Below are positions 1-64,000 of a stretch of 64,000 nucleotides of DNA, piece by piece (position 1 is the first letter of the stretch; every line of letters starts with the position of its first letter). Where the stretch lies: the NCBI GenBank assembly GCA_018296165.2, contig JACKQL020000039.1:372001-436000 (forward strand), read 5' to 3'. The notes beneath the pieces were generated by a model that was given only the letters and a program-made list of their open reading frames with translations, had not been told where the DNA came from and did not search any database. The position numbers were made by a program, and so were the translations under genes. This stretch comes from Termitomyces sp. T153 (lineage: Eukaryota > Basidiomycota > Agaricomycetes > Agaricales > Lyophyllaceae).

Positions 1-229
1 AAGTAGAGTAGCAAATGGACAGGCAATTAATAGGCAAAGGCTCGGTGGTTCCCAGGGAGTGAATCACTTAGGCTGGAGTTTGTTGAGACCCCTCTGCATT
101 CAGAATAGAAATATTTTGGAAGTAAACCCCTTCAACTTCGAGCATTCATCAAGACATCAGTGTGGAATTGGAGTAGACTGCCTAAGTCTTCAAGAAAGCC
201 CCAGAACTATCAGTATTACTCTAACCCAG
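1..229. other. Unassigned sequence left of family-1 copy A
   Basis: This stretch has no counterpart in the second family-1 copy, whose gag continues without interruption at the equivalent point (around 11330). Homology between the copies begins near 230. I see no domain, LTR end or long open frame with a recognisable product. It may be the edge of another insertion or a deletion junction that continues off the window. Confidence 0.4.
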
Positions 230-2100
230 TACTACAATGCTGAAGGAAAGATCATTTTACCATTGGGCACTATGATCCCCAATTATTTTGGCAAATAGCT
301 ATATATGGAATGCATCAAGGAATGGCACAGGCTTAATCCAGGACAAATTGTTACTGGCAGACTCTCTTCCAATGCTAACCCCAACCCAGACCAAGCAGCT
401 ATGCAGCAGTTGCTAATCCATGAGGTAATGCAACAGGATGTTACTATGGGCTGGGTGCTAAGCAAGGAAGAATGAATCAAGGCTTTGGAATGCAAACTCT
501 TTGCACTCAGGCAACCTGGCAAAAAGTTTGATAGTGTACAAGTTCCCTGCATGGCATATCAACCAGCAAACAATACCCCTAAGGCAGCACCCTCAATTAG
601 CAACACCTTGGTGACTTCATCCCCTTCCAATTTTACTCCAACTCCTGCTGCTAAGCCTGCAGACAAAGGCAAAGCACCTGATCCAATTGTTACCAACAAA
701 CAGCCACCTGTTGCTAAGGAACCCATTGCTCAGCCTCCCATCCACCCATTTTCTGGCATCTCTGGTTGCTATGTCCCATCTACTAATAGGAATTTTGCTG
801 CCTCCAACAGGTCTAACAATGGCACATACCAAACTATGCCACCCATTTATGACATTGAGCAGTTCAAAGTAGTCTTTGAATGGGTTTTAAGCACAAAGGT
901 TACAGTATTGATTGGCAAACTTTGCTCAGTATCCCAGGACATCAGAAATCAATTTAGGACAGCAGTTATGCCCAAACAACTTGTAGGTGCTAGCACTAAC
1001 ATGGTACAGGACCCCAGTGACATTTTCAAAGATATTTTGCTGACTTTTGCTATTGAAGAACCCCAGTTTTCACTTGGATCCAACACTAATACTGCTAACA
1101 GACTTACCTTGGATAAGGCACTCCTTGCATCTGTAGACCCCATTGAAGCCTACATTGATTCAACACCCCATGGAAAAGAGCCTGTGGTGCTCACTGTTGC
1201 TAAGGATTCTCAGTCACTTTGTTCCATCATGATGCTGATTGACAACAAAGAGGAAGTGGAATGCATTCACAATAGCAGTTCCCAGATAATCTCAATGTGT
1301 GCGGAAATTGCTAGCAACTTGGTGCTATTCTATGACCCCAACATTGTTTTGAATATGCAGAGTGCTAATGGCACTATGGATAGATTGCCAGGACTTGCTC
1401 GTAATGTACCCTGCACTATTGGCAATATCATGGTTTATCTCCAGATTCATGTTTTATGGTCTCCCACCTACAACATTCTCCTCGGATGCCCCTTTGACAT
1501 ATTAATTCAAAGTACGGTCAACACTCTTAGCGATGTTGAAACCACTATAACAATCATGGATCCCAATACTGGTCAAAGGCACACAATTCCAACCTTTCTA
1601 CATAGCAAATCCAAAAGAAACAACCACCAAAACATTTGCTTTGAGACTGAAGCACTCCATTGCTTTTATTGCCAAAGGCATTAATAAAGAAGATAGTGAC
1701 ATAGCAATTATTATCAGCTATGACCATTCAACTGGTCTAGCAACTTGTATACCTTCTTGTGATTTGGACAAAGACATTTTACTTACTAATTCTGACACAC
1801 AGACCAATCCTGTGCTAGCATATCTTTATGCTACCACTAGTGATCTTTCTGATTTGTCCCTTCCATCTTGTTCCTATCTTGTGTCTACTGATACATCTAA
1901 TCCCTTGATTCTTGGACAGACTTTACCCCTTGATATGAATGATATGGGCACTATTCCTACCTATGTTAACATTCCATTCCCCACTCAATTTGTCACTAAC
2001 AAACCCCCTAAGTGAAAAGGAGTCCGGTAAAGAAGAAGTACAAACCTGTTGCTATGAAAACCAAACTGGTTACCAGCCACGTTAGCAAGGACTTTCAAAT
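230..2100 (+). pseudogene. Family 1 copy A gag C-terminus and protease, decayed
   Basis: The longest open frame covers 485-1684 and continues in a shifted frame at 1641-2015. The retropepsin region is recognised by NSSSQIISM at about 1270-1300, where families of this type normally have D-S-G-S-Q, and by a flap-end motif ILLGCPFDIL near 1470-1500. The catalytic Asp is Asn and the following Gly is Ser, both G-to-A changes, so the protease is dead. The same two changes occur in copy 2, so they may predate separation of the copies or be parallel CpG decay. A Pro/Thr/Ser-rich linker precedes the protease. The frame meets the RT region downstream with no separate start. Confidence 0.7.
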
Positions 2101-3130
2101 CTAGTGCCAGATTATTGGCAATCCACTAGTGACAATCCTGCCACTCAATCCTAATCTGCCACCTTTTGTCCTGACAAAGCAATTCACTAGCAAACAACAA
2201 GCAAAACTCATTAAGGACCACAATATAGGCTTCCTCACTAGCAATAAAATCAAAGTATTGGTTGACATGGTTGCCAAGCCAGAAAAAGCTTTTGCTTGGG
2301 AGGATTCTGAATGAGGAAGCTTGTGTCCCAACTTCTTTCCACCAGTATGCATACTGATGATACCTCACATACCTTGGGTTCAGCACAATTATCCCATACC
2401 CCCAGGGCTAGAAAAATAACTATGTGAGATCATTTGCAACAAGGTTAATGCTGGCATCTATGAACCTTCAAACTCCACTTACCACTTGCAATGGTTCTGT
2501 ATTCTCAAGAAAAATGGTAAGCTCAGGATTGTGCACAGTCTTGAGCTGCTAAACCATGTCACCATTCACCATTCCAGAGTATCACCTTTTCCAGACCATG
2601 TTGCCAAATCTTTTGCTGGATGCATCTGCAGTGCTACTCTTGACCTCTACATTGGCTATGATGAGCAACTTATTGACCCTGCCTCATGCGACTTAATGAC
2701 ATTTCAGACTCCTTTTGGCACTCTTTGCCTAGTAACCTTGCCAATGGGATGGACTAACTCTGTGCCTATATTTCATGACAATATCACCTTCATTTTGCAG
2801 CCAGAGATCCCCCATAACATGCTCAGCTTTATCAATGACATTGGTACTAAAGGACCCAAGGACTGGAAGATCATTAATGGTAAACCTGCTAAGCATCCCG
2901 CTAACCTTCACATTTGCCTAGTGCTATGGGAGTTCTTCGAACTTCTTAACAGGATCTCCAGCAAATGAAATATTGCAGCAGCACCTTCTCTGGCCACAAA
3001 CTCATTCTATGCACCCCTACTTTCAAGATCCTTGGCCACATTTGCACTCCTAGCAGTCATATCCCTGACAAAAGTTGCTTAGCTCTAATCAAGTGGTGGG
3101 GCCCTTGCAAGTCGCTATCGGAAGTCTGAG
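2101..3130 (+). pseudogene. Family 1 copy A reverse transcriptase, decayed
   Basis: Open pieces lie at 2129-2314 and 2486-2968. They read as a Ty3-type RT: the finger motif LKKNGKLRIVHSLE near 2510, then FQTPFGTLCLVTLPMGWTNS near 2705 and the palm motif SFINDIGTKGP near 2830. The palm motif corresponds to F-I-D-D in copy 2, so the second catalytic Asp pair is damaged (D to N) here. Stops at 2312 and 2966 break the frame. The form F/Y-I-D-D-V-x-x-x-G-P is, from general knowledge, typical of a group of Agaricomycete Ty3 elements. Confidence 0.75.
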
Positions 3131-3700
3131 CTTTTTTGGGCACAGTGGGGGTACTTAGAATTTTCATCAAGAACTTTGCAGACTGAGCCAACAACTTAAC
3201 AAAACTTACTCATGTTGGTGTCCCTTTCAAGTTTGGCCCTGACCAGATAAATGCCCAATGTGACCTCATGAAAGCCTTACAAGACACTAAGCCCCTAGTT
3301 CCTATTGACTATAAATCGCCTGACCCTGTCATCTTAGTGGTTGACACTTCATATATAGCAGTCAGTTATTACCTTTGCCAGTGCACTAGTGAGAATCGCA
3401 AAGAACATCACTACAACTGCTTTGGATTGATTATGCTAAACAATAGAGAGGCCAGATTCAGTCAGCCCAAGTTGGAACTTTATAGCCTTTATTGAGCACT
3501 ACAAGCCTTGCGGATGTACCTTATTGGTGTTAGGAACCTCATCATCAAAGTCAACACTTGTTACATTAAGGGTATGCTTCAGAACCCTGACATCCAGCCC
3601 TCCGCCAGTATGAACCGCTGGATTATAGCAATTTCAATGTTTCACTTCAAGTTGGTTCACATCAAGGGAACTTTCCATAGCCCCAATGGTCTTTCATAAT
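3131..3700 (+). pseudogene. Family 1 copy A RNase H, decayed
   Basis: Frames at 3268-3495 and 3508-3699 give a Ty3-type RNase H. VVDTSYIAVSYYLCQ corresponds to the first catalytic Asp region, then REARFSQPKLELYSLY carries the Glu, and FHFKLVHIKGTFHSPNGLS is the terminal helix that joins RNase H to integrase. A TGA at 3494 splits it. Homologous sequence in copy 2 spans 14340-14810. Confidence 0.7.
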
Positions 3701-3889
3701 GCCCGCCCCAGCCTGGCAATCCTCCAGTTGATGATGGTGACAATTCCATTTATGAGGATTGGATTGATTGGCTACATGAGTTTATCCACCAAGTTCAGCT
3801 ACCACTACTGCTCCTTTGCCAAGTCTCCACAGCTTCCCATCACCTACCACCTCTGGTTGAGTACCCTAATGTACAACCTTTAGCAACTT

Positions 3890-6327
3890 TTGCTAGCAAT
3901 AAAGACACTGCCCCACAACTAGTGACTAGTGACAATATTTAGTCTCTCCAAGATGATGGCACCACCACCTATAGTAACATGCCTCACAGTGCCAAAGCTA
4001 TTGCCAGTGACACCCACATACTCCTAGTTGAGAAATGGCTTCAAAATCTCACCAGACCTGAAGGCCTTAACAACAATGAGTATGCCACTTTCATTTACTA
4101 TGCCTCCATGTTCTTTGCTACAGGAGGAAAACTTTGGCAAAGAAGTTGAGATGGTGCTCACAAGCTGTTAGTTTCCACCACCAGTTGCCTGTGAGTCCTG
4201 AAAGCCATGCATGACAATTTGGGACATAGAGACCTCTTTGCTACCTGCTGAGCCCTTTTGGAATGATTTTGGTGGCCCCAAGTTAGCGCAGATATTGTAT
4301 GGTACATATGGACTTGCCACCTCTGCTAGGTACACCAGATGACTAAAGTCCTCATCCCGTTGACTGTCACTACACCAGTGCCCTTGTTCAGCAAGATATA
4401 TGTTGACACCATGTTCATGCCACCCTCTAATAAGTTCAAATATATCATTCAAGGATGTTGTTCACTAACTCATTACCCTGAGTTCCATATGCTTGCCAGA
4501 GAAAACACTGAAGCTATCGCTAAATGGCTATATGAGGATGTTATCTGTTACTGAGGAGTGCTTAGCAAAATTGTTACTGACAATGGACCTCCAATTCTGA
4601 AGGCAGTCACTTACTTGGCAAAAAAGTACAACTTGCACCATATTTGGATCTCTGGATACAATAAGTGTGCTAATGAAATAGTTGAGCAACTCCACTTCGA
4701 TGTTTGCCAAGCACTCTTTAAAGTGGTTGATGGTGATCAGTCCAGGTGGAGTACTGCTACTTACTCTGTCTTTTGGTCAGAATGTGTTATGGTTCACAAG
4801 CAAATGAGTTGCTCCCCCTACTATGTGACAACTGGTACCCACTCTCTCCTGCCAGCTGACATAGTTGAAGTGACATATTTGCAACTGCCACTGATGTGCT
4901 CCTATGCCGCCTAGTGCCATGCAGGAAACCTAAAAAGAAGACCTAACACTAGTCACTAGATAAGGTAGCTGGTAGTAGGAAGTTAATAGTGGAGGGTGAG
5001 TCGGTAACCATGCCAGAGAACTAGAGCAAGAGTTATGTTGTGGAGTGAAGTCAATAGAAATTGCTATTACTAGCAGAAGTCAGTAAACTGGTCACTAGCC
5101 GTAGTCGCTAGCATTGTTAAGTCGGATTAACTAAAATAGGCGCCTGCAGGTGGCACCCCACTAAGTCGAGGTCAAAGTCAAGGAGACTTATTGCTAAGCC
5201 TGGGTTGAAGGCAATAAAAAGAGTGAAAGAGGCAAAGTGAAATCTCTTGCTGGTAGGCTCAAAGGTAGCAGTTCTCCAATTGTTCTTGTCTGCCTAGTGT
5301 CTATGTACAGTTAGTATTTATGTGTTTCAAAGTATAGTATGGGAAAGTAAACAAATAGGCACTACTAGCGACAGCGTCTGTCACTGGGTTTAGGGTGCAT
5401 ATGAGGCGTCAGTCTGTAACTAAGTGAAAAATCATAGGCAAAGTCTTGGCGGCACCTAATTGCGAATGAAATCAAAAAGTAATGAATCCAATGTCAATAC
5501 CTGAAGCGTAGATGCCGTTGAAGTATGTTGGTAAGCTCGGCAAAAGAAATGACAGTAAAAAGGTACGCGTCTGATAATTTGTTCATATATAGTAAGGGAA
5601 CACTGTTTTGTCGCTAGGATTGCTAGGGTCACTAATAATTGTCACTAGGGAGGGTCTAGGCCTTGATGATTTAGGCCCAGTTTCCAGACTCCACGTGATG
5701 TTTCTTGTGATTGGTAAGTCTTGCGGTCACTAAAGTCTCATGTGCTGAGTGTTGTGACTTGTGTCGGATTCAAGGTAGTCAGCTGCCACTAAGTCCAAAA
5801 TGCCAAAAAATGATGCTCAGCAATAACTGGGGCTCATCACCGCCAAACTTGCTATTGTCAACAACTGACCTCATAGCCCACCAAGCAATTGACCTTCAAT
5901 GTTGCCAAGAGGACCTCAATTGCCTTCACAGTAATGTCCTTAGCACTCGTTGCCTAGCTGCCATTCACTTCAAAGCAGAATATGCCACTACAATTTGCAA
6001 TTACAATTTCCAAACTGGCAACCTCATACTGATGAGGAACACTAGAATTGAAGTGACACATAACAAGAAAATGAAGCCTCATTACCTAGGCCCATGGGTG
6101 GTAATCTCTCATAACTGTGGGGGCACTTATATTCTTTGTGAACTAGATGGTTCAGTACTGCATTGCCCTGTAGCCACCTTTTGAGTGGTCCCTTATTTCA
6201 CTAGAGAACATATAACAGTGCCTAGCAATGCCTTCAACATCAACACCTTGTGACTTAGAGAACTAGAGCAAACCGACCTTGTAGATGACGATGATACTGG
6301 CAACACCACCAGTGAAGAAGAAAACTA
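3890..6327 (+). pseudogene. Family 1 copy A integrase, interrupted by a solo LTR
   Basis: After a linker, H-x-x-x-H and TCHLC (around 4210-4335) give the zinc-binding N-terminus. The core follows with YVDTMF (4400), TDNGPPI (4575) and EIVEQLHFDV (4675), so the D, D and E residues are still present. The C-terminus resumes after the inserted LTR at 5844 with STTDLIAHQAIDL, then LMRNTRIEV and PHYLGPWVVISHNCGG. Removing the LTR and one 4-bp duplication rejoins the frame exactly. Translation ends near 6327 after an acidic tail. TGA/TAG codons occur at about 4150 and 4552. Confidence 0.75.
4892..5839 (-). repeat. Family 1 solo LTR inserted in integrase, reversed
   Basis: The sequence starts TGATGTGCTCC and ends GGGGCTCATCA, giving the inverted termini TGATG/CATCA of family 1. 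It is the reverse complement of the LTRs at 9000-10086 and 24880-25972. It is flanked by CCAC (4888-4891) and CCGC (5840-5843), a 4-bp target duplication differing by one transition. No internal sequence is present, so it is a solo LTR left by LTR-LTR recombination. Confidence 0.85.
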
Positions 6328-6810
6328 AAACCACACCTTTTGCTAAGCCCTAGTGACTTTTCTTGATTCTGCCTAAGTTTCTCACTATACTTGTTCCTAC
6401 TATCCAGAAAAACCATCAAAAAACCTTACAAAAACATTAAGTCCTTTCATTCTTGCTACTCTTTCCTTGTTATTATTTTTTAGTTAAGAAGACTTTCACA
6501 GACACTCTACTTTACTATTCTCTTGTTTTTGATGCTGCACTTGGCCACTCTGTCACCAGTGCTCAGCATGCCTCTAGAGGTATTTCACCATAATGACTTA
6601 CTGAGTGTTGCCTTCAAGTGTTGCTAGCATCAAGTGATGGTCACTAGTGCATACCTCCTTATTGATCTTGTGTTTCTTTGTTTTCTCTCAAAGTTTCCAA
6701 TCTGTCATAAATATAATACATTTTGGGGCCCCTTAAGGGGGCTAGTCTGTGTCTGAACTATGAAAACAAAAAAAAAAAAAAAGTCTATTTATAGGGGGCA
6801 GAAGCAGTCA
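6328..6810. other. Spacer between convergent pol and antisense gene
   Basis: Non-coding on both strands. It contains a 12-bp perfect palindrome, CCCCTTAAGGGG (6729-6740), and an A-run (about 6767-6781, a T-run on the antisense strand). The palindrome is kept in copy 2 at 21362-21373. Lying just past the ends of two convergent genes, it could take part in 3'-end formation. That is a guess from position only. Confidence 0.45.
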
Positions 6811-8826
6811 CTAAGCATCAAGGTCAGCATTGTTGTTGGGCACTTCCACCAAATCCTCCTCCTCCCAATCCCTCTCTCCAACATTGTTCTCCTCCTGCCA
6901 GGCCAGAAAGGCCTGACAGTCACACTAATATCCTGCCAGTGTTGCTAAGGTTTGCTTGGCAACAGCATACTATGCTCTCGCCACTATCAACTCCTCTCTT
7001 GCCACCTCCAGCTCCCTCTGGAACCATTGTTCCACCCCTGCCATCCTTTTGTTAAAGTCCATTAGCAATGTTGCTGGCGTTAGTGGCATCAGCCAAGCCA
7101 GATCCTCACCCAGCCACTCCAGTTTGTCATCACCAACTTGGTGCAATGGGATGTTGCTCCAGGTCTCCTAGCAAAGTTGTTAGCAAACTAGAAGATAGCA
7201 AAAAAGAAGGACTTACTCTTTGACAGACCTTGACCTCCCCTGCTCCTTTGTCCTCCTCTTTGTCCTCCTCAATGGTGACTGGGGCAGCCTCAAACTCTTC
7301 CTCACCCTCAACCTCCATGTCGCTTGCTTCTTGCTCAACCTCAGTGACCGTTGCTAAGGGAGTTGTCTCCCTCATCTCCACATCTCCTTCACCCTCCTTG
7401 CTAGTAATCTTTCATGGTTGCTTAGCACTAGTGACCAAGGCAGGACTTGCGGGTTGTTTCTGTGCCAGAGGCATATCATCATTACTGTCATTGTCACTGC
7501 CATCATGGCCATTGCCCTCCTCATTGCTCTCCATCAGCTCCCTGCTCTTCACCTTAGTGACCCTGCTACTTCCAATCATTGCCTCCTTCTGCAATGTTGG
7601 CAGGTGCAAGCTAGAGGGCTTGACCTTGATGAGCTCCCCTCTTCTTTTCAGCTCCCTCTGTTGCTCCACAAAAGCCCTTGCATTTCTTACCAATGCTACC
7701 TTTGCCACTATCCTCTTAGCAAACTTGCTGCCTGTGCTCCTTGACAATTGTCCACTGTGCAAACAGCTCTTCCTGGTGCTGTCACAATGATAGCAGGGCT
7801 GGGCTCCATTGCAGCAACCCTCTGGGTCATTGTTGGCCCAGCAGTTGTTGCACTAGGAAGTTGTTAGTGATTATGAAGGAGACTATTGCTAAGCACTTAC
7901 TGCTCCCTGTGTGCACTTAAATTCTTATTGCTTCTCTAGTGACACTGTCACCTTCCCCTTTGCCTGCTTTAGCACCACTCCAGCCCTCAGTCCAGTATCC
8001 ACCACCATTGAGGCCTTTCACCAATAAAGAAGTGTTGCCAAGTGCTTGTCAGAAAAAGTTTCTTTAATTTGTTCCTGCAAAGAAAACTTAGCAATTGTCA
8101 CCAAGAGTTAGCAAAAATAAAAGGACTTACTTCAATGTCTTCATCATCCTCTTCTCAAGCCTTGCCCTTTCCCTTTCCCTTGCTCCTTGGAGTTGTCACC
8201 AATCTTGGTAACATTGCCAACCCCCTAGTGACACTGCCAGCCACAGCCTTGGGAGTCGAGGGGCCCTCCTGAATATCCCCACAATTTGCCTCACTCTCAG
8301 GGCCCTTGCTCTGTTCCTTCCCCCTTGCCACTGCTAATGCACCTATCAGGTGCTGGAAGAAGAACTGGTCATTTGGCAACAAATCTTTGAAAAGCTAATG
8401 TACCTTAGCAGTGTTGCTAGCACTAGTGACTGCCGGGGCACTGACTATCATTTCTGCCATCAAATTGTCCAGCAAAAACTCCAAGGAGGGATTGACTAGA
8501 GCCTAGCAAACTTGTTAGAACTGTTGCTAAGAGAAAAGAAGAAGAAAGGAACTTACAAAGTGTATGTCAAATGGGTGAACTCATTCTTCCCCTTTGTATT
8601 GTTCATATAGTTGGCAACACTCCCTCTCAATGTTTGCCAACTCCGGCCACTCAACCCCACTCCCCGTGGTCTTGAACCACTGAAGCCAGGTCTGGAAAAT
8701 GGTGGTAACCACCAAGCAAGGATCCTTTGTCAGTGATGTATGGGCCAAGAAGAGCAAACAATCAACCCAATTGAGAAAGGTGTGGGCCATCATAATTTTC
8801 TTGAGTTGAGAAGCAAGGTTGGACAT
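6811..8826 (-). pseudogene. Family 1 antisense accessory gene (six-Cys cluster), copy A
   Basis: The gene lies opposite to gag-pol, between pol and the 3' LTR. The proposed start is the ATG at 8826 (MSNLASQL), with ATAAAAG about 80 bp upstream. Four introns are visible: 8503-8556, 8075-8130, 7853-7900 and 7168-7216. Each has a GTAAGT donor and a TAG or CAG acceptor, and intron 1 has a CTAAC-type branch point. All five exons (270, 372, 174, 636 and 357 bp) are multiples of three, so every intron is phase 0; the product would be about 602 residues. Exon 4 opens with a cysteine cluster (7763-7852): CNNC, a single or double Cys, then CYHCDSTRKSC. Basic, then acidic (EEDKEEDK) regions follow, and the last exon is helical. 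About eight in-frame stops make it a pseudogene; several are sense codons in copy 2. No known function; the cluster resembles a fungal Zn2Cys6 DNA-binding domain. Confidence 0.7.
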
Positions 8827-8999
8827 AGTGATAAGATAGAGAGGGAAGTGAAGATAAGATGGGAGAAAAGAGGAGTGATGAAGTCCAAGCAAAACTGCCA
8901 GCTCTTTTATTCCAATCCCTCTGGGTGCACAGACCAAGTGACTAAACACGTGACTTTGGAGTTGACTGAGGGCAGTCAAAATTTCAATATAAGGGAGGA

Positions 9000-10086
9000 T
9001 GATAAGACCCAGTTGTTGCTGAGCACCATTTTTGGCATTTTGGACTTAGTGGCAGCTGACTATTTGGCACAAGTCATGACATTCAGCAAGCAGGGCCTAG
9101 CCCAAGGTCTGGACTGACATAACCCTCACACAGGACCTTAGCAACCATGAGACTTATCAATCACAGGGAATATCACATGGAGTCTGGACTTTGAGTTTAG
9201 AATAGTAAGGCCAAGACCTTTCCTAATGACAATTATTAGCGACTCTAGCAACCCCTTAGCAACAAAACAGCTTTCTTTCCCCATATATGGACATATTGCC
9301 AGATGCATACTTTTTTTTACTTATCATTTCTCTTGTTGAGCTTACCAACATACTTGAATAGCATCTACACTTCAGAGACTTTGCTTATAATTTTCACTTA
9401 GTTACAGATTGATGCCTCATTTGAACCATAAACATCTTGGCAGATGCCATTGCTAGTGGGAATTATTTGCTTACTTTCCCATACTATACTTTTGAACAGT
9501 ATAAATACTGCCTGCAAATAGCCACTACAACAGAGAATTCCATTGGACAGACTCCCCTTGGATCAAACCCATCCATCTCTAAGCCTACCAGCTTGAGATT
9601 TCACTCTGCTTCTATCTTTATTCCCTCCCTCGCCATTGACAATGACTTAGCAACCAATTCTACCAACTTTGACCCTGACCTAGTGTGGTACCAGTTGCGG
9701 GTGCCCTTTGTGTTAGCTCAACTTAGCAATGTTAGCAACTGTGGCTAGTAACTGGTTTACATTCATCCCTTGTTCAGTCTCCTTATCACCATCCTTCCCT
9801 TTTCTATTCTCCTTCATAACTCCTCTACCACCATTAGAAATTTGTTTTGTCTTAGCAGCACTTTCTGTCTCCATTAATTTTTCTTCCTGTCACTAGCAAC
9901 TTAGGCTAGCAATAGTGACCATTTCAACTTTATCTTTCAACGCAGCACTTGCTCTCATTTTCTGGGACAGTTACTGACTCACCCTCAACTATTCACTTCC
10001 TACTGCCAGCTAGCCTATCTAGTGACTAGTGTTGGGTTCTCTTTTCAGGTTTCCTGCATGGCACTAGGCAGCATAGGAGCACATCA
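9000..10086 (+). repeat. Family 1 LTR shared by two tandem copies
   Basis: It begins TGATAAGACCC and ends GGAGCACATCA. A PPT-like tract and the antisense gene of copy A lie to its left. A PBS-like start and the gag of copy 2 lie to its right. It therefore serves as 3' LTR of one element and 5' LTR of the next. No 5-bp direct repeat flanks it, as expected for an internal LTR of a tandem. It is almost identical to 24880-25972 over its middle about 820 bp but clearly diverged at both ends. Confidence 0.85.
9500..9507 (+). promoter_or_regulatory. Probable TATA box of the family 1 LTR
   Basis: TATAAATA lies near the middle of the LTR and would start a sense transcript shortly downstream. In the second LTR (about 25390) the same site reads TATCAATA, one of only three differences in the long near-identical tract. 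Confidence 0.5.
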
Positions 10087-10102
10087 TTTTGGAGCCCACT
10101 GC
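10087..10102 (+). other. Candidate primer-binding site of family 1 copy 2
   Basis: TTTTGGAGCCCACTGC follows the LTR end directly. TGGAGCCC resembles a tRNA-type PBS (family members often have TTTGG-x-GCCCAC here, from general knowledge). Unlike family 2, no complementary stretch near the LTR TATA box was found, so a self-priming model is not supported. Confidence 0.4.
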
Positions 10103-10228
10103 AAGGGTATTTGAAGTTAACCATTTTGCTAGAAACTAGAGCTCAAGCAAAACATTGCTTGGAAAGCCTTGATGAATTACCCCAGTCTTCTTTTCTGACC
10201 CCTCAGCATTCTTTGCCAGCAATCCATC

Positions 10229-11350
10229 CTTGACCTCTTGCCAACAAACTCAAAACTGCTAGAAATTGTTGTGATGTTAGCAAAATCCTTGCTAATTTTC
10301 CAGGTGCCTTTGTCAAAAGCTTCCTTGATGCACCCCTTTCACCTTTGACTCCCACTGACTCTATCTTCTTCCCAGAAGCCCAATCTATCCCCTCTTCACC
10401 AATTAACCCTCTTCCACCACCAATACCAACATTCACTAATATAAACAATGATCCCACTGCTCAGCATACTAGAATGCCACTGTGTAATAATACTACTGCA
10501 CCTAAATGGGATGAGAGTCACCCTAGGGAACTCCCCCAATACTTTAAGGAACTGGAATACCTTTTTGCTGACTGTGGCATTGTTGACAACAACCAGAAAA
10601 AGGAGTACGCAGCTTGATATGTTTCTTCTGACACAGTGGAAACCTGGCTTGGCTTATCTGAATTTGGCAACAACATTGTCATTGGCAACAATGCTCCCCA
10701 GGAAACAAAGGCAGCAGTGCTTAGGTTGTACTCTGGTGCTGACACTAGTGCTTGTGATAATCTTGGCGACCTGGAATAACTTGTCAACCAGACTTTTAAC
10801 AGTGGCTTAGTAACTTTGGGCAGGTTCTCTGATTATTACCAGGATTTCCAACATATTGCCAGATGGTTGCTTGCTAATGGCAAACTATACTGCAATGAGG
10901 AACATTGCCTATTCCAACAAGGTATTCCTATGTTGCTATGGTCCAAAATCATTTGCTGTCTTGAAATCACTCTTCCTGACCACTATCCTGAGGACTCTTA
11001 TGATGTTGATTAAGTTTTTGAAGGTGCCAAGTGGGTTTTAAAGGGCATGGATACCTCTATGACTAAGACCAGCAACAGCACCAGTGGTACTTCTTCTTCA
11101 TTGCCAATTGTTAATGCACCCGCTCCCTTGTCACCTATGACTAAGCAGGAAACTTTGGAATTAGCAACAACCACAGCGATCATCAGTGCCTTGGAATGCC
11201 TGGAAGCCCTCTTAAGTAGTGGTAATGCTCAACCTTGACAACAGTTTGCCAATAGCACTTGCCACTTTTGTGGGGAAACAGGTCACACCATGATCCAAGG
11301 CACTTGTATGAAACTAGAGCAAATGATTCAACAGGGTAAGATCCATTGCA
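10229..11350 (+). pseudogene. Family 1 copy 2 gag, decayed
   Basis: Pieces in one frame run through 10345-10617, a stop at 10617, then 10618-11013 and 11047-11238. They include PKWDESHPRELPQYFKELEY, typical of the start of a Ty3-type capsid, RFSDYYQDFQHIARWLLA, and a zinc knuckle CHFCGETGH ending in a more distant Cys (about 11260-11310) before the protease. No ATG can be fixed: the frame is open upstream of 10345 back to a TGA near 10228. Internal stops at 10617, 10780 and 11011 show decay. Confidence 0.65.
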
Positions 11351-13210
11351 ACACTGAGGAAAAATCATTCTACTGTCTGGCATTATGATCCCCAACTATT
11401 TTGGCAAGCAACTATATATGGAACACATTGAGGAATGGCACAGGCTTAACCCAGGACAAATCATTACTGGCAGACTCTCTTCAAACACTAACCCAGACCC
11501 AGACCAGGCAGCTATGCAGCAGTTGCTAATCCATGAGGTAATGCAACAGGATGTTGCTATGGGCTGAGCACTAAGCAAGGAAGAATGGATCAAGGCTTTG
11601 GAATGCAAACTCTTTGCACTCAGGTGATCTGGTAAAAAGTTTGACAGTGTACAAGTCCCCTGTGTGGCATATCAACCAGCAACCAATACCCCCAAGGCAG
11701 CACCCTTGACTAGCAATACCTTGGCAACTTCATCCCCTGCTGATTCTACTCCAGCTTCTGCCACTAGGCCTGCAGACAAAGGCAAAGCACCTGAACAAAC
11801 TATTGCTAATGAACAACCACCTGTTGATAAGGAATCCAACACTCAGCCTCCTATCCATGGCATCCCTGGGTGCTATGCCCCTCCTGCTAACAGGAATTTT
11901 GCTGCTCCCAATAGATTTAATGACAGTGCATATCAAACTATGCAACTCATTTATGACATCAAACAGTCCAAAGCAGTCTTTGAATGGGTTCTAAGTACCA
12001 AGGTCACAGTATTAGTGGGCAAACTTTGTTCAGTATCCCAGGACATCAGAAATGAATTCAGGACAGCAGTTACACCGAAAGGACTTGTAGGCACTAGTGT
12101 CAACACAGTACAGGACTCTGGCAACATTTTTGAAGATATATTACTGACTTTTGCTATTAAAGAACCCCAGTTTTTGCACAGGTCCAACACTGATACAACT
12201 AACAGACTTACCTTGGAAAAGATGCTCCTTGCATCTGTTGACCCCATTGAAGCATATATCAATTTGCTACCCCATGGAGAAGAGCCTGTGGTGCTCACTG
12301 TTGCTAAGGATTCCCAATTGCTTTGTTTCATCATGATGCTGATTAATAATAAAGAAGAAGTGGAACACATTCACAACAGCAGTTCCCAGATCATCTCAAT
12401 GTCCACAGAGATTGCTAGCAATCTTGGGCTATCCTACAACCCTGACATTATTTTAAATATGCAGAGTACTAATGGTACTTTCAATAGATTGCTAGGACTT
12501 GCTTGTAATGTACCATGCACTATTGGCGACATAACAGTTTATCTCCAAATCCATGTTTTATGGTCTTCTGCCTACGACATTCTATTGGGATGTTCCTTTG
12601 ATGTTTTAACTTGAAGTATGGTCAACACTCTTAGTGACATTGAGACCACTATAACAATCACAGACCCCAACACTGGCATGCGGCACACTATCCCAACCTT
12701 TCCACACAGTAAATCTAAAAGAAACAACTGCCAAAACATTTGTTTTGAGACTGAAGCACCCCATTGTTTCCATTGCCAAAGGCATTAATAAAGATGATAG
12801 TGACATAGCAGTAGTTATTGGCTATGACCATTCAACTGGTCTAGTGACTTGTATAGCTTTTTGTAATTTGGACCAAGACATTGTACTTAACAATTCTAAC
12901 CCACAGACAAATCCCATGCTAGCATACCTTTATGCTACTGCTAGTGACCTTTCTGACTTGTCACTTCTGCCTCATTCCTATCTTGTTTTCACTGATACAT
13001 CTAATCCCTTGATTCTTGGACAGACTTTACCCCTTGATATGAACAATATAGATCCCCCCACCTATGTTAACATTCCATTCTCTGCTCAATTTGTTGTTAA
13101 TGAACCCCCTAAGCAAAAAGGAGTCCAGGTAAAGAAGAAGTACAAACCCATCGCTATGAAAACCAAACCAGTTGCCAGCCACATTAGTGAAGACTTTTGA
13201 ATTGAGCAAC
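11351..13210 (+). pseudogene. Family 1 copy 2 protease region, decayed
   Basis: Frames at 11664-12614 and 12745-13200 match copy A closely (same LACNVPCTIGDITVYLQIHV and ILLGCSFDVL motifs). The active-site segment again reads NSSSQIISM, with Asp to Asn and Gly to Ser. A TGA at 12612 interrupts it. The last part (QKGVQVKKKYKPIAMKTKPV) is a basic linker to RT. Confidence 0.7.
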
Positions 13211-14290
13211 AGATTATTAGTGATCCCCTAGCAACAATACCTCCACTCAACCCTAATCTGCCACCATTTGTTCTGACAAAGCGATTTACTAGCAAACAAC
13301 AAGCAAAAGTTGTTAAAGACCATGACATGGGCTTTCTAACTAGTGACAAAATCAATGTGCTGGTTGACATGGTCACCAAGCAAGAAAAGGCTTTTGCCTG
13401 GAAGGATTCCAAACAAGGAAGCTTGTGCCCCAACTTCTTCCCACCAGTATGCATACCAACAATACCTCACATGCCTTGGGTCTAGCACAACTGCTCCATA
13501 CCCCCAGGACTAGAGAAGGAAGTATGCAAGATCATTTGTGACAAGATTAAGGCTGGCATATATGAACCCTTGAACTCCACTTACTGCTCACAATGGTTTT
13601 GTATTCTTAAGAAGAATGGTAAGCTCAGGCTTGTGCACAGTCTAGAGCTGCTAAACCATGTCACCATTTGCCATTCTGAAGTACCACCTTTTCCAGATCA
13701 TGTTGCTGAATCTTTCACTGGATGCATCTGTGGTGCCACCCTGGACCTCTACATTGGCTATGATGAGCAACTTATCAACCCCACTTCATGTGACTTAACA
13801 GCATTCCAGACTCCATTTGGCACCCTTTGCTTAGTAACCTTGCCAATGGAATGGACTAACTCTGTGCCCATCTTTCATGATGACATTACCTTTATATTGC
13901 AGCCAGAGATCCCCCATAACATACTCAGCTTTATTGATGATGTTGGCACTAAGGGACCCAAGAACTGGAAGATCATTAACAGTAAACCTACTATGCATCC
14001 TGCTAACCCAAAAATTTGCCTAGCATTATGGGAGTTCTTTGAACTTCTTAACAGAATTCTCCAGCAGATAAAGTATTGTGGTGGCACCTTCTTGGGTCAC
14101 AAGCTAGTTCTATGTGCCCCGACTTTCAAAATCCTTGGCCATGTTTGCACTCCTAGTGGTTGTATCTCTGACAAAAGTTGCTTAGCTCTGATTAAGTGCT
14201 GGAGCCCTTGTAAGTTGCTATCAGAAGTCTGAGCTTTTCTTGGTACAGTTGGAGTACTTAGGATTTTTGTCAAGAATTTCACTCACCATG
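13211..14290 (+). pseudogene. Family 1 copy 2 reverse transcriptase
   Basis: The main open piece is 13570-14232. It has LKKNGKLRLVHSLELLNHVT, FQTPFGTLCLVTLPMEWTNS and SFIDDVGTKGP, so here the palm F-I-D-D is intact, unlike copy A. The G in PMGW is E. A TGA at 14230 ends the frame, just before the RNase H connection. Confidence 0.75.
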
Positions 14291-14953
14291 CCAACAACTT
14301 AACAAAACTTATTCATGTCAGCATCCCTTTTGAGTTTGATCCTGATCAGATAAATGCTCAGCATGACCTTGTGAAAGCCTTACAAGATGCTAAGCCCCTA
14401 GTTCCTATCAACTATGAATCACCTGATCCTGTCATTTGAGCATTTGACACTTTATATATAGCAGTTGGTTATTACCTTTGCCAGTGCACTGGCAACAACT
14501 GCAATGAATGCCGCTACAACCACTTTGAATCAATTACACTCAACAACAGAGAAGCCAGATTCAGTCAGCCCAAGTTGGAGCTCTATGGCCTTGATTGAGC
14601 GCTACAAGCTTTGCAAATGTATTTTATTGGCATTAGGAACCTCATCATCAAAGTCAATGCTTGCTACATTAAGAGGATGCTTCAGAACCCTGACATCCAG
14701 CCTTCTGCCAGCATGAACTGCTGAATTATGGCAATATTAATGTTTCACTTTGAGCTTGTTCATGTCAGAGGAACTTTCTATGGCCCCAATGGTCTCTCAT
14801 GACATCCTCCTTAGCCTAACGATCCTTTTACTGATGATAGCAACAACTCTGTTTACAAAGACTGGATTGATTGCCTTTATGGGTTCATTCACCAAGTGCA
14901 GCTACCATTACCACTCCTTTGCCAAGTCTCCACAGCTTCCCATTGCCTACCTC
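14291..14953 (+). pseudogene. Family 1 copy 2 RNase H and linker, truncated by F
   Basis: Homologous to copy A 3170-3850: REARFSQPKLELYGLD near 14550 and FHFELVHVRGTFYGPNGLS near 14750-14800. The homology stops at 14953, where the LTR of element F begins. The rest of pol is absent from this copy. Confidence 0.7.
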
Positions 14954-15392
14954 TGTAAAGGCAACCTCTGGAGGCTGGGGCTCAATCACACAGCTGGCAA
15001 AGGGAAATCCAAAGTCTATTCAGTACTGTACAGTGTCTACTGAGATAACTACTCACCTGGCAAAGGGAAATCCAAAGAGAATAAGTCTGGGGATTCTCTA
15101 GGCCAGGTATGACACTTCAGAGGCTTCAGAAGCATGAGAAACAACTGTACAGTATGACAGAGAAAAAAGACACAAGTGATGTGTCAGCAATTGGTCAGCA
15201 GTTACATGAGCCAGTGGCAGTGTCAAAGGGCCACACTTGTCTGAATTATTGCAGAGAACCAGTACAGCCTGAGGGCTGAAACTAGGACCAATAGATAGGG
15301 AAAAGGAAGGAGAATAAAGGAAAACTATAATGGAGCAAATCTGATAAGAACTGGAGGAGGAGAAGGGGAAACAAGTGAGACATCCCCTGACA
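14954..15392 (-). repeat. Element F 3' LTR
   Basis: It starts TGTAAAGGC and ends CCCCTGACA, and matches 20890-21331 along its length. Within it a 21-bp unit, CTGGCAAAGGGAAATCCAAAG, occurs twice about 64 bp apart (near 14992 and 15056). Both copies of the unit are also present in the other LTR. Confidence 0.85.
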
Positions 15393-15481
15393 TCACTCCC
15401 CCTCTAGGATGCGGCGCCTTGATGCACTGGGTAGAAGAAGTCACAAATTGCCTGGTCAGCTGGTGAAATAGAGTAGATGCC

Positions 15482-15751
15482 TCAAATCGCTTTGGGAGCA
15501 TTGGGATGCCTACAGTAGAAGTCCCGGACCAAGCCTGGTGCATGAACATTAGCTTGTGGTTCCCAAGAGATGTCCTCAATGCCATATCCCTTCCATTTCA
15601 TCTTGAACTGCAACTTCCCTCTGAATACCCTGCTGTCCAAGATTTCCTCCACCTCATACTCTTCCTCATCATTGACTAGGACTGGTGGTGGGGGTGGCTT
15701 AGGGCAAAGGCCTGGGATTGGATCCTCTGGAGCTGGAAACATCTTGACCAC
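15482..15751 (-). pseudogene. Element F chromodomain (integrase C-terminus)
   Basis: The open frame contains YEVEEILDSRVFRGKLQF followed by KMKWKGYGIEDISWEP, a canonical chromodomain with its aromatic residues (Y, W, W) present. In chromoviruses this domain at the integrase end is thought to direct insertion to heterochromatin. The domain itself is intact, but the upstream pol is broken. Confidence 0.85.
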
Positions 15752-16004
15752 ATTGAAGACTGGATGCAGTTGGCACAGGCCTGCTGGGAGTTTAAGTCAG
15801 TATGCCAAAGGCCCTACCTTCTTCTCCACCATGAAGGGGCTCAGATGATGATGTGACAGCTTCAAGAATGGCCTTGTTGTCTTAATGTCTGAGCTATCCA
15901 AGTACACGGTCCCTGGGCTTGTAAACTGGAGCAGGTGTCTGTCTGCCATCATAGTACTGTGCCATGTCTTCCTTGGCCTTCACCAATGCAGCTTTTGCCT
16001 CCTC

Positions 16005-16760
16005 CTATGCCCTTCTCATCTGGTTCACAAACTTGTTGACGGAATTGTTCTCTGAGGGGCATGCCCAAGGTTCAAATCCCATGCGAGGGAGCCTGCCAGT
16101 GTCCAGGAAGAATGGAGTCATCTGTGTGGAAGAGTGAACGTGATTGTTGTATTGGAATTCTGCATCTGGCAGCAGCTCATCCCAGTCATTCTGCCTCTCA
16201 TTATAAAACAGGCAGAGATAGTGTTCCAGTTCCTGGTTAACACGTTCTGTCTGCCCATCTGACTGAGAGTGATAGGCCATAGTGGTATGGAGCTTTATGC
16301 CTAGCAGGCGATACAGTTCTCCAGTGAATTCTGCCACAAACTGGGGGCCCCGGTCTGAGACATATCCATCTGATAGACCATGGAGTTTCCAGACATTCTT
16401 ACAGTACAGGCTGGCTGCTTCCAAGGCAGAGCATGTGGTGTGAGTAGGTATGAAGTGAGCCTGTTTGCCATAGAGGTCCACCACCACCATCACTGCATTG
16501 TACCCATGAACATCTGGGAGCTCCACAATGAAATCCACTGATGCAACACTCCAGCAAGCAGCTGGAATAGGAAGTGGGTGGAGCTGGCCCATGGGTGCTT
16601 GGCGGCGAGGTTTTGTGCAGAGACAGAGGTCGCAGGTGCTAGTGTAAGTGCCTACATATCAGGAGATCTGTGGCCACCAATAGTTCCAGGATACTAGCTC
16701 TAGCGTCTTCCACCTTCCAGGATGTTCAGCCACTCAAGAGTCATGATGTTGTTCTACAAT
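16005..16760 (-). pseudogene. Element F integrase
   Basis: The open frame 16592-16005 holds the core: VDFIVELPD (first D), VSDRGPQF (second D) and GQTERVNQELE (E). All three catalytic residues survive. Upstream, to about 16760, the zinc-binding N-terminus is legible in pieces, with WNYWWPQIS and CDLC, broken by TGA and TAG codons. Confidence 0.8.
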
Positions 16761-16987
16761 GCACTGACAAAGTTCTAGAATGTTAGGCACATAAATGCAT
16801 TCTCTGAAGGTCAGCAGCCCATCCTGAAGACCCCACTCATCTGCATGCACTGACTTGACTCTACTTGCTCATTGAGTTTGTAGGGCCTGTGCAACCTGGG
16901 CAACTGCATCCTCCTGTGCACCCTCCCTGTTCTCTCATCAGATGTCCTTAAGGATGTTTGCCTCATCTTCCTGAGCCACAATCCCTT

Positions 16988-17440
16988 CTAGTGTGCAGAT
17001 GGCAAAGAGCTCTGGCTTGAGGAGGACAATGTTGTCATTATCTCCCACTCCAGTGCCATGGTCTGCCCGCCTGGACAGTGCATCTGGTTTGCCCATGCTT
17101 CATCCTGGTTGTGGTGCAGTGAGAAGACAAAGTTGGCCAGATACAGAGACCACTGAGCTTGATGTTGATTGAGTTTCTTAGTGGAATGGAAGTCCTCCAA
17201 GTTCTTGTGGTCTGTCCAGACTTTAAACTTATGTTGTGCACCCTCAAGGAAATGCTGCCATTCTTCAAAGGACCAAATAATTGGCAGCATCTCCTTGTCA
17301 TGGATCTCATAGTTCTATTCCACTGCATTAAGGCTCTTAGAGTAGAAGGCTACTGGATGCCATTTGCCATCCTCTTTTGACTGCTGGTAGAGGACTGCCC
17401 CTGTAGCAAAGTCTGAGCTATCTGCTTCCACATGGAATGG
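16988..17440 (-). pseudogene. Element F RNase H
   Basis: NYEIHDKEMLPIIWSFEEW and FKVWTDHKNLEDF are the RNase H Glu and Asp regions. A stop near 17310 splits the frame, and the first-Asp region (around 17430) is only partly readable. Confidence 0.75.
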
Positions 17441-17567
17441 AGAGTCATCATTGGGGAACAGGAGGACTGGCTTTGATATCACAGATTGCTTGAGGGTGTC
17501 AAAGGCAGCTTGCTGTGGGGGCTCCCAACTGCCATGCAGTATCCTTAACTATAAGGTTGAAGAGGGG

Positions 17568-18580
17568 TCATGCATGGTAGAAGAAATCCTGTATGAACCT
17601 CCAATAGAAATTGACAAACCCAAGAAAGGCCTGAACTTCCTTTTTGTTCCTTGGCTCAGGCCACTCTGCTACTCCTGCCACTTTAATGGGGTCCATCTCA
17701 GCCATTCCATGCAAAATGATCAAACCCAAATACTCCACTTGAGTCTGTTCAAATTTACACTTCTCAGGCTTTAAATAGAGCTGGTGTTGGCAGAGGCATT
17801 CCACAACCATGCATGTGACCTGGCAATGCTCCTCTAGAGTTCTTGTGTAGATGAGGATATTGTCAAGATTCACACAGACAACACCTTCTGAAATCAGATC
17901 ACAGAAAATGTCATTCATCATAGTCTGAAAGGTGGCTGGGCTATTGGTGAGACCAAAGAACATTACCAGAGGTTCAAAGAGTCCACAATTAGTTTGGAAT
18001 GCTGCCTTCCACTCATTCCCTTCTTTGATGCATACATTGTTGTAGCCCCAGCAGACATCCAACTTTGTGAAATAGCATGCACCTCAAAGGTTGAGGTTGT
18101 TGACAAGTGCTGAGATGAGTGGCAAAGGATAGCGGTTCTTCACTGTCATCATATTCAGGACATGATAATCCTGAACCAGACAAAGAGACCCATCCTTCTT
18201 CTTAATAAAGAAGACTGGGGAGGCTATTGGAGACTTGAAGGGTTGTATTTGTCCTGAGCTAAGATTTTCCTGCAGGAAGGCATCCAGCTCATCCTGTTTA
18301 TGGGGCACAAGTGGATAGACCTTGCAGCTGGAGGGCTCTGCATCTGGTATCAGCTCAATTGCATGATCCCACTGCTTGCACTCTAGAAGTCAGTCAAAGG
18401 AGGCCTTGGAGAATACATCCTCAAAGTTGTGGAAGTGATTGGAAACAGTGCTATGGAAAGGCTTGGACTGTGAATTTGCTGCAACTGCCTCAGCCAGATG
18501 CTGAGAAGTTGTCTGATTGGCCCAAATCTCTGCCACTGTAGGCAGAGGGCAGAGGGTTGTAGCATAGATCCAATTACCCA
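17568..18580 (-). pseudogene. Element F reverse transcriptase, catalytically dead
   Basis: Frames at 18308-18084 and 18062-17568 carry [50 protein letters not shown] and VCVNLDNILIY. The palm motif Y-L-D-D has become N-L-D-N, which removes a catalytic Asp. Arg-to-Cys/His changes ([11 protein letters not shown]) are typical of C-to-T decay at CGN codons. A TGA at 18082 separates the two halves. Confidence 0.8.
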
Positions 18581-18696
18581 CCTCTATGGTCTCATCTGGG
18601 AACTCTGCATCTGGAGTATGAGTCCATTCTCCTTCACCTTCCTCTTCCTCTGGAGATTCACACCCAACACCTCAGACATCCTTGTAGAGGGCCTCT

Positions 18697-19455
18697 CTAT
18701 GAGAGAATGCCAGAGGGGAGGGGACTTAGGAGGTTGAGATCAGCATAAGGGAGATGACCAGTGTGACAGGCACGCACAGCAGTGCACTCATGAACTTTGG
18801 CTCTCTGCTCTTTATAGGCTTCTTCTGCACAGGTAATGCAGTGACATGGGCAACAACTCATCTTCACCTCACCCTTAGTCCAGTCAATCTCTGAGTTGTG
18901 TTCACATAGCCAGGTGAACCCCAAGATCATGTCTTGCTTTCCCAAACTAGTGATGGCAAAAGCGGCTCACTCTGAGTGGTCTTGGTAGTGGAGGACCAGG
19001 TCCACCACAGAGCAAATAGAGCCAGCTTCATTGAGCATGCCATCAACATTGTATACAGGGATAGGACAAGAAAGGGGGCAAGTGGTCAGGTGGTGTCATT
19101 GCACATAGTCAGTGTTAAGAAAGAGGCCTGTTGCACTACTGTCAAGGAGGGCAACCACACTTCAGATCTGCTGGGTGTCTGTTGTCTCAATTTCCACCTG
19201 TAGCTTTAGGGAGTTGGTAGAAGGGGTGGAAACAACAACATAACAATGGAGGAGGCAGCATTCCCATGTAGGGATCTGAAGGCATGGGCTAGGGAGTGTG
19301 TTTCCAGCTGAGACTTTAGCTGGAGGGGGAGTTTGTATGTCTGAGGAGGAGCTTATCATTTCAGGCATAGTATCAACAATGGCAACAGATGTATTTGATT
19401 CTATGGACAGGGGAGTGAAATGATTAGTACTGGGCAATGGGGGCATACTAGTCAT
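18697..19455 (-). pseudogene. Element F protease region
   Basis: VALLDSSATGLFL (about 19130-19160) is the retropepsin active site with Gly changed to Ser. GKQDMILGFTWLCEHN (18900-18945) and EIDWTKGEVKMS give the conserved second half. TGA codons at about 19090 and 18965 break it. Confidence 0.75.
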
Positions 19456-19466
19456 CCATTGCTCTT

Positions 19467-20773
19467 TTAAAAATCCTCAGACTCTGTAGGAACCTCCTCC
19501 AATCCATTGGCCACTTCCTCAGAATGGACAGCTATAGGTGCATCCAGAGAGGGGGTTCCTGTGGCATCCCAGGCTGCAAGGACTTGGATGAGCAGCTCTT
19601 CTTGCTCTGATGCTGACAAGTAGTGAACTTCTAGCCCTTGAGGACAGTAACAGGCAAAATGACCTGCCTTCCCACAGCATTGACACAGCAAAGGGGTAGT
19701 GGACTGCTGTTGGGAAGCATCAACATCCATTGGGACTCCTTGGGATAGGGAGTGCAGGGGAGCAACATGAGGCATGAAGGAAGGAGCTGCACCTGCTTAT
19801 GAAGATGCTGATGCAGGTGCAGAAGAAGGAGCTTGGGGGGTGAAACCTCCATGAGAAAAAGGGAAGGTCAAGGGTTGTGTCTGCCACAACTCACATTGCA
19901 GTTCCATGAGCTGCCACTGCTCACATGCCACCTTGTACCAGGTATTGACATGCTCATCATCTGGGTGCTCCTCTGCCATGCTGTCAATACAATCCCTGAG
20001 AGAGGGGTGGAGTCCATCATGGAAGGTTAGGCAGAGTTGTAGACTGTCCAGATATTCAGCCTCTTTCACTAAGGCATGAAAGGAGTCAATGTACTCATCA
20101 AGTGACCACTTTCCTTGACCATACTGAGTTTGGTCTCGAAGGGAAAGCACTGCAGTTTTGGTGGGGTCAAGGGGGAAGAACTCCACTTGGAACTCCTTCT
20201 CAAACTCTGTCTGGCAAGAGAAACTCTCCACTCCTCCTGGGCATCAGAAGATATACAGTGCATAAGTTGAGGCTTAACTAGCCTTCATATAGGAGAGGAC
20301 CCAGGCAATTTTCATGGCATCTGAGGTAAAGGCTTCACCACTCAGCTGGATATAGGTAATCCAGGACTGGAGAAAATGTTCTCCAGCCTTACAATCTCCA
20401 TCATATACATCAGGGAGTGCAGAATAAGGAAGTTTGGAATGAGGAGCTGAAAGGCCTAAGCCAGATGCAGACACAAACCATTCTGCAGCAGCTGGAGCCA
20501 ATAAGCCTGAGCTAGGTGCAGATACAAACTGTTCTGCATCTGCTGGGGCATTAAAGGAGTGGTAGGAGCAAGGGGGAGACATTTCAGAAGGGCTTGTAGA
20601 GAAAGGGACACTGCTTCACTAGTATGACAGAGTCCAGTGAGTTCAGCCATGTGGGAAGTAAGGGGGGCTTGAGTAAGTTGAACCTATGTCTCCAGGGACA
20701 GAAAACAACTCCAGGCATTATCCTGGGGGCTTGAAGCATCAGGGGGAGGTGCTAAAGGGGTTGGCTGGGTCAT
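19467..20773 (-). pseudogene. Element F gag with zinc knuckle
   Basis: The proposed ATG is at 20773 (MTQPTPLAPP). A TAG follows near 20685 and a frame change near 20235. The capsid core reads SLDEYIDSFHALVKEAEY. The CCHC knuckle CQCCGKAGHFACYC (about 19660-19690) has the C-x2-C-x4-H-x4-C spacing of nucleocapsid domains. Confidence 0.75.
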
Positions 20774-20889
20774 AGGAAGGGCACAGGGGTACTAAGACAC
20801 TGGTGGGGGAGAGACCTTTTGAGGAACCAAGTAGAAGCTCAAGTAACCAAAAAGAGGGCTCCCAGACCAAATCTAGAGACTTTTTCTGC

Positions 20890-21331
20890 TGTAAGGGTGA
20901 CCTCTGGAGGCTGTGGCTCAATCACACAACTGGCAAAGGGAAATTCAAAGTCTATTCAGTACTGTACAGTGTCTACTGTGATAACTACTTACCTGGCAAA
21001 GGGAAATCCAAAGAGAACAAGTCTGGGGATTCCCTAGGCCAGGTGTGACACTTTAGAGGCTTCAGAAGCATGAGAAACAACTGTACAGTATGACAGAGGA
21101 AAAAAGACACAAGTGATGTGTCAGCAATTGGTCAGCAGTTACATGAGCCAGTGGCAGTGTCAAAGAGGCCACACTTGTCTGAATTATTGACAGAGAACTG
21201 GTGCAGCCTGAGGGCTGAAACTAGGACCAATAGATAGGGAAAAGGAAGGAGAATAAGGGAAAACTATAACAGAGCAAATCTGACAAGAACTGGAGAAGGA
21301 GAAGGGGAAACAAGTGAGATGTCCCCTAATA
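20890..21331 (-). repeat. Element F 5' LTR
   Basis: Starts TGTAAGGGTGACC. Its end reads CCCCTAATA where the partner has CCCCTGACA, so its last bases have decayed by transitions. Otherwise it is near-identical to 14954-15392, with a one-base indel. Confidence 0.8.
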
Positions 21332-22097
21332 GGAGCTAGTCTGCAATATGTAACAATAAAGCCCCTTAAGGGGGCTAATCTATGTCTGTACTAGAAAAAA
21401 AAAGTCTGATATTTATATACAGGAGGCAACTGTTGCTAAGGGCCAAGGTCAGCATTGTCATCAGGCACCTCCACTAAGTTGTCCTCCTCCCAATCCTCCT
21501 CCCCAACATTGTTCTCCTCTTGCCAGGCCAGGAAGGCCTGACAGTCATGCCTATATCCCACCAGAGTTGCCAGAGTCTGTTTAGTGACAGTGAACCATGC
21601 TCTTGCCACTACCAGCTCCTTCCTTGCTGCCTTCAGCTCTCTCTGGAATCTCCTCTCCACTCCAGCCACCCACTTATCAAAGTTCAATAGCAATGCTGCT
21701 GGTGTGAGTGGCATCAGCCAGGCCAGATCCTTGCCCAACCACTCTAGCTTGTCATTGCCAACCTGGTGCAACAGTGTGTTGCTTCAGATTGCCTAGCAAT
21801 GCCATTAGTGAACAAAAAGATAGCAAATAGAGGGACTTACTCGTTGTTGGACCTTGGCCTCCTTTGCACCTTTGCCCTTCCCCTTATCCTCCTTTATGGC
21901 AACAGTCGCCACCTCAAATTGCTCCTTGCCCTTGACCTCCATGTCACTTGCCTCACACTCTACCTCAGCAACTGTCACTAAGGGAATCGTCTCCCTCATC
22001 TCCACATCCTCCTTGCCCTCCTCACTAGCAACTGATGCTGGACTTGCTAGGCATTTCTGTGCCAAAGGCACATTGTTGTTGCTGTTGTTGTCACTGC

Positions 22098-22224
<127 letters not shown>

Positions 22225-23472
22225 ACTCTCTACCACTTTCCTACTCTTCACTCTAGTGACCCCACTACCTCCAATCATCACCTCCTCCTGAGACATTGGC
22301 AATTTCAAGCTCATATGCTTGACCTCAATAGGCTCCCCTCTTTTTGTCAACTCCCTCTGCCACTCCACAAAAGCCCTTGCATTCCTTACCAATGCCACTT
22401 TCACTGCTATCCTCTTAGCAAACTTGCTGCCCATGCTCCTCAACAATCGTCTGCTGTATAAACAGCTCTTCCTGGTGCTGTCACAATGATAGCAAGGCTG
22501 GGCCCCTGTTGGGTACCAGCAGCTCTCTGGGTTATTCTCAGCCCAGCAGTTGTTGCACTCAGAAGTTGTTAGTAACTATGTAAGTGACCACCACTAAGAC
22601 CTTACTGATCCTTATATGTGCTTGAACTCCTGTTGCTTCTCCAGTGACACCATCACCTTCCCCTTGGCCTTCTTCAGAACCACTCCAGCCCCCAGCCCAG
22701 TGTCCACCACTGTCAAGGCCTTTTGCCAGTGAAGAAGTGTTGCCAAGCATTTGTTGGAAAATGTTTCTTCAATTTGTTCCTGCAAAAAGTAGTTAGCAAT
22801 TGCTGCCAAGAACTAGCAAAAAGACAAGGACTTACTTCAATATCTTCTTTGTCCTCTTCTCAAGCCTTGCTCTTTCCCTTCCCCTTTCCTTTGCTCCTTG
22901 GGGTCTTCACCAATCTTAGCAATGTTACCAACCCCCTAGCAATGCCGCCAGCCACAGCCTTGGGAGTCAAGGAGCCCTCCTCTGTAATGTCCCCATGATT
23001 TGCCCTCTCCTTGTCCCTGTAGCCCTCACTCTGTCCCTCCCCCCTTGCCACTGCTAATACACCTACTAGGTGCTGGAAGAAGGACTGGTCATTGAGTGAT
23101 AAATCTTCAAAAAGCTAATATTACCTTAGTGGTGTCACTAGCACTAGTGACTGCTGGGGCACTTACCATCATTCCCACCATCAGATTGTCCAGTGAAAAC
23201 TCCAAGAAGGGATCAACTGGAGCCTAGCAAACTCATCAAAATGGTCGCAAAGAGAAAAGAAGAAGAAAGGAACTTACAAAGTGTACATCAAATGGGTGAA
23301 CCCATTCTTCTCCTTTGTACTGTTCATATAATTGGCAACACTCCTTTTTGATGTTTGCCAACTCCAGCCACTCAACCCCACTCCCTGCAGTTTTGAACCA
23401 CAGCAGCCAAGTTTGGAAGATAGTGGTAACTGCCAAACAAGGATCCTTTGCCAATGATGCATGGGCCATGGC

Positions 23473-24626
23473 TATCAGGTTCTGCTGACCATGGGGGCTC
23501 AGCTACACTGGGCGAGTCCTTACTGGGCAGATGTGATTCCCTGCACTGACAACCAGGCACTTGGAGGTGTTCCAAACACTGGGGACTTGCAAGGATAGTT
23601 AGTGGGAATTGATCCAAGCAAGTCTGGGGAGGTCCGGAGGAGTAGAGGATGAGTTGCAGGGAAGGAGGACGGGCTTGGTGGGGTTCAGGCATAAGTCCGT
23701 GTGTGAGTTTTGTGGGTGCAGAGAAGGCAGAGGCTACACAAATGATGGGAGTGGAGCTGGAGTTCTGATGGGGGATCAATGAGGACTGATAGGGTTCGGA
23801 GCCAAGCATGTAGTGAGGTCTGGAGTTGGTGAAAGAGTGTCGGAGATTTGTAATTGTAATCACAGAATTTGTGAGAGTGTTATGGTTGAGAGGATTTGAA
23901 CAAGATAGACAGAATCAAACAAGATGAGATGGAGTCAAACAAAATGAGATGGAGATGAGATGTAAACAAGAATAGATTTAGGCAGAGACATGAAACAATA
24001 ACGAAATGATAACAGAATAGAGACAAGATAAGACTGGGAGACTGAGAATAAGGAAAACAAGACACAGAACACAAAACACGAGAAGAAACAATCAGAAACG
24101 CATCAGGAAAGGCAGGTAGGTAGGTAGGTAAGTAGGTAATCTCAAGACTAGAGTACAAGGAGCTACTCTACATCTTATATACTGACTACTGAAGAGCTCT
24201 GGGAATGTCAGCTGTGGTGGTGGGGCTTGGTGGAGCTCAACGGAGTCGACAGGTGTTGGTTACGACCAGAGGGCAGGCCATGTTAATATGTTGATGGGAT
24301 CAATTGTTGACATGGTCTGTTCTAGGGTTGTTGTAATATTCCAGAGTAATTTGGAGGAGCCAGGGTGTTGAGCCGATAATGTGTAACAGGGTCAGGCACA
24401 GTGGGGGAGTGGTCCCAGGGGCTCAGGAAGTCCAGGGGAAGTGCCAGCGGCTGCAGGGAAGACATTGGAGTTGGCCAGGGGGCCGTTGAAGTTAGCTGAG
24501 AATGCATTAGAGTTAGCTAGAGTAGGCGCAGAGTGCTGGGAGAGTTTGACAAAGGGTTGGGGGAGGTTCTGGGGGGATGGGAATTTGTCAGGCAATGTAT
24601 GGGGGTCCAGGGAATGGGTTGTGACA
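23473..24626 (-). repeat. Family 2 solo LTR in antisense gene of copy 2
   Basis: It begins TATCAGGTT (decayed TGTCAGGTT) and ends GTGACA, and is flanked by ATGGC at 23468-23472 and 24627-24631, a perfect 5-bp target duplication. It contains TAATCTCAAGACT (near 24140), the same variant as element C, so it belongs to the C-like subfamily. Insertion is into exon 1 of the family-1 antisense gene. Confidence 0.88.
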
Positions 24627-24879
24627 ATGGCAAGCAGACAATCAACCCAATCAAGGAAGGTGCAGGCCATGGTGATTGTCTCAAGTTGGGAGGCAAGATC
24701 AGACATAGCAATAAGATTGGGATAGAAGTGGGGATAAGATGAAAGGAGGGTAGGTTGACGAAGTTCAAGTGACACTGCCAGCTTTTTTATTTTAATCTCT
24801 CTGGGCACACAGACCAAGCAAGCAATCATGGGACTTTAGAATTAACTGAGGGCAGTCAAGATTTCAGTATAGGAGAGTA

Positions 24880-25972
24880 TGATAAGACCCAGTTGTCACT
24901 GAGCACCATTTTCAGCATTTCAGACTTAGCAGCAGCTGACTATCTTAATTTGGCACAAGTCATGACACTCAGCATGTGGGGCCTAGCCTAAGGTCTGGAC
25001 CAATGTAACCCTTGCACAGGATCTTAGCAACCATGAGACTTATCAATCACAGGGAATATCACATGGAGTCTGGACTTTGAGTTTAGAATAGTAAGGCCAA
25101 GACCTTTCCTAATGACAATTATTAGCGACTCTAGCAACCCCTTAGCAACAAAACAGCTTTCTTTCCCCATATATGGACATATTGCCAGATGCATACTTTT
25201 TTTTACTTATCATTTCTCTTGTTGAGCTTACCAACATACTTGAATAGCATCTACACTTCAGAGACTTTGCTTATAATTTTCACTTAGTTACAGATTGATG
25301 CCTCATTTGAACCATAAACATCTTGGCAGATGCCATTGCTAGTGGGAATTATTTGCTTACTTCCCCATACTATACTTTTGAACAGTATCAATACTGCCTG
25401 CAAATAGCCACTACAACAGAGAATTCCATTGGACAGACTCCCCTTGGATCAAACCCATCCATCTCTAAGCCTACCAGCTTGAGATTTCACTCTGCTTCTA
25501 TCTTTATTCCCTCCCTCGCCATTGACAATGACTTAGCAACCAATTCTACCAACTTTGACCCTGACCTAGTGTGGTACCAGTTGCGGGTGCCCTTTGTGTT
25601 AGCTCAACTTAGCAATGTTAGCAACTGTGGCTAGTAACTAGTTTACATTCATCCCTTGTTCAGTCTCCTTATCACCATCCTTCCCTTTTCTATTCTCCTT
25701 CATAACTCCTCTACCACCATTAGAAATTTGTTTTGTCTTAGCAGCACTTTCTGTCTCCATTAATTTTTCTTCCTGTCACTAGCAACTTAGGCTAGCAATA
25801 GTGACCATTTCAACTTTATCTTTCAACGCAGCACTTGCTCTCATTCTCTGGGATGGTTACTGACTTGCCCTCAACTATTAACTTCCTACTGCTAGCTACC
25901 CTATCTAGTGACTAGTGTTGGGTTCTCTTTTCAGGTTTCCTGCACAGTACTAGGTGGCATAGGAGCACATCA
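24880..25972 (+). repeat. Family 1 3' LTR of copy 2
   Basis: Starts TGATAAGACCC after the PPT-like AGGAGAGTA and ends GAGCACATCA. To its right is a family-2 LTR fragment that it interrupts. The left partner of that fragment, and any TSD, would be off the window to the left of copy A. Confidence 0.85.
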
Positions 25973-26292
25973 CCATCAACAAAAATTGATATCCCATCAA
26001 AAACTGGCTCCACTTCCATCACTTGCATAGCCTCTGTTGCCCTACACTTCCAGAGTACTCACTTCCAGACTTGTGCCTAACATCTCTTCAAGCTTGAATC
26101 TTCTCTGTATCTTGTCTTAGACTTCCCTGGATCACTCCAGACTTGTTCAGACTGCTCTCCCTTGCTTATCCTCACAAATATCTGAAGTCCAGACCATCTC
26201 CAAATGCCAGGTTATCAGTGCAGGACATTGCATCTGCCTAGTAAGGACTTGCTCAGTGTAGCTGAGCCCCTGTGGTCAACAAAACCTGACAG
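25973..26292 (+). repeat. Family 2 LTR fragment (3' part)
   Basis: Homologous to the end of the element B LTRs (for example CTGCCTAGTAAGGACTTGCT and the end AAACCTGACA). Its 5' portion is absent because the family-1 tandem begins here. I infer the family-1 array inserted into a family-2 LTR already sitting in element E. Confidence 0.75.
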
Positions 26293-26572
26293 GTGCCCTC
26301 TAAGTGAGCTACTCCCTAGTCCTCCCCTTCTTGAGCTCCATAGAATATCCTGGCAGATCTACATCTGCCTGGCCTGGCCTTTTTTTTTCTTGCCCATTGG
26401 GCAAGGAGTCTTCTTGGGTAATGTTATGTGGAAGAAGACAAAGACCAGTTGGACTTTGCATTCAGCAAAAAATTGGCTGACATAATTGTTGATGGCTGCT
26501 GGCATGGTGGCCTATCTAACTTCTGGACTAAGTCAAGTTGACTTGGTCCTTCTAGCCAACTGTGCAGGGTGC
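26293..26572 (-). pseudogene. Element E fragment, 3' of its chromodomain
   Basis: On the minus strand this continues the E reading from 41108-41112: joining across element B gives LELQDVWHPAQLARRT without a shift once one GGTGC is removed. It then runs into stop-rich sequence with a Lys-rich stretch, probably the element's 3' untranslated region. Confidence 0.65.
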
Positions 26573-27609
26573 TGTCACAACCCACTCCCTAGACCCCCAA
26601 CATTGTTTCCAGTCCTCCCCAATGCCCTGCCAAACTCCCCCAACTCTCATCCACCCTCTGTGCCCACTCTGGGTAACTCCAACACTTCTTCAGCAAACTC
26701 CAACAGCTTCCTAATCAACTCCGATGCCTTCTCCACAGCCGTTGACACATCTCCTGACTTCTCCTGAGCTCCCAAGACTTTCTCCACCATTCTTGACCAC
26801 ATCACACTCCCCTGACCCCCCACCCTAATTCCCCCAACCTGCTCTAGAGTGCCCTGACAACTCTGGAGCAGCCCACTTTCCAGCTGATCTCATCAGAATG
26901 TCACTGCAGCCTGCCCCATGATTGCACCTGACACCTGTTGACTCCACACAGCTCTTTCAAGCCCTGCTGCCATACCCTCTGTCCTCTGGAGCTACCCAGT
27001 AGTCAGTATCTAAGTCATAGAGTAACTCCTGGTACTTTAGTCTTGATATTACATTTACTAGTTTCTTGTGTCTTATGTTTTGTTTTGCCTCTGTCTCTAT
27101 TTTTAGTCTCAAATCTATCTCTGTTCTCTGTCTTGTCTCACCTCATCTCCATCTCATCTCAACTGTATATATTTCCTTTGTTTCTCCAAGTTCCTTTCAT
27201 CTCCAACATCAGTATGAACTCCACGCACATGTTATGACCCCCGAACATTCTTATGACAATTCAGGACCTCACCCCCTGCTCGGCTCCAAAATCCATCAAG
27301 TATTGGTGATTCCCCATCAAACTCCGGCCCCACCTCCATCATTTGCAAAGCCTCCACTTATCCCACAGTCTATTTGCATGCCCACAAACTTGTTCCTGAT
27401 GCCTGCCCAGGTTTGACATCTAATATACTTAGTCTTAGACTTCTCTGGACTACTCCAGACTTGCTCAGACCGCTCCCCCTTGCTTCCCTTTGCAAGTCCC
27501 TTCACTCCACACTAACCCCAAGATGCTAGGTTATAAGTGCAGGACATTATGTCTGCCTAGTAAGGATTTGCTAGTGTAGCTGAGCCCCTGTTGTCAGCAG
27601 AACCTGACA
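26573..27609 (+). repeat. Element B 5' LTR
   Basis: TGTCACAACCC to AACCTGACA. It contains the presumed transcript start segment AGTCTTGATATTA at 27039-27051. The TATA box equivalent has decayed to TATCTAAG (about 27007), but is intact (TATATAAG, about 40505) in the 3' LTR. Confidence 0.9.
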
Positions 27610-27622
27610 TAATATCAAGACT
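27610..27622 (+). other. Element B self-primer binding site
   Basis: TAATATCAAGACT follows the 5' LTR without a gap and is the exact reverse complement of 27039-27051 in the LTR. In Tf1-type elements the 5' end of the RNA folds back on such a site to prime reverse transcription. Confidence 0.75.
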
Positions 27623-27641
27623 CCCCCTTACCCCATTCTCA

Positions 27642-30149
27642 ATGTCTGCATATAACCCTATGTACAACCCTGCTAGCTACCTAACTGATATCTATGGTCA
27701 GCCGGTTCCTGAAAGCTCTTATGCCCCATTCTACCTAGGCCCCCTTGCAGATCAGTATGTTCCCTGCCACTGGACTCCTGATCCCAACCAGGTGTTCTAT
27801 GCATCCTCCATCAGCCAGGGAATCCCTCCAGGCTGGTGCTGCCTCCCAGCATTCTCTGCTGATAGCAACAATCCCTGCATGTACCCCAGAGGATACTCCA
27901 CAGCACCCCCCAACCCTGCCTACCTTCCCCCCACCCACTATTATGTGTACCCAGTCCCCGCTGCAGCTCCAGCCCCTCCAAAACACTCAGATAATTATTC
28001 TCCCCCCTGTCTGCCATTCTCTGCTCAACTTCTCTCTTCCCCCAGACAGCAAAGAGTCAAAGCCTACATCCAATAGTGTAATGAAGTCCTCCATTTTCTC
28101 TATCTCTCTCCCATGGAATTTGCAAGACACACCTGCACCCTCCTCATCAACCTAGGCTACCCTGACACCCCCGCAACTCCAGAAGTTTGGGTGGATCGAC
28201 TCCTCAACTTCAATGAACACTACCTGCAAGGAAATCTCCCAGAAGCTACACAAGGCACCTTGAGCATCAATGTCAACCTCCAGAACAAGCTCCACACCTT
28301 GGTCAAGGAAATCCACACTAGTCCCAACTCCCACTCATTTGAGGATCCTCTAGACTCCTCCCGCTCCTTCCATGTGCAATGTGAGGAACCCATTGGGACA
28401 CAAAGCAAAGCCCTACCTCCCATTCTCCACCAGCAAGAAGAGCTCAATGTGGCCTCCAACATCTTGAGGAACTTCAACTCCATGGGGGGATTATTTGACC
28501 AACCTGCTGCTTGCACTCTGGCCCTTTTAGCTCACCCCCAGGCCAGCTCTATCCCCAGTGCTTTTTGTACCTGGGATCAGCCTGACGCTACCAAACCCCA
28601 TGCACAATAGCCACCCCCATGCATCGACAATGACAACCAGATCCTTTCATACATCGACGAGCCTGAAAACCCTGCCGATGAGCCTGCCCTGCACAACAGC
28701 CCTCCATGAGACCAACTCCCCCACTTTAATCTCTGCGCCCCCCATGTCAATGCCCCTCCACCCTGTCCCAACATCCCAGTTCCCCCACGACAGCCCACGG
28801 ACTCTGGAGCACCCCAACCACCCTTTCCTGCCAACCCCTCTCATCTCCTGCCCATCCTGTTGCCTAACCCTCCTGCTGGCACAAATTACTTTGGACTCCC
28901 CACCCCCAGAGGACCCCCTCCCCCTCAATGGGCCCCAGAGCCTCCCCTGGGCAATGCGGGCCAACCCCTCAGTGGAGGACCACTCAACAGTGGACCCCCT
29001 GGAGGATGGGGCCTGGCCATGGACAACTTTCTCCAGTGTGGAAACAGAAACAATTATTACTACTACTACAACACTGGACCTCTGCCCCAAACTCAAAACC
29101 CACAGGATGACACTCGCAACGCACTTGCTCAAGAAGGCAAACTCAACATTCAAAAGCCTAAACCCTTCACTGGCTGCGACCCCCAGAAGTGGTGCATCTT
29201 CTTGACCCAGTGTCTAATGATGTTCCAAGCTAAGCCCATTACTTTCAAACTTGAGAGCTCATGAGTAGCACTCACCATGTTGTATTTGCAGGGTATTGCC
29301 TTCAATCATTATACTGCACTACTCTAGTTTGATCCCAACAACCCCATACTCTCCAATTGGCTTGCTTTTACCCAGGAATTCTTGAGTAAGTTCGGCATCT
29401 TTGATACTGTAGCAGAAGCAGAGGAGAATCTATTCAACCTCTGAATGTGTGACAACAAACATTTCATGACCTTCATCATATGATTTGAAAGGGAAGCTTA
29501 TGAGACTGGGTGGAATTACAATGCCCTCTGCTTTGCCCTCCATCATGCTCTGCCTCAACAGATCAAGGACATCCTCTGCCTCACACCCAAGCAAACCACC
29601 TACAATGGATACAAAGTGCTCATTACTCAGGTTGACCAACATTACTGGGTAGATCACAGCAAAAACATGGCACTCTGGACCTCTTGGAACACCTCTGGCA
29701 ACACCAACTGGCAGGCTGGAGCAACCAACAGCATTTGATCCTTGATCTCTGCCAACTCTGCCAACCCTGCACCCCGTTTCCCTCTGGGCCAAGGAACCTC
29801 CAATGCCAATCAACCCCCAGGACAACACCCACCTGCCTAGCTCAATGCTGCCAACCTCCATGAAACCCCAGAGCCCCTGGATACCAACCCCAACAACCAC
29901 GACAACGTTTTGGACTCTGCCAATGACCAAGGAGCCCTGTGCGTGAACAAGATCTGGGATAGGCCGTGGATTGGTGTACTAGAGGAGACACAGGAGAAAC
30001 AACAGAAAGAGGGTGCATGCATTCTATGTGGTGAGCAGGAGCACTTTATCTGCAGTTGTCATAAACAACAGGTGATGGGACACACCATCTGGACAATTGA
30101 CAGAAAAGACTGCAATTACCAGTTTACAAAAAATGAGTCGGCAATTTAG
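27642..30149 (+). pseudogene. Element B gag, decayed
   Basis: The ATG at 27642 (MSAYNPMYNPASY) lies only 19 nt after the PBS, matching element D. The Pro/Tyr-rich N-terminus (QYVPCHWTPDPNQVFYA) is followed by decayed capsid sequence and a zinc knuckle CILCGEQEHFICSC (about 30018-30060), with C-x2-C-x4-H-x4-C spacing. The frame ends in TAG at 30147. Just before it, A-AAA-AAT at 30128-30134 is a good -1 slippery heptamer in the gag frame. Many internal stops. Confidence 0.8.
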
Positions 30150-31130
30150 GTCTTGAAGATGCACTAGACCATGGACTAGACCCCGATGTCTTCTCTGCTC
30201 CAGCCACACTTCTCCATGCAACAATACTTGCCTCAGACAACCTCCCAGCACACCTCCTCTCTTACTCCTCCACCACCCTTCTCCTCACTCCTCCACCACC
30301 CTTCTCCTCTGCACCACTCTCCCTTTCTCCGACAATCCCATCCCCATGCTAGTTGATAGCAGCACCATGAATAACTTCATTGACGAATCCCTAGCGGCCC
30401 TTGCTCCCCACCTCCTCTGACGCCTTCCTGCTCCAATCCTTCTCAAACTCTTTGATGGAGACCCCACCTCTGCTAGAGACATCACACACCATCTGGAAAT
30501 GACCATGACCTTTGCCAACAGATGACAACAAGGACTCTAACTACTTGTTACAAAACTACACCCCTCTGCCCCCATTGTCTTGGGATTCTCATGGCTCCGC
30601 TCCACCAATTCTCATGTCAATTGGCCCAGCCTCACACTCTGCCTCAACTGGGACAACCCCACCGACTCTGCACTAGTACCCTTTGATGTCTCACCCTCCT
30701 CCAAGAACTCCGAGACCACAATTGACCACCCCTGGACTCTTCCACAGCTCCACTCCAGGTCTGCACAGTCATTCATCATCCATGTCCAACTTGACAGCTC
30801 ACCCAAGATACTCCCTGCCCTCATCAACAGCAGCACCCCCAGTACCTTTGTCAGCAATTGGCTTGACCTCCAATGTAATGACCTCAACAAACCCCTTGAG
30901 CTCCAACTCTTTAACAGGAGCCCTGCCATGACCAGGATCACCAAATACCATGACACTACCCTCACCCTCAACAATGATCTGCAATTCCAGGCCTGGCTCC
31001 TTGTCACCCAATTACTCCCATCAACTCCAATCATGTTCGGACTCCTGTGGCTGCAAGACGTCAACTCTGACATTGACTGAAAGAACCTCACCATGCAATT
31101 CCCCGGCCCTGAAGCAAGTTTAGCAGCTGC
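30150..31130 (+). pseudogene. Element B twin retropepsin domains, decayed
   Basis: Two protease-like repeats follow gag in the -1 frame. The first has LVDSSTMNNFIDESLAAL (30350-30400) and VLGFSWLRSTNSHVNW (30580-30630). The second has LPALINSSTPSTF (30810-30850) and MFGLLWLQDVNSDID (31030-31080). The catalytic Asp remains in the first and is Asn in the second, the reverse of element D. Several stops. Confidence 0.75.
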
Positions 31131-31533
31131 CATCCCCCTCTGTCTCCAGTCCATCTTGGACTCTGATGTCTCTGACCCCGGTGCCAGCACCTCTGAAGCA
31201 ACCCAGAGTTTCATAGCCTCTGATGGCAACCCCAATGGTGAAGAAAGCACAACTCTGCCTTGGTCACCCTTGATCAAATTGTGATGGCTGCCACTAACAT
31301 ACCTTGGAGTCAATACAAAGGCCTGAGGTACCCTGACCAGCAATGCCCAAACCCCCTGACCAACTCCACCACCACTCTGGACTCGACCACTTCCACTCCA
31401 ATGTCCACCTCCATTGACTCTGGAAACCTCAATATCAAAATCATTGGCACCATTCCCTTTGCATGCATCCTACAAGATGGCACCCCCACCTTTCAGTTAC
31501 AAATCATGCTAGCCCTACTGGAGGAGCACCTTC

Positions 31534-32150
31534 ATGCCAGAACCACCATGCCAGAGAGCAAGACAGGAACAGATCCTATCTGAAGTAGTTCCCCCAGAGT
31601 ATCATGAGTTTGCTGACATGTTCTCTAAAGGGAGTGCCAAAGAACTTCCCCTGCACCGCTCTTACAACCACAAGATTGACCTTGAAGAAGGCACCTCACC
31701 CCCATTTGGCAAGATCTACAATATATCCAAGATCAAGCTCCAGGCCCTGAAGGAATACCTCAATGACATGCTTGACAAGGGTTTCATATGCCCATCAATC
31801 TCCACCATGGGTGCTCTGGTCTTGTTTGCCAAGAAGAAAGATGGATCACTCCAACTCTGTGTGGATTATTGGAGACTCAATAAAGTCACATCCACCACAT
31901 CTTGGAATGACTTTGGGAGTATTACCTTCATGCCAAACCTGAGAAATGCTCCTTCCACATGATGGAGGTTGAATACCTCAGGGTCATTGTCACTCCCAAT
32001 GGCATGTGCATGGACCCCACCAAAGTCAATGCAATCCTCAACTGGCCCCTGCCATGGAATGTCAAGGAGGTACAGTCATTTCTGGAGTTTGCTAACTTTT
32101 ACCGCTGCTTCATCGACAACTACTCCAGAATCACCAAACCCCTCAACTGA
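31534..32150 (+). pseudogene. Element B reverse transcriptase with core deleted
   Basis: SEVVPPEYHEFADMFSKGSA begins RT, then DGSLQLCVDYWRLNKVTS (about 31850-31890). The sequence jumps directly to the equivalent of VEYLRVIVTPNG (31970), skipping roughly 320 bp that in D encode the fingers-palm core with YLDD. Thumb sequence KEVQSFLEFANFYRCFIDNY is present. The enzyme is non-functional by deletion as well as by stops. Confidence 0.85.
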
Positions 32151-32153
32151 CTC

Positions 32154-32640
32154 ATGTGGAAGGACACTCCTTGGAATTGGGACAGCAAGTGCCAAAGCCT
32201 ATTTCTCCCCCTGAAGAAGGCCTTCACCTCCACCCTGGTCCTCCACCATTTCAACCCCTCCCTGCCAGTCATACTTGAATGCTATGCCTCTGATTATGCC
32301 ATCACCAGAATACTCTCTCAGTCAGACTCTAGAGGCAAGGATCTCTGCCCCATTGCCTTCTACACCCGCTCAATGATTCCCATGGAGCTCAACTACAACA
32401 TCTACAACAAGGAACTCCTTGCAATTGTCAAAGCCTTCCATCAGTGGTGGGCCTACCTTGAAGGATCCCCACACTGCATCCAAGTCTACTCTGACTACAA
32501 CAACCTGCAATACTTCATGACCACAAAACAGCTCAGTCACCACCAAGCTCAATGGTCCAAAACCCTCTCGGAGTATGACTTCACCATCCACTACTGCTCC
32601 AGATGACTCAGCACAAAACCCAACACCCTCACTCAAAGGT
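32154..32640 (+). pseudogene. Element B RNase H
   Basis: Open from 32154 to 32606. VILECYASDYAITRILSQS has the first catalytic Asp changed (D to Y in this alignment). YNKELLAIVKAFHQWWAYLE carries the Glu, and IQVYSDYNNLQYF keeps the later Asp that element D has lost. Confidence 0.8.
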
Positions 32641-33761
32641 CTGACATGTATCCAAAAAAGTCATTTGAAGCCAAATGGAATGCATTCAACCAGCAAGTGG
32701 TAATCCCCCCCAAACATCTACATGCCATGCTGATTCTAAATGAAGAAGAAATCCTCCACCAAAATCAGAAGCACACCCCTGGACCCCTTCTTCACCCAGC
32801 ATGACTCCCACAACAACTCCAATGAGTCGAGCATTGAAAATCCCTTTTTGCTGTTTCTGGACCACTGCCTCCTGCTCCAGAGTGGACAAATTTATGCTCC
32901 AGACCACAAGTCCATCCACCTCAACATACTCTGGCAACACCACAACTACAAGCTCCAGGGGCACCTAGGAATTTATAAGACCCTTCAACTCCTCTTCCAG
33001 ACTTACTTTTGGCCAGAAATGAAGAAGAATGTCACACAATACATAAGGGCCTGCAAACCTTGTCTCCAGGCCAAGGTACCCTGCCACCGCCCCCACAGAT
33101 TGTTGAAACCCCTCTCTGTCGGCCAGCGCCCCTGGTCCTCAATATTAATGGATCATATCATTGAACTCCCCAACTCCAAAGGTTTCCATGTGATCCTTGT
33201 TGTTGTTTGCTGCCTCACCACACAAGCCCTCTTCATCCCCTGCCACACCACCAACAATGCTCTGGAGTTTGCCAAACTGTTCCTTGAGCACATATTCTCC
33301 AAGCACAGACTCCTGAATGACATTGTCTCCAACCGTGAACCTCTGTTCATATCCCATTTCTGGCAATCACTATGCAAGGCACTTGGAATCAAAACCAGCC
33401 TCTCCACTGCCTATCACCTGGAGACCAATGGACAAACAGAACAAGTAAACCAGATGTTGGAACAGTATCTCTGCCTCTACATTAACTATTTACAGAACAA
33501 CTGGCATGCAGAACTCCCCCTCACCAAGTTTACCTATAACAACATGCCCCACTCTGCTACCAGAGTCTCCCCCTTCTACGCCAACAAGGGCTACAACCCC
33601 CAACTCACCCTATCCCTCAAAGACATCCCCTCCCACATTGCCCATGAAGTCACCAAAGACTTCCAATCCTTTCACCAGTTCCTCCATGATGATAAACACT
33701 GCCAATCAAGCCTACTCCAAGCATGCCAATGCCAGACACGACCCTACCCCTGACTGGCCCC

Positions 33762-34911
33762 TGTCAGGTTCCACTGACCTTGGGGGCTCAGCTGCACTGG
33801 GCAAGTCCTTACTAGGCGGGCATGATCCCCTTGCACTGGTAACCAAACACTCAAAAACATTCCGGGCACTGATGGTTTGTGCGGATGGTTGGTGGGATGT
33901 GATCCAGACAGATCCAGGGAGGTCCGGAGAAGTTGGATTGCGAGGAAACGAGACGGTCTTGGTGGGGTTCAGGCAGAAGACCATATGGGAGATTCATGGA
34001 AGCAAAGAAGTAGGTGGCTGTGTGATCAATGGGAGCAGAGCCGGGGTTTGATGGGAGATCATTTGGAGTTGATGGAGTCCAGGACCAAGCAAAGAGCAAG
34101 GTTTGGACCTGGCGAAGGAGTGTCAGGGTTCGTAATCGTAATCATGGAGTTTGTGAGGTTGTTTAGGTTGATGAGGACTTGGGCACAATGGTCAGACGGA
34201 GTCACCGAGACAGCGTCAGACAAAATGGAATGGGGTTGATATGGAACAAGAGTAGATTTGAGTGGAGATACGAAACGATAACGAGAACAATAACGAAATG
34301 GAGACGAGACAAGACCAGGAGACTGAGATAAGACTGGGAGACTGAGAGTAAGGAGAACGAGACATGAAACACAAAACACAAAACACGAAAAGGAAACAAT
34401 CAGACCATAGGTAACGTTAAGCAATATCAAGACTAGAGTACGAAGAGCTACTCGACGACTTATATACTGACTACCGGAGAACTTTGGGGTACGTCGGCTG
34501 CGGCGGCGGGGCTTGGCAGAGCTCAACGGAGTGGGCAGGTGTTGGTTGTGATCGAGGATTGGGCCGCGCTGATACATTGATGGGATCATTGGGGAATGCG
34601 GGTCGCCCTGAGGTTGTCGTGATACTCTGGAATAAGTCGGAGGAACCAGGGTGTTGAGTTGATGATGGGTGGCGAAGATTGGGAACAGCGGGGGTGGTTC
34701 TTGGGGTTTGGGAGACCCAGGGTAAATGTCAGTGGCTGCAGGGAAGGCACCGAAGTTGGCCAGGGGGTTGTCGGAGTTAGCCGGGGAGGCGTCGGAGTTA
34801 GCCAAAATAGGCGCGGGGCATGGGCGGAAGTTCGGTGGAGCGTCGGGGGTTTTTTGGGGGTTTGGGGGGTTGATGGACGATGTGCGGGGGTTCAGGGGAC
34901 GGGTCGTGACA
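33762..34911 (-). repeat. Element N 3' LTR
   Basis: TGTCAGGTTCC to GTCGTGACA. It is close to the solo LTR at 61197-62345 and more distant from the B and D LTRs, defining a subfamily. TTATATAC (about 34460) is its TATA region. CAATATCAAGACT (near 34423) marks the presumed transcript start. Confidence 0.88.
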
Positions 34912-35123
34912 TCACCCCTCCCTCAGCGTCGAGACCCTTCAAGACACGGGGGGCAGGATGGGGATAGGCGGGGTGTGGGAGTCGAAGCCAAGCAATATTG
35001 ATCAATCCGCAGTGAGTGATAGCGGCATGGGAGATGAAGTTGAAGCGTGGCTGCCACTTTGTCAGGGTTCTCCTCAATCAATTAAAAGCTTTGGACGTAC
35101 CCCAGAATTTCTCAAATTTTGTC

Positions 35124-36253
35124 ATGTCTTCCCCCAGCGTTCCAGTAGTCCCTCCCGCTGATTCGGACGAGGTGGTGGTGTACGACAGTGGGGGGGAGGA
35201 GTTTGAGTGTCGGCACCATGCTAGTGTCAGGGACTGGAGTCGTAAGTGGTGTTGACTTGTCTTTTTGGGATGATTGACGGGGCTTTGTAGAGTCGTCCGT
35301 GGTGGTGGTGGTGGATTTTCCGGGGGTTCTGAAACAGACCAAGTTTCGTCCTGTGTTGCTGAAGGGGAAGGGGGCGTCCTCGGCAGTGGTTTGGGGGAAG
35401 TGTTGAGCCTCCCCGCCCTCAGGGGCGGGACCCAGCAAGAGGCCGCGTGAGCGCGAGTCATCAGTGGGGCCTCTGGAGTCCTCCCTTTTTTCTCCTACCC
35501 TGGGCATTCCCTCGGAACGGTCGTCGAGTCCCCCTATGCCTATTCCTTTGATCACAGAGGTCTTTCTTTGCAAGCAGGTGGAGGCTTTGATGACGTCATT
35601 GGCAGTATGGGAGGGCAAGCTCCAATGGGCGAGGGAGGATCGTGATGTGGCGCGGACAGAGAAAGAAGTGATGGAGCAGAAGAGGAACACTTCGGTGCAT
35701 GTGGCAACGGAGCAAGCGTTAGAGGTGCGGGGCTTGTGGGAGCATCTGACGCAGATGGAGGGGCAGCCTGCAGGGGAGGCGGAGGGGCGGGGACGAGCTC
35801 CGGAGGGGGATGCACTGTGGGTGGAGCTGGAGGCGGCGAGGCGGAGGGAGGACTGGTTGGCCAACGAGGCTGCTTCGGGGTGTGCAGGAATCCTTCGTGA
35901 GTTGTCTCCCGTTCCTCCGTTCGTTACTGACAGTTCATTTTCTGGGTTTAGGCTGGGTGCGGGAGCATCAGGTCCTCTTGGACGGTGCCTCCATGGCGTT
36001 CACGTCAGTTCAGGACGGGTTGACGCAGGGGTCCGCAGTTCAGCCTCCGGAGTTGCAGCAGGGGATGGCGCGATTGGAGAGGTTGTTGGCGGGGCATCGG
36101 CGATGCAATGCGGTGGCCCCAGGGTCGTGGTGGGAGGTGGCGGCTGATGCGGGAGAGGTGCTGCCGGGGTTGGCGGAGGTCTTAGCAGTGGTGCGGGCCC
36201 AGATGGAAGTCAACCTGGGGGTTGGGTTGCCGGGGGGTCCGGGGAGGGAGTGA
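35124..36253 (+). pseudogene. Family 2 antisense accessory gene, copy N (cysteine cluster lost)
   Basis: The ATG at 35124 (MSSPSVPVVPPADSDEV) matches the N-terminus of the D gene, with ATTAAAAG about 40 bp upstream. The first exon breaks near 35255, and the segment carrying the six-cysteine cluster in D and C is missing. Homology resumes at about 35420 (AGPSKRPRERES). The frame 35464-36147 encodes a long charged coiled coil. The intron before the last exon is conserved (GTGAGT donor at about 35897, TTTAG acceptor at about 35951, joining at RWVREH). The last exon is related to that of D but ends in a slightly different tail. Confidence 0.65.
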
Positions 36254-37349
36254 GATGGGTGCGGGCCTTGTTTCTTGTTGCTCTTAGACTTGCTGCCTCC
36301 CTTGCCTTTTGTATATATACTTTTGGTATGCGAACATGTCCCTTTCTTGGTCCCTGGGCGTGTGAAGTGAGGTTTTAGTTTGTGTGAGGGCAAAGTAAGC
36401 AAAACACGCAGGGGTGTGAGAGGGAGTTGCATCCCTAATGAATCCAGAGGTGGGGGTTACGCCCGCTAGTGCCATCTGTGCTGGCTAGTCCCGGGGTTTG
36501 TCAGGATGGGGCGGGGCATCGCAGGGAGGGCTCCTGAGGTTCAGCGGGGGTGGTGGGAGTTCTCCCGTGGAGTTCCGTGGCATTTCAGGCAGTGTTATTG
36601 AGTTTGATTCTCAGAAATTCTGACCAGGGGTGTAGGGGTTTTCTTTTGTCTGTGGCGGGGACGTGCGCCATATGAGTATTGGAGGGTGGACCTTCAAATC
36701 TTTCACGGTGTCCAGCGGGTTCAGGGCTTTGGTTTTCTTGGCAGTGCGGTTGGCGGGGGGGAACAGAGGTCTTCCCATGATCTGGCCCTTATACCGGCAC
36801 TGGTGGCGAAGGCGGCGGGGCCTTCTTCATTGGCGGGGTTTGGTGAGGTGAGGTTCATCCTTGCAGCATAGTTGGTCCGGGTCGGGGTCATGTTCCAGAG
36901 TATTGCGTCTGTGGGCAGGCATGTTTGAGTGGTGCTTTGGTGTGCTCCAGAGTGTCGATGACTGAGGGGGCAGGATGCGGGGTGATCAGTCCCAACCAGT
37001 CCCTTTGGGTCCGGGGCTGAAATTTGAGGTTCCGGATCATCTACGTGACATTGCTTTCCTGACCAAAGGTAAGCCCTGAGACGGACAGAGGGGTCTTACG
37101 TATTTCTGATACTCCCTCGAGTTTGGGGATCTGGGAGTTGGTGGTTCCTTCATTGGGGAAGAAGTGGGTGGTCCCGGAGTCGACACAAGAGTCACTTGGT
37201 GGGGGTTTGTTGGTTGTTCACGGTTGTTGGGGCGGCGGGGAGGTCGGCCGCAGGGAGGCACTGGAGTGGGGCTCCCCGGGAGTCGTGGCAGAGTCAAGGC
37301 AACTCTTCATTCATGTTCTGGAGCGGCCTAGAGATTGTTGCAAGTGTGG
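36254..37349 (-). other. Element N internal remnant
   Basis: Mostly 3' non-coding sequence shared with element C (compare 62346-62800 and 60330-60720). Between about 37040 and 37140 the minus strand reads EIRKTPLSVSGLTFGQESNV, a distant match to the integrase N-terminus IRKTLQLISRTYFWPGMKKD. No gag, protease or RT is recognisable. Confidence 0.55.
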
Positions 37350-37531
37350 GGGTGGCAGTGGGGAGGGCACCAAAGTTGGCCAGAGGGCCGTCGGAGTTAG
37401 CCGGGGAGGCGTCAGAGTTAGCCAAAATAGGCGCGGGGCATGGGCAGAAGTTTGGCAGAGCGTCAGGGGTTTTTTGGGGGTTCAGGGGGTTGATGGACAA
37501 TGTGCAGGGGTTCAGGGGACGGGTCGTGACA
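37350..37531 (-). repeat. Element N 5' LTR, truncated
   Basis: Matches 34733-34911 and ends GGTCGTGACA directly before the GCCCC duplication. The remaining about 970 bp of the LTR are gone. Confidence 0.85.
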
Positions 37532-37770
37532 GCCCCCTAGCACCTTGGTTTGGCTCAATCAACACAACCTCAAGACCTGGAGGCCCTCCATCAAACTTGA
37601 TCACAAATGCTTCAGCCTTTTCAAAGTCCTCTGGAAGGTCTCCATGCATGCCTACAAACTCAACCTACCTCCAGGCTTGAAAGGCCTCCACCCCATATTC
37701 CACGTCCAACTCCTTGAAAAACATGCTCTGGACCCCTTCCTCAGCCAATGCCCCAGCTAACTGCCCCCTG

Positions 37771-37975
37771 TCAAAGTTGAAGTACCACTACAAGGTCAAC
37801 CAAATCCTCAACTCCTGCATAGTCCATGGCCAACCCCAGTACTTGGTCTGCTGGAAGGGCTATGGACCTGAGGACAACATGTGGGAACCCTGAAAAAACC
37901 TTGACAAAGCCCCCAATGGACTCTGGGACTTCTATTGACAACACCCCACCAAGCCCCGGGACCCCTGGGACTAGC
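37771..37975 (+). pseudogene. Element B chromodomain
   Basis: YEVNQILNS-like start ([18 protein letters not shown]), then [32 protein letters not shown]. This copy keeps the WKGYGPEDN segment that a 16-nt deletion has removed from element D. It lies directly downstream of the integrase C-terminus. Confidence 0.75.
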
Positions 37976-38199
37976 AAGTACAGATGGCATTAGTGGGCAT
38001 AACCCCTGCCTCTGGATGTATCAGGGATTCAACTCCCACAAGTACCCCCCCTACGTGTTTTCACTTACTCTGCCCCTCACTCATTCTGAAAACTACTCAT
38101 GCTCAGCAGAAATGCAAGGAGTCCAATATTGACAAGGCTACAAATACAAAATATAAAACTAGGGGAGTGTGGAGCAACAAGAAGCCAAAATCCAGAAAG

Positions 38200-39890
38200 C
38201 CCCTACTCCCCCTCCTCTGACTCTACCTCTGCTACCCTTCCCACCATGACCACTTCCAGCTGTGGCACTACTGTCGCCAGAACCTTGGGTTATCTAAGAA
38301 GCAGTTCCCCCACATCCATTGCCACTTCCCACTATGCTCTGGGGTCTGCCATCGCCCTCCACTGATGCCCCACCAGTAGATGCCCCATCTGTGTAACCCT
38401 CTGCCCCAACTCTGGCAAAAGGTCCCCGGCCATCCTTGCCAACCCATTGTGGATGGACTCCAATGCTGCTGACACTCTGTCAAGAAGGATGCAGTGCTCC
38501 CTGGACCAGTCTGTGGAAACAGGATCAGTTCATAAGAAACGGGAAACAAAGAGACCACTTATGGAGCACTTCCCACCACCCCAAGGCTGCCTTGTTGGCA
38601 AGCCACTCCTCCTGCTGCTGCACCCTCTCCGCCGCTGCCTGGGCTTCTCCAATGCTAGGCCCCTGCTGAGTTTCCCACACCTCCAACCCCTCTGACCGCT
38701 GCTCTGCCATCTCTGCTCACACCTCTAATAGTCCCATATGTGCTTGCAGCTCCTGAAGCTGCGACAATCGCTCCATGGCAGTCTCCACAGCAATGTCCTT
38801 ATCCCTCCACACTATGTCCCATTCCCTCTGAGCCCCATTTAACTCCCTCTGAAGCCTGTCCCTCTCCTCCCCCATCCTCTGAGCTTCCTTCCTGCATGTG
38901 GCCAATAACCATTCCAGCTCCTCCACCCAATGCTGCAGGAAAGCCTCAGCAGCCAACTATGACCCTCCTGCAGACTGCTTGACCAAGGCCCTGGAGATCA
39001 AAGAATACACTGTGGGGCTCAGGAGGCCTGCCATCACTTGCTCCCCCTGTGCCCACTTGCTAGGCCCCACCTCTGGCAAGGGGGACGCCCTCCATTTACC
39101 CTTACCATGTGCTGTGGGGGCCCCCTCCCTCCATCCACCCTGCAGGGGCCCAACTTTCATTGGGGGCCACCCCATGCCAACTCCCCCCTCCACCCCAGAA
39201 CCCCACCCTGACACCCTACCCCTCTGGCCCTCCTCCAACTGTGCTATGACCCACTCATGGTCCCACCTCTGCTCCACCATGATGCAAGTGGCACACCAAC
39301 TCAAAGTAACAGAACACTTCTCATGCTGCAAGCAATACAGGAGACACACTGACATGTCCTGCCACACCCCTGGCACAGGCTCCTCAAACTCACACTATTC
39401 ACCCCACCAGGTACAGGACACACACTAGGAGATGTGGGTTAGCTTGATAAGGAAGGGACATGCCAATAATGCACCAGGGCCATCACCTGGCACCACTCTA
39501 ATGTCAGGGGACCCCTTGCCTACTCCGCAGCCTCTGCAAAGTGCTCTGGCATCATGTCTGCCTGCGAGACTCTCGACCTCATAGGGATAGGGTGGACCAC
39601 TCTGGAGCCAAGGCCAGGCTGAGAATGTGAAGCAGAGACCGCTCCCACTACCAACTGCACTGGGGCCTCCCCCAATGAAAACCCCGAGGGGCCCACCACC
39701 ATTGCTAACAACTCTGCCAGGACTTAATCAGCACTCTGACCATGATGAGTAAGAGATGGCACTTACAACTACAGTACATTGCCTGGACCTGCCTATGGTC
39801 CTGCCAACTCTTAGAGTCTTCAGAGGAAGAAGTCAAGGAATGTGCTGAGGGGGATGGGGACACTGCTGGAGAGTATGTGGAAGATGACAT
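38200..39890 (-). pseudogene. Family 2 antisense accessory gene, copy B
   Basis: The ATG at 39890 gives MSSSTYSPAVSPSPSAHS, close to D, and ATTAAAAAG lies about 40 bp upstream. The cysteine-cluster exon (about 39420-39300) reads CVSCTWWGE, stop, CEFEEP and then MSVCLLYCLQHEKC. All six Cys codons persist, but Arg has become Trp and Gln a stop relative to D. The frame 39376-38957 and the coiled-coil frame 38956-38717 follow. Decay is by transitions. The gene is convergent with pol, about 200 bp from the chromodomain end. Confidence 0.7.
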
Positions 39891-40086
39891 TGGAGTTTAG
39901 GAACTCTGGGGTTTGTCTGACCCTTTTTAATGACTTGGAAGGAACCCCCTGATGAGTGGCAGCCATACTTCAACTTTGTTCCCCATGCTGCTGCTGCTAC
40001 TGTGGTCTGATCAATATTGCTCAACTTTGATTCCCATGCCCTGCCAATCCCCGAACTGTGCCCCATGTCTCAAGGGTCTCAATGCT

Positions 40087-40099
40087 GAAAGGGGGGTGA
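40087..40099 (+). other. Element B polypurine tract
   Basis: GAAAGGGGGGTGA directly precedes the 3' LTR and corresponds to GAAGGGGGGGTGA in D. It would prime plus-strand synthesis. Confidence 0.8.
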
Positions 40100-41107
40100 T
40101 GTCACAACCCACTCCCTAGACTCCTGACATCATTTCCAGTCCTCCCCAACACTCTGCCAAACTCCCCCAACTCTCATCCACCCTCTGCGCCCACTCCGAA
40201 TAACTCTGACACTTCTTCGGCAAACCCTGACAGCTCCCTGATCAACTCCAATGCCTTTTCCACAGCCGTTGACACATTCCCTGACTTCCTCTAAGCTCCT
40301 GAGACTTCCCCCACCATTCCTGACTATGTCACACTCCCCCAACCCCCCACTCTAATTCCCCCAACCTGCTCCAGAGTGCCCCGACAACTCTGGAGTGGCC
40401 CACTTTCCAGTTGATCCCATCACACCCAACACCCGTCAACTCTGCACAGCTCTGTTGAGCCCCGCTGCCATACCCTCTGTTCTCCAGAGCCACCCAGTAG
40501 TCAGTATATAAGTCATAGAGTAACTCCTGGTACTTTAGTCTTGATATTACATTTACTGGTTTCTTGTGTCTTGTGTTTTGTTTTGCCTCTGTCTCTATTT
40601 TTAGTCTCAAATCTATCTCTGTTCTCTGTCTTGTCTTGCCTCATCTCCATCTCATCTCAACTGTATATATTTCCTTTGTTTCTCCAAGTTCCTTTCATCT
40701 CCAACATCAGTACAAACTCCACACACATGCTACAACCCCCAAACATTCTTATAACAACTCCGGACCTCACCCCCTGCTTGGCTCCAAAATCCACCAAGTC
40801 TTGATGATCCCCCATCAAACTCTGGCCCCACCCCCATCATTTGCAAAGCCTCCACTTATCCCACAGTCTATTTGCATGCCTACAAACTTGTTCCTGATGC
40901 CTGCCCAGGTTTGACATCTAATATACTTGGTCTTAGACTTCTCCAGACTACTCCAGACTTGCTCAGACTGCTCCTCCTTGCTTCCCTTCACAAGTCCCTT
41001 CACTCCACACCAACTCCAGGATGCTAGGTTATAAGCACAGGACATTGTGTCTGCCTAGTAAGGATCTGCCAGTGTTGCTGAGCTCCCATCATCAGCGGAA
41101 CCTGACA
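40100..41107 (+). repeat. Element B 3' LTR
   Basis: TGTCACAACCC to GAACCTGACA, followed by the GGTGC duplication. It has TATATAAG near 40505 and AGTCTTGATATTA about 32 nt downstream, the self-primer source. Confidence 0.9.
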
Positions 41108-41275
41108 GGTGCCACACATCCTGCAGCTCCAAGTATCTGTCAAGAGCTTCCAGGTTCTTGCAGGTAGTGAGGGACTTCCAAGTGGTGTCCCCCGAACTCC
41201 AATGAACCTTAAATTTGAGGTTCTTACCATCCCAATGGTGACCTACTAGATCATTGACAAACTATTCCTGGTCAT
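41108..41275 (-). pseudogene. Element E chromodomain fragment
   Basis: Read on the minus strand: FVNDLVGHHWDGKNLKF, KVHWSSGDTTWKSLTTCKN, LEALDRYLELQDV. This is a chromodomain-like C-terminus of a Ty3 integrase of a type widespread in Agaricomycetes. It lies between the insertions of B and D and continues into 52235-52552 on one side and 26293-26572 on the other. A TAG in DDQE-stop-FV shows decay. Confidence 0.8.
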
Positions 41276-42273
41276 TGTCAGGTTCCGCTGACGACGGGGG
41301 CTCAGTACACTGGCGAGTCCTTACTAGGCGGACGCGATGTCCTGCGTTTATAACCAGGCGCCCAGAGTTGGAGCGGAGGTGGGGAAAGCTTGCGAGGGGT
41401 CCCTAGGGATAGCAGCCCGAGTAAGTCCTGAGTGATTCGGAGGGGTCTAAGACCGGAGGTACTGGTCGTTGACCCAGGGCGGGTGTCAGGGCTAGTTAGT
41501 GGGCGCACAAGTAGATTGCAGGGTAGGCGGAGGCTTCTCGGCTGTTGGGGGGCGGAGTTGGGTCGGACAGGGGATTACCAGGGCTTGGTGGGTTCCGGGG
41601 CTGAGCGGGTAGCGAGGTCCGGAGTTGTCGTTAGGAATGTTCAGGTTGTGGCGCGTGCGCGGAGTTCGTACTGACATAGGGAGCAAGGGAACTTCAGAGG
41701 AACAAAGGAAATATGTACAGTCGAGACAAGACAGAGACGAGACGAGACTGAGAAAAGATAGATTCAAAACCTAGAAACAGAAATAGAGACGAGATGAGAG
41801 ACGAAACATAGGAAACCGGTAAAATGTAATATCAAGACTAAAGTTCGAGGAGTTATTCTATGACTTATATACCGACTACTGGGTGCCTCCGAGGCGGCGG
41901 ATATGATGGCGGGGGTCGACGGAGCTGTACTGAGTCGACGGGTGTCAGGTACAACCCAAGGTCGGGCCGCGGCTGTATTCTGATGGGATCAGTTGGGGGC
42001 GCGGCCGCTCCGGGGACGTCGTGACACTCTGGGACGGGTCGGGTAAACTAGGGTAGGGGGTCGGGGACGTATGACGTGGCCAGGAACGGTGGGGGAAGGT
42101 TTCAAGGGGGTGTTGATGGCTACGGAGAGGGAGTTGCTGTCGGGGTTTGCCGGAGGAGCGTCGGAGTTGTCCAGTGTGGGCGTTGAAAGTGTGGGCGGGG
42201 TCCTGAGGAGTTAAGCGGGAAATCGGGAGGGGTTGGGAGCAGTGTCTAGGGAGCTAGGGAGCGGGTTGTGACA
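41276..42273 (-). repeat. Element D 3' LTR
   Basis: TGTCAGGTTCC to GTTGTGACA on the plus strand. In element orientation TATATAA (41865-41871 on plus) lies about 32 nt before AGTCTTGATATTA (41827-41839). Confidence 0.95.
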
Positions 42274-42286
42274 TCACCCCCCCTTC
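42274..42286 (-). other. Element D polypurine tract
   Basis: Minus strand GAAGGGGGGGTGA immediately before the 3' LTR, the expected primer site for plus-strand DNA. Confidence 0.85.
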
Positions 42287-42348
42287 AGCGTCGAGACCCT
42301 TGAGACGCGGGGAGCGAGTCGGGGACCGGTAGGGCATGGGAATCGAAG

Positions 42349-42366
42349 TTGATCAATATTGATCAA
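42349..42366. promoter_or_regulatory. 18-bp perfect palindrome upstream of the antisense gene
   Basis: TTGATCAATATTGATCAA is its own reverse complement. It lies 122 bp upstream of the antisense ATG. N and B keep the right-hand part (CAATATTGATCA) but have G or C changes on the left arm, so the palindrome is perfect only in D. It could be a binding site for a dimeric protein; no direct evidence. Confidence 0.5.
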
Positions 42367-42436
42367 ACCGCAGCGAGCGGCGGCGGCGTGGGGAAGGAAG
42401 TTGAGGTGCGGCCGCCGTTCGTCAGGGGCCCCTTCT

Positions 42437-42447
42437 TAACTTATTAA
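42437..42447 (+). promoter_or_regulatory. TATA-like element of the antisense gene in D
   Basis: ACTTATTAAAAGG lies about 45 bp upstream of the ATG at 42488. ATTAAAAG-type sequences stand at the same place in N (about 35085) and B (minus, about 39930), while surrounding bases differ more, which suggests a functional promoter. Confidence 0.45.
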
Positions 42448-42487
42448 AAGGGGGTGGGCGCACCCAGGAGTCCGCCAGCTTGTTGCC

Positions 42488-44183
42488 ATGTCTTCTTCAG
42501 CTTATTCTCCCACAGCATCTAGGTCACCGTCCCCGCCTTCCCAGCCGTCGTCCTCCGAAGATTTGGAGGGTCGCCGAGATCGCCGTTGGGTCGAGGTGAT
42601 GTACCGTAGTCATGAGTGCCGCCCGTTCCATGTACCCCAGGATGCTGATCGTCCCTTTGCAGAGTTGTCCGCGGCCGTAGCTGGTCCCTCAGGGCCACCA
42701 TCCAGTGCGGATGCGATGCAGCCCCCGGCAGGCGTGGTCACTTCTACGCATTCCAAGTCTGGCATTCGCCCGGGGGTGGTCTGGCTTGTCCCAGAGGGTT
42801 TGAGGGTGGTCCAGGCGGAGGTGACGCCGGAGCAGTTTGCCGAGGCGGTGGGTCGGGCGAGGGGTCCCCCCACCCTTGAGTGGTGTCAGGCGGCGGCTCC
42901 GGTGAGTGGTCACTTAGCTTCATGTCTCCTGGACTAACATGCCCCTGCAGTGTGCGTCTTGTACCCGACGAGGGGAGCAGTGTGAGTTTGAGGAACCGGC
43001 GTCGGGGGTACGGCGGGACACGTCGGTGTGCCTTCCATGCCATTCGCGGCACAAGAAGTGCTCCGTCACCCTGAGCTGGCGGGCCGTTTGCGTCGCGGTG
43101 GAGCAAGGGTGGGACCAGGATTGGGTCGCAGCGCAGCTGGAGGAAGGACAGAAGGGCAGGGTGTCGGGGAGGGGCTCTGGGGCTGGGGAAGGGGAACGGG
43201 TCAGCGCGCCTGTCATGAAGGTGGGCCCTCCGCAGGGTGGACGGAAGGAGGGGGCCCCTTCCAGGCAGGAGAAAGGGAAACAGAGGGCGTCCCCTTCACC
43301 CGAGGCGGGTCCCAGTAAGCGGGCGCGGGGTGAGCAGGTGATGGGGGGCCCCCCTGGTTCCGCGGTGTATTCCCCTACGTCCGGAGCCCCCGTTGAGCAG
43401 TCCGCGGACAGGTCGTGGTCGGTTGCGGAGGCCTATCTGCGGTGTCGGGTAGAGGGCTTGGAACGGTTGTTGGTTGTACGCGAGGAGGAGATTCAGGGGG
43501 TACGGGAGGAGAGGGACGGGGCTCGACGGGAGTTGGACGGGGTTCGGAGGGAGCGGGACCTGGCGCGGAAAGACAAGGACGTCGCCGTCGGGACTGCCGC
43601 GGAGCGATTATCTCGTCTGCAGGAGTTGGAGGTGCGGACAGTGCATTTGCAGGCGTGGGTGGAGGCGGCAGAGGTGGCAACGCAGCAGGCAGGAGGCTCA
43701 GGGGTGCGGGAGACTCAGCAGGGTTCCAGCGCTGGGGAAGTCCGGGCAGCGGCGGAGAGGACACGGCGGCGGGAGGAGTGGCTCGCTAACAAGGCGGCCT
43801 CGGGCCAGCAAGGAGTGCTTCGTGAGTGGTCTTCCTGCTTTCTTCTCCTAAGCACTGATTCGGGTTCCACAGACTGGGCCCGGGAGCATTGCATCCTTCT
43901 CGAAGGAGCGTCGGCAGCGCTGGGGTCCATCCATGATGGGTTGGCGAGGATGCCCAGGGACCTTCTGCCGGAGTTGGGTCAAGGGGTTACGCAGATGGGG
44001 CGCCTGTTGGCAGGGCATCGGCGGAGGGCGACGGCAGACCCCAGGGCGTGGTGGGAGATAGCGACGGACATGGGGGAACCGCTCCCCGGGCAACCCGAGG
44101 TCCTGGCGGCGGTAGTGGCACAGTTGGAGGTGTTCATGGTGGGAAGGGTAGCGGGGTTGGGGTTGGAGGAGGAGGGAGAGTGA
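42488..44183 (+). CDS. Antisense accessory protein with Zn2Cys6-like cluster and coiled coil
   Basis: Best copy of the family-2 antisense gene, on the strand opposite gag-pol. Exons are 42488-42901, 42951-43821 and 43873-44183. Introns (49 and 51 bp) run GTGAGT...CTAAC...CAG and GTGAGT...CAG. The spliced product has 531 residues and no internal stop. Residues 1-138 are Ser/Pro-rich then mixed; exon 2 opens with C-x2-C-x6-C-x15-C-x2-C-x6-C (CASCTRRGEQC and CLPCHSRHKKC), the order of a fungal Zn2Cys6 cluster but with a longer middle loop. Then come SWRAVCVAVEQGWDQDW, a basic KRARGEQ segment, a heptad-rich coiled coil (about residues 285-375, EERDGARRELDGVRRERD) and a helical last exon. Intron 2 is a multiple of three and open, so unspliced RNA would also be read. 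A DNA-binding, dimerising nuclear protein is plausible but inferred. It could regulate the element or chromatin around it. Confidence 0.75.
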
Positions 44184-44394
44184 GGGGAATTCGGACCCCG
44201 TCGCTGACCTGTTCCCTGCCCATTTCTTGTTCGAGTATATACCTGTACACTACTTGCTCCCATACAGTCTTCGGACCTTCTGCTGAGTGTGGGGAATTTC
44301 AGATAGAGCGAGGAGAGGAGTAAGTGGAAACACGTAGGAGAGTATTGGTGGGAGTTGAATCCCTGGTGAACCCAGAGGCGGGGGTTACGCCCAC

Positions 44395-44616
44395 TATTGC
44401 CATCTGTGTTGGGTCAGTCCCGGGGGTTCCGGGGCTTGGCGGAATTCCGTCGGTGGAAGTCCTGGAGTTTGTCGGGGGCCTTGTCGAGGTTCTTTCGGGG
44501 TTCCCACGTATGCCCTTCCAGCGGACCAAGTACTGGAGTTGGCCGCGAACTACCCGGGAGTCGAGGATCTCGTCGACCTCGTAGTGATACTCGTCCTCGA
44601 CTTCAACAGGGGGCGG
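44395..44616 (-). pseudogene. Element D chromodomain, frameshifted
   Basis: After a TGA at 44617, [18 protein letters not shown] and LVRWKG are clear. The sequence then lacks 16 nt present in element B (the YGPEDN codons, near 44509) and runs out of frame. The end of the reading lies about 200 bp from the stop of the convergent antisense gene. Confidence 0.8.
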
Positions 44617-45855
44617 TCAGCTGGGGCGTTGGCCGGGGAAGGGGTCTGGAGCGTGCCTTTCAAGGAGTCGAACGTGGAACACAGGGTGGAGGCCCTTCAG
44701 ACCCGGAGGCAGGTCGAGCTTGTAAGTGTGGGTGGAGACCTTCCGGAGGATCTTGAATGGGCCGAAGCGTTTGTGGTCAAGTTTGATAGAAGGCCTCCAG
44801 GTCTTAAGATTTCGTTGGTCGAGCCAGACCAAGGTGCCGGGGGGCCAGTCGGGGGTCAGCTGGCGACGGGCGTCGGCGTGCTTGGAGTAGGCTTGGTTGG
44901 CGGTGTCGATCTCGTCCCGGAGGAATTGGTGGAGGGATTGGAGGTCCTTGGCGACTTCGTGGGCCACGTGGGAGGGGATGTCCTTGAGGGACAGCGTGAG
45001 TCGGGGGTTGTAGCCCTTGTTGGCGTAAAAGGGGGAAACTCTGGTGGCGGAGTGAGGCGTGTTGTTGTAGGTGAATTCGGCGAGGGGGAGCTCCGCACGC
45101 CAGTCATTCTGTAAATAGTTAACGTAGAGGCAAAGATACTGTTCTAACGTCTGGTTTACGCGCTTGGTTTGCCCGTCGGTTTCCGGGTGGTAGGCGGTGG
45201 AGAGGTTGGTTTTGATCTCAAGTGCCTTGCACAGCAATTGCCAGAAATGAGATACGAATAGGGGTCCACGGTCGGAGACGATGTCGTTGGGAAGTCCGTG
45301 TTTGGAGAATACGTGTTCTAGAAATAGTTTAGCAAAATCCGGGGCGGTGTCAGTGGTGTGGCAGGGAATAAAGAGGGCTTGCTTGGTAAGGTGGCAGACG
45401 ATGACGAGAATTGCGTCGAAACCTTCGGAGTCAGGGAGTTCGACGATATGGTCCATCGATATTGAGGACCAGGGGCGGCAACCGACGGGGAGGGGTTTCA
45501 GTAATCCGTGGGGGCGATGGCGGGGGACTTTGGCCCGTAGGCAGGGTTCGCAGGCCCTCACGTATCGCGTGACATCCTTCTTCATTCCTGGCCAAAAATA
45601 AGTCCGGGAGATGAGTTGAAGGGTCTTACGAATTCCCGGGTGCCCCCAGAGTTTGTGATCGTGGTGCTGCCGGAGTATGTCGAGGCGAATGGACTTGTGG
45701 TCCGGGGCGTAAATTCGTCCACTTCAGCGCAGCAGGCGGTGGTCCGGGGATAGCGAAAAGGGGTTGTCTACGCTCGACTCGTCGGGGTTGTTGCGGGGGT
45801 CGTGCTGGTTGAAGAAGGGGTCCAGGGGTGTGCTTCTGATTTTGGTGGAGGATTT
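44617..45855 (-). pseudogene. Element D integrase, catalytic Glu lost
   Basis: The frame begins MKKKSSTKIRSTPLDPFF at about 45860, +1 relative to RNase H, with a TGA near 45725, then is open 45585-44617. Zinc motif ACEPCLRAK. Core: MDHIVELPDSEGF (D), VSDRGPLFVSHFW (D) and GQTKRVNQTLEQYL. In the last motif the catalytic Glu (GAA, retained in element B) is Lys (AAA). This single G-to-A change alone should abolish integration. C-terminal LVWLDQRNLKTWRPSIKLD is intact. Confidence 0.88.
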
Positions 45856-47782
45856 CTTCTTCATTTAGAATCAGCATGGCATGTAGATGTTTGGGGGGGA
45901 TTACCACTTGCTGGTTGAATGCATTCCATTTGGCTTCAAATGACTTTTTTGGATACATGTCAGACCTTTGAGTGAGGGTGTTGGGTTTTGCGCTGAGTCG
46001 CCCGGGGCGGTAGTGAATGGTAAAATTGTACTCCAAAAGGGTTTTGGACCATCGAGCCTGGCGGCGGCTGAGCTGTTTCGTGGTCATGAAATATTGCAGG
46101 TTATTGTGGTTGGAGTAGACTTGGATGCGGTGCGGGGACCCTTCGAGGTAGGCCCGCCACTGACGAAAGGCTTTGACGATCGCGAGGAGTTCCTTGTTGT
46201 AAATGTCGTAGTTGAGTTCCGCCGGGATCATTGATCGGGTGTAGAAGGCGACGGGGCGGAGATCCTTGCCCTCTGAGTTCGACTGGGAGAGTATCCCGGC
46301 GATAGCGTAGTTGGAGGCATCACATTCGAGCACGATCGGTAGGGAGGGGTCGAAATGGCGGAGGACCAGAGCGGAGGTGAAGGCCTTCTTCAGGAGGAGG
46401 AATACGCTCTGGCACTTGCTGTCCCAATCCCAAGGGGTGTCTTTCCTTGTGAGCCAGTTGAGGGGTTTAGTGATTCCGGAGTAGTTGTCGATGAAGCGGC
46501 GATAGAAGTTAGCAAACCCCAAGAATGACTGTACCTCCTTGACGTTCCACGGGGAGGGCCAGTTGAGTATCGTGTTGACCTTGGTGGGGTCCATGCGCAC
46601 ACTGTCGGGGGTGACGATGACCCCGAGATATTCGACTTCCGCTGTGTGGAATGAGCACTTTTCGGGTTTAGCATGAAGGTGATACTCTCGGAGTCGTTCC
46701 AGGACATGGCGGACGTGCTCCGAATGCTCCGCCGGCGAATTTGAGTAGATCAGGATATCGTCCAAATATACAATGACAAAGACGTCATTCATGTCGTGAA
46801 AGATGTTGTTCATGAAGTACTGGAAGGTGGTGGGGGAGTTAGTCATTCCGAAGGGCATTACGAGATACTCAAAGAGGCCGTAGCGGGTGCGAAAGGCGGT
46901 CTTCCATTCATGCCCCGGGGCGATCCGGACGTTGTTGTAGCCGGAACGAAGGTCGATTTTCATGTAAATCTTGGCGCTGCGAAGGTGATCAACAAGGTCT
47001 CCAATTAAGGGGAGGGGGTACCGGTTCTTCTTGGTGACTTTGTTGAGTCCCCGATAATCCACACAGAGTCGGAGGGATCCGTCTTTTTTCTTGGCGAACA
47101 GAACCGGAGCACCAGCCGCGGAGATCGAGGGACGTATGAAACCTTTGCCAAGCATCTCGTCGAGGTACTCCTTCAGGGCCCAGAGCTCAATTTCGGACAT
47201 GTTGTAGATCTTGCCAAACGGGGGTGAGGTGCCTTCTTCGAGGTCAATCTGGTGGTTGTAGGAGCGGTGCGGAGGGAGTTCCTTGGCACTTCCTTCGGAG
47301 AACACGTCAGCGAACTTATGATACTCCGGGGGAACTACTTCGGATAGGATCTGTTCCTCTGTCTTCTTTTCTGGCGTGGTAGTCCCTGCGCGGAGGTATT
47401 CCTCCGGTAGGGCCAGCGTGACTTGCAACTGGAAGGCGGGGGTGCCTTCTCGTAGGAGGCGCGCGAAGGGGACGGCGCCGATGATTTTAATGTCGAGGTT
47501 TCCGGGGTCGACAGGGCCGGGTCCCGTAGGTGTAGCAGTCGGATCCGGGGTGGCGTCAGGGTCCGGGATAGGCTGGAAGCGGAGGTGGATGGCAGCTGCT
47601 AAGCTTGCTTCAGGGCCGGGGAATTGCATGGTAAGGTTCTTCCAGTTGATGTCGGGGTTGATGTCTCGCAGCCACGGGAGTCTGAGCACAATCGGGGTCG
47701 ACGGGGGTAGTTGGGTAACGAGGAGTCGGGCCTGGAACTGCAGGTCGTTATCGAGGGTGAGGGTGTTGTCGTGGTACTGCAT
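45626..47782 (-). CDS. Element D reverse transcriptase-RNase H (718-codon open frame)
   Basis: The longest sense frame in the window; it starts inside the second protease domain. RT follows EQILSEVVPPEYHKFADVFS with [73 protein letters not shown] and VIVYLDDILIYSN, so the catalytic Asp pair is intact. RNase H has LECDASNYAIAGILSQ (D) and YNKELLAIVKAFRQW (E), but IQVYSNHNNLQYF shows Asn where element B has Asp, a G-to-A change at a catalytic position. The last about 70 codons are out of the integrase frame. It is part of one pol polyprotein, not an independent gene. Confidence 0.85.
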   Translation of the reverse strand: MQYHDNTLTLDNDLQFQARLLVTQLPPSTPIVLRLPWLRDINPDINWKNLTMQFPGPEASLAAAIHLRFQPIPDPDATPDPTATPTGPGPVDPGNLDIKIIGAVPFARLLREGTPAFQLQVTLALPEEYLRAGTTTPEKKTEEQILSEVVPPEYHKFADVFSEGSAKELPPHRSYNHQIDLEEGTSPPFGKIYNMSEIELWALKEYLDEMLGKGFIRPSISAAGAPVLFAKKKDGSLRLCVDYRGLNKVTKKNRYPLPLIGDLVDHLRSAKIYMKIDLRSGYNNVRIAPGHEWKTAFRTRYGLFEYLVMPFGMTNSPTTFQYFMNNIFHDMNDVFVIVYLDDILIYSNSPAEHSEHVRHVLERLREYHLHAKPEKCSFHTAEVEYLGVIVTPDSVRMDPTKVNTILNWPSPWNVKEVQSFLGFANFYRRFIDNYSGITKPLNWLTRKDTPWDWDSKCQSVFLLLKKAFTSALVLRHFDPSLPIVLECDASNYAIAGILSQSNSEGKDLRPVAFYTRSMIPAELNYDIYNKELLAIVKAFRQWRAYLEGSPHRIQVYSNHNNLQYFMTTKQLSRRQARWSKTLLEYNFTIHYRPGRLSAKPNTLTQRSDMYPKKSFEAKWNAFNQQVVIPPKHLHAMLILNEEEILHQNQKHTPGPLLQPARPPQQPRRVERRQPLFAIPGPPPAALKWTNLRPGPQVHSPRHTPAAPRSQTLGAPGNS

Positions 47783-48610
47783 GATTCTTGTTGTGGCAGG
47801 GCTCCCATCAAAGAGTTGGAGCTCGAGGGGTTTGTCGAGGTCGTTGCGTCAGAGGTCGAGTTGGTTGCTGACGAAGACACCGGAGGCGCCGCTGTCTACG
47901 AGGGCGGGAAGTACCTTGAGCGAGCCGCCAAGTCGGACATAGATGACAAACAATCGCGCAGACCTAGAGTGAAGTTGCGGCGGGGTCCGGGGTGGGCTGA
48001 TCGTGGTCTCGGAGCTCTCGGAGGGGGGTGAGACATGGAAGGGCACCAGTCCGGAGTCGGTGGGGTTGTCCCGGTCGAGGCGTAGGGTGAGACTGGGCCA
48101 ATCGATGTGGGGATTGGTGGAGCAGAGCCATGAGAACCCTAAGACGACGGGGGCAGAGGGGTGTAATTTTGTGACGAGTAATCGGAGTTCTTGCTGTTGT
48201 CCGTTGGCGAAGGTCAGGGTCGTTTCTAGGCAATGAGTGATGTCTCCCGCTGGGGTAGAGTCTCTGTCAAAGAGTTTGAGGGGGATCGGGGTGGGAAGAC
48301 AGCGGAGGGGTTGTGGGGCGAGCGCTGCCAGGGATTCGTCAATAAAGTTATCGGTGGCACCGCTGTTGACTAGTGTGGGGACGGGTTTGTCGGTGAAGGG
48401 AAGAGTGGTGCGGAGGAGGAGGTTTGTGGAGGATTGAGAGGGGAGGTGTGCTGGGGGGTTGTCCGGGGCGAGCATCATTGCGTGGAGGAGTGTGGCTGGG
48501 GCAGAGAAGACGTCGGGATGTGGTCCGCGGTCTAGTGCGTCTTCCAGACCTAAACCGCCGACTTGTTTTCCGTGAACTGGTAGTTGCAGTCTTCTCCGTC
48601 GATCGTCCAC
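47640..48610 (-). pseudogene. Element D twin retropepsin domains
   Basis: The pol frame, -1 relative to gag, carries two consecutive protease-like units. The first has LVNSGATDNFIDESLAAL (48330-48380, catalytic Asp now Asn) and VVLGFSWLCSTNPHIDW (48110-48160). The second has LPALVDSGASGVFVSNQLDL (47860-47920, Asp intact) and IVLRLPWLRDINPDINW (47650-47700). Each unit keeps the D-S-G-A/T start and the hydrophobic-LG-x-x-WL end of a complete retropepsin half-dimer. A TGA at 47849 (CAA in element B, so probably ancestral CGA) separates the two frames. Confidence 0.8.
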
Positions 48611-51204
48611 ACGGCGCGTCCCATCACCTGTTGTTTAGGGCAACTGCGAATAAAATGTCCCTGCTCACCACATAGGATGCATGCGCCCTCCTTCCGTCAT
48701 CTCTCCTGCGTTTCTTCTGGCACGTCGATCCACTGACTGTCCTGGATCCTGTTTGCGCATAGGGCCTCCTGATCGTCGGCAGGGTCCGGGATGTTGTCGC
48801 GATCGTCGGGGTTGGTATCCAGGGGTACTGGGGTGTCGTGGAGGTCGGCGGCGTTGAGCTGGGCGGGTGGTCGTTGCCCCGGGGGCCGGTTAGTGTTGGG
48901 GACTCCGTGGCCCGGGGGAAAGCGGGGTGCGGGGTTAGCAGGGTTGGCGGGGATGGTGGATCGGATGCCATTGGTCGCTCCGGCCTGCCAGTTGGTGTTA
49001 CCGGAGGTATTCCACGAGGTCCGGGGCGCCGTATTTTCACTGCGATCTTCCCAATAACGTTGGTCGACCTGGGTAACGAGCGCCTTGTACCCGGGGATGG
49101 TGGATCGGATGCCATTGGTCGCTCCGGCCTGCCAGTTGGTGTTACCGGAGGTATTCCACGAGGTCCGGGGCGCCGTATTTTCACTGCGATCTTCCCAATA
49201 ACGTTGGTCGACCTGGGTAACGAGCGCCTTGTACCCGTCGTAGGTGGTTTGTTTGGGCGCGAGGCGAAGGACATCCTTGATCCGTTGGGGCAGGGCACAA
49301 TGGAGGGCGAACCGGAGAGCGTTGTAATTCCAGCCGGTCTCGTAGGCCTCTTGTTCGAATCGTACGATGAAGGTTGTGAAGCGTTTGTTGTCGCGCATTT
49401 GGAGGTTGAAGAGATTTTCCTCCGCCTCTGCTACGGTGTCAAAGACGCCAAACTTACTCGAGAACTCTTGAGTGAAAGCGAGCCAATGGGAGAGTACGGG
49501 ATTGTTGGGGTCGAACCAGAGTAGCGCGGTGTAGTGGTCAAAGGCAATGCCCTGTAAGTATGATGCGGCGAAGGCTACTCGTGAGCTCTCAAGCTGTAAA
49601 GTGATGGGCTTAGCTTGAAACATAGTTAAACACTGGGTCAGGAAGATTCGCCACTTCCGGGGGTCGCGGCCGGTGAAGGGTTCGGGCTTCTGGATGTCGA
49701 GCTTTCCTTCCCGGGCCAGTGCGTCGCGGGTATCGTCCTGCGAGTTTTGAGTTCAAGGTGGGGGTCCGGCGTTGTAGTAGTAGTAGTAGTTGTTTCCGTT
49801 TCCGCGCTGGGGGGGAAAGTTGTCCATCGCCGGGCCCCATCCTCCCGGGGGTCCGCCATTGGGTGGTCCCCCACCGGGGTTTTGACCTACACTACCCGGG
49901 GCGGGTCCTGGGGCCCATCGAGGGGGAGAGGGTCCTCCGGGATTTGGGGGTCCGAAATAGTTGATGTCGTTGGGGGGGGTTAGGCATCGGGCGGGCGGGG
50001 GACGAGAGGGGTTGATGGAAAGAGGAGGTCGGGGCACCCCGGGGCCCAGGGGCTGTCACGGGGGGACTGGGGCGTTGGGATGGGGCGGAGGGGCATTGCT
50101 ACGAGGGGCGCGGAGGTCGAAGTGGGGGGGTCGGTCTCGTTGGGGCCCATTGCGCGGGGGGTGTTCGTCGGCGGGGTTGCCCAGCTCGTCGATATAGGAG
50201 AGGGTCCGGTTGTCGTTGTCGACGCGTAGGGGCGGTCATTGGGAGCGGATTTTGGGGATGGCGGGTTGATCCCAGGTTCGGAAGGCGCTGGGCACCGAGC
50301 TGGCCCGGGGCCAGGCGGAGAGGGCCAGGGTGTGGGCGGTGGGTTGGTCGAACAACCCCCCCGTGGGGTTGAGATTCCTCAAGATGCTGGAGGCCACGTT
50401 GAGTTCTTCGTGCTGGCGGGGAACAGAAGATGGGGCTTCGTTTTGTGTCCCGACGGGTTCCTTGCGTTGCACGTGGAAGGAGCGGGTGGGATCCAGGGGA
50501 TCTTCGAAGGGGCGGGGGTTCGGGCTAGTGTGGATTTCTTCAACCAAGGCGCGGAGCTCGTTCTGTAAGTTCTCGTCAAGGCCCAGGGTGCCTTGCGTAT
50601 TCTCCGGGAGGTTCCCTTGCAGGTAGCGTTTGTGGAAGTCGAGGAGTCGGTCCGCCCAGACCTCCGGGGTTGCGGAGGTGTCGGGGTAGCCTAGGCTGGT
50701 AAGGAGGGTGCGGGTACGCCTTGCGAATTCCGCAGGGGACAGGCGGAGGAAGCGGAGGACTTCGTCGCGTTGCTGGGCGTAGGCTTTGATCCTTTGCTGC
50801 CTAGGAGAAGGAGGGGTTTGAACGGCGAATGGTGGGCGGGGTGGGGAATAGTTATCTGTGGCTTCCGGAGGGACTGGGGCTGCAGTGGGGATTGGATACG
50901 CATAGTAATGGGTGGGGAAAAGGTAGGCGGGGTTGGAGGGTGCTGTGGAGTATCCTCCGGGGTTGATACGGGGGTTGTTGCCATCGGCGTGGAATGCGGG
51001 AGGGCGGCGCCAGCCCGGGGGTATTCCCTGGCTGATGGAGGGGGCGTAGAACACCTGGTTGGGGTCAGGGGTCCAGTGACGGGGCACGTATTGGTCCGCG
51101 AAGGGGCCCGGGTAGAATGGGGTGTAGGAATTTTCCAATATGGGCCGGCCGTAGGCGTCGGTTGGGTAACCGACTGGGTTGTATGCGGGATTAAACACAG
51201 ACAT
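48550..51204 (-). pseudogene. Element D gag, with TGA codons
   Basis: The ATG at 51204 (MSVFNPAYNPVGY) is 20 nt after the PBS. All pieces (to 50236, 50037-49753, 49623-48697) are in one frame, separated only by TGA codons near 50236, 50047, 49753 and 48697. Two of these that can be compared are CAA in element B, consistent with ancestral CGA. The N-terminal about 320 residues are Pro/Tyr-rich. A Gly/Pro/Asn linker with a Tyr run follows, then a capsid core (EPFTGRDPRKWRIFLTQCL) with an exact 48-residue repeat. The zinc knuckle CILCGEQGHFIRSC lies at about 48660-48685. Gag ends in TAG at 48550-48552. G-GAA-AAC (48565-48571) is where B has a slippery A-AAA-AAT. Confidence 0.85.
48951..49238 (-). 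repeat. Exact 144-bp in-frame tandem duplication in element D gag
   Basis: The units 48951-49094 and 49095-49238 are identical by eye and encode 48 residues (GYKALVTQVDQRYWEDRSEN onward) twice. Element B has a single copy of the segment (about 29600-29745). The absence of differences means it formed after most of the decay in this region. Confidence 0.92.
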
Positions 51205-51223
51205 CAAGAACGGGGTAAGGAGG

Positions 51224-51236
51224 AGTCTTGATATTA
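51224..51236 (-). other. Element D self-primer binding site
   Basis: In element orientation TAATATCAAGACT follows the 5' LTR directly, the exact complement of AGTCTTGATATTA in the LTR (plus coordinates 51788-51800), 13 of 13 bases. Confidence 0.78.
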
Positions 51237-52234
51237 TGTCAGGTTCCGCTGACGACGGGGGCTCAGTACACTGGTGAGTCCTTACTAGGCGGACGCGATG
51301 TCCTGCATTTATAACCAGGCGCCCGGAGTTGGAGCGGAGGTGGGGAAAGCTTGCGAGGGGTCCCTAGGGATAGCAGCCCGAGTAAGTCCTGAGTGATTCG
51401 GAGGGGTCTAAGACCGGAGGTACTGGTCGTTGACCCAGGGCGGGTGTCAGGGCTAGTTAGTGGGCGCACAAGTAGATTGCAGGGTAGGCGGAGGCTTCTC
51501 AGCTGTTGGGGGGCGGAGTTGGGTCGGACAGGGGATTACCGGGACTTGGTGGGTTCCGGGGCCGAGCGGGTAGCGAGGTCCGGAGTTGTCGTTAGGAATG
51601 TTCAGGTTGTGGCGCGTGCGCGGAGTTCGTACTGACGTAGGGAGCAAGGGAACTTCAGAGGAACAAAGGAAATATGTACAGTCGAGACGAGACAGAGACG
51701 AGACGAGACTGAGAAAAGATAGATTTGAAACCTAGAAACAGAAATAGAGACGAGACGAGAGACAAAACATAGGAAACCGGTAAAATGTAATATCAAGACT
51801 AAAGTTCGAGGAGTTATTCTATGACTTATATACCGACTACTAGGTGCCTCCGAGGCGGCGGATATGATGGCGGGGGTTGACGGAGCTGTACTGAGTTGAC
51901 GGGTGTCAGGTACAACCCAAGGTCGGGCCGCGGCTGTATTCTGATGGGATCAGTTGGGGGCGCGGCCGCTCCGGGGACGTCGTGACACTCCGGGACGGGT
52001 CGGGTAAACTAGGGTAGGGGGTCGGGGACGTATGACGTGGCCAGGAACGGTGGGGGAAGGTTTCAAGGGGGTGTTGATGGCTACGGAGAGGGAGTTGCTG
52101 TCAGGGTTTGCCGGAGGAGCGTTGGAGTTGTCCAGTGTGGGCGTCAAAAGTGTGGGTGGGGTCCCGGGGAGTTAAGCGGGAAATCGGGAGGGGTTGGGAG
52201 CAGTGTCTAGGGAGCTAGGGAGCGGGTCGTGACA
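51237..52234 (-). repeat. Element D 5' LTR
   Basis: 998 bp, same length as the partner with no indel seen. It ends at the GTCAT duplication. It contains the sense promoter TATATAA and the presumed transcript start AGTCTTGATATTA. Confidence 0.95.
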
Positions 52235-53174
52235 GTCATCTGGAGCACAAAAGTCATATGGCTCTAGTGTTGCCCTGTTAGGAAACAGTGTGTTGTTGCT
52301 GGCCCTATACAGGCACAGCAGCAACACATGGAACTTAGGATGTATTCTTTGTTTCTGGAGTGCCATAGGCAACTCCAATGCATAATTGGAGGTCTCACTG
52401 TAGGCCTCTAGCATTTTGTATGGTATAACCCACTTCAGGCAGAGCTTCCTTGCTCTGTCTTTAGAAAGATTGAGGTTCTTTGTTGAAAGGTACACCAATG
52501 CACCTTTCTCCAGCTTGGGATTAGGCTTGCAATGTGAGTTGGCCAAGTGCATCTAAAAGATGTGTGCCTCAATTATCACATTGCAAGCTGCTGCCAAGTT
52601 CTCTAGAGCTTGGCAGGCAAACTGCTGGATTTCCCTTGGAATCACAGTATCCAATCTAGTCTCCCATATCATCAATGGCATGTATCCACTGTTCAACCCA
52701 AACAGTGCAAAGTGTGTCATTTCAGAAATACTTGCATTTATTGTGAACTCTGTTAAGTCTAATTCAACTTAACTGGTCTTACTGGTCTGGTCATACCACA
52801 GTATGCAAGATCTAAACAACATTCCTATTGGCACACTCAGTCTGACCATCTGTCTGCAGATGAAATGATGTAGACATTAGGAGCTTTGCTCCTAACAACT
52901 TGTGTAGTTCATGCCACCATTTAGATGTGAATTTAGAGTCTCAATCACTGATGATTGAGCTTGGAAGGCTATGTAGCCTCACAATCTTGCACATATAAAT
53001 CTAGGACAGCTGCAACACTGTCATGGTAGTATGCACTGGAATCAGATGCACCATGCTCATCATATGGCATATAACTACCCAAAGGTAGTTATACCCTTTA
53101 GATTCAGGGAACAGGCCTATCAAGTCCATCCCTATGGAATTCCAGGGCTTAACAGACACAGTGATAAGACACAG
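52235..53174 (-). pseudogene. Element E integrase (family 4)
   Basis: Minus-strand pieces of a Ty3 integrase core: SIGMDLIGLFPESKGYNYLW (D, about 53100-53150), SSIISD-stop-DSKFTSKWW (second D) and QTDGQTECANRN (E). The C-terminal LVYLSTKNLNLSKDRARKLC and RIHPKFHVLLL follow (52552-52235). It runs into D at 52234 with a GTCAT duplication; the reading continues at 41275 into a chromodomain. Its N-terminus is cut by a family-1 LTR at 53175. Many stops. Confidence 0.8.
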
Positions 53175-53816
53175 TGATAAGACCCACTTGTTGCTGAGCA
53201 CCATTTTTGGCATTTCTAATTGGACAGCAGCTGATTATTTTGATATGGCACAAGTCATGACACTTAGCATGTGAGGCCTAGCCCCAAGGTCTGGATCAAT
53301 GCAGCCTTTGCACAGGATGTTAGCAACCACAAGACTTATCAATCACAAGCCATATCATGTGGAGTCTGGACTTTGGGTCTAGAACAACAAGGTCAAGACT
53401 TTTCTTAGCAACTAGCACTAGTGGCTTTCTTGGCAACAACACAGCCTTTCACCCTAAAAATGGATATATTGACAGTCATGTGATTTCTTACTTATCATTT
53501 TTCTTGTCAAGCTTACAAACATACTTGAATGGTGTTCATACTTCAGGTATTGGCATTGGACATGCTCTTTTCTTGAAATTATTTACCTTTATGCATCACA
53601 TTGACTTTGCTTATATTTCTACTTGGTTACAGATTGACACCTCATATGTATCATAAACACTTTGGCAGATGCCATCACTAGCAATGATTCTTATTTCCTT
53701 TCCCATACTATACTTTCAAACAGTATAAATACTGCCTGTACATAGAGACCAGACATGGAAAAAACAGAGTATAGTTTCCCCCTTTCTCTCTCTAAGCTGA
53801 CCAGCTTGAGATATCA

Positions 53817-53851
<35 letters not shown>

Positions 53852-53853
53852 GC
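53175..53853 (+). repeat. Family 1 LTR, 3'-truncated
   Basis: Starts TGATAAGACCCAC and follows the family-1 LTR (TATAAATACTGCC near 53724). It loses similarity after a (TC)n tract near 53850. The first 14 bases repeat part of the flank (ACAGTGATAAGAC twice at 53157-53183). The far side is not element E, so a deletion or rearrangement removed the LTR end. Confidence 0.75.
53819..53849. repeat. (TC)n microsatellite
   Basis: About 15 TC units at the end of the truncated LTR, marking the junction with the unrelated gene remnant. Confidence 0.9.
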
Positions 53854-53859
53854 TCAATG

Positions 53860-55915
53860 GTGGTGGGATGGACATGGCCACAGCCACTAATGACAAAGGC
53901 CCCTCCTCAGTTGGGGCTGCACTTGTAGAAGGAGCCACTGATGAGGGCTCCTCTGTGGCAGCTCATGAGGCTCTCATGACCTCCACAGGTCAGTGCAAGA
54001 GGTGAGTGAAAATACTATCCTCACCAAAAGGCAGCCATTCAGCTGTGTCAAGAGGAGAGTGGCCTCTGCTCTCATGAATTTGGAGGAGCATGCAGAAGTG
54101 CTCCCAGTTATCAGCAGTGGAGACATACCATCCATTGTACCCTGGTAGGGGAGGTGGCACTGGAATTGTTTGGAGTCAACAATAGTGTTCATCGTTGACC
54201 CACATGAACAAGTCCACATGCAGTGCACTCCTAGACCAATGGTGATCAAGAAAGCATATACCATCAGTATATGTGTGATTCAAGGGAGGCAGGCACACAG
54301 TTGGCCAGAAGGTGACATATTACCTCTGTCTCACTCAAGTTGTTGATTTTTATAAACAGCACTTGCAGCCTACATAGAGTGAAGGTGTGGGAAGTAATTG
54401 TGTCAAACTCCCCTACACCAGATCAGTAGTTGTCTACCACCTCTTGATAGAGACATAGCTAAGCAACCATCATTGCAAACAGCCTCATATAGGCTGTTTG
54501 TGCATGTGGAATAGTTGGGGCCAGTGCCCAACCCAAAATGTAACCAAAGACCAAGCATTGGTCTATGCACAAGGTGGCATCAATGGCCACACCTGAGTAC
54601 AGGTTCTGTGAACCTGTGTGGCCATGGTGCAGGATGTACTGTGCCCATGCCTCAATGTCAAAGTGATGGCTGATTGGGACTTGATTAAGTCCTGCTCCCT
54701 GCATATTGTTGTCTGTGTGGCCTAGCATGGCCAATAAACATGAGAGTAAGGGAACCAGTACCCAATGGTGGTCCTCTCTGGGCAGAGATGTTTCCAACTC
54801 TGCTGTAGTTAGCTCCATAGCCCACCTCATTGTGCAGTCCCTTAATTGTGAAGCAGTATAGAAGGAGATCTGATGGAACTCCTGAAGGAGGAGAGCAGCA
54901 TGAATCTGCTCCCTCATTGTGACCTTGGATCTGCTGACCCAAATGAGTTTAAGGATCAGGCAAATCTGCTCTAGTGCCATGGGCATCCCATGGAGAGCCC
55001 ATTGATACAACAATTTGTAATGTGGGAATATGAGAGATATCCCAGCCATCTCCATTGAGCAGGCAAAGACTGCTTCATCACCAACAAAAACTGCATTGGT
55101 TGTTGGCAACCAGTAGAAGTTGGGGTGTAGCATACTCCTGAAGTCATTCTGGTGCTCAAAGTGCCCACAAACCAATGTGGTATCCCAACCATCTGGTAGG
55201 CAGCTGGGCACTGTATCATTCATATGCTTGAGGTCCAGTTTAGACTTCTCAGTGTCAATGGCTAACAGCCATCTGGAATTAGCATTGTGCCACTCTTTGC
55301 AACAATGCTCAATAGCATTGTCATTGGAGTCACTGTCTAAGATATGTTGTTTAGACATAGGAATATCATCATCATCATCACTACCCAAGTTGGATGCTGC
55401 TGGGGCACCTGCCATTGCTTAGGCAGCTGCTTGCTGGATGACAAAGAAATCCTTGTCACACAGATCCCATTGCACTGGTGGCCTAAATCCTGAGGGAGCA
55501 CACTAGGCATAACATAGGTCCTCCATTCAAGGACCTCAATTACACCAGCTTCTGATCCCTGAGGAACATTGACTGGGAAGGCAATTGGGGTGGCAACAAC
55601 TGTAGAGTCATCTGCCCCTGTTGACATTACAGCTAGCTGCACAGTGCCAGCTCTTTTTGTGGAGGGCCTTGATATTCCTTCCTTTATCACTGCTGGTTTT
55701 GGCAGCTTCACATGAGCCACTGCTGGCTTTGATGGCCTAGCAGTGGATGAAGCTGCTTTGAAATTGGAGTGCTCATCCATCCTCTGGTCATCACCAGCAG
55801 GTACCATATCATCATATAGCATGAGTGGTGCTCTCTGAGTCAAGGATCCCTCAACAAACACAGAAGGCTCAGTACAAGCCTTCTTTACCTCTGGAGGGTT
55901 AGGGGGGGTTGCTAC
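53860..55915 (-). pseudogene. Decayed gene of unknown function
   Basis: The main open frame 55415-54459 (318 codons) contains an acidic run GSDDDDDIPMSKQHI, then KLDLKHMNDTVPSCLPDGWD, LHPNFYWLPTTNAVFVGDEA and SHHFDIEAWAQYILHHG. It has no retroelement motif I recognise. Upstream, 55900-55500 encodes a Lys/Pro/Thr-rich N-terminal part in another frame (RPSKPAVAHVKLPKP). Downstream, PVPPPLPGYNGWYVSTADNW and LDTAEWLPFGEDSIFTHLL (about 54200-53990) continue a protein-like reading with shifts and stops. Cys/His/Trp enrichment suggests C-to-T decay of Arg codons. It could be a captured or cellular gene of a repeated family; function unknown. Confidence 0.5.
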
Positions 55916-55923
55916 CTGCTTCC

Positions 55924-58175
55924 TGTCATGACCCATTCCCTGGACCCCCATACATCACCCAACAAACCCCCATTGTCCCAGAACCTCCCCCAACACCCTG
56001 TCAAACTTCTCCAGCACTCCATGCCTATCCCAGCTAACTCTGATGCATTCTTGGCTAACTCCAATGGCCCCCTGGCCAACTCCGACATCTTCCCCACAGC
56101 CGCTGGCACTTCCCCTGGATCTCCTAAGCCCCTAGGACCACTCCCCTGCCATGCCTGACCCCATTACATGTCATCAACTCAACACCCTGGCTCCTCCAAC
56201 TTACCCTGGAGTATCACGACAACCCTGGAACGGACTGCATCAACAATTGATCCCATCAACATATCAATGCGGCCTGCCCTCTGGTCATAACTGACACCCA
56301 TCAACTCTGTCAAGCTCTGCCAAGCCCCGCCACCACAGCCAACGTTTCCGGAGCTCTTCAGTAGTCAGTATATAAGATGTAGAGTAGCTCCTTGTACTCT
56401 AGTCTTGAGATTACCTACCTATCAACCTGCCTTTCCTGATGTGTTTCTGATTGTTTCTTCTCGTGTTTTGTGTTCTGTTGATGTGCTCCTATGACGCCTA
56501 GTGCCATGCAGAAAACCTAAAAAGAGGACCTAACACTAGTCACTAGATAGGGTAGCTGGCAGTAGGAAGTTAATAGTTGAGGGCAAGTCAGTAACCATCC
56601 CAGAGAACTAGAGTGAAGGTTGTGTTGTGGAGTGAAGTCGAAAGAAGTCACTATTGCTAGCAGAAGTCGCTAGTGATGATCAGGAAGGAAAAAGGGTAAA
56701 GACCAGTAATGTCACTAAGACAAAGCGCCCTCTTAATGGAGGTAGTGGAGAGTGAGGGAATAGGGTAGAGACAGGGAAAGACAGTAACAGGAAGACTAAA
56801 ATCAAGGGACAAACGTAAACTGGTCGCTAGCCATAGTTGCTAGCATCGCTAAGTTGGATTAACTAAAATAGGCACCCACAGTTGGCACCACACTAAGTCA
56901 AGGTCAAAGTCAAGAAGGCTTATCGCTAAGCCTGGGTCGAAGGCAATAGAAGAGCAAAAGAAGCAAAGTGAAATCTCTTGCTGGTAAGCTCAAAGATAGC
57001 AGTTCTCCGATTGTTTTTTTCTAGTGTCTATGTACAGTCTGTATTTATATGTTTCAAAGTATAGTATGGGAAAGTAAACAAACAGGGACCACTAGCAATG
57101 GCGTCTGTCACTGTGTTTAGGGTGCATATGAGGCATCAGTCTGTAACTAAGTGAAAAATCATAGGCAAAGTCTTGGCGGCACCTAATTGCAAATGAAACC
57201 AAAAAGTAATGAGTTCGATGTCAATACCTGAAGCATAGATGCTGTTCAAGTATGTTGGTAAGCTTGGCAAAAGAAATGATAGTAAAAAGGTATGCATCTG
57301 ATAATTTGTCCATATATAGTAAGAGAATGCCATTTTGTTGCTAGAGTCACTAGGGTTGCTAATAATTGTTGCTAGGGAGGGTCTAGGCCTTGATGATTTA
57401 GGCCCAAGTTCCAGACTCCACATGATGTTTCTTGTGATTGGTAAGTCTCGTGCTTTGGTCCAATCCTTGGGCTAGGTCTCATGTGCTGAGTGTTGTGACT
57501 TGTGTCAGATTCAAGGTAGTCAGCTGCTGCTAAGTCCAAAATGCCAAAAAATGATGCTCAGCAATAACTGGGGCTCATCACCATGTCTCGTTTTCCTTAT
57601 TCTCAGTCTCCCAGTCTTATCTCGTCTCTATTCCATTATCATTTCATTATTGTTCCGTGTCTCTGCCTGAATCTATTCTTGTTCTTGTCTCATCTCCATC
57701 TCATTTCATTCGACTCCATCTCATCTTGTCTGATTCTGTCTATCATGTTCAAATCCTCTCAACCATAATGCCCTCACAAATTCTGTGATTATGATTATGA
57801 ACCTCTGACACTCCTTCACCAACTCTGGACCTTGCTACATGCTTGGCTCCAAACCCTATCAGTCCCTGTTGATCCCCCATCAGAACTCTGGCTCTGCTCC
57901 CATCATTCACATAGCCTCTGCCTCCTCCACACCCACAAAACTCACACATGGACTTATGCCTGAACCCTGCCAAGCCCATCCCCCTTCCCCACAACTCATC
58001 CTCTACTTCTCTGGACCTCTCCGGACTTGCTCAGATCAATTCCCACTAACTATCCTTGCAAGTCCCCAGTGTTTGGAACCCCTCCAAGTGCCTGGTTGTC
58101 AGTGCAGAGAATCACGTCTGCCTAGTAAGGACTCACCCAGTGTAGCTGAGCCCCCATAGTCAGCAGAACCTGACA
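55924..58175 (+). repeat. Element C 5' LTR, split by a family 1 LTR
   Basis: TGTCATGACCC to GAACCTGACA. Removing 56479-57580 and a 4-bp duplication leaves about 1,146 bp. TATATAAG (about 56369) precedes AGTCTTGAGATTA (56401-56413) by about 32 nt. Confidence 0.85.
56479..57580 (-). repeat. Family 1 solo LTR in the element C LTR
   Basis: Starts TGATGTGCTCC and ends GGGCTCATCA, matching 4892-5839 with an extra segment near 56660-56820. Flanks CTGT (56475-56478) and CCAT (57581-57584) fit a 4-bp duplication with two transitions. The intact homologue at about 61733 supports the join. Confidence 0.8.
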
Positions 58176-58188
58176 TAATCTCAAGACT
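58176..58188 (+). other. Element C self-primer binding site (compensated variant)
   Basis: TAATCTCAAGACT is complementary over 13/13 bases to AGTCTTGAGATTA in its own LTR. Relative to B and D both strands have changed at the same pair (A:T to G:C). Confidence 0.75.
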
Positions 58189-58207
58189 CTACCTTATCCT
58201 GTTTGTG

Positions 58208-59500
58208 ATGTCCGCACATGCCCTGCACACACATTCACCAAACAATTCTGATGTCTATGGTCGACCTGTGCCTGGAAAACCTTATGATTCATATGGCCCT
58301 GACCAGTTTGCCAAGGCACACTGAGTCATGGATCTGACACCAAACGGCCCTTCCGCTCCAATTACACCCATACAATGGCTCTCTCCCCAGACACCCTCCC
58401 CAACCCATGCTCAACCCTACACCACTCCCACAAACCACCCTTCCTGTACCTTCTCTGCTAGCTCCACTCCCCTGCAAAGACCAAACCCAGCATCACCAAG
58501 GCTTTACTAAGATCCCAGCGACAATTTGGTCCATTGCTCGACAACTTCTCCAACACCACAGATCATCCGACTTTTGCCCACAACCCTCCTTGAAAAAGAC
58601 CACCCTCTAGGCTAGCCCCACTGTCAATTGGAATCAAGCTCAACCCAGCAGCCTCACCCATGATAATGCAAGATGCCAAGACCAATGCTATGCCCCAAAT
58701 TATGGAAACCACTCCTGGGATCAGTTAGGACCCCCTGGCTGACTCAGCCATTACTTCCGCCCAACAAATGAAAGGAGCCCAATGCCTCTGACCCAACTCC
58801 AACAACCCCAGAACCCCCAAGCTTCTAGGTGATCAAGGAAGGAAGAGATATGCACCTCTGCCCCAACCCTTGAAGCACAACCCCAAATTTAACAAGGAGA
58901 ACCACGGCACCCCGACTCTTGATAAGGAACAGCTCTGGAGTCCCGCTCATTACTTCAACACCCCCCCCCATTCGATTCGGAACCTCCGACATTGAAGATC
59001 CTTGATGCCAACCCTCCCCGCACACCATCAGACGTGGACCCCGCCATCAGACTATGCCACCTCCCACAACAAGAACCCCCAGCATAGGAGTTGCCCTGCC
59101 AGAACAAACCATAGGAAAGATGGCCCTATACAAAGTAGTTCTCCAGAGTACTCTAAATTCGCTGACCTGTTCACATAAGGGAGGGAGAAGCCCCACCATC
59201 ATCCTAGAGACCATTGATCAACCCACTCAAACATCCTAACAATCCAAAGAGCATATGCTCCGACATCTGTGGAGGACTTCCCTGCCAGGATCAATGACCC
59301 GAATAACCCTGCACCAACTCAAAGCCACCCCAATCCACCCCTCTGACCCACTCCGGACCCTAGCAACACAACTCCAGGGCCCCAACTTTGACTCCAACAT
59401 CCAACCAAGAGGACCTACAATGCTAGCTCAACAATGAGGTCCCTGTAACTCCTACTCCACAAGCATAAATCACCAACCACCAGCTCCATACAACTCCGCC
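58208..59500 (+). pseudogene. Element C gag remnant
   Basis: The ATG at 58208 (MSAHALHTHSPNNSDVYGRP) is 19 nt after the PBS, as in B and D, and DVYGRPVPG matches their N-terminus. The TGA at 58321 and later shifts scramble the rest. No zinc knuckle could be read. Confidence 0.55.
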
Positions 59501-60700
59501 CCTACACCAGAAGATGTCTATCAAGCAGGGACCACACCAACAGAGTATCCAGAAACAAACTCCATGCAAAGTAATCTCTCCAGAGTACCCTAAAGTTGCT
59601 GATGCCTTCTCCAAGAAGCAAGCAGTGCTTCTCCCCATTGCCACCCACCCCATATCAACATCTAAAAAATGGCAAAGGATGTCACATGCCACAATTCCAC
59701 CCTCAAAGTAGCTTCCCCCCAAGATTCACAACACCTCCAGCAAATCCAACCACACCCAATGGAGACCAACTCTGAAACCAAGAATAATGAAGTGGCCCCA
59801 CCAACTCTGCCCCAACAATTGAGGGACCAATGATGCCCTCCACAGAAGTGACCAACTCCCACCCACATTCACAACAGCCTCCAGACCGCTCTGGAGCACA
59901 AATGAAGAATTGCCCCGACCCTGCCGTGACTCTCAGGGAATCCAAACCAATGCTCCCCTGCGACCAACTTCCCCACCACCCTCCAACAATCATGAATGAC
60001 CATCTCCCCCCAACGCAGCAAATATTTTGCACAGAGGGACAATGGCCAGACTCACCCAAAACCTTGAAAGACAGCTAGACCAGCTCCCCCCATCCAAGCT
60101 TGGCTCCAGGAGCCACTGCCACTCCTACATGACAACTCCACTGCTCAGTGGTAATGTCCATTGAACATCTACTTGTTGCGCTAACGTGAACCTAGAAGAA
60201 AACCCCCACTCCAGAGCTTCTCCTCTGATTTGCAACACAACCCCACCAACAAGTTAAGACCCAATCCCAACCCCCGCATTGACCCCAGACCTCTGGTACT
60301 CACACTTGGAATGGCGGACCAACAAAATGCACCTCAGACCCCTTTCTCTGCCCCACACCACCCCCAAAGCCAACACAACCAACAAACCCCCCACTGAGCG
60401 ACCCTCGTGTTGACTCTGGGACTGCTAACTTTTTCCCTGATGAAAGAAACACCTACCTCCAGAAGGAACAACCCATGGGACAAGCCCCGAAGCATCTCCA
60501 CTGGGGCAAGCCATCCCCCAACTGACCCCCACACTGCCCCTGCCCAAGGAAGCATCCACCAATACAACCTCAACAGCCTTCCAAACTCTAAGGAGTGCCA
60601 GAAATACATAAGACCCCTCTGTCCATCTCTGGACTTATCCTTGGCCAGGAAAGCAATGTCATGTAGATGACCTAGAACCCACAAACCTCGACTCCAGACC
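59501..60700 (+). pseudogene. Element C pol remnants
   Basis: ISPEYPKVADAFSKKQAVLL (about 59570-59630) matches the start of RT (VVPPEYHKFADVFSEGSAKE). A similar scrap lies near 59130-59180, so the segment may be partly duplicated. At about 60560-60670, SLPNSKECQKYIRPLCPSLD is the same sequence found in N, an alternate frame of the integrase N-terminus. No RT palm, RNase H or integrase core is present, so large parts are deleted. Confidence 0.5.
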
Positions 60701-61196
60701 AGAAGGAACTTGTTGGGACTGATCACCCCAAACCCCACTCCCTTGTCATTGACACTCCAGAGCACACCAAAGCACCACTTGAGCATGCCTGCCCATAGAT
60801 GCAATACTCCAGAGCATGACTTCAACCAGAACCAACACTCCAAAGTGCAGCAAAACCCAATCCCAAGTGCCCCTCACCAAATACAATACTCCAGAGCTCG
60901 ACAAAACCCCACCATGTGCAACCCCACCCAAACATAAACCTCCAGGCACCCCCAACCAAGAAATCGCAACCCTCACCCTAAGGGAGTACCTCCACCTCCA
61001 CGCTGACCAAACCCACAGCATAGATAGCATGGAAAACAGCCTTCCGCCAACTTGCTACAGGGACCACCCTACTCTGGGGGCTCTGCCACTAAGCCACTAG
61101 GGACTCCCTCCTCTGACTGACTACACCCCAAGGACAAACCTCACCCTGCAACCCCCACCATCATTAAAAGGGACCTCCACCACCCTGCCACCTATG
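60701..61196 (+). other. Element C non-coding internal sequence
   Basis: Repetitive CCAGAG-containing sequence (TACTCCAGAGC-type units near 60800-60900) with no product. Parts match N 36880-37020 in reverse complement. Confidence 0.45.
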
Positions 61197-62345
61197 TGTC
61201 ACGACCCGTCCCCTGAACCCCTGCACATCGTCCATCAACTCCTGAACCCCCAAAAAACCCCCAACGCTCCGCTGAACTTCTGCCCATGCCCCGCGCCTAT
61301 TTTGGCTAACTCTGACACCTCCCCGGCTAACTCCGACGGCCCCCTGGCCAACTTCGGTGCCTTCCCCACAGCCACTGACACTTACCCTGGGTCTCCCGAA
61401 CCCCGAGAACCACCCCCGCTGTTCCTGATCTTCGCCACCCATCATCAACTCAACACCCTAGTTCCTCCGACCTGTTCCAGAGTATCACGACAACCTCGGG
61501 GCAACCCGCGTTCCCCAATGATCCCATCAACGTATCAGCGCGGCTTGACCCTCGATTGCAACCAATACCTGCCCACTCCATCGAGCTCCGCCAAGCCCCG
61601 CCGCCGCAGCTGACGTACCCCAAAGTTCTCTGGTAGTCAGTATATAAGCTGTCGAGTAGCTCTTCATACTCTAGTCTTGATATTGCCTAATGTTACCTAT
61701 GGTCTGATTGTTTCCTTTCCGTGTTTTGCGTTTTGTGTTTCATGTCTCGTTCTCCTTACTCTCAGTCTCCCAGTCTTATCTCAGTCTCCTGGTCTTGTCT
61801 CGTCTCCATTTTGTTATTGTTCTCGTTATTGTTTTGTATCTCCACTTGAATCTACTCTTGTTCCATATCGACTCCATTCCATTTCATCTGACGCTGTCTC
61901 AGTGACTCCGTCTGACCATTGTGCCCAAGTCCTCATCAACCTAAACGACCTCACAAACTCCGCGATTACAATTACAAACCCCAACACTCCTTCGCCAGGT
62001 CCAAACCTCGCTCTTCACTCAGTCCCGGACTCCATCAACCCCAAATGATCTCCCATCAAACCCTGGCTCCGCTCCCATTGATCACACAGCCGCCTATTCC
62101 TTTGCTTCCGCGAATCTCCCATACGGTCTTCTGCCTGAACCCCACCAAGACCGTCTCATTTCCTCGCAATCCGACTTCTCCGGACCTCCCTGGATCTGTC
62201 TGGATCACATCCCACCGACCATCCACACAAACCATCAGTGCCCGGAACGTTTTCGAGTGTTCGGTTACCAGTGCAAGGGAATCATGCCCGCCTAGTAAGG
62301 ACTTGCCCAGTGCAGCTGAGCCCCCGAGATCAGCGGAACCTGACA
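61197..62345 (+). repeat. Family 2 (N-type) solo LTR inside element C
   Basis: TGTCACGACCC to GAACCTGACA with flanks CTATG (61192-61196) and CTGTG (62346-62350), a 5-bp duplication with one transition. Sequence on its two sides is contiguous in element N, confirming insertion into C. It has TATATAAG near 61641 and AGTCTTGATATTG downstream. Confidence 0.87.
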
Positions 62346-62880
62346 CTGTGTTAGCATAAAGGCTGGACCGCCAGAAGACCTCTGCCCCTCCCACCAGCCA
62401 CACCAACAAAAGACCAAAGCCCTGACTACCCCGAACACATGTCAAAGACTTGGAGGTCCACCCCCTTGAACCAGCACAACGCACATTCCTGCTGCAGACT
62501 GAAGAAAACCCCTACACTCTGGGTCCAAGGCCCCAAGAATCAAACCCAGCAACGCTGCCCAAAAACACCATGGAACTCTGCAGGAAGACTCCCAACACCC
62601 CCGCTGAGCCTTGGAAACTCTTCCTATAGTGCTCCACCCCATCCCAACGACCCTGGGATTAGCCAACACAGACAGCATTAGTGGGATTAACCCCCACCTC
62701 TGGATCCACTGGGGATTCAACTCCCACCAGCACCCCTGCATGTTTCACTTACCTCACCCTCACACAAATTAAAGTCTCACTTCACACACTCAGGAACAAC
62801 AAAGAAGCATTGGAAAGTACAAAAAAATATAGGATACAAGGTGGAACGGGGCAGCAAACTCAAAGATAACAAGAAGCAGG
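62346..62880 (+). other. Element C region between pol and antisense gene
   Basis: Matches N about 36300-36770 in reverse complement, including GGGATTAACCCCCACCTCTG. The D equivalent (44370-44400) has the same sequence, so this is the shared 3' spacer of the subfamilies. Non-coding. Confidence 0.6.
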
Positions 62881-64000
62881 GCCCAGCCACCCCCTCACTC
62901 TTCCCCTGGAACCCCTGCCACCCCCAAATCAATCTCCATCTGGGCCCACACCACTGCCAAGACCTCCGCCAACCCTGGCAAAGCCTCTCCCGTGTCTACC
63001 ACTACTTCCTACCACAACCCCAGGGCCACTGTGTTACGCTGCCAATGCCCCGCCAGCAACCTCCCCACCCTTGCCATCCCCTGCTGCAACTCTGGAGGCT
63101 GACCCATGGACATCTGCACCAACTCATCTTGGATCAACGCAAACACCGCAAAGGCACTGTCCAAGAGAACCCAGTGCTCCCACACCCAGCCTGACCCCAA
63201 AAAACAACCCATTTTAGTAACAGACAGAGAATTGGGAAAGACACTTACGAAGGATCCCCATGCGCTCCAAAGCAGCCTCATTGGCCAGCCAATCCTCCCT
63301 CTACCTCGCTACCTCCAACTCTGCCCACAGCAAACCACCCTCCAGAGCCATTTCCCATTACTCCACCTCCTCTGTGGGCCACACCTCCTGCTGCGTCGGA
63401 TGCTCCTGCAAGCCCCGTACCTCTGGCGCTTGCTCTGGCACCACTCGCACCAAGGTGTTCAACACCCGCTCCAACACCTCCTTCTCCACCCATGCCGCAT
63501 CTCAATCCTCCCTCACCCATCAAAGCTCCCCCTCCTATGCCATGAATACTGCCATTAGAACCTCCACCTGCTTGCAAAGGAAGACCTCTGTGATCAAAGG
63601 CGGGGGCTCTAGAGAACTTGAGGCCTGTCCCAAGGCTGCACCCAGGGTAGGAGAGTAAATGTGAGACCCCAGAGGACCTGCCATCGGCTCATGCTCCCAC
63701 GGCCTCTTGCTGGGCCCCACCCCCAATGGCGGAGAAGCTCTCTGCTTCCCACAATGTGCTGCCAAGGACGCCCCCTCCCTCCACCCACTCTATAGAGGCC
63801 CCACCTGCCCGCAGACCACCCCATGCTCCCCTCCCCCAACACCCAGGTCTTCCACGCCTCACCCAGCTGATTCTGCATCCAGTCCTCATCCCACCCCTGC
63901 TCCACGGCAACGCACACTGCCTGCCACTCCAATGAAATTAAGCACTTCTTGTGGCTCACATGGCATGGAAGGCAAATGGAAGTGTCATGTCATGAGCCCA
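62880..64000 (-). pseudogene. Family 2 antisense accessory gene, copy C (partial)
   Basis: Runs off the window at its 5' end. At 63940-63980 the minus strand reads CLPCHVSHKKC, the second half of the six-cysteine cluster, followed by SLEWQAVCVAVEQGWDEDW. It continues to about 63609, then a coiled-coil/Glu-rich part (63577-63280), an intron-like junction, and the last exon RWVWEHWVLLDSAFAVF (63281-63009). A TGA upstream of the cluster and several others mark decay. So a C/N-type element did carry the cluster that N has lost. Confidence 0.65.

What the first reader, a model, noticed from the sequence alone, without database searches (positions are those of the whole stretch)
6811..8826. A second, distinct Ty3 family carries the same kind of antisense gene, with an intron at the same place
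Family 1 has an antisense gene at the same position (convergent with pol, before the 3' LTR). Its six-cysteine cluster ends CYHCDSTRKSC, against CLPCHSRHKKC in family 2. In both families a phase-0 intron ends directly before the first cysteine codon (7853-7900 and 42902-42950). Families 1 and 2 differ in LTRs, PBS type and pol. Shared position, motif and intron point to one ancestral antisense module, either old or exchanged between families. This looks like an undescribed accessory system of basidiomycete Ty3 elements.
Basis: partly seen in the sequence, partly recalled or inferred. Interest (0 to 1): 0.9.

Follow-up and report, generated by a model that had tools for sequence, protein, structure and literature searches.

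The report
Antisense zinc-cluster genes in retrotransposons
Two very different families of jumping DNA in what looks like a termite-farmed mushroom each carry a spliced, selected backward gene for a probable DNA-binding protein, and one family is also peppered with a short DNA word that could be its own address label.

Summary
Family 1 (6811-8826, minus) and family 2 (42488-44183, plus) each carry a spliced gene between pol and 3' LTR, antisense to pol, with a six-cysteine cluster and a phase-0 intron ending exactly before the first cysteine codon. The window's family 1 copy is decayed, but across sampled copies both genes are under purifying selection (dN/dS 0.19-0.33 and 0.23-0.42). All homologues found are Termitomyces hypothetical proteins. 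One ancestral module is plausible but unproven: profile comparison is not significant (P about 0.1), while the exact intron coincidence favours it. New here: (1) the family 2 cluster reads as a Gal4-type Zn2Cys6 cluster with its halves in swapped order (swapped in silico 32 bits; ten shuffles at most 13.6); family 1 fails this test. (2) A young family 1 element holds 121 TCGC[T/C]A sites in 10.4 kb, five- to tenfold over expectation, on both strands; counting decayed forms, 35 of 35 family 1 loci and 0 of 30 family 2 loci exceed threefold. Best reading: a nuclear, probably dimeric DNA-binding accessory protein acting on its own element; the protein-motif link is inferred. Antisense accessory genes are a known kind; this is a new variant.

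The parts
8557..8826 (-). Family 1 antisense gene, exon 1 (start codon at 8826; decayed copy with a stop inside)
   Evidence: reading; exon limits by alignment to the less decayed copy L069
8446..8502 (-). Family 1 antisense exon 2 (boundary with exon 3 least certain: public model P0104 splices it differently)
8131..8394 (-). Family 1 antisense exon 3
7901..8074 (-). Family 1 antisense exon 4
7853..7900 (-). Phase-0 intron ending directly before the first cysteine codon
   Evidence: GTAAGT...CTAG; slot kept in copies
7217..7852 (-). Family 1 antisense exon 5, starts with the six-cysteine cluster (cluster 7763-7852)
6811..7167 (-). Family 1 antisense exon 6 (C-terminal long helix, coiled coil inferred), stop at 6811-6813
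   Evidence: helix 493-556 in the AF2 model of P0104
2420..2965 (+). Remnant of family 1 reverse transcriptase (decayed)
   Evidence: query, which finds 150 scored places in the genome (cap)
9000..10086 (+). 3' LTR of the family 1 copy (start by the polypurine tract and one search matches; end approximate)
   Evidence: full LTR 1129 bp in the copy on contig C5
22462..22557 (-). Six-cysteine cluster of a second family 1 antisense gene in the window (copy about 21361-23468)
42488..42901 (+). Family 2 antisense gene, exon 1
   Evidence: third-position excess p 0.027
42902..42950 (+). Phase-0 intron directly before the first cysteine codon
   Evidence: GTGAGT...TGCAG; 30 of 30 copies keep GT and AG
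42951..43821 (+). Family 2 antisense exon 2, starts with the six-cysteine cluster (42951-43061)
   Evidence: 102 copies scored, many without stops; dN/dS 0.31
43822..43872 (+). Probable second intron, phase 1, 51 nt and open in frame
   Evidence: diversity 0.107 against 0.053 and 0.039 in the exons beside it, no third-position excess; GT 28 of 30, AG 30 of 30
43873..44183 (+). Family 2 antisense exon 3
41276..42273 (-). Family 2 3' LTR; antisense start codon lies 215 bp from its inner edge; target duplication GTCAT at 41271-41275 and 52235-52239
51237..52234 (-). Family 2 5' LTR, 97.5% identical to the 3' LTR
44620..45723 (-). Family 2 integrase part (Integrase_H2C2, rve, SH3_Tf2-1)
45629..47848 (-). 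Family 2 reverse transcriptase and RNase H
48700..49752 (-). Family 2 gag
37532..41107 (-). Part of a second, 69%-identical family 2-like copy with the antisense cysteine exon starting at 39424 and an intron in the same place

Best explanation
Each family carries, antisense between pol and the 3' LTR, a multi-exon gene for an accessory protein built like a small fungal transcription factor: a six-cysteine, probably zinc-binding cluster (in family 2 a Gal4-type Zn2Cys6 with its two halves in swapped order), charged stretches, and a long C-terminal helix, probably a coiled coil for pairing. The gene is probably read from a promoter in or next to the 3' LTR (start codon 173-215 bp from it) and spliced by the host; the antisense gene keeps its introns because the sense genomic RNA is what is reverse transcribed. 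The protein most likely enters the nucleus and binds its own element's DNA, adjusting its transcription or protecting it from silencing. In family 1 the likely address is the word TCGC[T/C]A repeated about 120 times along the element. Shown here: gene structure, selection, cluster order in family 2 (by sequence), motif excess and conservation. Inferred: transcription, nuclear entry, zinc and DNA binding, pairing, the link between protein and motif, effect on silencing.
For: Third-codon-position excess in 6 of 6 family 1 exons and 3 of 3 family 2 exons (p 0.0002-0.027) and in 0 of 7 introns; dN/dS 0.19-0.33 in the 5 family 1 exons tested of 6 and 0.23-0.42 in 3 family 2 exons; shifted-frame controls, run on one exon each, 0.75-0.77 (family 1 exon 5) and 1.03-1.18 (family 2 exon 2). 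Cysteine codons kept in 206 of 210 cells over 35 family 1 copies and 180 of 180 over 30 family 2 copies. Half-swapped family 2 cluster matches PF00172 at 32.1 bits in one stretch, profile 2-35; scored alone, the first half matches 18-36 and the second 2-15; a member 44% identical to P0002 rises from 17.0 to 25.4 bits; ten cysteine-fixed shuffles reach at most 13.6 swapped and 14.0 natural; yeast PUT3 aligns across both halves of the swapped form and crosswise to the natural form. Confident long helices in both models. Motif: TCGCYA 67 against 7.8 expected in L076 and 50 against 4.5 in L069, 0 of 200 shuffles each; family 2 copy L024 4 against 3.3; 35 of 35 family 1 loci at 3.2-5.5 times expectation, 30 of 30 family 2 loci at 0.86-1.61, decayed forms counted; sites kept 37 of 48 between two copies against 46% of 201 same-composition CG hexamers, p 1.7e-4; both strands alike, 63 and 58.
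Against: No transcript, localisation or binding data exist here. Family 1 has no Pfam zinc-cluster match in its own or swapped order; the one weak swapped match (P0169, 10.1 bits) pairs its second half with the second, that is the wrong, half of the profile. The full-length family 2 proteins score below the Pfam cut-off (11.1-12.8 against 21), while the cut-out cluster in natural order does reach 22.8 bits as two stretches, so swapping improves a match rather than creating it. Against solved structures the swapped form does not score better than the natural one (PUT3 E 0.15-0.23 against 0.14-0.19). A hand-altered basic half still scored 27.6 bits. The AF2 models are not confident at the cluster (pLDDT blocks 36-42 in family 2, 28-33 in family 1). 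A cruder count of variable sites is not significant for family 2 exon 1 (p 0.087) or family 1 exon 1 (p 0.37, nearly every site varies), and family 1 intron 1 keeps its GT donor in only 24 of 35 copies. Against a second-order background the motif excess is smaller (TCGCTA 77 against 11.6, TCGCCA 44 against 10.7). Family 2, whose cluster is the better zinc cluster, shows no comparable motif: CGGAG is about twofold in excess and mostly on one strand, and no CGG/CCG dyad stands out. All 35 family 1 loci were chosen by their antisense gene, so relatives without the gene were not examined; nothing ties the motif to this protein rather than to a host factor.
Confidence: 0.55

Rival explanations
1. 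The two antisense genes are unrelated: each family captured its own host gene in reverse orientation, and the cysteine clusters and intron place agree by chance or convergence.
For: hhalign P 0.12 and 0.087, only the cysteine clusters align; BLASTP best E 1.2; cluster spacings differ (C-x2-C-x8-C-x8-C-x2-C-x6-C against C-x2-C-x6-C-x15-C-x2-C-x6-C); family 1 has 5 introns, family 2 has 2; only family 2 matches the zinc-cluster profile.
Against: Exact coincidence of a phase-0 intron with the first cysteine codon, about 0.3-0.6% by a uniform model; same location; in both the first half has an aromatic after its third cysteine (directly or one residue on) and the second half basic residues before its last one; both have a long helix on the C-terminal side.
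Confidence: 0.38
2. The protein is a nucleocapsid- or integrase-side accessory (RNA binding, nuclear import or target-site tether) rather than a regulator of transcription or silencing.
For: Cysteine clusters also serve in nucleocapsids (established knowledge); no chromodomain was found in the seven pol and gag pieces searched from the two families, so a separate targeting protein would make sense.
Against: Family 2 cluster resembles a DNA-binding Zn2Cys6; TCGCYA in family 1 lies equally on both strands, which points to DNA recognition, not RNA.
Confidence: 0.2
3. The TCGCYA excess is unconnected with the antisense gene: a host factor, or the element's replication or chromatin biology, selects it.
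For: No experiment links them; family 2 has the gene type without such a motif; the loci were chosen by the gene, so the link is not tested.
Against: The motif is in excess in all 35 family 1 loci and densest in the antisense gene's introns (10 sites in 259 nt); it stops at the element edge, though 0 sites in 645 flanking bases is weak evidence (0.3 expected by chance, about 7 at the element's density).
Confidence: 0.4
4. The antisense transcript, not a protein, is what matters (double-stranded RNA with the genomic RNA), and the open frames are incidental.
For: Antisense transcripts of LTR elements could act this way (PMC7264820, passages).
Against: dN/dS well below 1 in the coding frame, third-position excess in exons only, cysteines kept.
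Confidence: 0.04

Closest known systems
Boty-like Ty3 elements of Botrytis with antisense gene brtn (Zhao et al. 2011, itself not seen; cited in passages of PMC7264820, PMC8365987, PMC4227169)
   Same: Fungal Ty3-type element with an extra gene antisense between pol and 3' LTR
   Different: Ascomycete; Boty gag-pol carries a chromodomain (PMC4227169 passage), none was found in the pieces searched here; sequence relation to brtn not tested
Plant aORF-3R genes (maize Grande gene23, rice RIRE2, Retand, PvRetro13)
   Same: Antisense gene between pol and 3' LTR kept in most copies; the Grande protein is nuclear and read from its own promoter (PMC7264820)
   Different: That review reports no clear similarity of those proteins to others, except an SMC domain in PvRetro13; here a zinc-cluster-like domain and several introns
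HTLV antisense promoter in the 3' LTR (passage of PMC7264820; its HBZ gene is recalled)
   Same: Antisense gene starting next to the 3' LTR; spliced and nuclear regulatory product (recalled)
   Different: bZIP, not a zinc cluster (recalled); no homology tested
VANC anti-silencing proteins of Arabidopsis VANDAL elements (PMC5735166 passages; PMC10398659 abstract)
   Same: Element-encoded protein plus a short motif at high density in its own element
   Different: VANC21 motifs lie mainly in noncoding tandem repeats in one orientation; here dispersed, both strands, coding and noncoding, in an LTR element; binding not shown
Gal4-type Zn2Cys6 zinc cluster (PF00172; PUT3)
   Same: Family 2 halves match the two halves of the profile; long helix on the C-terminal side
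   Different: Halves in opposite order, linker of 15 residues; family 1 half 1 has C-x8-C and does not match

Membership tests
Antisense accessory gene of LTR elements (aORF-3R) | Antisense, between pol and 3' LTR | tested here: met
Antisense accessory gene of LTR elements (aORF-3R) | Kept in most copies, conserved like other element proteins | tested here: inconclusive
   102 scored family 2 and 150 scored family 1 copies (lower bounds) and dN/dS below 1; the fraction of all elements having it, and the constraint on pol, were not measured
Antisense accessory gene of LTR elements (aORF-3R) | Own promoter, antisense transcript | not testable with these tools
   no expression data held
Antisense accessory gene of LTR elements (aORF-3R) | Sequence homology to brtn or gene23 | not tested
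Zn2Cys6 zinc cluster (PF00172) | Whole-protein score over the curated cut-off (21 bits) | tested here: not met
   family 2 proteins 11.1-12.8 bits, family 1 none; the cut-out natural-order family 2 cluster gives 22.8 bits as two stretches
Zn2Cys6 zinc cluster (PF00172) | Order of halves: basic half first, then the other half | tested here: not met
   order is reversed in family 2; 32.1 bits in one stretch only after swapping, controls
Zn2Cys6 zinc cluster (PF00172) | Six cysteines, kept | tested here: met
   206 of 210 and 180 of 180 codon cells
Zn2Cys6 zinc cluster (PF00172) | Two zinc ions, DNA binding | not testable with these tools
   no structure; AF2 not confident there
VANC-like sequence-specific anti-silencing system | Short motif at high density in the element | tested here: met
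   family 1 only; family 2 not met; uniqueness in the whole genome not tested
VANC-like sequence-specific anti-silencing system | Protein binds the motif and removes methylation | not testable with these tools
   needs experiment
VANC-like sequence-specific anti-silencing system | Homology to VANC proteins | not tested
   no Pfam match was seen in P0104; no direct comparison made

The most novel reading that the evidence does not exclude
Family 1 is a self-addressing LTR retrotransposon: its antisense-encoded cysteine-cluster protein recognises TCGC[T/C]A, scattered about 120 times on both strands through coding and noncoding parts, and so keeps its own copies (and not host genes) free of CpG methylation or otherwise active. 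It would be a VANC-like anti-silencing system invented independently in a fungal retroelement, with a permuted zinc cluster as the DNA reader in the sister system of family 2.
Probability: 0.25. Interest if true: 0.93.

Novelty: new variant of a known kind. Interest (0 to 1): 0.76.

Why it matters
Antisense accessory genes of LTR elements are known in plants and one fungal element group without a function (PMC7264820). Here selection on the protein, a recognisable though rearranged DNA-binding domain in one family, and in the other a dense, conserved DNA word offer a directly testable protein-and-site pair. If they belong together, it would be a sequence-specific self-recognition or anti-silencing system in a fungal retrotransposon. 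A half-swapped Zn2Cys6 cluster would also be of interest for the evolution of a very large class of fungal transcription factors.

Tried and rejected
Chance open frame: rejected by codon-position and dN/dS tests. RNA-only function: disfavoured by the same tests. Fold comparison: Foldseek of the family 1 model against the PDB gave 155 matches at E up to 10, best E 0.42; the family 2 model was not searched because its confident part is a long helix. Relatives outside Termitomyces: none among the hits of three protein searches; the method needs shared 5-residue words, and two searches scored only the top 7994 and 7987 candidates, so absence elsewhere is not shown. A motif for family 2: tested by k-mers and spaced dyads, nothing comparable. 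Hand-made controls were poor (one with an altered basic half still scored 27.6 bits, a rotated form 29.2, a hand-varied form 32.0, two with changed spacing had no zinc-cluster match); replaced by the ten scripted shuffles. One search counted family 2 exon 3 from a wrong frame start; redone. Gene-tree congruence was not attempted: two families whose antisense proteins cannot be aligned give no test. Exon 2/3 boundary of family 1 stays uncertain (P0104 splices differently). Literature: ten searches answered; others found no paper (54: 'circularly permuted' with 'Zn2Cys6'); of the listed papers I opened seven, in passages, one section (PMC7264820 section 5) or abstract and outline, none in full.
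Full report
SETTING. The window is part of a 72.4 Mb, 307-contig unnamed assembly. The protein matches all carry Termitomyces names, one at 100% identity over 70% of the query (P0110, Termitomyces sp. J132), so the host is inferred to be a Termitomyces, the mushroom farmed by termites.

OBSERVATION. Family 1: minus strand 8826 to 6811; alignment with a less decayed copy (L069, 75% identical) gives six exons and five introns, the fourth at exactly 7853-7900. All six exon lengths of the intact-framed copy are multiples of three, so in this model all five introns are phase 0. Family 2: plus strand 42488-44183, intron 42902-42950, second probable intron 43822-43872. A six-frame scan of the window found, besides readings of one poly-cysteine microsatellite, three six-cysteine clusters, all in antisense genes; twenty simulated windows gave none.

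COPIES AND PLACE. Genome searches scored 102 copies of the family 2 cysteine exon (67-100% identity, many without stops) and 150 of family 1, the cap of the tool. 85 of 102 and 90 of 150 have their own family's RT on the opposite strand at the expected side within 8 kb; 0 and 5 show another arrangement; the remaining 17 and 55 had no RT in the lists, which were capped at 150 of 3215 and 1237 candidates. With the other family's RT the expected pairing occurs 0 times, other nearby arrangements 6 (family 1) and 1 (family 2) times. Family 2 in the window has LTRs TGTCA...TGACA, 97.5% identical, with target duplication GTCAT; its antisense start codon lies 215 bp from the 3' LTR. A young family 1 copy on contig C5 has an LTR of 1129 bp, identical over the 175 bp compared between the two ends, start codon 173 bp from the 3' LTR, a gag-pro frame of 962 aa and a pol frame of at least 1248 aa in the stretch read. 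The RTs of the two families are 23% identical.

SELECTION. In 35 family 1 and 30 family 2 loci, third codon positions are the most diverse in every exon (permutation p 0.0002 to 0.027) and in none of seven introns is there a significant excess (lowest p 0.15). A cruder count of variable sites gave p 0.006 and 0.012 for family 2 exons 2 and 3 but 0.087 for exon 1, and 0.37 for family 1 exon 1, where nearly every site varies (which then stopped on an error). Median pairwise dN/dS is 0.19-0.33 in the five family 1 exons tested (exon 2 left out as too short) and 0.23-0.42 in three family 2 exons; shifted frames, run on one exon of each family, give 0.75-0.77 and 1.03-1.18. Cysteine codons are kept in 206 of 210 and 180 of 180 cells. 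Splice sites: family 2 30 of 30 at intron 1, 28 (GT) and 30 (AG) of 30 at intron 2; family 1 introns 2-5 31-34 GT and 30-33 AG of 35, intron 1 only 24 GT but 33 AG. Pairwise values share ancestry, and CpG decay inflates synonymous change, so these are indications of constraint, not rates.

ONE MODULE OR TWO. Profile comparison aligns only cluster to cluster, in register, at P 0.12 and 0.087 with larger alignments; BLASTP finds nothing meaningful. The exact intron coincidence would occur in about 0.3-0.6% under a uniform model that takes the cluster alignment as given. Public Termitomyces gene models place the same junction directly before the first cysteine in 13 of the 18 aligned family 1 proteins; the other five lack or replace that cysteine or splice otherwise. 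In both families the first half has an aromatic soon after its third cysteine and the second half basic residues before its last cysteine. I put common ancestry at about 60%.

CLUSTER. Pfam gives the family 2 cysteine exon only 12.8 bits for the Gal4-type zinc cluster PF00172, cut-off 21. The match pairs its second cysteine half with the first half of the profile. Scored alone, the first half matches profile 18-36 (16.7 bits) and the second 2-15 (16.1 bits); with halves exchanged in silico the cluster scores 32.1 bits in one stretch, profile 2-35; the cut-out in natural order scores 22.8 bits as two stretches, the better being the second half on 2-14. A second member, P0092, 44% identical to P0002, goes from 17.0 to 25.4. 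Ten shuffles with cysteines fixed gave at most 13.6 (swapped) and 14.0 (natural), 0 of 20 over the cut-off; a hand-altered basic half still gave 27.6. Yeast PUT3 aligns over both halves of the swapped form and crosswise with the natural form, but the chain E-values are weak and no better for the swapped form (0.15-0.23 against 0.14-0.19). So the family 2 cluster reads as a half-swapped, in effect circularly permuted, Zn2Cys6. Family 1 does not pass: no match in its own or swapped order, and the P0169 fragment, swapped, gave 10.1 bits against the wrong half. AF2 models are confident only in long helices (family 2 273-368, best at 281-330; family 1 493-556) and a helical N-terminal part of family 1, not at the clusters; that the helices are coiled coils is inferred.

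MOTIF. The young family 1 copy holds 121 TCGC[T/C]A sites in 10.36 kb, 63 on one strand and 58 on the other; TCGCTA 77 against 6.7 expected, TCGCCA 44 against 5.6 (first-order background), or 11.6 and 10.7 (second-order). Most single-base variants of TCGCTA are near expectation; CCGCTA, GCGCTA, TCGCTT and TCGCTG show partial excess. Independent shuffles: 67 against 7.8 and 50 against 4.5, 0 of 200 each; family 2 copy L024 4 against 3.3. Density is about 39 per kb in the antisense introns (10 in 259 nt), 13 in its exons, 12 in gag, 10 in pol, 10 in the LTR, 0 in the 180 nt before the start codon and 0 in 645 flanking bases, where 0.3 is expected by chance; the longest gap, 842 bp, spans the conserved RT core. 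In older copies CpG decay has turned the sites into TTGCYA/TCACYA; counting these, 35 of 35 family 1 loci show 3.2-5.5 times expectation and 30 of 30 family 2 loci 0.86-1.61. Between two copies 86% identical, 37 of 48 sites are kept, against 46% of 201 other CG hexamers of the same composition (p 1.7e-4). This is the pattern expected of a DNA-binding site under selection. Family 2 has no comparable word. All these family 1 loci were found through their antisense gene, so gene-less relatives remain to be checked.

MECHANISM. Zinc cluster, linker and coiled coil are the layout of Gal4-type dimeric regulators (established knowledge). With the gene starting beside the 3' LTR, the simplest reading is a nuclear protein that binds its own element. 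The nearest functional precedent for the motif is VANC of Arabidopsis VANDAL elements: VANC21 binds YAGTATTAY, found at high density in its own element, and removes methylation (PMC5735166, passages). Family 1 loci range from CpG observed/expected 1.17 down to 0.01, consistent with strong CpG methylation or a RIP-like process in old copies and with a reason to escape it. The link from protein to motif is inferred.

KNOWN OR NEW. [quoted passage not shown] In the listings (titles, abstract starts) and the passages opened I saw no description of such genes in Termitomyces or other basidiomycete Ty3 elements; one 2010 legend mentions an additional ORF of unknown function in an element not visible to me (PMC2864245), and the library lacks most subscription papers. 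Hence: new variant of a known kind.

Noticed in passing
L076 1-6500, L069 1-3501, L077 1-355 (G000:C5:253500-263855): Element-wide excess of TCGC[T/C]A (121 sites in 10.4 kb), densest in antisense introns; treated in the report as a possible self-address.
   Followed up: partly
Family 1 loci L039-L073: CpG observed/expected ranges from 1.17 to 0.01, while family 2 loci stay at 0.82-1.05: strong CpG decay of older insertions, pointing to methylation or a RIP-like process.
   Followed up: partly
window 22074-22223: Trinucleotide microsatellite inside the second family 1 antisense copy that reads as poly-cysteine on the plus strand.
   Followed up: no
window 5083-5841: LTR-like stretch about 70% similar, in inverted orientation, to the family 1 LTR and lying within the family 1 pol remnant; also about 88% similar to 56815-57582.
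   Followed up: no
window 33762-34911 and 61197-62345: A third LTR-like repeat of about 1150 bp (92% identical pair), also near 23472-24626; the first lies in what looks like an insertion splitting the second family 2-like copy.
   Followed up: no
L076 pol frame: Family 1 RT has the motif FIDDVGAKGP and no Pfam RVT_1 match at E 0.01 although RNase H and integrase zinc domains match: a diverged Ty3 type; the window copy reads FIND there.
   Followed up: partly
G000 contigs C5, C26 (two), C50, C67, C106, C139: Seven family 1 copies share the same RT score and an open pol frame of 1285 aa, suggesting very recent spread.
   Followed up: no
L076 after the LTR; window 51190-51236: Family 1 has a TGG-type primer site a few bases after the LTR; family 2 has no TGG there (TAATATCAAG...), so its priming may be unusual.
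   Followed up: no
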